Virus record (IMG/VR): IMGVR_UViG_3300017724_000004
Span: 1 to 51,312 of that record
DNA length: 51,312 nt
Source of the DNA: a virus
Strand: one strand, 5' to 3'
In this document: piece after piece, positions 1 to 51,312 of the stretch
How the letters are laid out: every line of letters begins with the position of its first letter
Position numbering within the stretch: the stretch's first letter is position 1
The notes under the pieces: generated by a model
What the model saw: only the letters and a program-made list of their open reading frames with translations
What the model was told of the DNA's origin: nothing
Databases searched by the model: none
Translations under genes and position numbers: made by a program

Positions 1-764
1 ACACGTTTGCCATAGCCAATGTTGAATATCTCATTATAGTGCTCTTCATGATTAGGATGTAACCCCTGAGTGTATGTGTGATCCAATGTAATTCTGATAC
101 CTTGTACAATATCATCAATGTAGGTAAAGTCTCTTGACATATCGCCAAAGTTATACAACTCAATAGGATATCCCCTGACGATGTTCTTAGTAAAATTAAA
201 CAATGCCATGTCTGGTCTACCCCAAGGACCGTAAACCGTAAAGAACCTAAGACCTACAGTATTACGAATAGGACTAGACATAAACTGTGCTTCATTGGCG
301 GCTTTAGTAAACGAATATGGATTTAAAGCACGTGGTAGCTTTTCATATTCATCTTGCGGCATAGGATTACCTGCCATAACTGATGAAGATGATGCATAGA
401 CAATGTTCTCAACACCGTGCTTTTCACAGACCTCTATTAGGTTTTGAGATCCAGTTAAGTTATTATCGATGTACTGTTGTGGGTTTTTAAGAGAATGCCT
501 TACGCCTGCATAAGCGGCTAAGTGCATGACAATGTCTGGTTTGTGCTTTCCCACAAAGTGATCAAGACCACGTTTGTCTTTAAGATCTACATAAGATACT
601 TCAAAGCTTCTTTCACGTAAGTTCTTAGATCTAGCATTCTTCAATGCAACATCATAATAGTGATTGAAGTTATCTAATCCACAAACTTCATAACCATCGT
701 CTAGTAGTGAGTTAGCAAGATGGTATCCAATAAACCCTGCACAACCTGTTATCATAACTTTCAT
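1..764 (-). CDS. NAD-dependent sugar epimerase, UDP-glucuronate 4-epimerase-like (3' end outside window)
   Basis: My translation from the ATG at 764 starts MKVMITGCAGFIGYH, a Rossmann GxxGxxG NAD-binding loop at residues 7-13. It continues with HLAAYAGVRHS and a catalytic-type YSFTK (YxxxK), then FTVYGPWGRPDMA. These are hallmarks of the extended short-chain dehydrogenase family, closest by eye to UDP-glucuronate 4-epimerases, which interconvert UDP-glucuronate and UDP-galacturonate. The frame is open to the left edge, so about 80 or more C-terminal residues are missing. The start follows a good ribosome binding site (AAAGGAGACGAAT) and a host-type promoter at 783-811. It sits just downstream of a UDP-glucose dehydrogenase-like gene, whose UDP-glucuronate product would be its substrate; that pairing is inference. 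Exact sugar specificity cannot be read from this fragment. Confidence 0.85.
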   Translation of the reverse strand, partial: MKVMITGCAGFIGYHLANSLLDDGYEVCGLDNFNHYYDVALKNARSKNLRERSFEVSYVDLKDKRGLDHFVGKHKPDIVMHLAAYAGVRHSLKNPQQYIDNNLTGSQNLIEVCEKHGVENIVYASSSSVMAGNPMPQDEYEKLPRALNPYSFTKAANEAQFMSSPIRNTVGLRFFTVYGPWGRPDMALFNFTKNIVRGYPIELYNFGDMSRDFTYIDDIVQGIRITLDHTYTQGLHPNHEEHYNEIFNIGYGKR

Positions 765-782
765 ATTCGTCTCCTTTGCCAC

Positions 783-811
783 AGTATAGCATATCTATGA
801 GACTTTGTAAA
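783..811 (-). promoter_or_regulatory. Host sigma70-type promoter for the epimerase gene
   Basis: On the minus strand: TTTACA (806-811), a 17-bp spacer, TATACT (783-788). It lies about 20 bp upstream of the epimerase start and overlaps the 3' end of the preceding dehydrogenase gene. It has the same architecture as the other host-type promoters in this window. Confidence 0.7.
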
Positions 812-1622
812 CAACTTTCTGAACTTTTTCACGTTCATCTAATTCGTATTGAGAACGAATCTTGTTGTTCTCTTCAATCACTAAATCAAGTATTGACATT
901 GTTCCATTACCAAATGCACTGAAGGCATTAGTATCTTTAGGGAAGCAAGCACCACCAAAACCAAAACGACCATCTTCGCCAGGAACCATAGTGTGACTAG
1001 AATGTACTCTCGCATCAGCACCAATAGCACTAATAATAGTATCATAATCAGACCCATTTCCATCAATCAACTCCTTAAATTGGTTGAACCACATAACCTT
1101 TGTGGCAAGAAACGAATTGACACCATACTTAACAAACGATGCATCTTGTGCAGTCATCTTATGTACTGGACACGGTTTACATTTACTCGATTCTTTATAT
1201 AACTTGTGTAGAGCATCGGTTGACGAATCAGACCCACCAAAGATGTGCATAGGTGGATTGACAAAGTCGTGTAATGCGTTTCTTTCTGTAAGAAACTCAG
1301 GATTGTAAACCACCCTGTCACACTTATCAGATAACTCTTTAACTATACTTGGAATGACTGTAGACTTAATAATGATAAGTCCATTTGTTCTCAAAGCAAG
1401 TTTGGTAACTACACTTATAACTGTTGAAGCGTCAATAGATCCATCTTCACCAAATGGTGTGGGTACGCAAACAAATGATGCATCCGTATCAGGATCTACA
1501 TCATTAACGTCTGTACCTAGATTAGGATCTATTAATTGTAATTTGTTATCAAAGCAAGTAAAGCCATGTTCAACAGCTTTACCTACGAAACCATATCCAA
1601 CAATGGCAATGCTCTTAGGCAT
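795..1622 (-). CDS. UDP-glucose/GDP-mannose dehydrogenase family protein (short form)
   Basis: A 275-residue protein with a Rossmann motif IVGYGFVG (residues 7-14), VPTPFGEDGSID, KSTVIPS, YNPEFLTERNA, a conserved Lys in FVKYGVNSF (K165) and the catalytic cysteine in GFGGACFPKD (C226). Family members oxidise UDP-glucose (or similar) to the uronate in two NAD-dependent steps. Full-length enzymes have about 390-450 residues; this one keeps the NAD-binding and central domains but lacks most of the C-terminal nucleotide-sugar-binding domain, as viral short forms often do. I start at the ATG at 1622, although the frame is open 28 codons further, because homology begins at MPKSIAIVGYG and this ATG overlaps the upstream cupin stop by 8 nt. 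It likely works with the epimerase that follows. Confidence 0.85.
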   Translation of the reverse strand: MPKSIAIVGYGFVGKAVEHGFTCFDNKLQLIDPNLGTDVNDVDPDTDASFVCVPTPFGEDGSIDASTVISVVTKLALRTNGLIIIKSTVIPSIVKELSDKCDRVVYNPEFLTERNALHDFVNPPMHIFGGSDSSTDALHKLYKESSKCKPCPVHKMTAQDASFVKYGVNSFLATKVMWFNQFKELIDGNGSDYDTIISAIGADARVHSSHTMVPGEDGRFGFGGACFPKDTNAFSAFGNGTMSILDLVIEENNKIRSQYELDEREKVQKVVYKVS

Positions 1623-1956
1623 GACCAACAGTTTCTCTTTTAATATCTTGATGATTAAACTCTGCCCAATACAACTCAAAGGCAACACCTTCTTCAAGGC
1701 ATTCAAACTGATGATATACCCCAGGTTTTACCTTAGTGTACATCCCAGGATCTAGAATAGTCTCATCAACTAAATCATAATCTTTCTGCCATACTCGAAT
1801 AAGCATTCGACCACTCTCGACATAAAAACCATTCCACTTAAACTCGTGGAGATGCTTAGAGCATACTCCACCTTTGTTCATTTCAATTCGGTGGAACTCT
1901 AGTGCACCATTGGCTTCTACTAGTTCTGTCCCACCCCATACTTTACCTGCAATCAT
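1615..1956 (-). CDS. Cupin-fold protein, mannose-6-phosphate isomerase type II-like
   Basis: A 113-residue single-domain protein whose sequence fits a double-stranded beta-helix: CSKHLHEFKWNGFYVESG (first cupin motif with HxH) and PGVYHQFECLEEGVAFELYWAE (second motif). The pattern resembles the C-terminal cupin of mannose-6-phosphate isomerase/GDP-mannose pyrophosphorylase proteins and small sugar-phosphate isomerase-like cupins in marine T4-like phages. It overlaps the UDP-glucose dehydrogenase-like gene by 8 nt, so the two are probably translationally coupled. A role in nucleotide-sugar supply is suggested by neighbours (epimerase, dehydrogenase, phosphomannomutase-like protein). The substrate is unknown. 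Confidence 0.65.
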   Translation of the reverse strand: MIAGKVWGGTELVEANGALEFHRIEMNKGGVCSKHLHEFKWNGFYVESGRMLIRVWQKDYDLVDETILDPGMYTKVKPGVYHQFECLEEGVAFELYWAEFNHQDIKRETVGHA

Positions 1957-1959
1957 AAT

Positions 1960-2145
1960 TTACCACCATCCTAGTTTATTTGTGTTATGTATAATAATAG
2001 CAAAGCAAGTAAGGATGTGGATAACCCACCAGAATGTTCTGATAGCCGCTACTGCATTTGCTTGTGCATCCGTTTCGCCTACCTTTTCACCAAGGCTTTT
2101 AGCCCAGATTCGCCATGCTGTTTTTAGCATTCCATTAATATCCAT
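1960..2145 (-). CDS. Small single-pass membrane protein next to the phosphate transporter
   Basis: A 61-residue protein with a soluble amphipathic N-terminal half and one hydrophobic segment (about residues 38-53, TFWWVIHILTCFAIII). I do not recognise the family. It overlaps the end of the transporter gene by 11 nt, so it is probably co-translated with it and may be a small partner or regulator of that transporter. It is a real gene by tight spacing on both sides (3 nt to the cupin gene); its function is unknown. Confidence 0.6.
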   Translation of the reverse strand: MDINGMLKTAWRIWAKSLGEKVGETDAQANAVAAIRTFWWVIHILTCFAIIIHNTNKLGWW

Positions 2146-3094
2146 TCGGTACTAGGACGTAATGTATCGTAAGTACGATTCCCAACGAAGCACCAAGCCC
2201 AACCATCATCTTCAAGAAGTCTTTACCTATTAATGGAAACACTGTCTTGATTTTTCCCTTACCTGTATATGTAGCCATTGCTAACTCACGTCCACATAAG
2301 AGACCCACGAACACCCATGTTGTTGACATAGGAATATCATTCAACTCTTTAAAGAAGAATAGGATTGCCCAATAGACTGCATCGATAATAGTAGCAGAAC
2401 GTACATAACGTGTGTTGTGCTTCTCAATAACAATCTGTTGGATCTTACCACCACCTTCACGTAGCATGAATGCCAAACCACCAACAAAGACTACACTAAC
2501 CATAATCATCAATGAAATGTCAAGTTGTCTTGGAAGGAACACTGCGATATTAGCTACATCATGAGATAACCAAGTAAACCATAAGAAACCTGTTGTGATC
2601 CATTGACCAATTCTCCAATATGCTTTATGTTCTGGTTTAACATCTTTAGTTTCATCTAGAATACGACTTACAATCATCCAGATTGCATAAGCGGCAACTG
2701 CGGCAACAGCATAACCCATCATGGATTTCATTAGCATTTTCTCTAACACGAATGTAGATGCAAATGCCGATAGAACTAAGAACGATGTAGATACTGGAAC
2801 ACCTACTCTGGTCAATAGCAAAAGAACTGCTGGTGCTAGTGCATGATACCATTGTACTTCTTGAAATGGAATCTTATTAAGTCTTCCATAACTAATATCA
2901 CCACCATTCATATACCAACCATACCAAAGAGTATAGAGTAGAACACCAGAAGCGGCTAACCACATAGTCTTCCAACTAAATCTTTCATTATTACTTGCTA
3001 TCCAAGTACCCAAAGTTTGTACAGAATCATTTGCTATTACTGCGTAAGCGGCGAATATAAATCCTACCACCATCCATATCGTTAGTGCGTCCAT
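2135..3094 (-). CDS. PiT/PHO4-family inorganic phosphate transporter-like protein
   Basis: A 319-residue polytopic membrane protein with about 8-9 hydrophobic segments. The two inverted-repeat signatures of PiT phosphate:cation symporters are visible: N-terminal AYAVIANDSVQTLGTWIAS (like G-A-N-D-x-x-N-x-x-G-T; N22, D23) with PVSTS at 100-104, and C-terminal LSHDVANIAVFLPRQL (177-192) with PMSTTW at 255-260. In PiT proteins the paired GxND and P-x-S-x-T motifs form the phosphate site. It is shorter than PitA (about 500 residues) because the central loop is short. It would sit in the host inner membrane and raise phosphate uptake during infection, analogous in purpose to phage pstS or phoH. Family assignment is by eye. 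Confidence 0.75.
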   Translation of the reverse strand: MDALTIWMVVGFIFAAYAVIANDSVQTLGTWIASNNERFSWKTMWLAASGVLLYTLWYGWYMNGGDISYGRLNKIPFQEVQWYHALAPAVLLLLTRVGVPVSTSFLVLSAFASTFVLEKMLMKSMMGYAVAAVAAYAIWMIVSRILDETKDVKPEHKAYWRIGQWITTGFLWFTWLSHDVANIAVFLPRQLDISLMIMVSVVFVGGLAFMLREGGGKIQQIVIEKHNTRYVRSATIIDAVYWAILFFFKELNDIPMSTTWVFVGLLCGRELAMATYTGKGKIKTVFPLIGKDFLKMMVGLGASLGIVLTIHYVLVPNGY

Positions 3095-3096
3095 GT

Positions 3097-3231
3097 TTAA
3101 GCCTTTTTCCTAAATTTACGTAAACGAGCAAACAACCTCAATTGCTTCTCTGTTATAATTCGTTTTGTTTCACTACGGCGACTACGTGCCGCCTTTGACA
3201 ATTGCATTCTAATTGCTCTATTCATAATCAT
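3097..3231 (-). CDS. Very basic 44-residue protein
   Basis: A short frame from ATG at 3231 to TAA at 3097. Its ATG overlaps the stop of the upstream primase-like gene by 4 nt (ATGA) and it ends 2 nt before the transporter start, filling the gap exactly. The protein (starts MIMNRAIRMQLSKAARSRR, ends LRKFRKKA) has about 16 Arg/Lys residues and little else, suggesting nucleic-acid binding. No family is recognised. The tight fit supports a real gene; the composition alone is weak evidence. Confidence 0.5.
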   Translation of the reverse strand: MIMNRAIRMQLSKAARSRRSETKRIITEKQLRLFARLRKFRKKA

Positions 3232-4160
3232 ATAACTCCATTCTTGTAGATATATTCCAAAGCACGATCTGCTTCGACTTGAAGTGGTCTATTGTTATAC
3301 CAATTACCATTCTCTGCGTCAAACTGAGAACACATCTCTGCTATCTGATCAGAGGTAATTGGGTATCCACGATAGCTTGCATTCCCTGCTGTCTTAACCA
3401 TTATAGCATACATCTTAGAATACCAACCAGTTTCATTGATTGTTACATATTCTGCGGCTAGGTTCTTAGGCCAGAATGGGCAGTCATGATAACTAGACCA
3501 CGAGTATTCTGTATTAGTCAATCTACTCTTACGATGTTCTAATACTGCTTTCTGTAATTCGGGTGACAGTCTATCCATAAAGTTCTTACTATCACGCCGA
3601 CTGTCATATGGATGCGTTGCTAGAAGCTCTTCCACATCAAGAGGCCGACCACTGTTAACGTAAAAGAAGTTAAAAGCGTTAGCGTAGTCAGCTGGTATGT
3701 AATACATTCTAGACAAGTCTTTAGTCTGTGCATCTCCAATTGAATCTGACCACTTATTGAGGGCATACCAGAAGTGACGTATTCTAGGTTCGTCAACCTC
3801 TGTTTCAAGATTGAATACAATCCGAAACTTAGGATGTACGTCCGTACTACTAGCAGTGCTATACACAACATAATCAAGATCACCATACTTATCATTAAGT
3901 TCATTTTCTAAATCCCCTTCGAAGACATGATCGTCAACATCAATAGCACACCAACTTCCCCAAGCCAATACGTTCTTGTTGGCTCTAGTAGTATCTGGTT
4001 TATAAATTGCTGGTGAAATGAGTTCTGCATGCTTCTTTCCTTCTGATGGTGTTGTTGACAGTTTACGCAATAGTCCAACAAAATCATCCCAAGACTGGAA
4101 GTCAATCCGCTTGTCTGTTTTGTTATCATACTGATTTTTGAAAACTGTCAACGAGTACAT
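3228..4160 (-). CDS. Archaeo-eukaryotic primase (AEP)-like replication protein
   Basis: A 310-residue soluble protein. It has an acidic motif WCAIDVDDH (D74, D76, D77), then VVYSTASSTDVHPKFRIVFNL (about 99-118) and DLSRMYYIPADY. The order D-x-D, then S...H.K.RIVF, then D.SR...P resembles motifs of AEP primase or plasmid Rep N-terminal domains. T4 proper uses gp61 and gp41 for priming, so this would be an extra primase-like or replication-initiation protein. It overlaps MazG by 1 nt. The family call is tentative: motif spacing fits but overall similarity could not be tested. It could also be a relic domain without activity. Confidence 0.5.
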   Translation of the reverse strand: MYSLTVFKNQYDNKTDKRIDFQSWDDFVGLLRKLSTTPSEGKKHAELISPAIYKPDTTRANKNVLAWGSWCAIDVDDHVFEGDLENELNDKYGDLDYVVYSTASSTDVHPKFRIVFNLETEVDEPRIRHFWYALNKWSDSIGDAQTKDLSRMYYIPADYANAFNFFYVNSGRPLDVEELLATHPYDSRRDSKNFMDRLSPELQKAVLEHRKSRLTNTEYSWSSYHDCPFWPKNLAAEYVTINETGWYSKMYAIMVKTAGNASYRGYPITSDQIAEMCSQFDAENGNWYNNRPLQVEADRALEYIYKNGVI

Positions 4161-4471
4161 TATACTAGGTCACTTTCCTTCACAAAGACACCATCAATCA
4201 TACGACCTTTGCGATCTTTAATATCATCGTAAGCCACCTGTAGACATTCTTGCATAGACAAGTTATTACGAGCCATGATGTTAATTAGAACCACCATCAT
4301 ATCACCGATATCATCACGGATGTCTTTACCTTTACAGATGCTATCTGACAACTCACCTGCTTCTTGAATGAGTTTAAGGTACTGATCTTTATCAGTAGAA
4401 CCCTCAATCAAATTGCGGTCATGATGCCATTGTTCAATTAATTCGACAAGATTTTCCAAGTGTGTCTCCAA
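4160..4471 (-). CDS. mazG: MazG-like nucleoside triphosphate pyrophosphohydrolase
   Basis: A 103-residue all-helical protein with the MazG/all-alpha NTP pyrophosphatase metal-binding pattern: E37xxE40 in LIQEAGELSD and D54xxD57 in RDDIGDMMV, followed by the conserved helix VLINIMARNNLSMQECL. These enzymes cleave NTPs or dNTPs to the monophosphate plus pyrophosphate; phage versions are common in marine T4-like phages. The start lies inside the 3' end of the upstream phosphomannomutase-like gene (34-nt overlap). The substrate (canonical dNTP, non-canonical, or alarmone) cannot be decided from sequence. Confidence 0.85.
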   Translation of the reverse strand: METHLENLVELIEQWHHDRNLIEGSTDKDQYLKLIQEAGELSDSICKGKDIRDDIGDMMVVLINIMARNNLSMQECLQVAYDDIKDRKGRMIDGVFVKESDLV

Positions 4472-5118
4472 TCATCTACTTGATTTACGTTCTTAAAGTT
4501 AAGTGCGGTAGCGATATCATGATCGTTACCACCAACCATAGTCTTATCTCCAAAGAAGGTTATCTCTCCTTCAAAGTCTGGTAAGATCTGAGCTTTGCCA
4601 CATCCAACAGGTGTTATATCCAATCCAGTCTCGCCTGCTACTGTAGCCATGACGTGACCTTTAAATCTATAATTGAACTCATCGGCAATAGCCTTGCGTT
4701 CTTGGAACATCTCTTCATACCAAATGTAATCTTGACGTTGAAGAGGACCTGCATTCCTACCAACCACACTGAAGTTACACAACCCAGGCCGATGATCGAA
4801 ATGATTACCAGTCCTCATAGTATATCTTGAACTGTGTAGTTTGTCAAGTAGAAAAAGGTTAGCTTCATGAGATAGTGACCAATCATTTGTTTTGATACCA
4901 ACTCCTTTATTGTAAACATCGTTACCAGAACATTGATAGCATTTTAAAGTCTCCCACAGATCAAATCCAATCTGATCAATGGTCATCTCTTTCGGAGATC
5001 CAGTGACTAGTGTAACACTACGATCCTTTGCCCAATCGATAAAGAATTCACGAAACTCTGGATCCATCATATTTCTACTAGGTGTAAGGGTTCCATCAAC
5101 ATCAAATATGTAATTCAT
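4438..5118 (-). CDS. HAD-superfamily phosphomannomutase-like protein (eukaryotic PMM type)
   Basis: A 226-residue HAD-IIB protein with N-terminal DVDGTLTPSR (nucleophile D6, acid/base D8), a second motif LVTGSP, and C-terminal FFGDKTMVGGNDHDIA. The segment NFSVVGRNAG and GETGLDITPVGCGKAQIL resemble eukaryotic-type phosphomannomutases (PMM1/PMM2), which convert mannose-6-phosphate to mannose-1-phosphate. That fits the nearby cupin, dehydrogenase and epimerase genes as a sugar-nucleotide route. Length is close to PMM (about 245). A plain sugar-phosphate phosphatase is the alternative. It overlaps the DNA polymerase gene by 4 nt (ATGA). Confidence 0.7.
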   Translation of the reverse strand: MNYIFDVDGTLTPSRNMMDPEFREFFIDWAKDRSVTLVTGSPKEMTIDQIGFDLWETLKCYQCSGNDVYNKGVGIKTNDWSLSHEANLFLLDKLHSSRYTMRTGNHFDHRPGLCNFSVVGRNAGPLQRQDYIWYEEMFQERKAIADEFNYRFKGHVMATVAGETGLDITPVGCGKAQILPDFEGEITFFGDKTMVGGNDHDIATALNFKNVNQVDDWRHTWKILSN

Positions 5119-7628
5119 ACGAAAAACTCCTCTAGTGTCATTGTATCTTCATGCCGCCAACCGATAGCAGACAGAATAGGATCTAGAGGATCTAGGAACG
5201 TCTTCTCAAACTGCTTCTCGTAGTCGATGTAGTTATGTAGCTTCATCTCTTGAGGAAGGTACTGCGGAAATCCAATAGCATTCTCTTTGATAGGATTAGG
5301 AAGTCGCATATAAGCAAACTTGATCTTCTCACCATTTTGGATAATGCCATATCTTTTGTCTAGTCCCAAACGCTTTATCTCGTTATTGTAGTTGATAGCA
5401 CCACGCACATGTATAGGACAAGACTTCTTATATGGCTTATTACCATTCCGACTTGTAGGTATATCAATCCACTTGTCAACATCACTTACTCCACGTGGAA
5501 ACGATACTTCTTCGGGAGAAAGTGTATTAAACTCTTTTCTGAATTCCGAGATATATTGCTGAGTGGTTTGTTCCGTTCCGCTAATGATAACCTTAAAGAT
5601 CTCTTTGAGTTTGGTACGGACAACCATAGGTGTAGAAGACTTGATAGCCTCAATGCCCATGATCTTAAGTTTAGGTTCAGCATATTGAACACCTTCGTTG
5701 TTGTGTACGTTTAGAATGTATCTCTTCTTAGCAGTCCAGATACCACGGTTAGCGATAACCTCACGCTCCATAACCATACGTGGCATGTAAGCGTTCATAT
5801 GAGTAAAGAGTTCTGAATAAGCAACTTCTAGCTTCTTGACGAAATGCTCTTCACATATCTTATCTAGACCTTTGACTGGATCCTTCAGACCTAGCTTATT
5901 GACAATATCATTGAAGGAAACATATAGAGAGTCGGTGTCAATTGCAATCACATAGTCTTCATCTTCTGTTTTGAGAATAGAATTCATCTCTTTGTTAACA
6001 GCCTTCTCTGCCCACATAATGGACAACTGACCAGACAATGTGATACCTTCTGCCATACGCAAATCATAGTAACGGAAGTATCTATTACCTAATGCGCCAT
6101 ACAAAGAGTTGAGTAAGATCTTAATAGCCATCTGTTGGTTTTCGAGATTGTTGATAAGTTTCTCGTCTTCAATAGAGCCTGTCTTCTCGAAACGTTTCTT
6201 GGCTTCAATCATCTTACCCTTAACAGATTTACGTTCTGCGTAGTAATCCACAATGATCTTTGGTAGAATACCTTGCTTGTCTTTACGGTACTGAGATCCG
6301 TTAGCCGCCACTGAGTATTCACTCGCTGCAGGGCTTCCGTTCAAGTAACGCTCAACCCCATGGTCTAACATACCGGGCATAAGTGTCTCAGGCGACATGT
6401 TATATTGTACAATTAAGTTAGGATACAGTGAAGCCAAGTCAAAAGATACTACCCAATCGTGAGAACCTACCATAGGATCTTTAACATAACCACCTGGGTA
6501 AGATGTCTTAGGATGATCTTGCATAGGTGGTACGATGATATTGTCTAGTGACAACTTTCTATAGATGATCGAGTCCCATATAGCAGTTGTACCAAATGTA
6601 TCGGATACGTTAACACCACCACGATATGTCATAGTAAGAACTAGGGCAATCAACCCCATCTTCTCGTCAATTCTCTCCACAACTTGAACATCACGGATGT
6701 TATAGTCAATGAACTTTTGGTGATCATTCTTATACAACTCATGAAGAGATCCATGCTCCTCATAGGATAACTTACGTTCACCTAGAACTGTGTGTGCAAT
6801 ATGATCTAGAGCATAGGACTCTTGAGTTCCATAGCTATAGCCAAACTTCTTAAACAACTCCATATAGTCGGCTTGTTGAATACCAATAAGATCGTAGAAC
6901 TGATGCTCTCTACCCATTATGGTTTTGTTACGATCATTAACCATCTTCCAAGGGGATAGTCGTTTAACTGCCGCAGGGCTTCCGATACGATACAGTCGAT
7001 TTACTAGGTAAGGTATGTCAAAGAATTTGATGTTCCAACCTGTAATGATATCAGGTGTATTCTTCTCCCAATATGCAAGAAACTTTGTAAGCAACTCTTC
7101 TTCGCTTGCGCACTTTGTATATTGAATAAGGTCATCACCCATCTTAAGTTCTGACTTCTCGTGATCATAGTCATCAAGACCCCAAACACGATAGACACGA
7201 GACTTACTAGATTTTAAGGCAATTGAGATAACAGGAAACAATGCATCTTCTGGCTTAGGGAAACCTTCTTCAGAAGCAACCTCAATATCGAAGTTGACAA
7301 TGTTTACATACTCTTTCTTAAACTTGATATCTGTGGGGAAACGCTCAGTGATAAACTGTGAGACATAGTTGTGATTTCCATAGATCTTGAATGCCTCAAG
7401 TTCTTTGTACTTGTCACGAAAGTCATTGGCTTCACGCATAGAAGGAAACCGTTTGGGCTGTAGAGGCCATCCATCAAGTCCACGGCAAGGTGGATTGTCT
7501 TTGTCTTGGGACGTAATATACAAAGTAGGTTCATACTTGATTCGCTTTTCTATAGCGGCACCGTTATCGTTGTAACCCCGATATAATAGCGAATTACCAT
7601 ACTTGTTGATAGATGTGTAAAATGACAT
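5115..7628 (-). CDS. 43: Family B replicative DNA polymerase (T4 gp43)
   Basis: An 837-residue DNA polymerase of the T4 gp43 type (T4: 898). The 3'-5' exonuclease motifs are intact: FDIEVAS (D114, E116), GWNIKFFDIPYL (D204) and YNIRDVQ (D313). The polymerase motifs are motif A SFDLASLYPNL (D397), motif B KILLNSLYGALGN (503-515) and motif C AIDTDSL (D564, D566). The C-terminus ends in a clamp-binding-like LEEFFV. No intein or intron interrupts it. It is the first gene after a strong host-type promoter at 7654-7682 and starts a run of overlapping genes towards position 1. Confidence 0.98.
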   Translation of the reverse strand: MSFYTSINKYGNSLLYRGYNDNGAAIEKRIKYEPTLYITSQDKDNPPCRGLDGWPLQPKRFPSMREANDFRDKYKELEAFKIYGNHNYVSQFITERFPTDIKFKKEYVNIVNFDIEVASEEGFPKPEDALFPVISIALKSSKSRVYRVWGLDDYDHEKSELKMGDDLIQYTKCASEEELLTKFLAYWEKNTPDIITGWNIKFFDIPYLVNRLYRIGSPAAVKRLSPWKMVNDRNKTIMGREHQFYDLIGIQQADYMELFKKFGYSYGTQESYALDHIAHTVLGERKLSYEEHGSLHELYKNDHQKFIDYNIRDVQVVERIDEKMGLIALVLTMTYRGGVNVSDTFGTTAIWDSIIYRKLSLDNIIVPPMQDHPKTSYPGGYVKDPMVGSHDWVVSFDLASLYPNLIVQYNMSPETLMPGMLDHGVERYLNGSPAASEYSVAANGSQYRKDKQGILPKIIVDYYAERKSVKGKMIEAKKRFEKTGSIEDEKLINNLENQQMAIKILLNSLYGALGNRYFRYYDLRMAEGITLSGQLSIMWAEKAVNKEMNSILKTEDEDYVIAIDTDSLYVSFNDIVNKLGLKDPVKGLDKICEEHFVKKLEVAYSELFTHMNAYMPRMVMEREVIANRGIWTAKKRYILNVHNNEGVQYAEPKLKIMGIEAIKSSTPMVVRTKLKEIFKVIISGTEQTTQQYISEFRKEFNTLSPEEVSFPRGVSDVDKWIDIPTSRNGNKPYKKSCPIHVRGAINYNNEIKRLGLDKRYGIIQNGEKIKFAYMRLPNPIKENAIGFPQYLPQEMKLHNYIDYEKQFEKTFLDPLDPILSAIGWRHEDTMTLEEFFV

Positions 7629-7653
7629 TTAGAATCCTTCAGTTGTTAGTCAC

Positions 7654-7682
7654 ATTATATAATAGATTGACACAAATGTCAA
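7654..7682 (-). promoter_or_regulatory. Consensus sigma70-type promoter for the polymerase operon
   Basis: On the minus strand: TTGACA (7677-7682), a 17-bp spacer, TATAAT (7654-7659); both boxes match the consensus. It lies about 25 bp upstream of the gp43 start and directly abuts the T-tract of the upstream terminator. Confidence 0.85.
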
Positions 7683-7707
7683 ATGAAAAAGGGGCTGTTA
7701 AGCCCCT
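7683..7707 (-). terminator. Intrinsic terminator upstream of the polymerase promoter
   Basis: On the minus strand AGGGGCT-TAAC-AGCCCCT forms a perfect 7-bp stem with a 4-nt loop (7690-7707), followed by TTTTCATTT. It ends the transcript of the heat-shock/DUF1127 genes and is followed within a few bases by the next promoter. Confidence 0.85.
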
Positions 7708-7715
7708 CTTTATCT

Positions 7716-7886
7716 TTATAGATCTTTACTATCCGTTAGCATGAGATACTTAGCTTCTTCGTAATAGCCCATTCTATGCAATTCGGATGCGGCACGAGCC
7801 TTACCTACTGATAGAAAGAAGCCGTTAAAGCCACTAAATAACCCACTCAATGGGGCATTGACGAAGTTTAGAATTGCTGTAGACAT
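7716..7886 (-). CDS. Small 56-residue protein, possibly DUF1127-related
   Basis: A short frame whose ATG at 7886 shares one base with the stop of the upstream DUF1127 gene (TAATG), so it is probably coupled to it, and it stops just before a terminator. The C-terminal half, about residues 28-50 (KARAASELHRMGYYEEAKYL), resembles the R-A-A-x-E-L-x-R-x-G pattern of short alphaproteobacterial DUF1127-type proteins. The N-terminal half is glycine/phenylalanine-rich. Function unknown. Confidence 0.6.
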   Translation of the reverse strand: MSTAILNFVNAPLSGLFSGFNGFFLSVGKARAASELHRMGYYEEAKYLMLTDSKDL

Positions 7887-8173
7887 TATACTGATCCTTT
7901 TAAGTTTGCGTTTACTTCAACTGCTTCGACAAATTCGTCACTGAAGTTGATACGGTTCTTTAAATGATCAATGTGTCCATGAGCCATACCGTAAATATCA
8001 CCTCTACACAAACCAATATCTTGTAGGTCTGCATTACTTAGTTTGTTCAACTCATTAATAGTTTTACGCACTAGAGATTTATGTTTATGATGTGCTCTCA
8101 GAGATCTGAAAGTTTCTAAAATTGTTTCGATTGCCCGAATCGAAAAGCTATGGGCTGTTAGTATGTGTTGCAT
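7886..8173 (-). CDS. DUF1127 (YjiS-like) domain protein
   Basis: The central segment, about residues 38-60 (TINELNKLSNADLQDIGLCR), matches the Arg-rich DUF1127 signature E-L-x-x-L-S-D-x-x-L-x-D-I-G-L-x-R. DUF1127 proteins are small, mostly proteobacterial and especially alphaproteobacterial; some act as RNA-binding regulators. I choose the ATG at 8173 because AGAGGA lies 8 nt upstream; a frame extension to 8194 has no better site. It overlaps the Hsp20 gene by 26 nt. A phage copy may have come from a host and may interfere with host RNA turnover; that is inference. Confidence 0.75.
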   Translation of the reverse strand: MQHILTAHSFSIRAIETILETFRSLRAHHKHKSLVRKTINELNKLSNADLQDIGLCRGDIYGMAHGHIDHLKNRINFSDEFVEAVEVNANLKGSV

Positions 8174-8603
8174 TAGGTTTATCCTCTGAACCAATATTGA
8201 TTTTACGAGGACGCTGATCTTCTGGGATGATAAACTTCAATTGAATTGCTAGAATACCGTCTTGAATATCGGCTCCGTGCACTTGCACGTGTTCTGATAG
8301 CCTAAAGGTGCGTTTGAACTTCTTAGTGGAAATACCACGGTGAACGTATTCACGACCTTTTGTTTTGTGTTCTCCAGTTACAGTTAATGTCCGTTCATGC
8401 AACTCAATGTCAATTCCCTCTTTACTGAAACCTGCGACTGCTAACTCAATAAGATAGTCACTCTCAGATGTCTTGAGGATATTGTGAGGTGGGTAATGAT
8501 CATGGGCATGTTTGGTAACATGATCCAATTCTTTAAAAAGGTGATCAAAGCCTACGAATGCGGCGGATGGAAATAGCCCTGTGGCTGTAGTTTTGCTTAT
8601 CAT
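8148..8603 (-). CDS. hsp20: Small heat shock protein, Hsp20/alpha-crystallin family
   Basis: A 151-residue protein with an alpha-crystallin domain: YPPHNILKTSESDYLIELAV, FSKEGIDIELHERTLTVTGE, then FKRTFRLSEHVQVHGADIQDGILAIQL, and a C-terminal tail. The family forms ATP-independent holdase oligomers. Hsp20 is a hallmark gene of marine T4-like phages such as cyanophages, and is thought to aid virion protein folding. The start at 8603 follows AGGAGAAACTATT and begins MISKTTATGLFPS, as in IbpA-like proteins; an in-frame ATG at 8654 is discarded for lack of a site and homology. Confidence 0.95.
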   Translation of the reverse strand: MISKTTATGLFPSAAFVGFDHLFKELDHVTKHAHDHYPPHNILKTSESDYLIELAVAGFSKEGIDIELHERTLTVTGEHKTKGREYVHRGISTKKFKRTFRLSEHVQVHGADIQDGILAIQLKFIIPEDQRPRKINIGSEDKPNATHTNSP

Positions 8604-8683
8604 AATAGTTTCTCCTGTAAAGCAAGAAGGGGTTAGTAGCCAGATCATCTGCACTACGCCCTTATTTAGTCATTTGTTAATTT

Positions 8684-9100
8684 TTACTTATTGCCTATGT
8701 TGTACTTGGGACATAGTTCCCACTTCACCTTCTCTTTGAAGGGAATGATTTTAATCTGTCTTAATGCCGCCAGTGGTTCTACATTCTGACCAGATACAAT
8801 TGTAACCAAACCCCAATCGGACATTAGAGTTGCAATTGTATTACGTCTAGCCAGATCGTTCTCTTCCAAGTTTGACTTCTTACCATCTAGTAAGAACAGT
8901 TCCTTGAAGTGTACGATAAAGTATCTACCCTGTTTGTGCAGAATATGACAAGATTGAAATAGTTTGTTATCTTTCCTACTAGCTACACCGATACGAGTCA
9001 ACGTTTCCCTAATCTTAAGGAAGTCATCTGGTTCATTTAGAGTGATTTCAAGCATATGCTTGGGGTTCCACTCCACAATCTTAGTTTCTTCGTTTTCCAC
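8684..9100 (-). CDS. regA: RegA translational repressor
   Basis: The body closely follows T4 RegA: LEITLNEPDDFLKIRETLTR, QSCHILHKQGRYFIVHFKE, and a C-terminal PKYNIGN like T4 PKYTIGN. RegA binds ribosome binding sites of early phage mRNAs, including those of clamp and clamp loader, and blocks translation. I keep the GTG start at 9100 (AAGGTG 7 nt upstream), which overlaps gp62 by 20 nt. An internal ATG at 9055 would give 123 residues, the T4 length, but lacks a well-placed site. Confidence 0.95.
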   Translation of the reverse strand: MENEETKIVEWNPKHMLEITLNEPDDFLKIRETLTRIGVASRKDNKLFQSCHILHKQGRYFIVHFKELFLLDGKKSNLEENDLARRNTIATLMSDWGLVTIVSGQNVEPLAALRQIKIIPFKEKVKWELCPKYNIGNK

Positions 9101-9476
9101 CCTTATTCACCTTATTCTTTATTATAGTTAATTTCTCAGGTGACAATAGAGTCAAAGCTTGTCGGGCTAGTTCGTTATTATACCCATAATATTCCTTGAC
9201 AGCATCAATATCACTTTCAGTGGACGGTTTCGTCCATTTAGAGAAACGTTTCCGTTTCCTGATGATATTTATAAGAAAATCAAATTGTAGTTTGCTGTCT
9301 AGGTGGTGATAGAAGTTCATTTCATTAGCCGCACGAACTGTGTCTGGAAAGTAACTTAATGATCTATTGATCATAAAAGAAGAATATGACTTCTCGGTCA
9401 TATCATCAATCATAATGTTCTTTTTGCTATGATTTATAGCAGTTGTGAAATCAAAAGGACTTAAAGCTTTACTCAT
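9081..9476 (-). CDS. 62: Clamp loader small subunit (T4 gp62)
   Basis: A 131-residue protein in the T4 position between gp44 and RegA. It begins MSKALSPFDFTTAINHSKKNIM and has the gp62 pattern FMINRSLSYFPDTVRAANEMN. gp62 is the single non-ATPase subunit of the gp44/gp62 complex that loads the gp45 clamp. It is shorter than T4 gp62 (187), as in other marine T4-like phages. It overlaps the glutaredoxin gene by 8 nt and regA by 20 nt. Confidence 0.9.
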   Translation of the reverse strand: MSKALSPFDFTTAINHSKKNIMIDDMTEKSYSSFMINRSLSYFPDTVRAANEMNFYHHLDSKLQFDFLINIIRKRKRFSKWTKPSTESDIDAVKEYYGYNNELARQALTLLSPEKLTIIKNKVNKGGKRRN

Positions 9477-9723
9477 CTATACCACCGTCCATACCAGGCC
9501 ATTCTATCCGTTCCATTCTATCAGTTAACTTAGATTCAGTCAAGTCTGTAGAATGTCCTTGTTGAACATCTTTACCTTTATAATATAACTGTGGATAAGT
9601 CTTGTGACCATTAGGTAGTGGATGATTGTTTAAGATCTCATAATCCACACCCCAAGTGTCAAGTTTCTCTTGAAGCATATGACAATACACGCAACGATCT
9701 TTGGTAAATAGTACAAGTTTCAT
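9469..9723 (-). CDS. Glutaredoxin-like protein
   Basis: An 84-residue thioredoxin-fold protein with the redox motif CVYC at residues 11-14 (FTKDRCVYCHMLQEKL) and the cis-proline region KTYPQLYYKGK. Glutaredoxins reduce disulfides and supply electrons to ribonucleotide reductase; T4 has nrdC for this. It is inserted between gp62 and gp44, overlapping gp62 by 8 nt and gp44 by 1 nt. Confidence 0.9.
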   Translation of the reverse strand: MKLVLFTKDRCVYCHMLQEKLDTWGVDYEILNNHPLPNGHKTYPQLYYKGKDVQQGHSTDLTESKLTDRMERIEWPGMDGGIDE

Positions 9724-10661
9724 TATGTAAACTCCACGTTAGCCATAATCTCAGTCATACATGCAACAACGTTTAGCTCATGATCTGCGACAAAGGCATT
9801 CTTGTATTGATAATCAGCTAGGATCAATACTAATTGAGGGATTGATTGTGGTGCTACCTTCTCTGACATAGAGTCGTAAATACCACGAAAGATAGCTGAA
9901 GCATCAACATCAATATTGTTAACTACCCATGTACGCATCTTCTTAAAGTTCTTAGTCTTCAGATGATCTAAGAGATCGTTATACTGATTACTAGTACCCA
10001 CCATGCGAGTGCCAACAACCAAGTGCCCGCTTGTTCCAGATCTTTGGGCTTCGTTGAGTATACGCCGCCAATCGGGAGCGTGTTTAAGTATAATCTCTGC
10101 CGCTTCTTTTGTTTCATATGTTACACCTTCGGTCTTCAATATGCTACAAAGACGCTTTAGGAAACCTTCTGCCAACCCTGCCATTTGTTTCTTAGTTGTA
10201 TTAAATTCATACACACCACAACGTGAGTGTAGGGGTTCGATGATACGGTTCTTGAAGTTACACGTCAGAATGAACCGACAATTATTCGAGAACTCTTCTA
10301 TAAAACCACGCAATGCTGGTTGCGTAGATTGTGGGTTTAAATAGTCAGCCTCATCTAGAATAACAACTTTGTAGCCACCTTGCAATGATACAGACGAAGC
10401 AAATTGCTTAATCTTACCACGCAAGGTTTCAATGTTACCTTCTTCAGATCCATTAACTAAAATGTAATCTAAGTCTAGTTCATTACATAGTGCTTTAGCT
10501 ACAGTTGTCTTACCTAGACCTGCTGTACCAGTGAAGAGCATATTAGGAACTTCACCGCTTTCAACAATACCTTTGAAGGTATTCTTTAGGTCTTTTGGTA
10601 GGATAGTATCTTCTATAGTCTTTGGGCGATACTTCTCTACCCATAAAAAGTCTTTTGACAT
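9723..10661 (-). CDS. 44: Clamp loader ATPase subunit (T4 gp44)
   Basis: A 312-residue AAA+ ATPase: Walker A GTAGLGKT (45-52), Walker B ILDEADYL with DEAD at 103-106, sensor CNFKNR and the SRC arginine-finger motif (146-148). Four copies with one gp62 load the gp45 clamp onto DNA. The N-terminal WVEKYRPKTIEDTILP matches the family. It is preceded by a host-type promoter at 10687-10715. Confidence 0.97.
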   Translation of the reverse strand: MSKDFLWVEKYRPKTIEDTILPKDLKNTFKGIVESGEVPNMLFTGTAGLGKTTVAKALCNELDLDYILVNGSEEGNIETLRGKIKQFASSVSLQGGYKVVILDEADYLNPQSTQPALRGFIEEFSNNCRFILTCNFKNRIIEPLHSRCGVYEFNTTKKQMAGLAEGFLKRLCSILKTEGVTYETKEAAEIILKHAPDWRRILNEAQRSGTSGHLVVGTRMVGTSNQYNDLLDHLKTKNFKKMRTWVVNNIDVDASAIFRGIYDSMSEKVAPQSIPQLVLILADYQYKNAFVADHELNVVACMTEIMANVEFT

Positions 10662-10686
10662 TCACAGTCTCCATGATCAAGATTTC

Positions 10687-10715
10687 ATTATATAATAGTT
10701 TGGAGTGGTTGTAAA
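10687..10715 (-). promoter_or_regulatory. Host sigma70-type promoter for gp44 operon
   Basis: On the minus strand: TTTACA (10710-10715), a 17-bp spacer, TATAAT (10687-10692), about 25 bp upstream of the gp44 start. Confidence 0.8.
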
Positions 10716-10722
10716 CATCAGT

Positions 10723-10944
10723 TTACGAAGTGCCTTCCTTTGCTTCAAATGCTTCAGACATAGAAATAGCTTGAATAGATTGATCACGTAGTGTTCCAAT
10801 CGTTGATAGCTCTTCTCCACGGAAACCGCCACGTTGAACAATAGCATCAATAACAGCAACGGTACTTCGACCAATTTGAGCCATCAATTGATAAGCTTGT
10901 GCATGTTCATTGGGTGTTGGGGTTGGGGTATTTTTACTCATCAT
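10723..10944 (-). CDS. Small hypothetical protein between clamp and clamp loader
   Basis: A 73-residue soluble protein: Thr/Pro-rich start (MMSKNTPTPTPNEHAQAY), then a predicted two-helix body with IGRSTVAVIDAIVQRGGFRG. Its ATG shares one base with the gp45 stop (TAATG), so translation is probably coupled. I do not recognise it. Similarly placed small proteins occur next to gp45 in marine T4-like phages. Confidence 0.7.
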   Translation of the reverse strand: MMSKNTPTPTPNEHAQAYQLMAQIGRSTVAVIDAIVQRGGFRGEELSTIGTLRDQSIQAISMSEAFEAKEGTS

Positions 10945-11621
10945 TAAACTCCGTATGTTGATGTTTTTTCAAATGCAATCCAATAAGAGAGACCAAGCTC
11001 TTTATTATTGAAGTGCGATATGTTTCTTGTTGAAATGGATACTTCATAGTCTCCTGGGATTATCCGTAGGTTAGCAATAGTAACAATGAAGTTAAATGTA
11101 GCACTAGGGTCAAAATCACCAACTATGTCAATAGAATATGCATTGGAAGTAGCATTTTTACCATCTACTACAGACAGTGTAAGAACACCATTAGAACCAG
11201 TGATTGATAGTTCAGTATGACCTAATGCAGATGCGGCACGTTTAATGCGACCTAATGTATCTGCATCTAATGTAAAGTTTACATCACCCCTTGGCATATT
11301 CACGTTCCTACGTGGTTTAGTCAACATCTCAGGATCTGAGTAGAAGTACTTGATCTTACTCCTACCAGACGAATCACTGACTGTAAGATAGTCATCAGAG
11401 AAATCTAGGTTAGGTGTATCGACTAGAGATAGCACCCCAAGAAATGAGTTTAAGTCATAGATCCCAAATGTAGTGGGGAAGTCTTCAACGATTTGTGCAG
11501 AAGACAAGATGTTAGTTGCTTCCGAAATTGTTCGGATTGTATTACCTTGCTCAATCACCATGTTGGAATTGATTCCTGCATAGTTCTTTAAGATAGATAA
11601 AGTAGTTTCAGATAGTTCCAT
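10944..11621 (-). CDS. 45: Sliding clamp, DNA polymerase processivity factor (T4 gp45)
   Basis: A 225-residue protein (T4 gp45: 228) in the conserved place upstream of gp44. It begins MELSETTLSILKNYAGINSNMVIEQG and has the clamp-fold pattern IYDLNSFLGVLSL, KIKYFYSD and a C-terminal LGLSYWIAFE. gp45 forms a trimeric ring for gp43 and, with gp55 and gp33, activates late transcription. A host-type promoter lies at 11651-11679. Confidence 0.95.
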   Translation of the reverse strand: MELSETTLSILKNYAGINSNMVIEQGNTIRTISEATNILSSAQIVEDFPTTFGIYDLNSFLGVLSLVDTPNLDFSDDYLTVSDSSGRSKIKYFYSDPEMLTKPRRNVNMPRGDVNFTLDADTLGRIKRAASALGHTELSITGSNGVLTLSVVDGKNATSNAYSIDIVGDFDPSATFNFIVTIANLRIIPGDYEVSISTRNISHFNNKELGLSYWIAFEKTSTYGV

Positions 11622-11650
11622 AGTATGGACTCCATAGTTATAATGTAATA

Positions 11651-11679
11651 AGTATAGCCCAAGTAGAGCTATATGTCAA
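11651..11679 (-). promoter_or_regulatory. Host sigma70-type promoter for gp45
   Basis: On the minus strand: TTGACA (11674-11679), a 17-bp spacer, TATACT (11651-11656), about 30 bp upstream of the gp45 start. The -35 region lies just before the 3' end of gp46. Confidence 0.8.
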
Positions 11680-11683
11680 GTGT

Positions 11684-13399
11684 TTACTTCATCTTACTGA
11701 AGTTTTTGTCCTTAAAGAAGGTAACCTTCCGTTCGAACTTTCCGTCTAAGATCTCGCCTTTATGTGAGATAACGAATACATTTGTTTCGTCTCCAAGACT
11801 ATATATGATCTTCATTAGATTGTCAACCCCCTCATGATCTAACGAACTATCAAATGTTTCGTCAAGAACCAATAGGTTAGTGGACACAGAATTCTTCATC
11901 TTAGCAATCATACGCCAAGTGAATAGTAGTGCTAGGTCAATACGTTGCTTCTCACCTTCAGAGAACGAATCGTATGAGAATGTATCACGATGTCTTGATC
12001 GAATAGTCTCATGAAAGTTCTCATCCAAGTTAAAGTGTACAAAGAAGTCTAGTGTTTGTAGATATTGATTAACTAGGTTATTGATGATAGGTAAGTATTG
12101 TTTAATGATCTTAGTTTTAATACCAGTATCTTTAAGCATCTCACTCATAGCAATGTTGTATGCTAACGATTCATTATCCACCATACGTGTCTCAAATGCA
12201 CTCTCACGATCATCATGTAGTGTTTGTAGTACATCACGTTCTTTAGAGATGTCTCCATCCTTACCACGAATAACTTCCATGTTAGCTATAAGATCTCCGA
12301 TATGCGACTGTAATCTAGAGATCTCACGATTGTTTGAATTACTCTCATTTGTTTTCAAAGCAATTGTCTGAACCTTTTCATTCAGATCTTTAAGCTTCTC
12401 TTCAATGATACGTGCCTCATCGTTAGCCTTATTCAAGCCCTCTTTAAGTTCAATTGCACGTGCTTTAGCTTTCTTAAGTTTATCACCTTTAAGATCCGCA
12501 TCAATATCCTGTTCGCATGTAGGGCAGTTATCGTTATTATCAAAGAACTTTGCCTCATCACATACTGTCTTAATCTTCTGTGAAATAGTTGCTTGGAAAT
12601 GTAACAGTTTTGTTTTGGTGTCGTTAGCAGTTCCTAGATTGTCATGTAGGCCATCAGATAAAGCTTCTATATCTTTACCAAGTTTTTCATTCTCTTCCTG
12701 TAGCATCATAATACTCTCACGAGACATATCAATCTGTTCTTCATTCTGAGTAATCTGTTCACCACTAAGGTTTTCAACTTCTCGTATATACTTCTTCTGT
12801 AAATCAATCTTCTCTTGAAATAGATCAATCTCAAATGTAGTCTCACGGATGTTATCTTTGAGCAATGCATTCTTTTCTTTAATCAGACCATTCATCTTAG
12901 AGAATACACCAATATCCAAAAGATCTTCAATTACTTCACGGCGATGTGGTGAAGACAATTGCATGAATGGTACAAAAGATGATGAACCAAGTACTACAAT
13001 CTGATGGAACGATTTGTGATTAAGTTTAAGAATGTTCTGTTCAAGTATCTTTTGGTACTCACGTGAATGGGATGCTTGGTTGAGCATATGCCCATCCTTG
13101 TAGATCTCAAACACATTAGGTTTAGCACCACGAATAACTTTCCACTCAACTTTACCAATAGAGAACTCTACCTCAACCATACAGTCTTTCTTGTTGATTG
13201 AGTTTACTAGTTGTCCTTTAGAGATATTACGATGTGGTTTACCAAACAAAGCAAAAGAGATACCGTCTAGCATTGTAGACTTACCTGCACCATTGTGACC
13301 AAGAACTAGAGTAGATTTAGTCTTAACAAAGTCAACAGTAGTCCAGTTGTTACCAGAAGATAATAGGTTCTTATACTTAAGTGTTTTAAATATGATCAT
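11684..13399 (-). CDS. 46: Recombination nuclease ATPase subunit (T4 gp46, Rad50/SbcC-like)
   Basis: A 571-residue SMC-like protein: N-terminal Walker A LGHNGAGKS (33-41) in ALFGKPHR context, coiled-coil arms with a zinc-hook CPTCEQD in the middle, and a C-terminal ABC signature FSEGEKQRIDLAL with Walker B LLVLDETFDSSLD. With gp47 it resects DNA ends for recombination-dependent replication and degrades host DNA. Length is like T4 gp46 (560). It overlaps the next upstream gene by 4 nt. Confidence 0.97.
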   Translation of the reverse strand: MIIFKTLKYKNLLSSGNNWTTVDFVKTKSTLVLGHNGAGKSTMLDGISFALFGKPHRNISKGQLVNSINKKDCMVEVEFSIGKVEWKVIRGAKPNVFEIYKDGHMLNQASHSREYQKILEQNILKLNHKSFHQIVVLGSSSFVPFMQLSSPHRREVIEDLLDIGVFSKMNGLIKEKNALLKDNIRETTFEIDLFQEKIDLQKKYIREVENLSGEQITQNEEQIDMSRESIMMLQEENEKLGKDIEALSDGLHDNLGTANDTKTKLLHFQATISQKIKTVCDEAKFFDNNDNCPTCEQDIDADLKGDKLKKAKARAIELKEGLNKANDEARIIEEKLKDLNEKVQTIALKTNESNSNNREISRLQSHIGDLIANMEVIRGKDGDISKERDVLQTLHDDRESAFETRMVDNESLAYNIAMSEMLKDTGIKTKIIKQYLPIINNLVNQYLQTLDFFVHFNLDENFHETIRSRHRDTFSYDSFSEGEKQRIDLALLFTWRMIAKMKNSVSTNLLVLDETFDSSLDHEGVDNLMKIIYSLGDETNVFVISHKGEILDGKFERKVTFFKDKNFSKMK

Positions 13400-13623
13400 G
13401 CTACGCCTATCATCTCAACTTCTGCTTCGGTTTCAATCCATAGTTTAGCACCACAAGGTCTAGGTGCATCTGGACGATAAACCATCTTAGATGTACCTTT
13501 AATGTCAACTTCCATACAATATGTAATGTTACGACCCTGTTCTACTCTTACAACAGGTTTCTTCTCGTCACGTTTAGCGTTACGTTGAATAATGTTTCTG
13601 TTAATGTGTATAATAGTTGTCAT
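13396..13623 (-). CDS. Small conserved-position hypothetical protein between gp46 and gp47
   Basis: A 75-residue soluble protein beginning MTTIIHINRNIIQRNAKRD with a central beta-rich part and PRPCGAKLWIETEAEVEMIG at the end. It overlaps gp47 and gp46 by 4 nt each (ATGA type), so the three are probably made together. Marine T4-like phages commonly carry a small gene here. Function unknown. Confidence 0.75.
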   Translation of the reverse strand: MTTIIHINRNIIQRNAKRDEKKPVVRVEQGRNITYCMEVDIKGTSKMVYRPDAPRPCGAKLWIETEAEVEMIGVA

Positions 13624-14681
13624 ACAATTTCCAATGCTTGAGCCTCAGTAAATAGATCCCTCATGCCCATCTTTAGTCTATCTTTGTCAAGATCTGTCTC
13701 AACATTTTCGATATACGTCTCTAGCAACACAGAAGTCTCTTCCACTGATATGCCTTCGTCTGAAACTTCATCACCAAGAAACTCAACAAAGTTCTCAGCA
13801 ATCTTCAGTTCATGAATCGGTCTATTTTGTATTCTATCAACAAATCGATCAAATGTAAAGAGGTCAAGTTTGTTTATTACAACAATCTTTACAAACTTAT
13901 TGTCTACCTGTGATAGATCAAAGTCATCGAAGTTTTCCTTGGTATCGTCATAGTATATGCGATGAAACAGCGTATGGGGATTGCGTATCTCTGTAATCTC
14001 ACGTGTCTCAGTGTCTAATGTATGGAAATACTTATTGTCATGAGCATCAGACCATGTGAATTCTAACTGTGATCCAAGGTAATGAATGTTCTCCTGATTC
14101 GATTTTGTGTGGAAGTGTCCAGACATAACCATCTCAAACCTTGAGAATAGAGCAGGATCCATACCTTTAGGGTTTACTACACCCTTCATCATATCAAAAC
14201 CTTGTAGCTCTAAGTGACCGCCAAGTATATCAGCTTTACAGTTTGCAATAAAGTCTAGACTTTCCGCTTCATTCTCATCACAAATCCAAGGCAACAGTGC
14301 CATCTTCATACCATCATAGTCCATCACTGTAGGTTTATGTACAATGTGGATCTCATTCATATAGTGACCAAGTAGCTCTTTCAAGCTATTCAGTTCATTA
14401 GTATTCTTAAAGAATGTGTCATGGTTACCACAGATGATATCCATGGTAATGCCATACTCCCTTAGTTTAGCAAGAAAGTATTGACGATTACGGTTAAGAG
14501 CACTGAAATTAATAAACTTCCTGTTATCGAAGTAATCACCAAGATGCACGATATGCTTAATACCATGTGCCAAAAGATGAGGAAAGAATACATCAGTAAA
14601 GAACTTCTCAGCATTATTGAGAAATATGTCATTACTATTGCGCACACCACAATGAGTGTCATTTAGAATCGCTATCTTCAT
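13620..14681 (-). CDS. 47: Recombination nuclease subunit (T4 gp47, Mre11/SbcD-like)
   Basis: A 353-residue metallophosphoesterase with the ordered Mre11 motifs: ILNDTHCGVRN (motif I), HLGDYFDNR (II), CGNHD (III), GGHLELQG (IV) and SGHFHTKS (V). It is the nuclease partner of gp46. Length is close to T4 gp47 (339). It is 2 nt from gp55 upstream. Confidence 0.97.
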   Translation of the reverse strand: MKIAILNDTHCGVRNSNDIFLNNAEKFFTDVFFPHLLAHGIKHIVHLGDYFDNRKFINFSALNRNRQYFLAKLREYGITMDIICGNHDTFFKNTNELNSLKELLGHYMNEIHIVHKPTVMDYDGMKMALLPWICDENEAESLDFIANCKADILGGHLELQGFDMMKGVVNPKGMDPALFSRFEMVMSGHFHTKSNQENIHYLGSQLEFTWSDAHDNKYFHTLDTETREITEIRNPHTLFHRIYYDDTKENFDDFDLSQVDNKFVKIVVINKLDLFTFDRFVDRIQNRPIHELKIAENFVEFLGDEVSDEGISVEETSVLLETYIENVETDLDKDRLKMGMRDLFTEAQALEIV

Positions 14682-14683
14682 TA

Positions 14684-15289
14684 TTAGTCCTTATCACTTA
14701 GGAACTCACTAAGATCGGAATCAACTTTGACTTCTCGTTTCTTACGCTTCTTCTCTGATTTGACAAGATCTTTAACTACCGCATCTGCTTCTTTAACCTT
14801 TTCAATACGATCTTTTAAAATGTCAACATAGTTGGTTCCAACCAATTTGCTAAACTCTTCGGACATATCGATGCTCATAAACGCTTCAACACCAGAAGAT
14901 GTCATATACTTATACTTAATATCTTGTTGTTTCTTTTCCTTTGCAATACGCCGAAGAAAGGCATACCAACTGATCTGCGTAAAGTATGCAAATGCATTAG
15001 GTTTACCTGTACGTGTAGCGGCTTCTATATTGTAGTTTTCAATTGCACGTAGACAATTCTCAACAGCATCCATAACCATCTCTTCACGATAGGTATAGCG
15101 AATGAAGTTAGATTTGTGGGATAGACCCTCTGCAATCTTTAAAAAGCATTCAGCGATGTAGTCTGGTACGATAGGTAACACACTCTCACTTGTCTTTGCT
15201 TCCATGACAGTTTTCACATAATCAACAACTGCGGATGAAAACTCTGCATTGTTTACATAATGAATACTGGCTCGTTTAGTTCGTGCCAT
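14684..15289 (-). CDS. 55: Late-transcription sigma factor (T4 gp55)
   Basis: A 201-residue sigma-like protein (T4 gp55: 185) with the region-2-like core AVENCLRAIENYNIEAATRTGKP and NAFAYFTQISWYAFLRRIAKEKKQ. It directs host RNA polymerase to TATAAATA late promoters; several such sites occur in this window. The C-terminus is lysine-rich and may contact clamp or polymerase. A good site (AGGAGTAATAG) precedes the ATG, and a perfect host-type promoter lies at 15314-15342. Confidence 0.95.
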   Translation of the reverse strand: MARTKRASIHYVNNAEFSSAVVDYVKTVMEAKTSESVLPIVPDYIAECFLKIAEGLSHKSNFIRYTYREEMVMDAVENCLRAIENYNIEAATRTGKPNAFAYFTQISWYAFLRRIAKEKKQQDIKYKYMTSSGVEAFMSIDMSEEFSKLVGTNYVDILKDRIEKVKEADAVVKDLVKSEKKRKKREVKVDSDLSEFLSDKD

Positions 15290-15313
15290 CTATTACTCCT
15301 TTTCAGTAGACCT

Positions 15314-15342
15314 ATTATACCAATTATTGGATAGGTTGTCAA
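15314..15342 (-). promoter_or_regulatory. Consensus sigma70-type promoter for gp55
   Basis: On the minus strand: TTGACA (15337-15342), a 17-bp spacer, TATAAT (15314-15319), about 25 bp upstream of the gp55 start. Both boxes are perfect. Confidence 0.85.
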
Positions 15343-15377
15343 TCATAAAATAGTTGAAGTTTTTGTAATTTGGGGGG

Positions 15378-15406
15378 TTGACAGATTTGTGTTTCGATGG
15401 TATAAT
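15378..15406 (+). promoter_or_regulatory. Perfect sigma70-type promoter pointing into opposite-strand genes
   Basis: On the plus strand: TTGACA (15378-15383), a 17-bp spacer, TATAAT (15401-15406). No plus-strand gene follows before about 18.8 kb, so a transcript from here would be antisense to the minus-strand gene at 15438-15857 and perhaps to UvsW. It lies back-to-back with the gp55 promoter. Confidence 0.6.
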
Positions 15407-15437
15407 AAAGGACCATCTTCGGAAAGTAGGGATAGGG

Positions 15438-15857
15438 TTAGTGCAACTTGTCCTTGCGATTCTTTAAGAAAGATATGATATTGTCTTTCTCTTCTTCAGT
15501 AACTACATTCATGTTCTCAGCCGCTTCTTCTTCTACTAGATCTTTCCCATACTCATCCCATGCCTCTTGATCTATTTGTAGAAACTTAACTGTTTCTGTG
15601 TAGTTATCTATAGTCTCTGATGCAGGGTGTGCATCAATTGTTACGTGTCCTGCATTCAGTACTGAAACCATATTGTGCTGTACTTGCAATAGCATCCATG
15701 GGCGCATAGAACATAATCTATTGTCATCTTTTATCATATATTGAATGATTAAAGCATTACGAATTACAATCTCTTCACTATTATCATCATTCCATTCTAA
15801 AACCTCACAGACAATTTCAGATCCATCTACTAACTTAAACTGTCTTATCTCACTCAT
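15438..15857 (-). CDS. Conserved-position hypothetical protein upstream of gp55
   Basis: A 139-residue acidic protein. Residues 1-70 (MSEIRQFKLVDGSEIVCEVLEW...) look like a small beta-barrel, reminiscent of Sm-like proteins found in marine T4-like phages near uvsW; the C-terminal part is a charged helix (VVTEEEKDNIISFLKNRKD). It overlaps uvsW by 4 nt (ATGA). Function unknown; the Sm-like idea is only a visual impression. Confidence 0.75.
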   Translation of the reverse strand: MSEIRQFKLVDGSEIVCEVLEWNDDNSEEIVIRNALIIQYMIKDDNRLCSMRPWMLLQVQHNMVSVLNAGHVTIDAHPASETIDNYTETVKFLQIDQEAWDEYGKDLVEEEAAENMNVVTEEEKDNIISFLKNRKDKLH

Positions 15858-17368
15858 ATCTTTAGTTCCACTTCATATATTTTATAATTAAACGACTCTC
15901 TAGCATATATCTTAATACGTTCTGCCGAGTGTAGTAGTGTGTAGTTCTTTTTACTCTTCCAATGCAAATCATCCGCAATATCATATAACACTGTAGTCGC
16001 ACCGTTATCAGAGTTCCTTAATCCACGTCCTATAGACTGTTGTACTTTAATCTGACTCTTAGATGGTGATGCAAAGATTATGTTATGTAAGTTTCTAATA
16101 TTAATACCAGTAGAGAAGGTTCCTAAACTTGCAACAATAATGGCATTCTTTTGTGTTTCAACGATCTTACGTATCTGCTCTCTGTCGTTAGTATCTGTCT
16201 CACCTGATACAAAGAACACTTTACGCTTACTATGTGCTTTATTCTTAATTTGATCATAGAGCACTTTACCGTGCTTGTCAACAAATTGGAATAATACTAG
16301 TGTGTTACCATTTTGGTCTAAAGATAGGTTTGTAATCAATCTGTTACGTGCTTCGCATTTAACGATGTAATCTATCTCTTGATGGTATTCTTTCTTCCCC
16401 CAAGCTTTTCTAACTTCTTCTGGATACTTTAGCAATAGAACCTTAATGTCTAGTGGTGCCAGTGTGTTATCGTCTTGAAGCTTTTTGGTGGTTGTAACAT
16501 TATATATACGCCCAAAAAGTCCCTCTAGTACAAGTTTGTGTGTCTTAGTTCCATCTAACGTACCAGTCGTACCAAATCTATATTCAGCCTCTCTACTCTT
16601 ATTCATGATACCTGTTAATGATTTAGACTTAAAGTTATGAACCTCATCACCAAATACTGTACCAAACTGCTCAAACCAAACTCCTGGTAGTTTATAGATT
16701 GACTGCCATGTAGATATAAAGACACGTTGGCTCATGTTCATCTTAGGCTTCCCTTGGTAGATCCTATGACACATATTCTCCACATCCCAACTCTCATCGT
16801 ATGTAGAATAGTCTTCGAAGTCTGCATACATCTGTTGAACTAAAGATGTTGTTGGGACAATGATTAGCACCTTTTTAGTGCTATTGGCTAACATCCAACG
16901 CATCAGCATATAGATGATTAATGACTTACCAGAACCTGTCGGTGATAGTAGGATAGCTCTTTTTCGATGCACTGCTTCAACCATTGCCTCTAGTTGATAC
17001 TCTCTTGGAGCAATCTGAGAACCTCTACTTGACAAAGTTAACTCTTTCACAAAGTCAATTAAGTCATCGAAGGCTATATCATTTGTACTGTCTGGTCTGC
17101 CATAGTATGCATCATGTTCTACCTCAATCACATATCCACGTGCTTTGGCAAACTCCTGTACGTATGAGAAAAGACCAATAGGCAATTCACACGATTGTGC
17201 ATTAAAGAGACGGATCTTACCATCCCACATCTTATTTCTATAAGAAGGTACGAACTTATATCCCGGAACATAGAATGAGAAAAAGTCAACTAACTCATTT
17301 GCTATTCCTGGTATAGTATGTACAAGACATACAGATTGATTCTTCTGCGTTATTACTAGTTTATCCAC
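15854..17368 (-). CDS. uvsW: UvsW recombination helicase
   Basis: A 504-residue superfamily 2 helicase (T4 UvsW: 503). It has Walker A LSPTGSGKS (141-149), a DEVH box (FGDEVHNF), motif III GTTGTLDG and the C-terminal SIGRGLRN motif VI. UvsW remodels branched DNA and unwinds R-loops, shifting replication from origin-dependent to recombination-dependent mode. It overlaps uvsY by 8 nt. Confidence 0.96.
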   Translation of the reverse strand: MDKLVITQKNQSVCLVHTIPGIANELVDFFSFYVPGYKFVPSYRNKMWDGKIRLFNAQSCELPIGLFSYVQEFAKARGYVIEVEHDAYYGRPDSTNDIAFDDLIDFVKELTLSSRGSQIAPREYQLEAMVEAVHRKRAILLSPTGSGKSLIIYMLMRWMLANSTKKVLIIVPTTSLVQQMYADFEDYSTYDESWDVENMCHRIYQGKPKMNMSQRVFISTWQSIYKLPGVWFEQFGTVFGDEVHNFKSKSLTGIMNKSREAEYRFGTTGTLDGTKTHKLVLEGLFGRIYNVTTTKKLQDDNTLAPLDIKVLLLKYPEEVRKAWGKKEYHQEIDYIVKCEARNRLITNLSLDQNGNTLVLFQFVDKHGKVLYDQIKNKAHSKRKVFFVSGETDTNDREQIRKIVETQKNAIIVASLGTFSTGINIRNLHNIIFASPSKSQIKVQQSIGRGLRNSDNGATTVLYDIADDLHWKSKKNYTLLHSAERIKIYARESFNYKIYEVELKI

Positions 17369-17810
17369 CGGCCTCGAATTGCCTCCACCTGATCATATTT
17401 CCGATTGTTTGGTGTCTCCAATTAAGATTAGTAACAATCTCTGTCAACGCCTCAACATTAGTCTTTCGTAGAGTGATTAGTTCTACAGTTTTTTGGATGT
17501 CTGTATCTGCATCATAATAGTAATCCATCTCACCCTTAAGGACTTTTAAGCCATTGAAAGGATCGAATTCCCAACCTAGATCTTCAATCTGATCTTGGGT
17601 TAGCTTACCATTATAGTATAGCCATTTCTTTTTAAGTAAGGATTTTTGTGAAAGTTCTGCCTTCTTCAACTGCAACTTTGCAATCGATAGAAGTTCTAGA
17701 TACTTTGCGTGTAGTACTGGTGTATTTCTACTAGTCTCATCTAAGTTAAACTGTTCAATAGCACTATCGGTTTTCCACATTTCCAGAACGGTTTCTAGGT
17801 TCATTATCAA
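17361..17810 (-). CDS. uvsY: UvsY recombination mediator
   Basis: A 149-residue mostly helical protein next to uvsW. It shares UvsY features: LHAKYLELLSIAKLQLKKAE, KKKWLYYNGKL and the C-terminal MIRWRQFEAGG, like T4 MRAFEAGK. UvsY loads the UvsX recombinase on gp32-coated DNA. There are two possible ATGs two codons apart. Slightly longer than T4 UvsY (137). Confidence 0.88.
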   Translation of the reverse strand: MIMNLETVLEMWKTDSAIEQFNLDETSRNTPVLHAKYLELLSIAKLQLKKAELSQKSLLKKKWLYYNGKLTQDQIEDLGWEFDPFNGLKVLKGEMDYYYDADTDIQKTVELITLRKTNVEALTEIVTNLNWRHQTIGNMIRWRQFEAGG

Positions 17811-17837
17811 ACTCCATAATCATTTTATATACCTTAT

Positions 17838-18329
17838 CTATACGATGTCAAAGTAGGTAAAACTGAATGAGATAGGTACTGTTATGTACTGCACATCACT
17901 CGCATTAGCTGTTAAGTTAACTGCACCAATCAAAGTAGGAATGCAGTCTCTATAGATAAACTTGTTAGTTGTGTTATTGTGACTAGACAATATTGACAAT
18001 GTAATATCCGCAGTTGTAGCTACTGTATTGCTGTCAGTTGCTTTCTGTTCAGATTGCAGAACCAAACGTTCTAACCAACTGTACATTTCTTTATATCCAG
18101 TCAAGTTTTCGTCTAATAGTAACTCTAAAGACAACTCATCGTATAGGATCTTATCCCCAGGTGTATGCACTGCAACACGAGAATATTGCACCTCAGTCTG
18201 CGCTACAGATACTGATGGGTGTACAATTGCTTGCACAAAGAACTCAAGGTTAGGATAATTCTTCCTATTAATACTTACTTTGTATCCTGTGGGCTGCAGG
18301 AAGTTCTCGTTCTTAGTTAAAGTTGCCAT
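17838..18329 (-). CDS. Tail-tube-like (gp19-fold) virion protein
   Basis: A 163-residue protein with the gp19-family layout: N-terminal GYKVSINRKNYPNLEFFVQ, then VHTPGDKILYDELSLELLLDENLTGYKEMYSWLERL, then a region with a final IPISFSFTYFDI strand. This matches the order seen in the true gp19 at 25294-25821, but sequence identity is low. It may be a tube-initiator or baseplate component with the same fold. T4 has gp25 at this position and this is not gp25. It lies between uvsY and the Fe-S carrier gene. Confidence 0.6.
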   Translation of the reverse strand: MATLTKNENFLQPTGYKVSINRKNYPNLEFFVQAIVHPSVSVAQTEVQYSRVAVHTPGDKILYDELSLELLLDENLTGYKEMYSWLERLVLQSEQKATDSNTVATTADITLSILSSHNNTTNKFIYRDCIPTLIGAVNLTANASDVQYITVPISFSFTYFDIV

Positions 18330-18338
18330 AGGGTTTCC

Positions 18339-18698
18339 TTAAAATTGTGGAATAGTCATAGCGTCTAAGTCAAAGTTTACACTGACTCCACATCCACAAC
18401 TACTCTTAGCATTTGGGTTATTGATCTCAAAGTTACTTCCAGTCAAACTGTGGACATAATCAACCTCAGTTCCGATTAGAAACATCACACTATCTACACT
18501 GATAACAAATCTTCCTGTATCACATTCAATAACTTCGTCTTGAGGTCCGATCTGGTCTGCCATCATTGTACCCCAATCATATTCAAACCCAGCGCAACCA
18601 CCACCTTTTAGGTTTAGGCTAATTGCATCACATTTGTTTTCAGAACAAAGTCTACTGATCTGTTCATTTGCTCTTGGTGTCACTGTACATATAGTCAT
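18339..18698 (-). CDS. A-type iron-sulfur cluster carrier (IscA/HesB-like)
   Basis: A 119-residue protein with the three conserved A-type carrier cysteines: C35 in LKGGGCAGFEYDW and C101/C103 in SSCGCG, plus DSVMFLIGTEVDYV and NFEINNPNAKSSCG. The family binds [2Fe-2S] or [4Fe-4S] clusters and passes them to target proteins. I start at the ATG at 18698 (AGAGGAGATCTAT upstream), inside a longer open frame. A late promoter TATAAATA lies 21 bp upstream. In this genome the nine radical SAM proteins are obvious potential clients. Confidence 0.88.
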   Translation of the reverse strand: MTICTVTPRANEQISRLCSENKCDAISLNLKGGGCAGFEYDWGTMMADQIGPQDEVIECDTGRFVISVDSVMFLIGTEVDYVHSLTGSNFEINNPNAKSSCGCGVSVNFDLDAMTIPQF

Positions 18699-18718
18699 AT
18701 AGATCTCCTCTTCACCTC

Positions 18719-18726
18719 TATTTATA
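18719..18726 (-). promoter_or_regulatory. T4-type late promoter (TATAAATA) for the Fe-S carrier
   Basis: Exact TATAAATA on the minus strand, 21 bp upstream of the chosen carrier start. gp55-dependent late promoters consist of this box only. Confidence 0.7.
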
Positions 18727-18739
18727 CACAAAATAACAC

Positions 18740-18768
18740 TTGACATCTAACGAATCGCATGCTATAAA
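18740..18768 (+). promoter_or_regulatory. Host sigma70-type promoter for the plus-strand three-gene cassette
   Basis: Plus strand: TTGACA (18740-18745), a 17-bp spacer, TATAAA (18763-18768), 30 bp upstream of the ATG at 18798. It excludes the earlier in-frame ATG at 18771 as start because that would lie at or before the transcription start. Confidence 0.75.
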
Positions 18769-18797
18769 ATATGTATAACAACAAAGAAAGCGAATCA

Positions 18798-19040
18798 ATG
18801 CCTACTATAAACGAAAGCTACTTCGAACTACTTAAAGTGTTTAAACCAATATATGCTGAAATTATCGGTAGACTTGACAGAGACTATGTCGAAGACGATG
18901 GTTCTTACAATTGGGACTTTGTATCTGCCGATATGCATTTAGCTATGCAAGTAGAAGGTTTAGATCATAAGCACTCTAATGCACTTCAACAAGAAATTGA
19001 TTACTGTTTAGAAAAGGATTTTCCATTATGCAATATATAA
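18798..19040 (+). CDS. Hypothetical protein, first gene of plus-strand cassette
   Basis: An 80-residue acidic soluble protein (MPTINESYFELLKVFKPIYAE...; WDFVSADMHLAMQVEG). No family recognised. It overlaps the next gene by 13 nt. An ATG at 18771 is also in frame, but the promoter at 18740-18768 makes the later start more likely. Confidence 0.65.
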   Translation: MPTINESYFELLKVFKPIYAEIIGRLDRDYVEDDGSYNWDFVSADMHLAMQVEGLDHKHSNALQQEIDYCLEKDFPLCNI

Positions 19041-19225
19041 CAAACGAAGAACTGTGTAGAGCACAGTCAAACGCCATTTCATTGGATAATATGTTAAAGA
19101 CCTTAGAGGCTATGGACTCTCCTGATGAGAATGCAAAGAAGCATTGTAAACTTCAGCTAGATAGATATGATGCGTTATTCGATAAAATAGATTTAGGAAA
19201 GATCCTTGTTCAAGACCCACTATGA
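19028..19225 (+). CDS. Hypothetical protein, second gene of plus-strand cassette
   Basis: A 65-residue, probably all-helical protein (MQYITNEELCRAQSNAISL; LKTLEAMDSPDENAKKHCKL). It overlaps the genes on both sides (13 and 20 nt), which suggests translational coupling. Not recognised. Confidence 0.65.
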   Translation: MQYITNEELCRAQSNAISLDNMLKTLEAMDSPDENAKKHCKLQLDRYDALFDKIDLGKILVQDPL

Positions 19226-19955
19226 AATAGTTGTTCCATACCAACACCAATATGAATCAAGCAAACTTATTCGTAAGACTGCGGAAGATGGTCATCGTTA
19301 TGCTATGTTTGTCAAGGGTAATGACCATCTGATCAACGGTAGAACATATTGCTTTAAAGATGAAGACGGTAACTATGTTAGTACGTTTGTTAGCCAATAT
19401 TCTGACATCATAGACAATAACCTAGAACCTGAGATTAAAGATGCTGTGCTTGGGTTACATGAGAAGGGTTACTTAACGTTTACATCCTGTCAAGGCCATG
19501 ACGATTCTAAGCACAGATACATTGGTGTATTATTCAATACCAAAGAACAAAAGAAAGAATTCATATCAAATGTAGATAACCTTAATTGTGATATCCATTG
19601 GTATGATAATGTTATTAATACTGTTGAAAGACCTTGTGGTGCAATTCCTTGGTGGTCTGATGGTGGTATTACGTTGCATATTGTATATGACGATTCATTG
19701 TATGAAGAAGCCCCACAACAACTCAGAAGGCAAAAACCTTACACAGATTTAGATCTAACTAAGTTTTGGAACATACAGACTTGTAGAAACTATCGACATT
19801 ATGAATGTATCGTACTTTCATTTGGATATCCTATGTTAGAGAAATCGATATGGAAAACACTTAAGAAGCATTTCTTCTATAACCACTATAAGGTTACAAG
19901 TGCATATCATCAATTCGTAAACAAAGTAAATAAGCTACCTGAGTATTTGGCATAA
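19206..19955 (+). CDS. Hypothetical protein with His/Cys-rich motif, third gene of plus-strand cassette
   Basis: A 249-residue protein beginning with a TTG codon at 19206 that has a fair site (TTTAGGAAAGATCC). A distinctive segment is GYLTFTSCQGHDDSKHRYIGVLF (about residues 90-112), followed by a Trp/Tyr-rich region and a basic C-terminus. I do not recognise a family; the S-C-x-G-H-x-x-S-x-x-R-Y segment could be a metal or active site. It ends just before a convergent terminator pair. Confidence 0.65.
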   Translation: MFKTHYEIVVPYQHQYESSKLIRKTAEDGHRYAMFVKGNDHLINGRTYCFKDEDGNYVSTFVSQYSDIIDNNLEPEIKDAVLGLHEKGYLTFTSCQGHDDSKHRYIGVLFNTKEQKKEFISNVDNLNCDIHWYDNVINTVERPCGAIPWWSDGGITLHIVYDDSLYEEAPQQLRRQKPYTDLDLTKFWNIQTCRNYRHYECIVLSFGYPMLEKSIWKTLKKHFFYNHYKVTSAYHQFVNKVNKLPEYLA

Positions 19956-19997
19956 AAAAAGGCTACCGCCTTAGTTGATACCTAGAAGCGATAGCCT
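19954..19997 (-). terminator. Terminator of the gp23 operon (minus strand)
   Basis: On the minus strand, AGGCTA ... TAGCCT pair across an imperfect inner stem (CGC/GCG), followed by seven T residues (from the run of A at 19954-19960). It ends the capsid transcript. Confidence 0.75.
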
Positions 19998-20002
19998 GTG
20001 TG

Positions 20003-20031
20003 GGTGGGGTTTAATCCCCACCTCATTTTTT
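20003..20031 (+). terminator. Terminator of the plus-strand cassette
   Basis: GGTGGGG-TTTAAT-CCCCACC, a perfect 7-bp stem (20003-20022), followed by TCATTTTTT. It ends the plus-strand cassette just before the gp23 stop. Confidence 0.8.
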
Positions 20032-20035
20032 ATGT

Positions 20036-21352
20036 TTATGCAGAAACCATGATGTTGTCTACACGGAAGATACGGTAGTACTGGTTAGTCTTAGCAGTTG
20101 CAAGACCGTTAGCCGCAGTTGCACCAACGAATGGGTTAGAAACCATGCCGTAGCGTGTTTTGAAACCGATTTTTGGTTGGAATGTATCTTCGCCAACTGC
20201 TCTCATCATTGTCAATGGAACGTATGGGCAATAGAATACACCAGCATCGTATGGGTTTGTGCCTTTATAGCCTACTGTTACGTAGTCTACTGTTGCATAT
20301 GGATCGATGTACACTTTTGTACGTCCGTTAAGAACACCAGCAAACAAGTTACCTGTGTCATCTACGTTCAAGTTAGCAGAGATCGCTGGAGCATAATCCA
20401 ACATGCCAGCCGCCGCCAATGCAGAAGCAACATCAGAAGAACACATAACTACGTTACCTTTTCCTCTACGTGTTTCTTTAGCAATTGCGTTTGCTTCACG
20501 TTCAATTTGTACCATAAGACCTTTGAACTTCTCAGCAGACCAACGACCATCAGAATCTGTACTCATGTTAAAGATACCACGTACTGCAACGTTTGACTGT
20601 TGTGCACCTGATTTAGCTTGTGAGTTGATTGTACGGATAACTTCACGGTTCATTTCTGACAAGATTTCAGTTGACAAGATGTTTGCCAATTCTGTTTCAG
20701 CATCCAAACCATGGATTGCTTTCAAGTCTTGTGCGAGTTCTAGTGAGTACTCAGCTTTCAAAGCACGTGACTTCGCTGTCACTGTTGCTTTTTCGATTGA
20801 GAAACCCATCTCAGGGAATGCGTTACCTGCCGCATCGCCCAATGCTTCAGCAGAATCTGTAGCCATACCACCAACAGCAAGTGCTGTCAAACGGTCTGAG
20901 TCGATTGTTGCCGCATCATTTGCGTTAGCTACGTCAAGACCTGATGGGCTTGATGGTTGTGCCGCAGAGTTTTGTGTACCTGAGAAACGTGTGTCTGCTT
21001 CGTTGAATAGAGCCTCTGTACCACCTTGTGATGTGTACTTTGACTTCATTGCGAAGATCAATCCTGTTGGACCTGACATAGGCTGAACACCAGCTAAGTC
21101 GTATGCCAACATGTTTGGAGCGGCACGACGAACTAGTGAGATCAAAATTGGATCCCAGTTTGCAACGTTTGCGCCTGTTGAGTTAGTCGGTGCGGCCTCT
21201 GTCAACTGACGCTCTTCAGCAAGAGCCTTTTCAGTGTTTTCCAAAAGAGCGGCTGTAACCGAGCGTTTGTGTGAGTCTGTGATAGAACCAGCGGCTTCTT
21301 CATTGAGAACCGGGTTCCATTTTTCGACTAGATTGTCGTATGTATTGTTCAT
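20036..21352 (-). CDS. 23: Major capsid protein (T4 gp23)
   Basis: A 438-residue HK97-fold capsid precursor. The conserved gp23 N-terminus (WNPVLNEE and RSVTAALLENTEKAL) is followed by a likely gp21 cleavage region near residues 50-65 (EAAPTNSTGANVANWDPILISLVRRA) and the typical PMSGPTGLIFAMKSKY. The C-terminus reads YRIFRVDNIMVSA. In T4, gp21 cleaves gp23 after about 65 residues. It is the last gene of the head operon and is followed by a terminator. Confidence 0.98.
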   Translation of the reverse strand: MNNTYDNLVEKWNPVLNEEAAGSITDSHKRSVTAALLENTEKALAEERQLTEAAPTNSTGANVANWDPILISLVRRAAPNMLAYDLAGVQPMSGPTGLIFAMKSKYTSQGGTEALFNEADTRFSGTQNSAAQPSSPSGLDVANANDAATIDSDRLTALAVGGMATDSAEALGDAAGNAFPEMGFSIEKATVTAKSRALKAEYSLELAQDLKAIHGLDAETELANILSTEILSEMNREVIRTINSQAKSGAQQSNVAVRGIFNMSTDSDGRWSAEKFKGLMVQIEREANAIAKETRRGKGNVVMCSSDVASALAAAGMLDYAPAISANLNVDDTGNLFAGVLNGRTKVYIDPYATVDYVTVGYKGTNPYDAGVFYCPYVPLTMMRAVGEDTFQPKIGFKTRYGMVSNPFVGATAANGLATAKTNQYYRIFRVDNIMVSA

Positions 21353-21364
21353 TAGAGTATCCTC

Positions 21365-22387
21365 TTACTTTTGAGATTTTCTGATTGCAGAAAGGTAGGT
21401 TTGCATCACGTCTGAAGTAGATTCAGCGATAGCATCTGATGCTTCGTCTACTGTTTCTTCTGCGATAGTGGATTCAATTGCTTCTGGTTTGAAATTCGCT
21501 TCTTTCACGATTGCAACTTTTTCTGCAAACGATTCAGCATCATGGAATTCAAATCCTTCAACCAATTTAGTTAGTTTTTCAACTTGGGTATCAGCCAAAC
21601 CTTTAGATGCTTCAGCAATAACTGCTTCACGTCTAAATGTGTCTAGCTCTACAGACAATGACATTGCTTCTTCAGTGCGCTCATTAATAGCTGTTTCCAA
21701 CTCTTTAACTTGCTCAGATAGATCGTCAACTAGGTCAACTTTCTCATCTGGTACTGCAATGTAAGATTCAGTGAATACGTCTTTCAACTTCTCCATGAAT
21801 CCTTCTGCGATTTCTGTGCGTAGACCTGATTGAATAGCAACTTTGTTGTCTTCAACCCATGTCTCAACCACATAGTTTAGGTAGCCATCAACCTGCTCAG
21901 CCAATTCAGTTTTCTGTGTAGATAACTCTTCAGCCAATTCAGTTGCGTATGTTTCTTCCAGACGATCAATTTCTTCTGCAAGTTTTGTTTTGATAGCAGA
22001 TTCAAAGATAACGGCAGTTTTAGTCTTGAACTCTTCTGAAAGAGTTGCTTCAGACTCAACCAATGCGTCAAGTTCAGTTGTATAGTCGAATTGTACTGCC
22101 GCAGTTGCATCTTCTGCCACTACATCAGCTTCTTCGCCTTCTACTTCTTCGCCCATCATTTTACCGTAAGATGCTTGAAGATCTGCTTTTTTCATCTTCG
22201 ACATTTTACCGTACATTGCATTAATCATGCCAGCTTTGGTCTTTGGTGCCGCCGCCTGTGTTGTAGCTTTAGCCGCTTTATCGACAGAATCGACAGACGC
22301 AACTTCAGCGTTTTTAGGATCATGAGCTTCTTCCACAACGTTCTCGTCATGGAGTTCTGCATCAGTGATCTGATTTTCTTCAGACAT
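21365..22387 (-). CDS. 22: Prohead core scaffolding protein (T4 gp22)
   Basis: A 340-residue acidic, helical scaffold protein in its T4 position between gp21 and gp23. It contains KAGMINAMYGKMSKMKKADLQ, typical for gp22-like proteins, followed by long Glu-rich coiled coil. It fills the prohead and is digested by gp21 at maturation. Longer than T4 gp22 (269) because of an acidic N-terminal segment. Confidence 0.93.
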   Translation of the reverse strand: MSEENQITDAELHDENVVEEAHDPKNAEVASVDSVDKAAKATTQAAAPKTKAGMINAMYGKMSKMKKADLQASYGKMMGEEVEGEEADVVAEDATAAVQFDYTTELDALVESEATLSEEFKTKTAVIFESAIKTKLAEEIDRLEETYATELAEELSTQKTELAEQVDGYLNYVVETWVEDNKVAIQSGLRTEIAEGFMEKLKDVFTESYIAVPDEKVDLVDDLSEQVKELETAINERTEEAMSLSVELDTFRREAVIAEASKGLADTQVEKLTKLVEGFEFHDAESFAEKVAIVKEANFKPEAIESTIAEETVDEASDAIAESTSDVMQTYLSAIRKSQK

Positions 22388-22398
22388 GCTGTACTCCT

Positions 22399-23061
22399 TT
22401 ACATGCTTTTTGTTTTGAGTAACGAGAGGAAATTCTTGAACTCACGTGTCTGTGTCTCATAAAGATCAGCACGTGGAGCCTTTTTAACTTCAGTCTCCAT
22501 TCTTTCAATTTCTCTTGCTTCGATTACGCCGTTATTCCAAACCCAGTCCACGCCTTCCATTATTCCATTTACGAAAGCTTGCGGGGCGGATGGATCTTGT
22601 ACAATATCAACTGTATTAAGAATAAAGTCTTCTTTGACCATTGTTACGCCGTTTCTCTGTTCGAGACTACCCATACCACGAGTTGACACACCTAGTTGAA
22701 CACCACCATCAAGTAAACCTTTTACGATCTTTCCCATTGGAGTATCTAATATCTGTGCCTTACCCATCACATTATTACCTTCAAATTGAAGATCAGTAAT
22801 AAGATGAGATACTTTGTCTAAGTTAACAGTAGGACCTTCGGGGTGATTTAACTCACCAACTGCTCTCTTAGTCATTACTTGATCCGTTACGTACTTTTCT
22901 ACTGCCTTTTCCATTATAGGTTTGGGGTAGATCCGTCCGTTACGGTTCTTCGATTCTGCCATCGCAAAGATACCTTCGATAACATAAGACTTTTCGCCTT
23001 TATCGTTAGCCTCGACTATGCACTGCACATCGGTTTCGGTATACTCTGTGATAAGTTTCAT
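22399..23061 (-). CDS. 21: Prohead protease (T4 gp21)
   Basis: A 220-residue serine protease of the herpes assemblin-like clan: catalytic His in GELNHPEGP and Ser in LGVSTRGMG, with the N-terminal YVIEGIFAMAESKNRNGRIYP. It cleaves gp22, gp67-like and gp23 inside the prohead and then itself. Length matches T4 gp21 (212). Confidence 0.96.
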   Translation of the reverse strand: MKLITEYTETDVQCIVEANDKGEKSYVIEGIFAMAESKNRNGRIYPKPIMEKAVEKYVTDQVMTKRAVGELNHPEGPTVNLDKVSHLITDLQFEGNNVMGKAQILDTPMGKIVKGLLDGGVQLGVSTRGMGSLEQRNGVTMVKEDFILNTVDIVQDPSAPQAFVNGIMEGVDWVWNNGVIEAREIERMETEVKKAPRADLYETQTREFKNFLSLLKTKSM

Positions 23062-23064
23062 CGT

Positions 23065-23280
23065 TTATCCTTTAAACTGTTTAACAAATTCCGCACCAGC
23101 CTTCTTAGCCGAGTTTAAATCACGGAACGTGTCTAACTTTTCCATGTCAACATATGTGACAAATTTGTTCTTCTCTTTATGTACCATAACGTGGATACCT
23201 TTAATTTTGGTATCAAAGATATGTTCACCTGGTGGCATACCTTTCTTTCTTTTTTCACGTATTTCTGTGAAAGTCTTCAT
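23065..23280 (-). CDS. Small basic protein at the gp68 position of the prohead operon
   Basis: A 71-residue basic protein (MKTFTEIREKRKKGMPPGEH...; THVMVHKEKNKF-type strands; KKAGAEFVKQFKG). In T4 the core protein gp68 lies here between gp67 and gp21. I see no strong similarity, so the role as prohead core protein is by position. I start at 23280 (AAAAGGTAACTATA upstream) rather than the earlier in-frame codon at 23301. A late promoter lies 26 bp upstream. Confidence 0.65.
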   Translation of the reverse strand: MKTFTEIREKRKKGMPPGEHIFDTKIKGIHVMVHKEKNKFVTYVDMEKLDTFRDLNSAKKAGAEFVKQFKG

Positions 23281-23305
23281 TATAGTTACCTTTTGTTTCA
23301 ACTAT

Positions 23306-23313
23306 TATTTATA
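23306..23313 (-). promoter_or_regulatory. T4-type late promoter (TATAAATA) for the prohead genes
   Basis: Exact TATAAATA on the minus strand in the 35-bp gap between the gp67-like gene and the small basic gene leading to gp21, gp22 and gp23. Confidence 0.75.
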
Positions 23314-23336
23314 CATATAGAATTCTCTATTTGTTC

Positions 23337-23567
23337 TTATTCAGAACTAATTTCTTCTTCGGGTTCAACTGAAGCTTCTGGTTCTTCTACTGGTTCTTCT
23401 ACTGGCTCTACACCATTATGAACCGCATTTGCAACTGCAATTTTCTCTGCATCTAGAGCATCACCAATCTTTTGTGTCATCATGTCCTTAAAAGTAGGTT
23501 CTGCTTTGGCAAAGTCTTTCTCTTGCACTTGATTAATAAAGTCTTGTACTGTTTGATTCATTTCCAT
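23337..23567 (-). CDS. 67: Prohead core protein (T4 gp67-like)
   Basis: A 76-residue acidic protein: helical N-terminal part VQDFINQVQEKDFAKAE, then MMTQKIGDALDAEKIAVANAV, then a Glu/Pro-rich tail (EPVEEPVEEPEASVEPEEE). T4 gp67 has the same plan (helix with A-x-x-I-x-E-E-K-I-A-I-A then acidic tail) and is also between gp20 and gp21. It acts as a core component digested during maturation. Confidence 0.85.
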   Translation of the reverse strand: MEMNQTVQDFINQVQEKDFAKAEPTFKDMMTQKIGDALDAEKIAVANAVHNGVEPVEEPVEEPEASVEPEEEISSE

Positions 23568-25228
23568 TATTTATCATCTTTCTTCTTTTGTTTAGGATCT
23601 TTTGGATCTTTTTCAAGTTTGTCGGTATCCACACGTGGTTTCTTTTCTTCCTCGTCTGGTACAACTTTCACTTCAACTGGAGCAGGTTTAGGTGGATCAT
23701 ATTCCTCATCACCATCTTCGTCTGGCATAGTTTCGCCATCAGCTTCCTCTTGCTTCATTTGTTTCTTCATATCTTCCATCTCATCGTCAGATAGATTCAA
23801 TACATTTTTGAAGACCCACTCTTTAGAATAGAATTCACCAACATACTGTTGTGTCATATCTAGAGTTTGTAGTCTTTCTCTAACTAATTCTGCATTACGT
23901 AATTCCGCAAAATGGTTATCAGACACATAGTCCACAACCATTTCATTACGCCATGCTTCCCAATCCTCGTTGGTAATAGTTCCTTTAAGAACAAGTTGCT
24001 TACGTAAGATCTCAAGGAATAGTGCAGAGAACCTACGGCGCAATCTGTCGATAAACTTCTGGAACTTAAGTTCGTCACGGTTAATCTCTGTGGATCTACC
24101 TAGAAGTCCAGTTGCTTGCTCTTGCTCTAGTCTTGAACTAGGAACGTTTAAAGATCTATATAGACGCTTTTGGAAGTAAATGATGTCATCAATTTGACCT
24201 AAGTTCTCTCCACCTGGAAGTGTAGATATCTCCGTACCTCGTCCACCTTCACGCCTTGGTAGCCAGAAGTCTTCCAACATAGACATATGTTTACGGTCAT
24301 CTTTAAGCTTACCAGTGTTAGCATCATATACCAATTTGTTTCGATAACGAGTCATGATACCTTTCATGTACTCTTCGGACTTACCTTTAGGCATATTTCC
24401 TACATCAATGTAGAAGATCCTACGTTCTGGTGCACGTGCTAGACGATAGATAACCAAACTGTCTTCCATCATGCGCAATTGGTTAATTGGTTTTAGAGCT
24501 TTGTGTAAGTAAGATACTACTTTCTTACGGCTTTCATCCAATAGTCCTGATGTCACATAGCTGACACTATCTGGTGTTAGTTTAATTCCATTAACTGTTT
24601 CGCCGGGCTTCTCCTGATAGATGAAGTGTTCGTCAACCTTTTCAACGATCTTTGCACCTGTTAGTGGATCTTTCTTAGTTTTAACTTCCTTCACCTTACG
24701 GATCTTGGTAGCATCAATAGGACGGATCTCTTGAATACCTGCTTTTAAGTTTGATTCGTTTACGACTAAGTGATGATACATACGACCATCTACATAGAAA
24801 CGTCTGAATATATCATGTCCAAGATCGTTGAATTTGAGCATATTTAATACAGTATCAAATTCTAGTTGGATCTCTTTCTTAATCTTATCTGAAGCTTCAA
24901 CATCATCAAGAACAAGTTTGACTGATAGTCCTTTATCCTCAATGGTAACTGCTTCGTTTACAATATCTTCGATAGCCGCATCGACTTCGGGGTGCATAGC
25001 AACTCCACGATATTGTCTAATTAGTTCAATATTATCTTTAGATTCATCACCGTCTAGGTTTACATATTGACCGAAGTGAGAACCTGATGCAGTAACGTAT
25101 CCTGCTCCATCATCATCCGTTGGTGGTACAATGGAATCAAGTTGATTCTTAGCCGCCGCTTTACGTGCGCCAGCTCTACGAATCTCGAAGCCGAATAATT
25201 TAATGCCTTGATTACTGTTGTCTGCCAT
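23567..25228 (-). CDS. 20: Portal protein (T4 gp20)
   Basis: A 553-residue portal (T4: 524). Conserved gp20 segments: YRGVAMHPEVDAAIEDIVNEA, VVSYLHKALKPINQLRMMEDSLVIYRL, PERRIFYIDVGNMPK, and KFIDRLRRRFSALFLEILR. The C-terminus has a long acidic/lysine-rich tail (DEDGDEEYDPPKPAP...). Twelve copies form the DNA entry vertex. A late promoter lies 52 bp upstream. Confidence 0.98.
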   Translation of the reverse strand: MADNSNQGIKLFGFEIRRAGARKAAAKNQLDSIVPPTDDDGAGYVTASGSHFGQYVNLDGDESKDNIELIRQYRGVAMHPEVDAAIEDIVNEAVTIEDKGLSVKLVLDDVEASDKIKKEIQLEFDTVLNMLKFNDLGHDIFRRFYVDGRMYHHLVVNESNLKAGIQEIRPIDATKIRKVKEVKTKKDPLTGAKIVEKVDEHFIYQEKPGETVNGIKLTPDSVSYVTSGLLDESRKKVVSYLHKALKPINQLRMMEDSLVIYRLARAPERRIFYIDVGNMPKGKSEEYMKGIMTRYRNKLVYDANTGKLKDDRKHMSMLEDFWLPRREGGRGTEISTLPGGENLGQIDDIIYFQKRLYRSLNVPSSRLEQEQATGLLGRSTEINRDELKFQKFIDRLRRRFSALFLEILRKQLVLKGTITNEDWEAWRNEMVVDYVSDNHFAELRNAELVRERLQTLDMTQQYVGEFYSKEWVFKNVLNLSDDEMEDMKKQMKQEEADGETMPDEDGDEEYDPPKPAPVEVKVVPDEEEKKPRVDTDKLEKDPKDPKQKKKDDK

Positions 25229-25251
25229 AGTTTCTTTCCATTTAATAATAA

Positions 25252-25275
25252 GGTAGAGGAGAAATCCCCTCTACC
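25252..25275 (-). terminator. Hairpin in the gp19-gp20 gap, possible terminator or leader structure
   Basis: GGTAGAGG (25252-25259) pairs perfectly with CCTCTACC (25268-25275): an 8-bp stem with an 8-nt loop. On the minus strand it is followed by TTATTATTAAA, a weak T-tract. It lies between the gp20 late promoter and the gp20 start, so it may end tail transcripts or sit in the gp20 leader. Confidence 0.55.
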
Positions 25276-25279
25276 CCTT

Positions 25280-25287
25280 TATTTATA
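25280..25287 (-). promoter_or_regulatory. T4-type late promoter (TATAAATA) for gp20
   Basis: Exact TATAAATA on the minus strand in the 65-bp gap between gp19 and gp20, 52 bp upstream of the gp20 start. Confidence 0.8.
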
Positions 25288-25293
25288 ACGATA

Positions 25294-25821
25294 TTAAGTA
25301 GTCGTTGTACTTTCCCAATACTGAACTTGGAACTCAACTGGGAATTCTTCAATTGCCCCTGTTGTGTCGTAGTTCAGATCAATAGCACCAACATTGGTTG
25401 GGAAACAACCACGGAAAGTGTATGATTTGAGTACCGTTTCGTCACGATCTAATTGATCAACAATAAGATCAGACTGATAATCGGCTGGGTTAACGATACC
25501 AGTGTTAGTTGTGTGACCGTTAATACCGTTCATCCAACGTTCCATAGCATCACGAACTCCAAAGTCCGTATCGTTAATGATTGTTACAGTCCATGGTTCA
25601 AATGTTCTGTCTCCTGCAATCTGTAACTGTCTACCTCTGAATGATACAGGGATAGGAGCAATCACTGATGCAGGTAACTGAGCACCTTTACACATGAATG
25701 ATGTTTGTTCGACGTTGCCACCTGCGTAAGCTGGGAAGTTAACTGTTACCTTAAATAGGTTAGGTCTAGCTCCACCACCAGCGAGTTTGGCTTTAAAATC
25801 GTCTACTCCGAGAATAGCCAT
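25294..25821 (-). CDS. 19: Tail tube protein (T4 gp19)
   Basis: A 175-residue tail tube subunit (T4: 163), immediately downstream of the sheath gene as in T4. It has MAILGVDDFKAKL at the start, FMCKGAQLPASVIAPIPVSFRGR, AGDRTFEPWTVTIINDTDF, RDAMERWM, and the C-terminal FPVEFQVQYWE. It polymerises around the tape measure inside the sheath. Confidence 0.95.
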   Translation of the reverse strand: MAILGVDDFKAKLAGGGARPNLFKVTVNFPAYAGGNVEQTSFMCKGAQLPASVIAPIPVSFRGRQLQIAGDRTFEPWTVTIINDTDFGVRDAMERWMNGINGHTTNTGIVNPADYQSDLIVDQLDRDETVLKSYTFRGCFPTNVGAIDLNYDTTGAIEEFPVEFQVQYWESTTTT

Positions 25822-25844
25822 TTAAATGTTCCTTTCTACTCTAC

Positions 25845-27572
25845 TTATACAGTGCCGACAACTTCTTCAAACTCTACTCCACTGCGTACTGCAACAAAGT
25901 TAAGGGTGATGAAGTTGATGGAACGTGCTGGTTTGATGAAGACGTTAGCAATAAACTCATTGCGGTCAATAACTGACGAAGTGTTGTTTGTTTCGTCACA
26001 AACTACTTTGAAGTCTGTAATACCACGGCGACCTTTGATTTCTCTTAGGACTGGTTCTACGATGTTAACGAATTCTGCACGAGTGAACTCATCATTAAGT
26101 TCAAACATTACATTTTTAGCCGCTTCACCGATAGCTCTCTCTAGTGTGAGGAACAATCTGCGAACATTGATACGATCAAATGCTGATGGTCTATTTAAGT
26201 GAGTTTTATCACCAAAGAGTAGAACACCTTGACCTGGGATATTGCCAACAGGGTTAACGCCTGCTTTATACAATGTATCACGTTGTGCTTTAGTTGGGTT
26301 GTATACAGTAGATGTAACACCTAAGTATTGTCCACGTCTTCCACCAGCTGGTGAGATCCATGGTGCACCATTTGCGTCTGATGCTGACATAATGCCCGCT
26401 GTAGACGATGCGGCAGGGACACTAACATATTTGTCGTTATATTTGTCGTATACCTTTAACCAGTTACAATCAACAAATAATGTGCTGTCGAAAGTAAATG
26501 CGTTTGTTGTAGCTAAAACGTTTGTTGTAATTGTCGCTGGGTTATTGACACCAACAACATCGTTTCTAGCAGGACCTGCAACTACTACACAATCTTTACG
26601 TGCTTTTGCTGTTGCTACAAGATCATTAACAACTGTTACCTGATCTGCACTTGAGGTCATACCCGGAGCGATTAAGAAGTCAACTTCAACAGTATCTACA
26701 TCTTCATATAGATCGTATGCGCCTGTGATATCTCCTGCTGTATATCCACTTGATACTACACCACCTGTTAGGTTATATGTCTTAATAGCAGGTGCTGATA
26801 GGATGAAATCTTCTCCACTATCTGCGGCAGTACCTGCACCAACATCTGAGAATGCTGTTTCAAAGCCAGCCATCCAAACATAGTTTGAACCTGTGTTGAC
26901 AATATCTTTAACGTAGTTTGTTGATCCGTCTGCATTTTTAGCATCTAAAGCTAATGATACGAATGGATATGTTTCCAGTACTGCGCCTTTAGCACCAAAA
27001 TTACCAAGAGTATCGATAACTGCAACGTGTACTTCGTCATTTGTTGCATTCTTAGATGTGGCGTGTGCTGATGTTCCCGGCTGTCCATCGAAGTTAGGTT
27101 TATAAGCCCAATTAGTAAATGATGATGTATGAGCAGGACATACTTGAATTTGAAGGGTATTACCTAGATCTCCTGGGTATCTACCGATAAATGTGTGACC
27201 GTCTGAGTCACGTGCAGAGATTTGGGTATCCCAATCGTCTGCGTTTTTGATTGTGGGATTGTCCGTAGTGGCGTTAACATTATCGTGTGCGTTTCTCGCA
27301 GTTGATGTGATTGCACGTGTTACGAATAGATCTGAGCTATAACGTAAATAGTATGCCGCCGTGTGGAAATCTCCACTAAAAGCATCATTAGGTGTTCCAA
27401 ATGTAGATGCGAGTTCTGTCTCATTAGAGACCCTTACTCTTGCATCGACTGGACCCCAACGGAATGCGCCAACTACTGCACCAGTTGTAGACTGTACATT
27501 AGGCACTGTGCCTGACAGATCTACTTCTTTGATAACAATCGCTGGACTTTGGGATGGTGTTCCAATTGCCAT
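25845..27572 (-). CDS. 18: Contractile tail sheath protein (T4 gp18)
   Basis: A 575-residue sheath subunit (T4: 659). It starts with the conserved SPAIVIKEVDLSGTVPNVQSTTGA and the C-terminal core GQYLGVTSTVYNPTKAQRDTLYKAGVNPV, INVRRLFLTLERAIGEAAKNVMFE, and RSINFITLNFVAVRSGVEFEEV. The middle domain is variable. A late promoter lies 64 bp upstream. Confidence 0.97.
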   Translation of the reverse strand: MAIGTPSQSPAIVIKEVDLSGTVPNVQSTTGAVVGAFRWGPVDARVRVSNETELASTFGTPNDAFSGDFHTAAYYLRYSSDLFVTRAITSTARNAHDNVNATTDNPTIKNADDWDTQISARDSDGHTFIGRYPGDLGNTLQIQVCPAHTSSFTNWAYKPNFDGQPGTSAHATSKNATNDEVHVAVIDTLGNFGAKGAVLETYPFVSLALDAKNADGSTNYVKDIVNTGSNYVWMAGFETAFSDVGAGTAADSGEDFILSAPAIKTYNLTGGVVSSGYTAGDITGAYDLYEDVDTVEVDFLIAPGMTSSADQVTVVNDLVATAKARKDCVVVAGPARNDVVGVNNPATITTNVLATTNAFTFDSTLFVDCNWLKVYDKYNDKYVSVPAASSTAGIMSASDANGAPWISPAGGRRGQYLGVTSTVYNPTKAQRDTLYKAGVNPVGNIPGQGVLLFGDKTHLNRPSAFDRINVRRLFLTLERAIGEAAKNVMFELNDEFTRAEFVNIVEPVLREIKGRRGITDFKVVCDETNNTSSVIDRNEFIANVFIKPARSINFITLNFVAVRSGVEFEEVVGTV

Positions 27573-27635
27573 GGTTATTTTCCTTTTGAAATGATAAGTA
27601 ATACATAATGCGGTGGGATTTCAAGGTTACGCTGT

Positions 27636-27643
27636 TATTTATA
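27636..27643 (-). promoter_or_regulatory. T4-type late promoter (TATAAATA) for gp18-gp19
   Basis: Exact TATAAATA on the minus strand in the 87-bp gap between gp17 and gp18. Confidence 0.8.
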
Positions 27644-27659
27644 AGAAAACTATTCCTAG

Positions 27660-29252
27660 CTATTTCATATCCCACGTATCAGATATTGCCCATCCAAACT
27701 TAGCGGGATCAACAGGACTTGGCGTATCTACAACACCATCATCAATAAATCCAAATGGAAGTACATCATCTTCAATATCTTGCATTCTTTGTTTAAATAA
27801 CATGTCTTTTAGATTAATGTCTGTCATATCACCAAAGTATGCCGAAGATGCAAAATATCCAAACAATACAAGGTTCATCACAAGATCATCGTGATTACCA
27901 TTCGAAGCCTCAAATGAGTTACCTCTTGCTTCGAATGTAGATATTTCTATAATAGTCTGCTCATCCACAATGTCTAGTTTATGACTTTCGAGTATATCTT
28001 TGAAGCCAGAACAACCAATACGTTTGATCTTTCTGTTCATCTCAATACCCAAACCACTACTCTTTGTAGCACTTTCAACGTGCATGTTCTCATATTCTAT
28101 GTCTTGGTATAGACCCTGACATACCAAAGATCCCTGATCATTTGCTTCGATAACAACATATGCATTATTATATGCTGTTGCAAACTTCGCAATGATGTCT
28201 GGAAATAGAATAGGAGATATCCTATTGTTTCGATATACTGCTACTTGTTTAAAGGGAACTGTACTAATATCAATTATGGTAAACGTAGAGTAGTCTTGTC
28301 CACGACCTTTAGCCACATCTACCATCATAATATACTCATGTCCCTTTTCAGTTTCATCATATATTAGACAGTCGCCATTTACTCTGATGGGGTTCTTTGC
28401 TCTCAGTTTCATAAGAGTTTCAGCATCAATCAATGTATCGCCAGTACCAAAGAATGTATTACCATACTCTTGATCAAACTGTAATTGACTTGTGTTGTTT
28501 ATTGTTTCTAATTTCCAATCCTGATCTCGACCAGGAACATCCCACCAATCAACTCTAAATGGTACAAAGCTATTAGTCTTTTGCTGTGCGCCTTCCCATA
28601 TCTTATGGAATACGTTACCGATACCATTAGCTGTTGATGTAATAATAACCTTTGTGTCTTTACCAGACGATACAACAGGATATGTTGACGTATAGAATTG
28701 TGCATCATTCTCAACGAATGCAAACTCGTCCAAGAACAGAAGGTTAATAGATAACCCACGAATAGAGGATCCACTTGTTGCAGACGCAAGGATCTTAGAG
28801 TTATTAGAGAATTCAATAGAGCCTTTGTTAAGAGCCTTAGTTCCGGGCTGTAAGAAGAATGGAAGGTTCTCCAACATAAGCGTGACACGTGCTAACATCT
28901 CACGTGCAGTTGCACCTTTGTTAGCTAAAACTGCAATGTTCTTTTCTGAGTGGAAGATAGCATACCATAAGATATATGCAACGGAAGATATTGACTTACC
29001 ACTCTGCCGACAAGCTAATACAATAGAAAATCTACTATTGTTGAAATGGTCAAACATCTTCTCTTGATATGGATAAAGGTCAAAGTTAACCAATCCTCTA
29101 TCAAGGTGAATAACTTTACAATATGTCTTAGCAAAGTATTTAGGATCATCCATACACTTCTTGTACTCAAGAATATCATCCTGAGACCATGGTTCTACCA
29201 CACCATCCTTTTTAACATTTTGGTTACCCAAATACGTTTTTGCGTTAATCAT
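27660..29252 (-). CDS. 17: Terminase large subunit (T4 gp17)
   Basis: A 530-residue packaging motor. ATPase domain: Walker A CRQSGKSI (81-88), Walker B LLFLDEFAFV, motif III STANG. Nuclease domain: MMVDVAKGRGQDYSTF, VVIEANDQGS and NGNHDDLVMNL with the metal-binding aspartates. It overlaps gp16 by 8 nt. Confidence 0.97.
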   Translation of the reverse strand: MINAKTYLGNQNVKKDGVVEPWSQDDILEYKKCMDDPKYFAKTYCKVIHLDRGLVNFDLYPYQEKMFDHFNNSRFSIVLACRQSGKSISSVAYILWYAIFHSEKNIAVLANKGATAREMLARVTLMLENLPFFLQPGTKALNKGSIEFSNNSKILASATSGSSIRGLSINLLFLDEFAFVENDAQFYTSTYPVVSSGKDTKVIITSTANGIGNVFHKIWEGAQQKTNSFVPFRVDWWDVPGRDQDWKLETINNTSQLQFDQEYGNTFFGTGDTLIDAETLMKLRAKNPIRVNGDCLIYDETEKGHEYIMMVDVAKGRGQDYSTFTIIDISTVPFKQVAVYRNNRISPILFPDIIAKFATAYNNAYVVIEANDQGSLVCQGLYQDIEYENMHVESATKSSGLGIEMNRKIKRIGCSGFKDILESHKLDIVDEQTIIEISTFEARGNSFEASNGNHDDLVMNLVLFGYFASSAYFGDMTDINLKDMLFKQRMQDIEDDVLPFGFIDDGVVDTPSPVDPAKFGWAISDTWDMK

Positions 29253-29601
29253 CTGGTGTAATATCGATCACATCATTGTTATTGCTATCGACATCCTGTA
29301 GCATTCTTTGTAGATCTGTTGTAGATCCTATAAAGACATTATTATTGGTTGTCCCACTTTCAATCTGTGGAACATCACTTTTATTGATATCTTTGTGTTT
29401 TTTGTTAAGATCCATAAGCTTGTCATTGACATCTGCAATGTTCTTAATCATACCAGACAAGACTTCGTATGCACGTGGATGCTCACTCTCTCGTGCAACT
29501 TCCATCATCATACTTAGGGCATCTTGGCCTTTTCCTATGAGATCGTAATACGTATCACGTGACTTGTCATAGTCACTCTTGATGTTCTCATCATCCGTCA
29601 T
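29245..29601 (-). CDS. 16: Terminase small subunit (T4 gp16)
   Basis: A 118-residue helical protein (T4: 164) directly upstream of gp17. The core, about residues 35-75, has ARESEHPRAYEVLSGMIKNI and DVNDKLMDLNKKHKDI, which match gp16. It forms a ring that recognises or regulates DNA for packaging. It overlaps gp15 by 11 nt. Confidence 0.9.
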   Translation of the reverse strand: MTDDENIKSDYDKSRDTYYDLIGKGQDALSMMMEVARESEHPRAYEVLSGMIKNIADVNDKLMDLNKKHKDINKSDVPQIESGTTNNNVFIGSTTDLQRMLQDVDSNNNDVIDITPDD

Positions 29602-30367
29602 CGCTCGTTATTTCCTCATAATTATAAAGCTGGGTAAAGCCATAGTCAGAATCATACTGTGGTATTATAGTTGGTGTAGTAGTTATCGTAGCATATTTAG
29701 TGCCTTTAGTAACTTCCAATTCAGCAATGGATTTAGTGATAACTTCACCATCGTCTATTGAACCTGTAAAGCTAGTTTTAACCTCAAAGTCCATCACATA
29801 CTGAACTGTTTGCCTTTGTTCTTGAGGACCTTCACCTTCTTGTACAAATGCAACAGACTGAAGTGTGATAGGAATATCCTCTTTTATATCTGGATAATCT
29901 TTATATGGCTTCATGGTCACAGTATATTGTGGTGAGAATGTTGGTATGATCTGTTCTACAATTTGTAATGCATCATCCTGATTATTTGCGTAGATACCAA
30001 GAGAAAATGTTACAATGTAAGGAACTGATTGTCTTACCTTTGCACGTTTCTTATTATCATCCACACCAGCTTGTCTTAATCTAGTATTAGTCTTAGATAA
30101 TTGTCGTGTAGAATCATATGCCAGTGATGTCATTTCAAAGGACATACGTGGAAGCTTCATGGCGACTGAGTCATCTTTACCAAACTCACCTACTTGTTGT
30201 AGCCTAAGAAGAAACTTAGATCTAGGGGAATATGCCAAAGGTACACGAACTGTGCTCAGAACCTTACCATTCTTATCAGTTCTCATTACATGTATCTTAG
30301 TAAAGAGTGAACCAAATATGGCAACTGTCTTCCGCAGTCTTTCGTGATAAAAGTAATCATTAAACAT
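29591..30367 (-). CDS. 15: Tail sheath terminator / tail completion protein (T4 gp15)
   Basis: A 258-residue protein (T4: 272). The conserved start MFNDYFYHERLRKTVAIFGSL and KVLSTVRVPLAYSPRSKFL match gp15. It caps tube and sheath and connects to the neck. It shares one base with the stop of the upstream gene (start 30367). Confidence 0.94.
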   Translation of the reverse strand: MFNDYFYHERLRKTVAIFGSLFTKIHVMRTDKNGKVLSTVRVPLAYSPRSKFLLRLQQVGEFGKDDSVAMKLPRMSFEMTSLAYDSTRQLSKTNTRLRQAGVDDNKKRAKVRQSVPYIVTFSLGIYANNQDDALQIVEQIIPTFSPQYTVTMKPYKDYPDIKEDIPITLQSVAFVQEGEGPQEQRQTVQYVMDFEVKTSFTGSIDDGEVITKSIAELEVTKGTKYATITTTPTIIPQYDSDYGFTQLYNYEEITSDDG

Positions 30368-31179
30368 TAGCTTGATAGTCCTGTGCTTTTAACAACTTCA
30401 CCAAATGGATTACCTTCAGAGAAGTCTAAGAAGTCTTCTATAGAGGTAGCAAAGTCTAAGTTCTGTTGATCTACAGTATCCTTTTGAGTAGAGCTAACAA
30501 TCTTAGCAGTAGCACCAGATGATTGTCCAGTAAGATACTTGCCAGTAGATGGTAATGCAAAAGATCCAAGGTTGTTTGCCGAACCAACATGAATGAGTGA
30601 TAAAATCTCACTACTATCATTATATTCTGCGACTTCGGCAGTCATTATTCCACCGTCCGATGCGCTGTCTTGGTTGACATATTCCCCAACAAGGAATGGT
30701 TGGAATAGTTGTGGATCTGATATTAAGATAGATGGTGGGGATGTATAGAAATCTCCACTGTCAACAATTGTTATTGAAGTAAGTTTACCACTAGCACTGT
30801 CTAGATTTGGATATCCAACGGCACTAAAGTCTGATGCTTCTTCAGAAGGTCCTAGAATTGTTACTGCTGGGGGTGTCATATACCCCTGTCCACTATCCGT
30901 TAGAGTAATTGCCGAAACTCTGTTATTCGTAACTATGGCTGTTGCTGTTGCAGTCGTACCAACACTACTTGCGATAGTAACAGTCGGTGTACTACCAGTT
31001 GCATAGTAAGATCCACCACTATCGATATTGACTTGACTGATAGATCCGCCGCTTAAAATAGCAGTTGCTCTTGCAGGTTTCTTTGCAGTTGTAGGTGCGC
31101 TAAAAGTTATAGTTGGGATAGTTGTATATAAATCTCCACTATCTGTAAGAGTGATTGATGAGATACCTTGTAATGACAT
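30367..31179 (-). CDS. Neck-region protein with Gly-Tyr beta repeats (between gp14 and gp15)
   Basis: A 270-residue protein with four imperfect repeats of the form S-I-T-L-x-D-S-G-x-x-Y-x-x-x-P-x-x-x-I (for example AITLTDSGQGYMTPPAVTI and ITIVDSGDFYTSPPSILI). The C-terminus ends in a short helix-rich part (ATSIEDFLDFSEGNPFGEV). T4 has no gene here. Similar D-S-G-x-G-Y repeats occur in marine T4-like structural proteins. The ATG shares one base with the gp14 stop (TAATG), so it may be a split-off C-terminal part of a longer gp14-type protein. Likely virion component. Confidence 0.75.
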   Translation of the reverse strand: MSLQGISSITLTDSGDLYTTIPTITFSAPTTAKKPARATAILSGGSISQVNIDSGGSYYATGSTPTVTIASSVGTTATATAIVTNNRVSAITLTDSGQGYMTPPAVTILGPSEEASDFSAVGYPNLDSASGKLTSITIVDSGDFYTSPPSILISDPQLFQPFLVGEYVNQDSASDGGIMTAEVAEYNDSSEILSLIHVGSANNLGSFALPSTGKYLTGQSSGATAKIVSSTQKDTVDQQNLDFATSIEDFLDFSEGNPFGEVVKSTGLSS

Positions 31180-31772
31180 TATGTGATACTCGCTGTTGCT
31201 GTCGCAGTTCTACCACGGTTAACCTTAACATCATATCTGTAAGCATGATCAATTTCTATTTGATCAATATCTGTATTGCCTGTATCAATATCTTCGTCAT
31301 TGTATTCAAACAATTCACAACGTAGTTTGTATATTGGCAAGTTGTTTAGCTGATAGAATGGCTGTTCGTGCTCTACGTGCATAATTTGAAACAGTTTACC
31401 TGCGAAGGGAGTAAAGATAAGATCCCCCTCTACTGGTCTTTCACTTTTGATCTCGTTATCGAACTTACGTACTGTCTGGTTCCAACGTCTTTTTGCTAAC
31501 ACAAGGGTAACACTATCTCGTATCTCTACACCAAACTTACTAAAGAGATCTCCTTCACCATCAAATCCATCATTATTCTCAACATACATCTCAACTCTGT
31601 AACTAGAATTGAATGATGATACTGGATCTTCTTTGAACACCTCGTCAACATGAACTAGATCACGTGGCATGTAATACATGTCCTGACCATAGATCTGCAT
31701 TGCTTCGATAGTTAGATCTTCGTATAGAAGTTGTTCTGACTTATGACCATCTGAAAAGTATAAATTGCGCAT
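31179..31772 (-). CDS. 14: Neck protein (T4 gp14)
   Basis: A 197-residue protein matching T4 gp14: EQLLYEDLTIEAMQIYGQDMYYMPRD, VDEVFKEDPVSSFNSSYRVEMY and KFGVEIRDSVTLVLAKRRW. T4 gp14 has 256 residues; this one ends after RGRTATATASIT, just where the repeat protein begins. It joins with gp13 to complete the head and attach tails. Confidence 0.92.
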   Translation of the reverse strand: MRNLYFSDGHKSEQLLYEDLTIEAMQIYGQDMYYMPRDLVHVDEVFKEDPVSSFNSSYRVEMYVENNDGFDGEGDLFSKFGVEIRDSVTLVLAKRRWNQTVRKFDNEIKSERPVEGDLIFTPFAGKLFQIMHVEHEQPFYQLNNLPIYKLRCELFEYNDEDIDTGNTDIDQIEIDHAYRYDVKVNRGRTATATASIT

Positions 31773-31773
31773 A

Positions 31774-32526
31774 TTAACCTACAAAGAATTCTACTGGAAG
31801 TTCGTGCTCTAATCTTAGATCCTCTTCGAGTTTTAATACCTCTGCATTTGCGGCTTCTAGTATTGCCAGTCCATTCATTGTGACACCACCTGGTAACTGC
31901 ATACCCTCAAACTTACTGAGGTTCTGACCCCACTGTTGTTTGATTAGTGCTGTAGTATATGATTTCAACCATTTGTCATTATAGACTGACGTGTTTGTTG
32001 TTGGATCTACAAGCTGTGTGCCTTCTACAATAATGTACTGACCCGCTTTAATATCCTGACTTTCAAACTCTCCATGAATGTACAGTTTGTTTTCGTACTG
32101 AGAATAATTAACTTGTGGCATGCCATTCAAAGTCTGATCAATCATAGCAATGTGCTGTTGCATCATTGTGTAATAAGCCATGTCTCCCATGAACTTACCC
32201 ATAACCGCAAGATCGTTAAGTCTAAGTTGATATCCTAAAGAGAACATGCCACTGGAAGATTTACTACCATTTATTGGAAGTACTCTCTTTACAAATATGT
32301 AATCGGATGGGATAGGAATATACTTATTAGTGACATCATCTGCCGTAATAAGATGCTTTAGATAAACTGTCTTTGTCGCATCAGAATGGTACTCTTGCCA
32401 ATAGCCAAAAGCTTCATCTAATCGATCTTCTAGTTGATCCTCATCGACATTGATTTCGAGAACAGGCTCACCCAATCTGCGTTTTGCATAGTCAATTAAT
32501 GTCGATCTTGAATTTGGTTTAGCCAT
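31774..32526 (-). CDS. 13: Neck protein (T4 gp13)
   Basis: A 250-residue head-completion protein (T4: 309). It begins with the gp13 pattern LIDYAKRRLGEPVLEINVDEDQLEDRLDEAFGYWQEYH and has YIPIPSDYIFVKRVLPI. It is 1 nt from gp14. A late promoter lies 32 bp upstream, so gp13-gp15 can be transcribed separately from the enzyme genes upstream. Confidence 0.93.
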   Translation of the reverse strand: MAKPNSRSTLIDYAKRRLGEPVLEINVDEDQLEDRLDEAFGYWQEYHSDATKTVYLKHLITADDVTNKYIPIPSDYIFVKRVLPINGSKSSSGMFSLGYQLRLNDLAVMGKFMGDMAYYTMMQQHIAMIDQTLNGMPQVNYSQYENKLYIHGEFESQDIKAGQYIIVEGTQLVDPTTNTSVYNDKWLKSYTTALIKQQWGQNLSKFEGMQLPGGVTMNGLAILEAANAEVLKLEEDLRLEHELPVEFFVG

Positions 32527-32557
32527 AAATCTCGTCCCATGTGTAATCCGTTACTTC

Positions 32558-32565
32558 TATTTATA
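32558..32565 (-). promoter_or_regulatory. T4-type late promoter (TATAAATA) for gp13
   Basis: Exact TATAAATA on the minus strand in the 39-bp gap between the 644-residue glycosyltransferase-oxygenase gene and gp13. Confidence 0.75.
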
Positions 32566-34500
32566 CTAATTTATATCTCCAGGATAGCGTTGTGTCCACA
32601 TTGTGTAGCTATATTTTACTCCACTTACCAATTCTGTACACTCATGACCGTGTGTAACTAGTCCTGGGAACAAAATCATCTTACCACAAGGGATATCATC
32701 GTTGTTAATTCCCTGTCTTGGGTATACAAGTGACGCTCCTTTATAGTCATCATTTAGCTTTACAGACCCTGTAACAAGTGATGCATCGTTGTGAAGTGGT
32801 AAACTTCTCTGAGTATCTACAGAATAACGCATAATAAATGCATCTCTCATACCATACATCTCAATAGGTTTCCAATACTTTTCAATAATTGGTACAACGT
32901 TTTCTTTCCAATGTGCACTCATCTCATCCCATAGACCCAATTCCTTGACACGGATCTCATACGCTGGAAACTTATCTTCTGGCATAGGTTCCCAACCTGC
33001 ATGTGCATCTCCCATCTCAATCAATCTCTCACATTGACTTTGTGTCATAAAGTCTACAACAATCATGTCCTTCTCAAGAATATCAATTTTACCTGTGTGT
33101 GGAATAAACATAGGGGATGCAACAGCATTGTTATTAGTGTGTATTACTCTTTTTGTGGGTAGTTGTTTAGAGTATTTGGCATTTACTGTTGTCCAAAGTT
33201 TATCGAATAAAAGCTTGGCATCTTCACCACCGTTCCCATGATATAGACAAGGTACGGTATTGGTTATAGGGTTCCATAGCTCATTATCTACTCTACATTC
33301 TGGCTCATGTGTTTGGAAGATATATTGTTCGTAATCTAAACCAACACTGAATTTAGTTGTATCGTTTAACCACACTCTTTGCATGTATAACTGATCATCA
33401 TCTTCATCGTTCAATCTTTCTGCAAAGAAGTCTTTTAATGCTCCAACTCTACCAATGTACTGACCACTATTCAAATATTTATACTTAAATAGATTCGGAT
33501 CTGGATGTAAAGTTGACATACTGTCATCAGGCCAACAAGTAGCTTCTGCACCAAATAAGATCTCTACACTTGCATCCATATATCTCTTAACAATCTCTTG
33601 TAGATTTCTAGTAAAGAATACGTCATATGCATCTGTGAAGAGTACAATGTCATTTTCTGGTAATGTATCTAAGTAATCTCTAACTAGATTTACTTTATGA
33701 CCACCACCAGGCCCTGACATATCTGTTCCAGCCCAATCTACATTCTTTCCTAGGTTCTTAACAGTAAACTTTTGTAGAACTGAACTATCGTTTAATGGAG
33801 CACATTTGGATCTATCTGTACCTACAGTAATCGCATGTACATCAAAGTTTTGAAACCAATCATCATGACTGAATGGCTCAATGTCCGTACCAAGTTCGTC
33901 TCTGCTTATTTGATTTGCAATATCTACCTTCAATGCCTGTATGTTGTGAGTTGCTACTTTTTGTGCTAATATCTCATCTACAGGAATGATCTTTCTATGG
34001 AAACCACTATTGATCAAATCGTTTGCCATTTCTGGTGTTAGCATATATGCGTGTGCATTGTATGGATAGCAAGGTTTGATTAGATGTTCATTAGCACCAT
34101 CAACTACTCCTGTATCATCGTTTTCATTATATCCTAAGTATAGAAGATCGATTTCACCTTCATCCATCCACTCATGATACTGATTTTCTTTCCACTTAAA
34201 TCTATCGATCTTTACATCATCTTCAAAGATGATCGTGGTTTCATTTAACTGGACAACCTTTTGCCATGCTTGATAATGTGATAAGAAACAACCCACCTCT
34301 CCTTTGGTGATGCGTCTATTCTTAAAGGGATCTCTCCACTTATGATTGATCCCAAATTCATTTTCTTTCATTTGTAGGTTTGTGATTTCATAACCATTAA
34401 CAGCATGTTGGAATGAGTAATCTTCCAACCACCCACACTCTTTCATGAATGAGTTCTTTCGATCTACTCTGTGATTTAGATTGATAACAAGTTTATGCAT
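32566..34500 (-). CDS. GT25 + lysyl-hydroxylase-type glycosyltransferase + collagen lysyl hydroxylase-like 2OG-Fe(II) oxygenase fusion
   Basis: A 644-residue three-domain enzyme. Residues 1-200: GT25 (collagen galactosyltransferase / LPS) pattern with EVGCFLSHYQAW (68-79) and metal-binding EDD (93-95). Residues 221-440: the glycosyltransferase domain of animal PLOD/LH3, with GGGHKVNLVRDYL, LFTDAYD (D290, D293), FGAEATCWPD, LNSGQYIG, EDDDQLY and YHGNGG in LH3 order. Residues 470-644: PLOD-type 2OG-Fe(II) oxygenase with FIMRYSVDTQRSLPLHND (H570, D572), VTHGHE (H617) and K629 in the 2OG-anchoring position. This set would hydroxylate collagen lysine and add galactose then glucose. Substrates are probably the phage's own collagen-like fibres. 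Hydroxylation and glycosylation are inferred; a sugar donor is not proven. Confidence 0.88.
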   Translation of the reverse strand: MHKLVINLNHRVDRKNSFMKECGWLEDYSFQHAVNGYEITNLQMKENEFGINHKWRDPFKNRRITKGEVGCFLSHYQAWQKVVQLNETTIIFEDDVKIDRFKWKENQYHEWMDEGEIDLLYLGYNENDDTGVVDGANEHLIKPCYPYNAHAYMLTPEMANDLINSGFHRKIIPVDEILAQKVATHNIQALKVDIANQISRDELGTDIEPFSHDDWFQNFDVHAITVGTDRSKCAPLNDSSVLQKFTVKNLGKNVDWAGTDMSGPGGGHKVNLVRDYLDTLPENDIVLFTDAYDVFFTRNLQEIVKRYMDASVEILFGAEATCWPDDSMSTLHPDPNLFKYKYLNSGQYIGRVGALKDFFAERLNDEDDDQLYMQRVWLNDTTKFSVGLDYEQYIFQTHEPECRVDNELWNPITNTVPCLYHGNGGEDAKLLFDKLWTTVNAKYSKQLPTKRVIHTNNNAVASPMFIPHTGKIDILEKDMIVVDFMTQSQCERLIEMGDAHAGWEPMPEDKFPAYEIRVKELGLWDEMSAHWKENVVPIIEKYWKPIEMYGMRDAFIMRYSVDTQRSLPLHNDASLVTGSVKLNDDYKGASLVYPRQGINNDDIPCGKMILFPGLVTHGHECTELVSGVKYSYTMWTQRYPGDIN

Positions 34501-34503
34501 AAT

Positions 34504-35064
34504 TTATTCCCTATAAAGATACAGATCTACAGGTACGCAGATCCTCAGTTGTGAGTAGTATGGGTTGACGTGGTGGTAGGTGAAACTAGGAAATATCATA
34601 AAATCTCCTGTCTCAGGTGTGTGATGATGCCTGTTAAACATAGGATTAAAGTATTCGTCATATCCTCTGTTAGCATTAGATCTAGGATCGTGCATCACAA
34701 TGTCACCACCTGAGTTTTTATCCTCTGCTAGTATATAGAAGACTCCTGATAGATGTGCTCCTGTGTGGTTGTGAATAGTCATAGAGTAGTCTTTACCATG
34801 ACCAGTGATCCAAGCTTTCATCTCACAGTGATTCCAATCATCAATCGAACAATCTATAGTAGCCTTTAGATAATCATCAAAAGCCACAAACACTTGATTT
34901 GAAAACTTAGTCATTACTATAGAATCATCATCTAAGATATTATATCCCCCCAAATCACTAGGTGGATTGTTTAGATCGTATGTACTAAATATGTGTTCTA
35001 CCAGACCAGTGGTGTCGAACTTACCTTGACCCACTTGTGTAGGCCATAGATTATGGATATCCAT
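34504..35064 (-). CDS. 2OG-Fe(II) oxygenase (PF13759-type)
   Basis: A 186-residue double-stranded beta-helix oxygenase common in marine T4-like phages: MTIHNHTGAHLSGVFYIL (His residues 98, 100, 104), GGDIVMHDPR, FPSFTYHHVNPY with the distal His, and an Arg in LRICVPVDL for 2OG. Members hydroxylate unknown protein or small-molecule substrates. It is 3 nt from the lysyl-hydroxylase fusion gene and probably transcribed with it. It may add a second hydroxylation activity (for example prolyl) to the fibres; substrate unknown. A TATATATA box at 35092-35099 could be a weak late promoter. Confidence 0.85.
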   Translation of the reverse strand: MDIHNLWPTQVGQGKFDTTGLVEHIFSTYDLNNPPSDLGGYNILDDDSIVMTKFSNQVFVAFDDYLKATIDCSIDDWNHCEMKAWITGHGKDYSMTIHNHTGAHLSGVFYILAEDKNSGGDIVMHDPRSNANRGYDEYFNPMFNRHHHTPETGDFMIFPSFTYHHVNPYYSQLRICVPVDLYLYRE

Positions 35065-35112
35065 TTCACTTCCTCATCATTTGATTACATCTATATATAA
35101 TGTAATTAACTC

Positions 35113-35141
35113 TTGACATTGCCTTCCGAATATGATACAAA
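35113..35141 (+). promoter_or_regulatory. Host sigma70-type promoter for the plus-strand radical SAM operon
   Basis: Plus strand: TTGACA (35113-35118), a 17-bp spacer, TACAAA (35136-35141), 30 bp upstream of the first ATG at 35172. It diverges from the oxygenase gene. Confidence 0.7.
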
Positions 35142-35171
35142 TAGGTATACAAAGCGAAAGAGAGAATCAAC

Positions 35172-35339
35172 ATGGTTAAACTAGGCAACATTGCTTCATT
35201 CACGAATATTGATGGAACTACTGTAACAGGTATTATCGAAAAAGTCAATGGTAAAAAGGTTACTATACGTGAACATGGCGTTGGAAATTGGGTTGTTACT
35301 GCTAATATGCTAACGTTCCTAAATATAGGTGGAGAATGA
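35172..35339 (+). CDS. Small 55-residue beta-rich protein, first gene of radical SAM operon
   Basis: MVKLGNIASFTNIDGTTVTG... ending NIGGE; the alternation of G-T-V-T-G, KKVTIRE and NWVVTAN suggests a small SH3/KOW-like beta barrel. It overlaps the next gene by 4 nt (ATGA). An A/G-rich stretch (GAAAGAGAGAATCAAC) precedes the ATG. Family not recognised. Confidence 0.65.
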   Translation: MVKLGNIASFTNIDGTTVTGIIEKVNGKKVTIREHGVGNWVVTANMLTFLNIGGE

Positions 35340-35800
35340 CATTTGAAGAATTCTTTGACTTCTTAATGAGCGAAGAATGTTTTAATAAGTGTGCTGTTTC
35401 CTTTATCAACAATAAGGGGGAACAGCAATACATTGAACATGACAATATATTTGCATATCAAGGTAAAGTTGTAGATCTTTGGTTTAGTGGTGATGATACC
35501 ATTAAGGTAGAGAACTATGAACGTATTCAACCCTATGATGGGACTATTCATATATTTTATGCGCCTGTTGACGCACCTTCCTTTCCTGTACATACAGATC
35601 CTATAGATATATACATCGAATGTCTTGACGGATGTAAGATAATGGAAATTGATGATAGGTATGTTATGATAGAGAAGGGATCTAAGATCTTTATTCCTGC
35701 AGAAACACCCCACATTGCATTGAACTCAGAGAAGGCTCTAACACTAAGCTATGGCGTTAACGACACAGAAACACTCAGTTATTTACGTAAAGACTACTGA
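35336..35800 (+). CDS. Cupin / JmjC-like putative Fe(II) oxygenase
   Basis: A 154-residue protein whose C-terminal half reads FPVHTDPIDIYIECLDGCKIMEI, then IEKGSKIFIPAETPHIALN and ALTLSYGV. H86-x-D88 and H126 form the facial triad seen in JmjC/ribosomal-oxygenase-type 2OG-Fe(II) enzymes. The N-terminal half is unique. It lies between the small beta protein and the first radical SAM gene, overlapping the latter by 50 nt. It could hydroxylate a peptide or simply bind metal or ligand. Medium confidence in fold, low in activity. Confidence 0.6.
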   Translation: MTFEEFFDFLMSEECFNKCAVSFINNKGEQQYIEHDNIFAYQGKVVDLWFSGDDTIKVENYERIQPYDGTIHIFYAPVDAPSFPVHTDPIDIYIECLDGCKIMEIDDRYVMIEKGSKIFIPAETPHIALNSEKALTLSYGVNDTETLSYLRKDY

Positions 35801-36782
35801 AACATGTAATCTGAACTGTTCGCATTGCTTTACATCTGGAATGAATGGTAGGAAGATCTACTTCGACCATGTGAAGACTGCGAATTGGTGTAATCAACTC
35901 GACACTGGAGATAACTTAATTCACCTTGAATATCATGGTGGAGAACCTATGCTTGCACCCATGGCAAACCTACGTGAGTTTCATGATATCACAAAGGCGC
36001 AATGGGGTGATAGAGCAACACATGGTATTACAACAAATCTTGTATTCAAACTAACCGAAGAAAGATTAAAGTTCTTTAGTGAAGTTATTACAGGTGGTAA
36101 TATAGGCACATCATGGGATCCTAATATTCGTTTTAGTAACGAACATCAGAGAAAGATGTGGGAGAATAATGTTAAACATCTAACAGGACTTGGTCATCGT
36201 GTCAAGTGCTTTATATCTGTATCTAAAGATGTTATAAAGTTACAACCAATTGAGATTGCTGATTACATGGAGTCTCTTGGTGTTGCTGAGATATCGTATG
36301 AGAGATTGACGCATGATGGTAATGCCACTATTAATACAGATATCTTTCCTCACAACAAAGAACTAGATGCTTGGTGGATGTTAATGCATGAACAAACTCA
36401 ATATCATAATGTTGTGAATGGATTTATGGAAACTGTTTACGAGAAGTTTAGTAAAGGTCAGTTTAGAGCAGGAACATTCTGTCGTGATTGTGAACAGAAG
36501 ATACACACCATCAACGCAGATGGTACTGTAGCAGGTTGTCCTAATACTGCACCGACCATGCATTATGGTAATATAGATACACCAGCAAAGGAAGTGCGAT
36601 TAAGTCCTAAACGTATGGAGATCATATCATGTGAACAGCATGAACGTGATGAACGGTGTTATAAATGCCCTGTCTTCATGTACTGCCATTCAGACTGTCA
36701 TCAACTACAGTGGATGGATGATGTTTGCCCTGCCCCTAAAACTCTAATGCTAAAATTGGCGAAAGAAAAAGAATGGATCTAA
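35751..36782 (+). CDS. Radical SAM protein with SPASM-like C-terminal cluster motif (plus operon, 1)
   Basis: A 343-residue protein with the radical SAM motif CNLNCSHC (C19, C23, C26), GGEP (HLEYHGGEPML) and a C-terminal Cys-rich region: FCRDCEQKIHTINADGTVAGCP and CYKCPVFMYCHSDCHQLQWMDDVC. That matches SPASM/twitch auxiliary cluster-binding domains of peptide-modifying radical SAM enzymes (anSME, PqqE, sactisynthases). Substrate unknown. The ATG has no strong site and lies 50 nt inside the cupin gene. Confidence 0.85.
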   Translation: MALTTQKHSVIYVKTTETCNLNCSHCFTSGMNGRKIYFDHVKTANWCNQLDTGDNLIHLEYHGGEPMLAPMANLREFHDITKAQWGDRATHGITTNLVFKLTEERLKFFSEVITGGNIGTSWDPNIRFSNEHQRKMWENNVKHLTGLGHRVKCFISVSKDVIKLQPIEIADYMESLGVAEISYERLTHDGNATINTDIFPHNKELDAWWMLMHEQTQYHNVVNGFMETVYEKFSKGQFRAGTFCRDCEQKIHTINADGTVAGCPNTAPTMHYGNIDTPAKEVRLSPKRMEIISCEQHERDERCYKCPVFMYCHSDCHQLQWMDDVCPAPKTLMLKLAKEKEWI

Positions 36783-37810
36783 TTATTAAACCAACAGAAG
36801 CTTGTAACTTCAAGTGTACTTTCTGTTCTTCTACTGACATTGATCCTAATGAAGTTGGATTGTTGGATCTAGATTACGTCTATAAGTTTCTAAAGAGATA
36901 TCCTGATTGTAACACTATTATTGTTAACGGTGGAGATCCTCTTATGGTCAAGCCTGAGTGGTATCAAGAATTAATAGATCACTTAGACGAACATGACTAC
37001 CCTGCATCTATATCATTCACATCTAACCTTTGGCCTTTCTTAATGAGACCAGAGAAATGGTTACCTATATTTCAGAACAGAAGATTTGGTTGTGCTACAT
37101 CGTTTCAATATGGTGGTGGTAGATTAAAGGGAGACTATTCGGAGTTTACTGAGAAAGACTTTTGGATGGTATCTAACGCTATGCTTAAACACACAGGAGA
37201 ACGTCCTGACTTCATTGCTGTTATAACTGATGAGAATGAACACCTTGCTATCAAGAATGTTGAGTTAGCAAAAGAGATGGGTGTAGAGTGTAAGTTAAAT
37301 TATGCTATGGCATCTGGTGTGCAAGGCACTACATATCAATTGTCTAAAATCTATGAAACATATATTAAGATTTACGATATGGGTTTGGCTGAGTACGAAT
37401 ACAATACCAAGCAAATGATGAAACGACTTGGTGGATCTGCGACATCTTGTCCACAGAATAGATTGTGTGATACAGGAATTAGAGCTATGAACCCAGGTGG
37501 TGATTATTACTCTTGTGGTTCGTTTGGTGATGATATGGATTATCCTATTGATTTTGAAACAGAAATGAATGGAAAGATGCAAACACCACTTCAAGATGAT
37601 CCTAATATACAAACAATGAAGATGGCTTGCTACACGTGTCCTATGTTTGAGATATGTAATGGCTGTAAGAAGACTGTACGAGATATGAAGAGAGAGGGTA
37701 CAGTAGAATCTCATTGTAGACAGATGAAAACATTAGCACCTCGTATACTTGAGATCAATGGAATGAACCCTGATGGAGTGACAGCTTATGTCGATGAATC
37801 TATCAATTAA
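36773..37810 (+). CDS. Radical SAM protein with SPASM-like C-terminal cluster motif (plus operon, 2)
   Basis: A 345-residue protein: CNFKCTFC (C11, C15, C18) close to the N-terminus, VNGGDPL (GGE-like, with GGD), and a C-terminal cluster region ATSCPQNRLCDTG, SCGSF, CYTCPMFEICNGCKK ending with ESHC. The set of cysteines is as in SPASM proteins. It overlaps the previous gene by 10 nt and the next by 23 nt. Confidence 0.85.
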   Translation: MDLIIKPTEACNFKCTFCSSTDIDPNEVGLLDLDYVYKFLKRYPDCNTIIVNGGDPLMVKPEWYQELIDHLDEHDYPASISFTSNLWPFLMRPEKWLPIFQNRRFGCATSFQYGGGRLKGDYSEFTEKDFWMVSNAMLKHTGERPDFIAVITDENEHLAIKNVELAKEMGVECKLNYAMASGVQGTTYQLSKIYETYIKIYDMGLAEYEYNTKQMMKRLGGSATSCPQNRLCDTGIRAMNPGGDYYSCGSFGDDMDYPIDFETEMNGKMQTPLQDDPNIQTMKMACYTCPMFEICNGCKKTVRDMKREGTVESHCRQMKTLAPRILEINGMNPDGVTAYVDESIN

Positions 37811-38744
37811 TCCAACTTACTATTGCAACTTCTCTTGTGACTTTTGTTACTTGACAAAGCAACAGTTAAATGATAGACACAAAATAACACCAATGTGGTT
37901 ACAACATTCTATGGGTCAAATAACAGATCCTATAACTCATGTGGATCTATATGGTGGTGAGATAGGATTACTAACACCTGAGTATTACTATTCTATCAAA
38001 AATGTAATACGAAGATACTATGATGGAAACATCCATATCAATACAAACCTATCAGCATTCCCTGACTTCTTTCGTGATGATGACGTTACATTGTCTGTAT
38101 CATACGACTTTCATGCAAGAGAGAAGGAACAATTTGTCCTAAATAATATGATGAATGCCAATAAAGATCTGGCTGTTCTTATTCTTGCGTCACCAAAAGT
38201 ATTAGAAATGGATGTGGAGTTTATGATCTTCACCCTTAATATGGTGTCTAATGTAAAGTCTGTGGAAATCAAACCATACTCTATTAACCAAGCAAATTCA
38301 TTTGACGTTACCCATAAAGACTTCGAAGAGTTTGTTATTAGATTTGATGAAGCTACTACACCTAAGAATTTTGACTTTCAGAATATTCATAACATCTACA
38401 GGAGTATAGATAAAGAGTATAACGCATTCTCAAACGATCATGTGTATATTACACCATCTGGTAAGTTTGGGGTATTGGAGTTTGATAATAATGATAAAGA
38501 GTATTTTAAAGAATATCAAAGCTATCATGAGTATAAGCAGTGGGCAAAAAATGAGGCACGAGATAATCTTAGTCCTATATGTCACGGCTGTACCTATTTT
38601 GGCAATTGTCTCACCGAACACTACAGGTATGTTCTGGACTTAGATAATGGATGTAATGGATATAAAGGATTACTAGACTACTATGCAGGAATGGAAAGCA
38701 CGACAACAGGCGTATCACATGACGCAGTCCCTCTTCAAAGATGA
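37788..38744 (+). CDS. Radical SAM protein (plus operon, 3)
   Basis: A 318-residue protein with CNFSCDFC (C13, C17, C20) and DLYGGEIG (GGE motif). C-terminal cysteines CHGCTYFGNC and GCNGY suggest an auxiliary cluster. The site GGAGTG lies 7-8 nt before the ATG. The protein is more divergent than its neighbours. Substrate unknown. Confidence 0.82.
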   Translation: MSMNLSINPTYYCNFSCDFCYLTKQQLNDRHKITPMWLQHSMGQITDPITHVDLYGGEIGLLTPEYYYSIKNVIRRYYDGNIHINTNLSAFPDFFRDDDVTLSVSYDFHAREKEQFVLNNMMNANKDLAVLILASPKVLEMDVEFMIFTLNMVSNVKSVEIKPYSINQANSFDVTHKDFEEFVIRFDEATTPKNFDFQNIHNIYRSIDKEYNAFSNDHVYITPSGKFGVLEFDNNDKEYFKEYQSYHEYKQWAKNEARDNLSPICHGCTYFGNCLTEHYRYVLDLDNGCNGYKGLLDYYAGMESTTTGVSHDAVPLQR

Positions 38745-39084
38745 TCTGAATGAGGTTGATATCAGGTGGGAACCTAACAATATAGCTGACTTTGCTCTCA
38801 TGCATTTTAGAGAATATGTAGATGAGTGGATTTATCCTGCTAAATCATACGTTGTCGCAATATGTTATGCCACATGGATTAGTCAAGACTTTAATGAACA
38901 TTTCTATGATGTTTTAAATGATAAGGATCTGCTATTTGGTAATGATCCACACTTCCTTCCTTATTTCAAAAGCAAAGAGATATACGATGATATCTTAGGT
39001 CAACTAGACTTTGATATGGAGCTAGGTATGGTTCCAGACATATATCAATATTATAAAGAGGAAATGTTGATTGGACAACTTTGA
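38683..39084 (+). CDS. Hypothetical protein between radical SAM genes (plus operon)
   Basis: A 133-residue soluble, acidic and aromatic-rich protein (MQEWKARQQAYHMTQSLF; YVDEWIYPAKSYVVAICYATWISQDF; QYYKEEMLIGQL). No family recognised. It overlaps the preceding radical SAM gene by 62 nt and the next by 14 nt. The position suggests an accessory or substrate-binding role in the same pathway. Confidence 0.65.
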   Translation: MQEWKARQQAYHMTQSLFKDDLNEVDIRWEPNNIADFALMHFREYVDEWIYPAKSYVVAICYATWISQDFNEHFYDVLNDKDLLFGNDPHFLPYFKSKEIYDDILGQLDFDMELGMVPDIYQYYKEEMLIGQL

Positions 39085-40153
39085 CTTCACCAAGCAACTA
39101 CTGGAAGATAAGCGTCCAGACATAGCCGAGATTGAGTTGACACTATTTGAGAACTGTCACCTTAACTGTTCTTTTTGTCACCATGATAAGAAGTCTACAG
39201 TAGGCTTGTCTCGTGAAGAGATCTTCTCCAAACTAGACTTGGTTGAACAACATGTCATCAAAATGAAAGGCCGAGTAGACGTTATCCAGATCAACATGGT
39301 TGGTGGAGAATTGTTTCAAGATCGAATATCAGAATGGGCTTATCCTGTATACTACGATTTCCTTGTAGAGATCAAGAAGATATTTGATACACATGGTGCG
39401 GAGATTAAAGTAGTTTGGGTTACTTCATTTCAGTTTAGTAAAAGAGATAGAGTGCAAAAGTTACTTGATGATCTAAACGCAGTAGATATACCATCTTATA
39501 TTATATGCTCTTATGACTTCGATGGAAGACCTGTAAAAGGACCTTATGGTAAGAACATAGAGCACTTTGCCGACTATATTACATCTATTAACATGGTTGC
39601 TACCACTATTTCTATTAAGAAGTTTATGGCAGATGATGATGAATACTTTCATTATCTGTATGAGAAGTTTGATAACTTCTACTTTGATGATTACATACCT
39701 GATCGTGGGTATGATTATATGATACCATCGGATAGCGAATACCTTGAGTTCTTAAAGTTTGTATATCATAACTACCCTGACATTAATCCTATTAAAGATC
39801 TTATATACCAAGAGAGCAATCATATGCATTGCTTGGCTCTTAACAAGGTTACAATCTTTCCTGATAACTCTACATCAAACTGTAGATGGGATAGATATGA
39901 TCAACGTGACTTCAACACAAAGTATGAGCGCAAAGATAATGCTGGGATGATGCAAGCATATATGGATGAGAATGGCTGTCTATCGTGTAAGTGGTGGAAT
40001 AAATGTGGATTTAGGTGCTACACACAATGGGACTGGAAGAATCGTGAAAGAGATCTACCTGATTGTATTATGCGTATGTGGTTTAACTACATGGATAAGA
40101 CTGGTCAGAACTTAATCACTGGTTTTGATTATATGGAAACAAACACTCAGTAA
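39071..40153 (+). CDS. Radical SAM protein with C-terminal cysteine cluster (plus operon, 4)
   Basis: A 360-residue protein starting at a TTG codon (GAGGAAATGTTGA upstream). It has CHLNCSFC (C29, C33, C36), NMVGGELF (GGE) and C-terminal MHCLAL, SNCRWD, GCLSCKWWNKCGFRCYTQWDW and PDC, a SPASM-like arrangement. It ends in a 38-nt tail-to-tail overlap with the minus-strand radical SAM cassette. Confidence 0.83.
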   Translation: MDNFDFTKQLLEDKRPDIAEIELTLFENCHLNCSFCHHDKKSTVGLSREEIFSKLDLVEQHVIKMKGRVDVIQINMVGGELFQDRISEWAYPVYYDFLVEIKKIFDTHGAEIKVVWVTSFQFSKRDRVQKLLDDLNAVDIPSYIICSYDFDGRPVKGPYGKNIEHFADYITSINMVATTISIKKFMADDDEYFHYLYEKFDNFYFDDYIPDRGYDYMIPSDSEYLEFLKFVYHNYPDINPIKDLIYQESNHMHCLALNKVTIFPDNSTSNCRWDRYDQRDFNTKYERKDNAGMMQAYMDENGCLSCKWWNKCGFRCYTQWDWKNRERDLPDCIMRMWFNYMDKTGQNLITGFDYMETNTQ

Positions 40154-41138
40154 TAGAATGGTGTTCCATGTAGGACTGTACACCTTTATCGATACAAGTC
40201 ATCATCTTGGCACATCCGTCACAACTATCTGTCTTGGATGTGTACATCATCTGGGTTAGGAAACTGTCATTCTTAGCCTTTAGCCAAGAGTCTATGTTCT
40301 CTTCATCCTTAACCTTAAACTGATCTGTACCTATCTTGACGATATCATATACAAATGGTGTCCAAAAGAAGTTACCATTACAATATGTGTAGTTGAGTTC
40401 TAAAGATCCACCTTGTGCCTGATCGATGATAGTAGAAGGAAAGTTGTCTTCTGCCCAATCATCTAGCTTCTTCCACTTGTTGATTAGATGTTTATGTACC
40501 TTGCTCTTCTCAGTTCTTAAAAATGATGGATTGAGTGTTAAGATTGTATCGAACTGTTTATCTGCTATATCAGATAACTCAAGAACCCTTTCATTAAGGT
40601 CATCATCATTTCCCATATTAAGGACAATGTAGTAATTAAGATCGTCATCAAATAGATTTAACTTATCAATCATCTCCTCATATCCGTTAGGAAACTTCTT
40701 AGGATCTATTGCTATGTTCGCATCATACATAAATCCTTTTGTCTTAGGAATGCTATTCAACTCATTGATTACGTCTAAGTCAATGTTCTCAAGTGTGGTA
40801 ACAAACTGGATAGTAGTGACTTTACTTAACGCATCTCTGAAGTCTGGATCCTGTAATAGATCCATCACATTGTTATTACCAAATATGTCTGTGGGACCTA
40901 TGTTGATCGTAGATGATCTATAACCATTATCATTGAACAAGTCAATAGCATTGTTTAGTCTATCAAAGCTACCTATGTTTGTTCCTAGTTTGTTCACAAA
41001 ACAACCAACACATTTAAACTCACAACCTGACAACACTTCGGCATTAAAGATTACTTTGATTTCGTGTCCATCGTTAAATGACAAGTCAAAGTCTTTGTCT
41101 GCCTGTGCTTCACTTTTGTTATTAGTAACTATTCCCAT
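40116..41138 (-). CDS. Radical SAM protein of the GCF(V/I) paralogue family (minus operon, 5th)
   Basis: A 340-residue protein starting at 41138 (GAGGAATATC upstream; an earlier in-frame start at 41165 is less likely). Radical SAM motif CEFKCVGC (C39, C43, C46) followed by FV. It shares with its four paralogues: L-x-G-C-x-x-x-C-x-G-C-F, the segment INIGPTDIFG, a region PSFLRTEKSK, PFVYD near the C-terminus and final CDGCAKMMTC...C. It is the last gene of the minus cassette. Confidence 0.85.
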   Translation of the reverse strand: MGIVTNNKSEAQADKDFDLSFNDGHEIKVIFNAEVLSGCEFKCVGCFVNKLGTNIGSFDRLNNAIDLFNDNGYRSSTINIGPTDIFGNNNVMDLLQDPDFRDALSKVTTIQFVTTLENIDLDVINELNSIPKTKGFMYDANIAIDPKKFPNGYEEMIDKLNLFDDDLNYYIVLNMGNDDDLNERVLELSDIADKQFDTILTLNPSFLRTEKSKVHKHLINKWKKLDDWAEDNFPSTIIDQAQGGSLELNYTYCNGNFFWTPFVYDIVKIGTDQFKVKDEENIDSWLKAKNDSFLTQMMYTSKTDSCDGCAKMMTCIDKGVQSYMEHHSITECLFPYNQNQ

Positions 41139-42261
41139 GATATTCCTCGTTGTCAAATAGGGCAATAACTTCTTTATTTAAGATACACTCTGAACGTCCT
41201 TTAAACATCGTATCCATAACCTTTGGTATTAATCTATTGGAGCATACATTAAGGTACTTGCACGTACCACATTCTTTATCAAAACTATTCTTTAATTGCT
41301 CCGATACAACTTTATGTTTATAATCTAAGATAGCATCTAGTATAGGTCTATCTTGTACAATCTCAAAATCTGGTTTGTAAATTTGAGCATTCTCATAGAT
41401 GAATGGTGAAGCATATAGTTTTCCATGATGTATGTTTACTACTGCATAATGAAATGCTTTGTGAGATAGATCTCCTTGTAGGAAATGAAACTTGTTCTTA
41501 AAACGATTAACATCAGTAGATAGATTGGTAAGCATATCATTCCAAGCAAACAGTTTATCACCATGCTTAGTTGTATTGTTAAAAGATCGAACAACGGATG
41601 GTAAGATCTCAATGACTGTATTGTAGGTCTCTCGTATGTAATCGATAGCCTCGTACAATCTATCCTCTATACCATCAACAATATTGGTTGCCATTGATAT
41701 CTCAAAGTCCAGTGTACTGTCTTTAAAGTGGTTAACTCTGGTGTCCAACGCATTTCTATAAACTGGATCATCTAGTACTCTGTTAAGATCTAGTGCTATC
41801 TGCACATCCCATGACTTAACAACCTGTCCAAGAGGAGACTTTTCTATAGACTTAATCTTACCTAGAATATCATCTTCGCTCAAAGATCCCATAATAGAAC
41901 AGTTGTGTTGAATATTTCTACTGTCTTCTGGCATCATTAATATAGCACTAGCAAGCCTATGGTTCTTTATAATCTCATCTAAGTTTTCTGCTCCGTAGAA
42001 GTCTGTAGGTCCGATTACAATATCATCAAGAACTATATCGGAATTATCTTTTAATGCATATGCTAGATCATAAAATAGTTGTATAGACTTAGGGTGCCAG
42101 TTTCCACGTCTCTTAACAAAACATCCCGGACACATGTAAGAACAGCCCTCAAGTAGTTCTAGTGTTACTTGTATCTTATATTGTCCCATAGATGATACAG
42201 AAGTAAACTCTTCCCCCACGCCACCATGTTTGACGATATCTTCCCAACTACTATTTAACAT
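41122..42261 (-). CDS. Radical SAM protein of the GCF(V/I) paralogue family (minus operon, 4th)
   Basis: A 379-residue protein: CSYMCPGCFV (C40, C44, C47), VIGPTDFYGAENL, ILPSVVRSFN, SPFIYEN and C-terminal CGTCKYLNVCSNRL...C. It overlaps neighbours by 17 and 11 nt. The C-terminal C-x-x-C-x5-C...C probably binds an extra cluster. Target unknown. Confidence 0.87.
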   Translation of the reverse strand: MLNSSWEDIVKHGGVGEEFTSVSSMGQYKIQVTLELLEGCSYMCPGCFVKRRGNWHPKSIQLFYDLAYALKDNSDIVLDDIVIGPTDFYGAENLDEIIKNHRLASAILMMPEDSRNIQHNCSIMGSLSEDDILGKIKSIEKSPLGQVVKSWDVQIALDLNRVLDDPVYRNALDTRVNHFKDSTLDFEISMATNIVDGIEDRLYEAIDYIRETYNTVIEILPSVVRSFNNTTKHGDKLFAWNDMLTNLSTDVNRFKNKFHFLQGDLSHKAFHYAVVNIHHGKLYASPFIYENAQIYKPDFEIVQDRPILDAILDYKHKVVSEQLKNSFDKECGTCKYLNVCSNRLIPKVMDTMFKGRSECILNKEVIALFDNEEYHGNSY

Positions 42262-43414
42262 AAGATATAGCCTTTATTCTGTCTAGCTCTTTGTCACCGT
42301 CTTCAGTCACAAGGAACCTTTTACGATAACCATTCTTATCACCTTCTACAGTATATCCGTCCCATTTGTACATGGTTTGAGCAGGTGCGTTATAGTTATG
42401 TATATGTGCAAGCATATTCTTCTTGGGTGCAATACATCTATTAACCCCAAGGTAATCTCTAAGTAAGATAATCTTTCTATTGTAACAAGACATCAGCAAT
42501 GGACAAGTCTCACACTCTGTATTCTTTACTCTCTCAAGTTGACTTTCTAAAATAGGCAGTACTTCATCAAATGTATCTACTTTAAACATTTCATGGTACA
42601 ATGCCATGTTTTCGTACATAAACGGTGAAATGAACCATTCGCCCTTTTTGTAGTTTAACACAGTATAATTCATCCCACCATGTGAGTGGTCTACCATTAT
42701 GTTATTTAATTTTGTTTCTTTATAAGCACTTAGCTCATCAAAGAAGTCGTTAAACTTGTCTAATGTGTCAAGTATTAGCTTTGGTTTGTGTGATCGTGAA
42801 ACAGACGGTATAAAGTCTAATATCGTATTAAAGCGTTCTACTGCGCTTTTATGCAGTTTAACGTAATCTAGCCCATAATCACGTATGTTTACAACAAAGG
42901 TATATGTTACCTCGTGCTCAAGGTTCTCATCGATATACTGTAACATCTTATGAATATGATCGACATACTCTTTATCAAAGAACTTGTGTGGGTTTGTTGC
43001 AATCCCAATTTCAATCTCTGTGTCTGTGTTGATATTATTTGTTATGAAAGCAATCCACCTAGGAAGATCCCCATCTATCAACGTAGACACGAATGCAAGG
43101 ATAGGAGAGTTCTCGTTGATGATATCAATCAAAGAAGGCATGACCTCATAGAAGTTCTCTGATGCAAGGAAATCTGTCGGACCTATTAGGATTTCGTCAA
43201 CCAGAATACCTTTGTCTGTTATGTCTCGTATGAAGTTTTTGGCTTTATCTAACTGATGCTCGTCACTAGCATTACCTCTACGATGCACAAAGCAACCTGG
43301 GCATTTGTGATGACAACCATCTAAAACATCAAGCTGTATCTTTACTGCCGATACTGGCTTGGTCTGAGTTTCCGTGGTGAGTTCGTAGTATAGGTTGTTT
43401 TTAATTAGTGGCAT
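42251..43414 (-). CDS. Radical SAM protein of the GCF(V/I) paralogue family (minus operon, 3rd)
   Basis: A 387-residue protein: LDGCHHKCPGCFV (C34, C38, C41), ILIGPTDFLASENF, FIPSVSRSH, SPFMYEN and CETCPLLMSCYNRK...C. The C-terminal 45 residues (YKWDGYTVEGDKNGYRKRF...) extend beyond the paralogues. It overlaps its upstream neighbour by 14 nt and its downstream neighbour by 11 nt. Confidence 0.87.
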   Translation of the reverse strand: MPLIKNNLYYELTTETQTKPVSAVKIQLDVLDGCHHKCPGCFVHRRGNASDEHQLDKAKNFIRDITDKGILVDEILIGPTDFLASENFYEVMPSLIDIINENSPILAFVSTLIDGDLPRWIAFITNNINTDTEIEIGIATNPHKFFDKEYVDHIHKMLQYIDENLEHEVTYTFVVNIRDYGLDYVKLHKSAVERFNTILDFIPSVSRSHKPKLILDTLDKFNDFFDELSAYKETKLNNIMVDHSHGGMNYTVLNYKKGEWFISPFMYENMALYHEMFKVDTFDEVLPILESQLERVKNTECETCPLLMSCYNRKIILLRDYLGVNRCIAPKKNMLAHIHNYNAPAQTMYKWDGYTVEGDKNGYRKRFLVTEDGDKELDRIKAISYVK

Positions 43415-44432
43415 ACATATACTCTTTCAAGGCGACACATTGGTCTAGTTTCCTTGACTTCATATACATGTGTACGTTTCTTTCTGCACAACTGAGCATG
43501 TATTCGCAGTCAGAACAATCTTCAACTGTATTCGCATACTCTAGGTTTTGTGGCAACCACTCTTGGTCTATATCCGTCTCAAACTCAGGAGTTCTTTGTA
43601 TGATTGCATCATATAGGAATGGGTTAACATATAGTTTCCCATTATAAAAGCTGTAGTTCTGGCAACCATATCCATTAAACTTAGCATCAAAGAATGTGTA
43701 AAGATTACGCCATTCTGGATCAATATCTTGTTTACGTAGGTCTTCCCTAAACATATCAAGAAACTTATTAACCTTACCACGTGCGTTTCTGTCTGTCAAG
43801 AAGGAAGGTGTGATAACTACTGGTGCGTTGAAGTCTTCTTTAACCCTAGAACATAGTTCGTTATAAGATATCTTATCAAATAGATCTTCTGTGTAATTAA
43901 CTCTAAACTGAACAGATCCTATACTGAATAGTTTAATGTTCTCTAGGAAGTTAGGATCAAGATCATCATCAAGATACGCCTCTACATCCAATACAATCTT
44001 AAAATCAATATCTGGAATACGATTAATGTTTCTATAGATCTGCCAAATCATATCAAGTTTAGGCTTGACAATAGAAGGATCTTGTAGTAATGTAGATGTA
44101 AACCCAACACCAGATATGCTGTATAGATCTGTCATAGATGGATGTTGCATAACTTCATCGAAGTTTTGTGCATCAAATATATCTGTTGGACCTATAGTAA
44201 TTTCATCTGGATACATCTGACCCTTACACAAAAGATCATAAAGCTTTGTCATATGGTCTGGTGATGTTAGGTTTTTTCTAGGAATGAAGCATCCGGGGCA
44301 CATCTGATCACAACCATGAAGAATATCTAGGTTAATCTCTGTGCGTAGGAATTCTACATTGGTAGGACTTATACCATCAATATAGCTGTAATACCCTGCT
44401 TCTGTTGCATTAAGCTTCGTTATCATTGGCAA
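43401..44432 (-). CDS. Radical SAM protein of the GCF(V/I) paralogue family (minus operon, 2nd)
   Basis: A 343-residue protein: LHGCDQMCPGCFI (C41, C45, C48), ITIGPTDIFDAQNF, ITPSFLTDR, NPFLYD and CSDCEYMLSCAERN...C. It has the same layout as the other four minus-strand radical SAM proteins. Overlaps the upstream hypothetical gene by 23 nt. Confidence 0.87.
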   Translation of the reverse strand: MPMITKLNATEAGYYSYIDGISPTNVEFLRTEINLDILHGCDQMCPGCFIPRKNLTSPDHMTKLYDLLCKGQMYPDEITIGPTDIFDAQNFDEVMQHPSMTDLYSISGVGFTSTLLQDPSIVKPKLDMIWQIYRNINRIPDIDFKIVLDVEAYLDDDLDPNFLENIKLFSIGSVQFRVNYTEDLFDKISYNELCSRVKEDFNAPVVITPSFLTDRNARGKVNKFLDMFREDLRKQDIDPEWRNLYTFFDAKFNGYGCQNYSFYNGKLYVNPFLYDAIIQRTPEFETDIDQEWLPQNLEYANTVEDCSDCEYMLSCAERNVHMYMKSRKLDQCVALKEYMYATN

Positions 44433-45168
44433 ACAACATAAAATCTTCGGGGAAGAATGATACTATTTGATCCGTTATTTTAGCTTCGCACATAACGTTG
44501 TATAGATCTCTACCGAAGTATTTTGGTGAATCGTTATATATTTGTTTATTGTATTCTGTAGATAGCCCCCTCTTACTTACAATTAGTAGAAGTGCATCAT
44601 AGCCAGTTGTAAGAAGCCTAGCAATATTAGGACCGCACATAGCTGGCTTATCCACTACTTTGGTATCATCAAGTAATTGTTTAAGATTAACTTCTAATTC
44701 TTTTTGATCATCTGTGAGACCATCATAAAGTTTTGATAATGCAAAGGGAACAGAAGATGCAACTGTATCTATGAGGCTCTCGACCAATGCTGAATTCTCT
44801 TCAATAAACTTAAAGATTAACTTTGGTGGGAATATGTATAGCAACTGACTTTCTTGTTCACTAATATCGTGCTTATAATAAAACTTAATAATAAGAACAA
44901 CAATTCTAGCTAGTAACGGACAATCTACCATAAAGTCCGAATTGATGTAAGCCTTAATCAGATCCTCATCAATAGAAGAGAATGTTGTCTTAAAGTTGGT
45001 ATTAGCCAAATAAATGATAATATGTTGGGCTGATAGTTTCTCTTTGCTTTTAGCATAGTCAACCCAAAGGACATACTCTTCAAGTTCATTCTTATCTTTG
45101 TATATCTGTACTAGGTGCTGTGGAGATAGAGGTAACTCATAGCACGTACTTTCGTCTGGAATTGTCAT
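44410..45168 (-). CDS. Hypothetical protein within the radical SAM cassette (B)
   Basis: A 252-residue helical soluble protein beginning MTIPDESTCYELPLSPQHLV. I start at 45168 (TAAGGAACATTATATT upstream); the frame extends 26 codons further into the neighbour. It has helical stretches with PLLARIVVLIIKFYYKHD and a KPAMCGPNIARLL segment. No family recognised. Between radical SAM genes it may act in substrate handling. Confidence 0.7.
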   Translation of the reverse strand: MTIPDESTCYELPLSPQHLVQIYKDKNELEEYVLWVDYAKSKEKLSAQHIIIYLANTNFKTTFSSIDEDLIKAYINSDFMVDCPLLARIVVLIIKFYYKHDISEQESQLLYIFPPKLIFKFIEENSALVESLIDTVASSVPFALSKLYDGLTDDQKELEVNLKQLLDDTKVVDKPAMCGPNIARLLTTGYDALLLIVSKRGLSTEYNKQIYNDSPKYFGRDLYNVMCEAKITDQIVSFFPEDFMLFANDNEA

Positions 45169-45181
45169 AATATAATGTTCC

Positions 45182-46285
45182 TTATAGTGGATACTTATGG
45201 ATAAGATATGGGATACGGTTTTGTCTCTTAGAGAAGAACTGAACATCCGTATTGATCAGTTTAAGATCGGCAGTCAGATTATCCATATCAAAATCGTTTT
45301 GTAATACTTTTCGTACAATAGGAAATACATTCTTAAACTCTGTATAGAGATCCATATATTCCCAACCGTCTGCATCACTGTCTGCTTTATCTTGGTGTGC
45401 GGCAATGAATGCAGTATCTGCTTTGACTAGGTTCCATAGCTCTTCTAGTTTATAGAATGCGGCAGTATAGTTACCTGCATTTGCTTTAGTAATATAACAG
45501 TCCCTAACCCACTCTGTCTTATTTGTGGCATATTCTGCATTACGTGCTGTATTGGCATTCATCCAATCAATTACTGAAAGGATATATGCCAAGTAGTGCC
45601 GCCTTGATGTAAAGTGTTCCATCACATCTTGAGCCATTGTAGACTGATGTACTGTAAACTTTTCTTTAATAAGTAGCTGTACTGCATTAGTTCTGTGGTA
45701 ATCGTTTAACCAAAATAAAAGATCATAACTAAAGTTCTTACCATTCTGATAGATCACTGTATAAGGAGTTACTCCGCCACCACCTGAGTCTGTGGAGAAT
45801 AGTGTGTCTACATGATTTGATACGTCATTAATAGTCTCGTCAGCAAGAACCATAGTAAGCATAGCATCCATAGAGAAAATCTTCTCAAGGAATTGTCCAA
45901 CCATACTTGTAACGTTAGTACTTGAATCATAGAAGCCAGATGCAGTAATAAGTCCAGATGTATATCTTGCAAACACTTTAATCATATCTTCACAAGTAGA
46001 AAATAGAACAATACGTTTATCACTATTCTGAATGAAATCAACATCATCAACTTCATCGAAAGTCATATAAGATATTAGATCGTTAGCATTATTTCTAACA
46101 GTATTAGCAATAGATTCATACTGAGCCGCCAACAACTGTGCACCATTTGATGGATGCACGAGAACGATGTTACGTGGGGTTGACGTGTGATAATACGAGT
46201 TTAACTCACCAACTACAGTGTCTAAGTTTTCAAGAGTTGAGATATACTTACTATTGTTTAAGTAGTATAGATTTTGACCTATCAT
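45182..46285 (-). CDS. Hypothetical protein within the radical SAM cassette (A)
   Basis: A 367-residue soluble protein. N-terminal part is alpha/beta-like (NIVLVHPSNGAQLLA, KRIVLFSTCEDMIKVF), middle has a glycine stretch FSTDSGGGGVTPYTVI, and the C-terminal half is helical and Trp/Asn-rich. Not recognised. It lies 2 nt after the first radical SAM gene of this operon. No cysteine cluster. It may bind the peptide or form a scaffold. Confidence 0.7.
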   Translation of the reverse strand: MIGQNLYYLNNSKYISTLENLDTVVGELNSYYHTSTPRNIVLVHPSNGAQLLAAQYESIANTVRNNANDLISYMTFDEVDDVDFIQNSDKRIVLFSTCEDMIKVFARYTSGLITASGFYDSSTNVTSMVGQFLEKIFSMDAMLTMVLADETINDVSNHVDTLFSTDSGGGGVTPYTVIYQNGKNFSYDLLFWLNDYHRTNAVQLLIKEKFTVHQSTMAQDVMEHFTSRRHYLAYILSVIDWMNANTARNAEYATNKTEWVRDCYITKANAGNYTAAFYKLEELWNLVKADTAFIAAHQDKADSDADGWEYMDLYTEFKNVFPIVRKVLQNDFDMDNLTADLKLINTDVQFFSKRQNRIPYLIHKYPL

Positions 46286-46287
46286 GG

Positions 46288-47466
46288 TTACGCTCCGTCT
46301 TTCATTTTATATTGAGTTGCATCATCATTCCAAGTAAAGTCGAATGGATTATAATACTTCAATGTTTCTTTTGGTAATACACATCCATCTATGTTTAAGC
46401 TTTCTTGTGCTTCGAATACTAATCTGTTAGCACATGCGACAGCAAACTTACAATCTGAGCAGTCCTTTACCTTACTAGACCTATTTATACCTTTTGTAAT
46501 CAATTCGTTCTTACGTTGTAAGATTTCCTCAAAAGATAATCCTGTTACATCTAGGTTCTTATTAGATAAGAAAAATGCCTGTTCATGCAACATAACATTC
46601 AAATGCGTAGTAGGTCCGTTCTCTCCTGGTACGATAGTGATACCCACAAAGTTGATTGAGTTACAATAAAGGTTAGCCATTGACATAACGGCCTCTTTAC
46701 GGTTATCTTCATCAATAACTGATTCTAGGAACCTATTCCAAGCAAACAAGTTATTACGTTGGATAATCTGATTAGGTGCTCTTGCAAATGCTGGGTTCAT
46801 CTCCATGATGGTTCCAAAATCATTTACAGAACGATCAATCAGTCTATTGTATTTCTCTTTGTCGATCTGTTTACCAACAACATTAGAAGCTTGTAAAGTC
46901 CAAGACCAGTCCATCATCTTTGGAGTTTCGTTCTTAAAGAACTCTATCTTCTCCATAACTCTATTATAGTAATCGTCATCATCCAACATCTCGTTAATAC
47001 GACCAATCGGCATAATGAATTCGATAACCATTTCACGTCTATATGCATCTAGATCGTCTAGAATAGCAAAGATCTCTCTGACCTTTTCCATTGACGCATT
47101 GTCAAACTTAGCAGGAGAGGCAATACGTGCATTAGTGTGTTCTCTCATTATAGCTTGAACTGTTGGATTTGTCAAGATATCTTTTGTATTTTTAGCAGAG
47201 AATAGGTCTGTAGGACCGATAACAAACTCTCTTAGGTTGCCACCTACACGTTTAACGCCATCAGCAAGTTCCTTAGCACGATCAATAATTGCTTGATTGA
47301 CTTCTGGATCAATTGCTTTATCAACAAAACAGCCAAGGCAACCCTGTTCACACCCAGAGAGAACTTCCATCTGAATAAGAACATCGAACTTTGTTGCATC
47401 AGATGGTGCCAGACTTTCAGGTCCTGAGTATCTCATCTGCTTACAATATGATTGTTGCATTGTCAT
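46288..47466 (-). CDS. Radical SAM protein of the GCF(V/I) paralogue family (minus operon, 1st; adjacent to CHxS proteins)
   Basis: A 392-residue protein: VLSGCEQGCLGCFV (C39, C43, C46), FVIGPTDLFSAKN, MNPAFARAPN and CSDCKFAVACANRL...C. I start at 47466, one base after the stop of the upstream CHxS gene; the open frame continues 31 codons inside it, where GAGGAAGACG also gives a site. Direct adjacency to the two CHxS proteins makes it the best candidate for a maturase acting on them. That is inference. Confidence 0.87.
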   Translation of the reverse strand: MTMQQSYCKQMRYSGPESLAPSDATKFDVLIQMEVLSGCEQGCLGCFVDKAIDPEVNQAIIDRAKELADGVKRVGGNLREFVIGPTDLFSAKNTKDILTNPTVQAIMREHTNARIASPAKFDNASMEKVREIFAILDDLDAYRREMVIEFIMPIGRINEMLDDDDYYNRVMEKIEFFKNETPKMMDWSWTLQASNVVGKQIDKEKYNRLIDRSVNDFGTIMEMNPAFARAPNQIIQRNNLFAWNRFLESVIDEDNRKEAVMSMANLYCNSINFVGITIVPGENGPTTHLNVMLHEQAFFLSNKNLDVTGLSFEEILQRKNELITKGINRSSKVKDCSDCKFAVACANRLVFEAQESLNIDGCVLPKETLKYYNPFDFTWNDDATQYKMKDGA

Positions 47467-47467
47467 T

Positions 47468-47854
47468 TTAACGTCTTCCTCTTGATGTATGACAGCTGGT
47501 GTGACAGCTTGAGTGGCATAATACTGCGGAGATAGATCTATTAGTAATTCTACCTTCAATGAGGTCTACGGTTCTTCTTACTCCGTCCTCTAATGTGTCA
47601 ACGATGTCTTGCGAATATGCTCTTGAGCCTGCGGATATGCCACCATCAATATAGTTATCAAATAGAGAGTTAGCCGCTCCTGTATATTCAAACCTATGTG
47701 TCGTAGTATTACTACCTGTTCCACCCATAGCAGTGGGATTGTTATTCTGATATGCTGTAGTTGTTATAGTAATAGTTTTGTCAAACGTTCTTAACTTACC
47801 ACCTGCATAAGTTTGCATGTAACTATCTATACTATCTCTGGTTAAATTACCCAT
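47468..47854 (-). CDS. CHxS-tail protein B, candidate modified-peptide precursor
   Basis: A 128-residue protein. The body has LRTFDKTITITTTAY, RFEYTGAANSL, SQDIVDTLEDGVRRTVDLIE and RITNRSISAV, then the tail LCHSSCHTSCHTSRGRR. The tail consists of C-H-x-S repeats and carries all of its cysteines. Protein A has the same tail with synonymous codons. Such a long conserved leader and short Cys-rich end suits a ribosomally made, post-translationally modified peptide precursor. It is 1 nt upstream of a radical SAM gene and couples with protein A by TAATG. It could also be a metal-binding virion part. Confidence 0.8.
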   Translation of the reverse strand: MGNLTRDSIDSYMQTYAGGKLRTFDKTITITTTAYQNNNPTAMGGTGSNTTTHRFEYTGAANSLFDNYIDGGISAGSRAYSQDIVDTLEDGVRRTVDLIEGRITNRSISAVLCHSSCHTSCHTSRGRR

Positions 47855-48240
47855 TATCTACGACCTCTTGATGTGTGACAACTAGTATGACAAGAGCTAT
47901 GACATAGTAAAGCTGAAATGGATCTGTTAGTGATACGAGATTCAATCTGATCTACTGTTCTTTGCATAACACTATTAATAGAGTCAATAACATCTTGACT
48001 GTACATACGATTCCCTGTGTATATCCCAGAATCTAAATAGTTATTGTATAGCGAGTTAGCCGCTCCTGTGTACTCAAAGCGTTGATTAAAGCCACTTGAG
48101 CTTGTAGGTCCCGCTTGAGTTTGTGACACTGTTTGCAACACATATGCAGTGACAGTAAACGTCATCGTTTTATCAAAAGTCCTTAACTGTGCTCCAGCTT
48201 GACTTTGCAAACTACTATTATTTTGTGCATAGGTTGGCAT
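47854..48240 (-). CDS. CHxS-tail protein A, candidate modified-peptide precursor
   Basis: A 128-residue paralogue of protein B: LRTFDKTMTFTVTAY, RFEYTGAANSLYNNYLDSGI, MYSQDVIDSINSVMQRTVDQIE and RITNRSISAL, then LCHSSCHTSCHTSRGRR. The N-terminal 25 residues and loops differ, but the centre and end are shared. Its start shares a base with the fibre stop and its stop with the start of protein B, so the four genes fibre, A, B and radical SAM are translationally linked. Confidence 0.8.
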   Translation of the reverse strand: MPTYAQNNSSLQSQAGAQLRTFDKTMTFTVTAYVLQTVSQTQAGPTSSSGFNQRFEYTGAANSLYNNYLDSGIYTGNRMYSQDVIDSINSVMQRTVDQIESRITNRSISALLCHSSCHTSCHTSRGRR

Positions 48241-49307
48241 TAAACTTTAACCTCGACTACCCCTTCACCATCTTCTAATGCTACACCAACATAATATAAG
48301 AAGTGTATTTCAGAAGCACGTTCAATTGGAACTGCTTTACATTTACCGTCATTATCTGCTACTATATAGTCACCCTTTTTAACAGTTCCGTTAACCTTAC
48401 ATGGGATACGTCCCTTAAGAGCAATGAAAGGCCATAAAGGATCTTCTTTATTATCTTCGTTAACATTCATTCTAACGCCTGGAAGTGTAGAGATAACACC
48501 TGCAATAGCCATACCTTTTTGGTATAGAGTTACCTCATTATCGCCACCAATAGCCAAAAGATCTCCATGCTCATATCCTCTATCAGCTAAATATTTCTCC
48601 GCCAAATCCGACCAGTTTGCAGACGTAGCCGTACCTTGGTAGGTACCTGAGTTATCAACATACGATACATCGGAGCCATTTCTTCTAAACTGAACAATTC
48701 TGTTTGAAGATTGGTCTGCAACAATGTACCATCTATTTGAGTGATATTGGATTTTACCTTTTGTACCTGGATCACCTGTCCAGTTAGATGAGGCATTAGA
48801 GAAAAGACCACCGTTAGTGATATCAAGAGATCCGCCTCCAAAGGCACCTATCTCACCCTTTTGTCCCTTAGATCCTGTGCTACCTGTCGATCCAGTGCTA
48901 CCAGTACTACCAGTTGCACCAATCTCACCCTTTTGACCTTTGGCACCAGTGCTACCAGTTTGTCCTTTTTGACCTTTTTGTCCTTTGGCACCAGTTGAAC
49001 CAGTGCTACCAGTATTACCTGTGCTACCAGTATTACCAGTATTACCAATCTCACCTTTTTGTCCTTTGGCACCAGTTGAACCAGTATTACCAGTATTACC
49101 AGTCTGTCCCTTTTGACCTTTTTGACCTACTTCGCCTTTTTGACCCTTTTGACCCTTCTCACCTTTTTGACCTTTTACGCCTTGAGGAGCATCCGCAAAG
49201 GTAGTAGCTCTCCACACACCTTTTGCACTTTCAAATGTCCATGTGACGTTGTTAGCGGTGTGGGTTGCGCCATTTGCTGGCGATGATGGGAAATTAATTG
49301 CCGCCAT
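48240..49307 (-). CDS. Collagen-like tail fibre protein with peptidase-G2-like C-terminus
   Basis: A 355-residue fibre. N-terminal INFPSSPANGATHTANNVTWTFE matches phage fibre attachment segments. Residues 43-157 are 38 Gly-X-Y triplets, of which 16 by my count are Gly-X-Lys (for example GQKGEKGQKGQKGEV); most others are G-S-T, G-N-T or G-A-T. The C-terminal region after about 220 has ANWSDLAEKYLADRGYEHGDLLAIGG and IALKGRIPCKVNGTVKKGDY, resembling the peptidase-G2-like chaperone domain of phage fibres. It would trimerise. Lysines are in the register used by collagen lysyl hydroxylases. Confidence 0.85.
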   Translation of the reverse strand: MAAINFPSSPANGATHTANNVTWTFESAKGVWRATTFADAPQGVKGQKGEKGQKGQKGEVGQKGQKGQTGNTGNTGSTGAKGQKGEIGNTGNTGSTGNTGSTGSTGAKGQKGQKGQTGSTGAKGQKGEIGATGSTGSTGSTGSTGSKGQKGEIGAFGGGSLDITNGGLFSNASSNWTGDPGTKGKIQYHSNRWYIVADQSSNRIVQFRRNGSDVSYVDNSGTYQGTATSANWSDLAEKYLADRGYEHGDLLAIGGDNEVTLYQKGMAIAGVISTLPGVRMNVNEDNKEDPLWPFIALKGRIPCKVNGTVKKGDYIVADNDGKCKAVPIERASEIHFLYYVGVALEDGEGVVEVKV

Positions 49308-49309
49308 GA

Positions 49310-51010
49310 TTATGCGCCTCCTGCGCCGTATATAGTTTTGAGTGCGGTACCTGCTGAGTTGTACACCACAAAGGATACGACAGATTTCAATTCATTTGAT
49401 CCGACAGCATCATCGGCAAGCTTAACTTGGGTTACGGAATTAGATGCTAAATGAATGGCATCTATAGAACCATCAACATAGTGTTGAGAGTCAACAGAGT
49501 TATCAGCCATTTTAGCCGCAGTGACTGCGTTAGAAGCAAGTTTAGCCGTGGAAATAGCACCGTCAGAAACAACCGAATTATTAAATTGTACCCATTGACT
49601 AGAAGTCCCATCGTTATAGTAAATATATAAGGATCCTGTCTCATCATCCCACCACAGGTCACCGTCTACCGCACTACCTGGTGCTGTGGTGCTTGTAATG
49701 GCTTCGTTGCCTTCTCCCTTTTGACCTTGAGGACCTGTATCGCCTTTAGTACCAGCCGAACCAGTTCCACCTGTGGCTCCAACTTCACCTTTTTGACCTT
49801 TGATACCAGCGGCACCAGAACCAGATTCACCAATCTCACCTTTTTGACCCTTTTGACCCTTTTGGCCTTTAGCACCGTTTGTCCCATTATTACCAGTTGC
49901 ACCAATCTCACCTTTTTGACCTTTAGCACCTGCGGCTCCAACTTCACCTTTTTGGCCTTTTTCACCTTTTTGACCTTTGGCACCAACTTCGCCCTTTTGA
50001 CCTTTAGCACCTGCGTCTCCATCAGAACCAATTGTACCAGCTTGGCCTTTTTGTCCCTTATCGCCTGCTAAAGCGGCATTAGTAATAGTGTGCTTTTCCC
50101 ATGTACCTGCTGAGGCATCGTATACTGGTATAAGGTCTGCACCATCAGCATCTGTACCTGTTGCAAATGATGTTAAAGCAGATCCAACATTACCTGCATC
50201 AGTAACATCAGCATTTGCTTCAATATTATCAAGCTTTGACCCATCTGAGGATACGTCTCTACCGTCAACAGTACCTGTTACAGTGATGTTTCTAATGCCA
50301 GAAATGTCACTACTATCATCTTTCGAGATAAGCGTACCAGATGTCGGTAAAGTAAGTGCAGTTGTTCCGCTTGTAGTAAGTGTCGTTGTGTGTGCACCTG
50401 ATGTCGTAAACGAGCCACCAAATGATAGGTTGCCCAATGCACTTAATGTTCTATTGGCATTACCAACATCAAAGGTTAGTGTTCTATCAGCACTTGCATT
50501 TACAGAACTGTTAGCGGCAAATAGTAGTTCATATGAAGCAACAGTAGTATCTCTAAGAGAGAATGTACTAATATCTGTAATAGATCCACCAATTGCACCG
50601 ATACCAGTGATACTTGGTGATGTAAGTGTTTTGTTAGTAAATGTTTCTGTACCTGTCAAGGATGCAAAGGAATTACCACCACTAAGAGCGGCGTTCCACT
50701 GACCAATAGTACCAGTCAGTGTATTGTTTGATAGGTTAATAGTTTTGTTAGTAAGAGTTTGTGTTCCACTTAATGTAGCCGCATATGCCGAGTCTAGTCT
50801 TAGTAAGACATCAGCATCATTGGTTCCAGAGTTTAGAACTGTGATACCTGCATCAGTTCCCTTACCACCAATGGTTCCTACAAAGTCACCCATAGTGCCT
50901 GAGTCCATGGCAATGTTAGTGTCTCTGATAATGGCAGTAACAGCCGCAGAGTCAACAAGTGCCTGTAAACCTAGACTAATATTTAGATGATCACTTAGTT
51001 TTACAACCAT
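49310..51010 (-). CDS. Collagen-like tail fibre protein with GTxTLTNKT repeats
   Basis: A 566-residue fibre. Residues 1-310 form a beta-rich shaft with repeats such as GTQTLTNKTI and GTETFTNKTL, typical of marine phage fibres. Residues about 316-434 are Gly-X-Y triplets rich in G-Q-K, G-A-K and G-E-K. Residues 440-566 hold DGDLWWDDETGSLYIYYNDGTS and repeats with the pattern A-I-S-T-A-K-L-A-S-N-A-V-T. It is 2 nt upstream of the other collagen-like gene. Likely trimeric and host-contacting. Confidence 0.85.
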   Translation of the reverse strand: MVVKLSDHLNISLGLQALVDSAAVTAIIRDTNIAMDSGTMGDFVGTIGGKGTDAGITVLNSGTNDADVLLRLDSAYAATLSGTQTLTNKTINLSNNTLTGTIGQWNAALSGGNSFASLTGTETFTNKTLTSPSITGIGAIGGSITDISTFSLRDTTVASYELLFAANSSVNASADRTLTFDVGNANRTLSALGNLSFGGSFTTSGAHTTTLTTSGTTALTLPTSGTLISKDDSSDISGIRNITVTGTVDGRDVSSDGSKLDNIEANADVTDAGNVGSALTSFATGTDADGADLIPVYDASAGTWEKHTITNAALAGDKGQKGQAGTIGSDGDAGAKGQKGEVGAKGQKGEKGQKGEVGAAGAKGQKGEIGATGNNGTNGAKGQKGQKGQKGEIGESGSGAAGIKGQKGEVGATGGTGSAGTKGDTGPQGQKGEGNEAITSTTAPGSAVDGDLWWDDETGSLYIYYNDGTSSQWVQFNNSVVSDGAISTAKLASNAVTAAKMADNSVDSQHYVDGSIDAIHLASNSVTQVKLADDAVGSNELKSVVSFVVYNSAGTALKTIYGAGGA

Positions 51011-51026
51011 TGGTAGTTATTCCTTA

Positions 51027-51312
51027 TTATGCTTGTGCTTCAGACCAACGAAGCTGAATAGACGCTTTAACATCACCTGATAGACAGAATGCGTTCACCG
51101 CAAGAATATCAGGACCGTCTGGGAATTTATAGTCACCCCCAAGAGGAGCACCTGATAATTCTTTAAGCTGATCAATGTCGGCAGTAGTCACAACAGAGTC
51201 TTGTCTACTTGTACCAGCAACGAATGAGAAGATACGTTCTCCTGGTTGCGCATACGATCCACTAGACCATGTAATATCACCTTTATTTGCAACTTGAGCA
51301 AAGCTAGGCTGT
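51027..51312 (-). CDS. Virion structural protein, C-terminal fragment (5' end outside window)
   Basis: My translation of the open frame from the right edge to TAA at 51027 gives about 94 residues ending GDVKASIQLRWSEAQA, with ITWSSGSYAQPGERIFSFVAG and FPDGPDILAVNAF. This looks like a beta-sandwich C-terminal domain of a phage baseplate or fibre protein. I do not recognise which. It lies 16 nt upstream of the fibre gene and probably in the same late operon. Confidence 0.7.
   Translation of the reverse strand, partial: QPSFAQVANKGDITWSSGSYAQPGERIFSFVAGTSRQDSVVTTADIDQLKELSGAPLGGDYKFPDGPDILAVNAFCLSGDVKASIQLRWSEAQA

Follow-up and report, generated by a model that had tools for sequence, protein, structure and literature searches.

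A CHxS-repeat protein tail linked to radical SAM gene cassettes in phages, probably a modified tip of the host-contact apparatus

The window analysed here, the whole of a 51,312-base IMG/VR virus record in which T4-like structural and replication genes can be recognized by reading, encodes two adjacent paralogous proteins (T1 and T2, together T) that share a conserved 16-residue C-terminal tail consisting of three CHxS repeats followed by RGRR. The tail is tightly linked to radical SAM (rSAM) genes, which lie with it in a recurrent cassette that is itself linked to tail-fibre genes. The rSAM surroundings and the position behind a tail-fibre gene suggest that the tail is probably the chemically modified tip of the phage host-contact apparatus. 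We consider it likely that the tail is a substrate of the rSAM enzymes, that it is retained on T, and that it is displayed on the virion by means of the fibre. The features of the window are given below.

48240..49307, minus strand: collagen-like tail fibre ending in a conserved domain F, directly upstream of T2 (PF01391, 1.4e-18; PHROG tail-fibre families; F profile)
47854..48240, minus strand: T2, tail protein, 128 aa, C-terminal CHSSCHTSCHTSRGRR (ORF, 43-sequence alignment, AF2 model)
47468..47854, minus strand: T1, paralogous tail protein, 128 aa, C-terminal CHSSCHTSCHTSRGRR as in T2 (ORF, codon comparison)
46288..47466, minus strand: GCF-type rSAM of class E (conserved CX3CX2C and C-terminal Cys; start 1 nt beyond the T1 stop)
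45182..46285, minus strand: companion Y, about 360 aa, function unassigned (conserved across cassettes)
44410..45168, minus strand: companion X, about 250 aa, function unassigned (conserved beside T; AF2 model)
43401..44432, minus strand: rSAM class E (CX3CX2C/Cys alignment, class profile)
42251..43414, minus strand: rSAM class E (Pfam Radical_SAM 2.4e-5, below cut-off)
41122..42261, minus strand: rSAM class E (CX3CX2C/Cys alignment, class profile)
40116..41165, minus strand: rSAM class E (CX3CX2C by reading; seed of profile E)
39071..40153, plus strand: rSAM class D (Radical_SAM match, profile D)
38683..39084, plus strand: companion Z, 133 aa, MQEWKxR... (profile Z)
37788..38744, plus strand: rSAM class C (Radical_SAM match)
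36773..37810, plus strand: rSAM class B (Radical_SAM over cut-off; relatives in cultured phages)
35751..36782, plus strand: rSAM class A with SPASM domain (PF13186, 22.6 over 21.5 bits; TIGR04085 in 19/19 relatives)
35336..35800, plus strand: cupin-like protein (JmjC_2 and cupin matches, weak in the window, clear in relatives)
34504..35064, minus strand: 2OG-Fe(II) oxygenase-like protein (PF13759, 4.3e-14)

As the preliminary description had stated, all 16 tail residues of T1 and T2 are identical while 11 of the 16 codons (17 nt) differ, 100% of them synonymously, and the rest of the proteins has diverged far more, the bodies being 48% identical when the tail is excluded. The codon pattern for CHxxCHxxCHxxRG occurs twice in the window and not once in 100 dinucleotide-preserving shuffles. 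The T1/T2 pair was also found in 36 other loci, some of them representing overlapping parts of a single contig; body identity there is 32-56%, and 13-16 of the 16 tail residues agree. The synonymous codon differences, and the recurrence of the pair in diverged viruses, rule out a recent duplication as the source of the identical tails and support the earlier claim that the tail is preserved by selection at the protein level.

Viral contigs scanned with the codon-degenerate pattern for CHxxCHxxCHxxRG gave at least 119 stretches, and the same scan of prokaryotes (one genome per species, 84,980 species) gave 71. At least 193 ORFs in at least 154 viral and bacterial loci end exactly in the tail, which is common to well over 100 viral contigs and a few bacteria. 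Since the C, the H and most of the R-G were preset by the search pattern, their invariance is not independent evidence. In the 153 distinct T proteins listed, the fourth residue of repeats 1, 2 and 3 is Ser in 136, 119 and 136, respectively, and every protein ends in R, preceded by R or W. A T-body profile built without the tail and run on loci picked mainly by rSAM B had 25 matches, all 25 of which carry the tail. One locus (L078:560-1141(+)) encodes a longer variant with five CHxx repeats that ends in GSSGGW and not in RGRR (CHTNCHSSCHSSCHSSCHGSSGGW), in a slice with rSAM A and companion X. Among bacteria, the RGRR tail occurs together with rSAM genes in Bdellovibrio/Bacteriovorax-like genomes (L143, L152, L171, L194, L197, L202, L205 and L210), where it is sporadic, being present in 3 of 66 genomes of one family. 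A cellular variant, CHG[AN]CHG[AN]CHG[SA]RGWR, was found in Pseudomonas, Oceanospirillaceae, Thalassospira and Methylococcales (L186, L167, L184, L198, L155 and L145), with the form CHGACHGACHG[SA]RGWR in Pseudomonas, Thalassospira and their relatives. This variant is carried by 3 of 299 Pseudomonas-genus genomes; the CHG-type proteins have export-signal-like N-termini and are accompanied by 3-5 rSAM genes and, in some cases, prepilin-like neighbours.

The co-occurrence of the tail with rSAM genes, which had been proposed as a check, was searched for across these loci. At least one rSAM gene of five classes was present in the fetched slice of 148 of the 154 tail loci listed and in 0 of 16 control loci in which the motif is present but not C-terminal (Fisher p=7e-18, the loci not all being independent). 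Database loci are redundant, and cluster counts are therefore given as well: when T was clustered at 90% identity, the linkage held in 109 of the 112 clusters listed. As for the six loci without an rSAM gene in the slice, L110, L116 and L120 still carry companion X or Y, and the contigs of L041, L043 and L084 show rSAM genes in other slices. A tail common in places without rSAM neighbours, which would have spoken against the initial proposal, was therefore not encountered. When rSAM A or B was used as bait in viral contigs, mostly window-like loci with T about 10 kb off were recovered, which makes this a weak test of the reverse linkage. It could be argued that the rSAM enzymes serve metabolism or some other purpose, their genes being no more than neighbours of T, and a metabolic role was indeed suggested by the authors of the Campylobacter phage CP220 study for the many rSAMs of that phage (PMC2853527). 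Against this, the linkage persists in bacteria and among viruses that differ in gene order and backbone, and T bodies of unrelated sequence retain the identical tail type next to the same rSAM classes, so that co-location only seems very unlikely.

The preliminary description had coupled T to a single adjacent rSAM gene. The adjacency stands, as ORF 46288-47466 starts 1 nt past the T1 stop, but the single gene does not, as the cassette holds nine rSAM genes plus companions. Nine ORFs of the window, four on the plus strand (35751-40153) and five on the minus strand (40116-44432, 46288-47466), have the CX3CX2C motif that, in a radical SAM domain, defines the superfamily. Five of the nine match PF04055 (Radical_SAM) at E <1e-4; the class E (GCF-type) enzymes are divergent and mostly fall under the Pfam cut-off, and four aligned members of this class, including 46288-47466, have in common CX3CX2C and four C-terminal Cys. 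Iterated profiles gave a recurrent cassette order of cupin, rSAM A, T, X, Y, D, B, C and Z, with 2OG-Fe oxygenases scattered through it and class E rSAMs in some lineages. The genes are tightly packed (A to T median gap 1 nt, and -1 for both T to X and T to T). Window-like viruses have T, T, E, Y, X, E, E, E, E in this order on one strand and D, Z, C, B, A on the opposite one; there class A is not next to T and class E adjoins it, which counts against the reading of T as the rSAM substrate. A scan of the window for promoters and terminators gave fewer promoters than the shuffled expectation and terminators within about 1.4 sd of it.

The SPASM auxiliary-cluster domain, known from rSAM/SPASM peptide or protein maturases, could be established for rSAM A only. 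Most of the named families closest to this enzyme mature peptides or proteins, but its scores stay far from their equivalog cut-offs; its closest solved structures include the anaerobic sulfatase-maturating enzyme and, weakly, YydG; no cut-off of a named maturase family was reached by the window rSAMs. Companion X gave a high-confidence predicted fold (pLDDT 91.5) with no PDB fold match, companion Y had no PDB sequence match, and neither companion belongs to a recurring Pfam family. A further window gene specifies an A-type Fe-S carrier of the IscA/SufA family (18339-18746, minus strand; PF01521 E=8e-17; PDB matches HI1723, SufA and IscA), which would suit a genome with nine Fe-S rSAM enzymes to load.

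No function could be assigned to T by Pfam, NCBIfam, PHROGs, PDB-sequence or Foldseek searches, the sole relation found being phrog_35144, a PHROG without assigned function. The CXXCH haem motif of c-type cytochromes does not fit the tail, where the spacing is C-x3-C-H in 153 of 153 distinct T proteins. An AlphaFold2 model built with 43 sequences (mean pLDDT 80) has a helix at 4-19, strands at 22-35 and 43-57, a long helix at 81-102 and then a low-confidence tail; it gave no credible Foldseek match in BFVD or PDB. The prediction for T is thus a small folded domain that bears a flexible tail. A predicted folded N-terminal part, a tail at the extreme C-terminus and a location that is usually a tail-fibre operon point to a modified structural protein and not to a leader plus a released core, and the earlier reading of T as a leader-and-core RiPP precursor is not supported. 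On that reading the tail would be cut off and act as a free small peptide, for instance a signal or a toxin directed at competing cells, and the body of T would be its leader. A short Cys/His/Ser-rich C-terminus by rSAM/SPASM genes is the usual RiPP layout, and a protease might cut at the terminal RGRR, yet a non-exhaustive search revealed no recurring protease or exporter among the cassette profiles, the body is predicted to be folded and the operon begins with a fibre gene. We therefore find a freed peptide quite unlikely.

The link between the tail and the fibre was seen in many loci. A fibre-like protein with a C-terminal domain F lies upstream of the cassette in 82 of the 154 tail loci listed, usually with a gap of 0-43 nt. 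These fibres, collagen-like in the window, measure about 100 to 2,824 aa within the slices, some being incomplete, and match PHROG tail-fibre families. In 39 loci there was too little upstream sequence to judge, and in 33, including most bacterial ones and the phages FLC6 and DT01, domain F is absent, which counts against display of the tail on a fibre of this kind; in DT01 that upstream position is occupied by another virion or tail protein. The window has two collagen-like GQKG fibres (48240-49307(-) and 49310-51010(-)), and the ORF at 32566-34500(-), which adjoins the 2OG-Fe oxygenase at 34504-35064(-), encodes a collagen glycosyltransferase of the PLOD type (PF25342, 9e-44) that also has a GT25 domain. 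Judging from these genes, the fibres of the window virus may undergo lysine hydroxylation and glycosylation of the collagen kind, and the oxygenase may act either for T or for the collagen-like fibres.

Cultured phages also carry the tail. Neither T2 nor a 28-aa tail query gave a tblastn match in cultured phages, though tails occur there, because the T bodies are too diverged and short repeats are unsuited to such a search; the tails were located by DNA pattern and rSAM queries instead. The window rSAM B matched exactly seven phage records at 54-62% identity, namely Sinorhizobium phage Phosso, Agrobacterium phage Atu_ph07 (two records), Burkholderia phages FLC6, FLC8 and S13, and Pseudomonas phage DT01. 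In FLC6 (T being gp72), DT01 (QTH80265), Atu_ph07 and Phosso the tail itself was seen in the sequence, and FLC6 T has a full-length match in FLC8 and S13; in these cultured-phage records T is annotated as a hypothetical protein. In FLC6, the match of gp75 (L138:12001-13068(+)) to the window GCF-type rSAM begins about 160 nt 5' of the annotated start, so that the absence of the rSAM cluster motif from the annotated gene is probably due to nothing more than a wrongly placed start. The published virion proteome of Atu_ph07 (PMC6102473) places structural clusters at CDS 31-76, 170-215 and 284-329, a numbering that agrees with the RefSeq record at gp181 (baseplate wedge), gp198 (portal) and gp204 (prohead core). 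The T protein of this phage is gp170, whose gene opens the virion-protein cluster CDS 170-215, and T itself is presumably among the virion proteins detected.

Taken together, T would be made and fold by its N-terminal domain, as the structural model supports, and would offer its tail to the enzymes, several neighbouring rSAMs acting in turn on the three CHxS repeats. The cupin and the 2OG-Fe oxygenases might assist, although they could have other substrates. The modified tail would stay attached to T, which would assemble with the fibre encoded upstream and sit on the virion near the fibre tip, where the tail, chemically hardened, would form the tip used to bind or enter the host. The genomic surroundings suggest that the rSAMs modify T.

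As for the chemistry, we tentatively propose, with more doubt than confidence, a C-C cross-link from each His to the beta carbon two residues on, giving three-residue cyclophanes, with the Cys separately modified or holding metal. Two positions after each His, the residue is confined to Ser, Asn, Ala, Gln and Arg, with Gly at 0 of 459 such positions versus 88 Gly at the middle position, as expected if a beta carbon is needed for the cross-link, although plain purifying selection could also account for it. The resulting H-x-[SNAQR], present in all repeats of the 153 distinct proteins listed, is compatible with an aromatic-x-acceptor motif with a beta carbon at i+2 but is not diagnostic of it, and thioethers at Cys are an alternative to H-x-S cyclophanes. 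The three C-H pairs might instead hold metal, as an ion or a cluster, at the tip of a fibre or spike, the rSAMs acting elsewhere. Cys and His are standard metal ligands, and 104 of the 153 distinct T proteins listed have no Cys outside the tail; such a role would leave unexplained the rSAM linkage, the 1-nt gaps to rSAM A and the conserved Ser/Asn/Ala position, and we consider it unlikely as the sole function, though a tail that is both modified and metal-binding may also be envisaged.

A second class of Cys-rich repeats was found in similar surroundings. Domain F fibres without the CHxS cassette can precede a repeat protein of the form (CPCNCN[FD])n and an rSAM/SPASM gene, and a heptad scan returned 57 viral stretches, with rSAM genes in 43 of the 57 slices and a Peptidase_S74 fibre chaperone domain in 5 of 9 heptad proteins tested. 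Proteins with (CxCNCN[YF])n heptads were noted at L408:5876-6511(+), L409:4407-4946(+) and L417-L473. Heptads are also carried by CPT_0180 (L416:5164-6768(+)) of Campylobacter phage CP220, whose genome has 11 rSAM proteins, and CPT_0180 is a candidate substrate of the Campylobacter phage rSAMs. It is quite possible, if a little short of an even chance, that a large group of phages build a covalently cross-linked or otherwise rSAM-modified peptide tip on the virion by a dedicated multi-rSAM line, which would harden a C-terminal repeat tail borne by the tail fibre, with at least two chemically different tail types (CHxS tetrads and CxCNCN[YF] heptads) and cellular CHxS versions in Bdellovibrio-like bacteria and some Pseudomonas.

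Peptides modified by rSAMs are known from bacteria. In the open-access literature, we found no phage cassette of up to nine rSAMs serving a virion-linked protein. If the proposal is correct, post-translational natural-product chemistry would be part of viral cell contact or breach, a new class of virion modification in which many enzyme variants serve one simple repeat, and the function-less annotated rSAMs of FLC6, S13, DT01 and perhaps the Campylobacter phages would gain a substrate.

Like the Hxs system (HxsA-D, NCBIfam), which as far as the open-access literature showed is also known from computation only, T has His-x-Ser repeats in a small protein linked to at least two rSAM enzymes. T differs from it in having a Cys in each repeat, a C-terminal RGRR, a viral setting and different rSAMs, whose best scores against HxsB (TIGR03978) and HxsC (TIGR03977) were tens of bits with cut-offs of 370 and 267.9, so that the suggested kinship does not extend to membership of the HxsB/HxsC system. 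The Cys at every fourth residue recalls the CXXX-repeat rSAM targets (TIGR04115, TIGR04117). The window T proteins did not match this system, rSAM A reached 21 bits versus a cut-off of 350 (TIGR04115), and a Thalassospira relative (L155) matched TIGR04117 weakly, at 22 bits versus 50; at the curated cut-offs of both families membership was rejected. In triceptides the enzyme links an aromatic residue with the beta carbon at i+2, the acceptor being Arg, Asn, Asp or Ser (PMC11002830), and reference 108 of that article mentions His-containing motifs in its title. Like the triceptides made by the SPASM rSAMs XncB, OscB, MscB, HaaB and YhhB, the tail has an aromatic residue followed by an i+2 acceptor, and rSAM A has a SPASM domain, though its scores against known cyclophane families lie far below the cut-offs (YhhB 24.6 vs 445, FxsB 19.4 vs 370). 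Unlike triceptides, T has a Cys in every repeat and is predicted to be a folded, virion-linked carrier, on which a cross-link is our proposal. The virulent T4-like Campylobacter phages CP220 and CPt10 have 11-12 rSAM proteins (PMC2853527) and thus resemble the window virus in possessing many rSAMs without a known substrate; unlike the window, they have no CHxS tail near the rSAM examined, and in its place there is a (CTCDCNY)n repeat protein.
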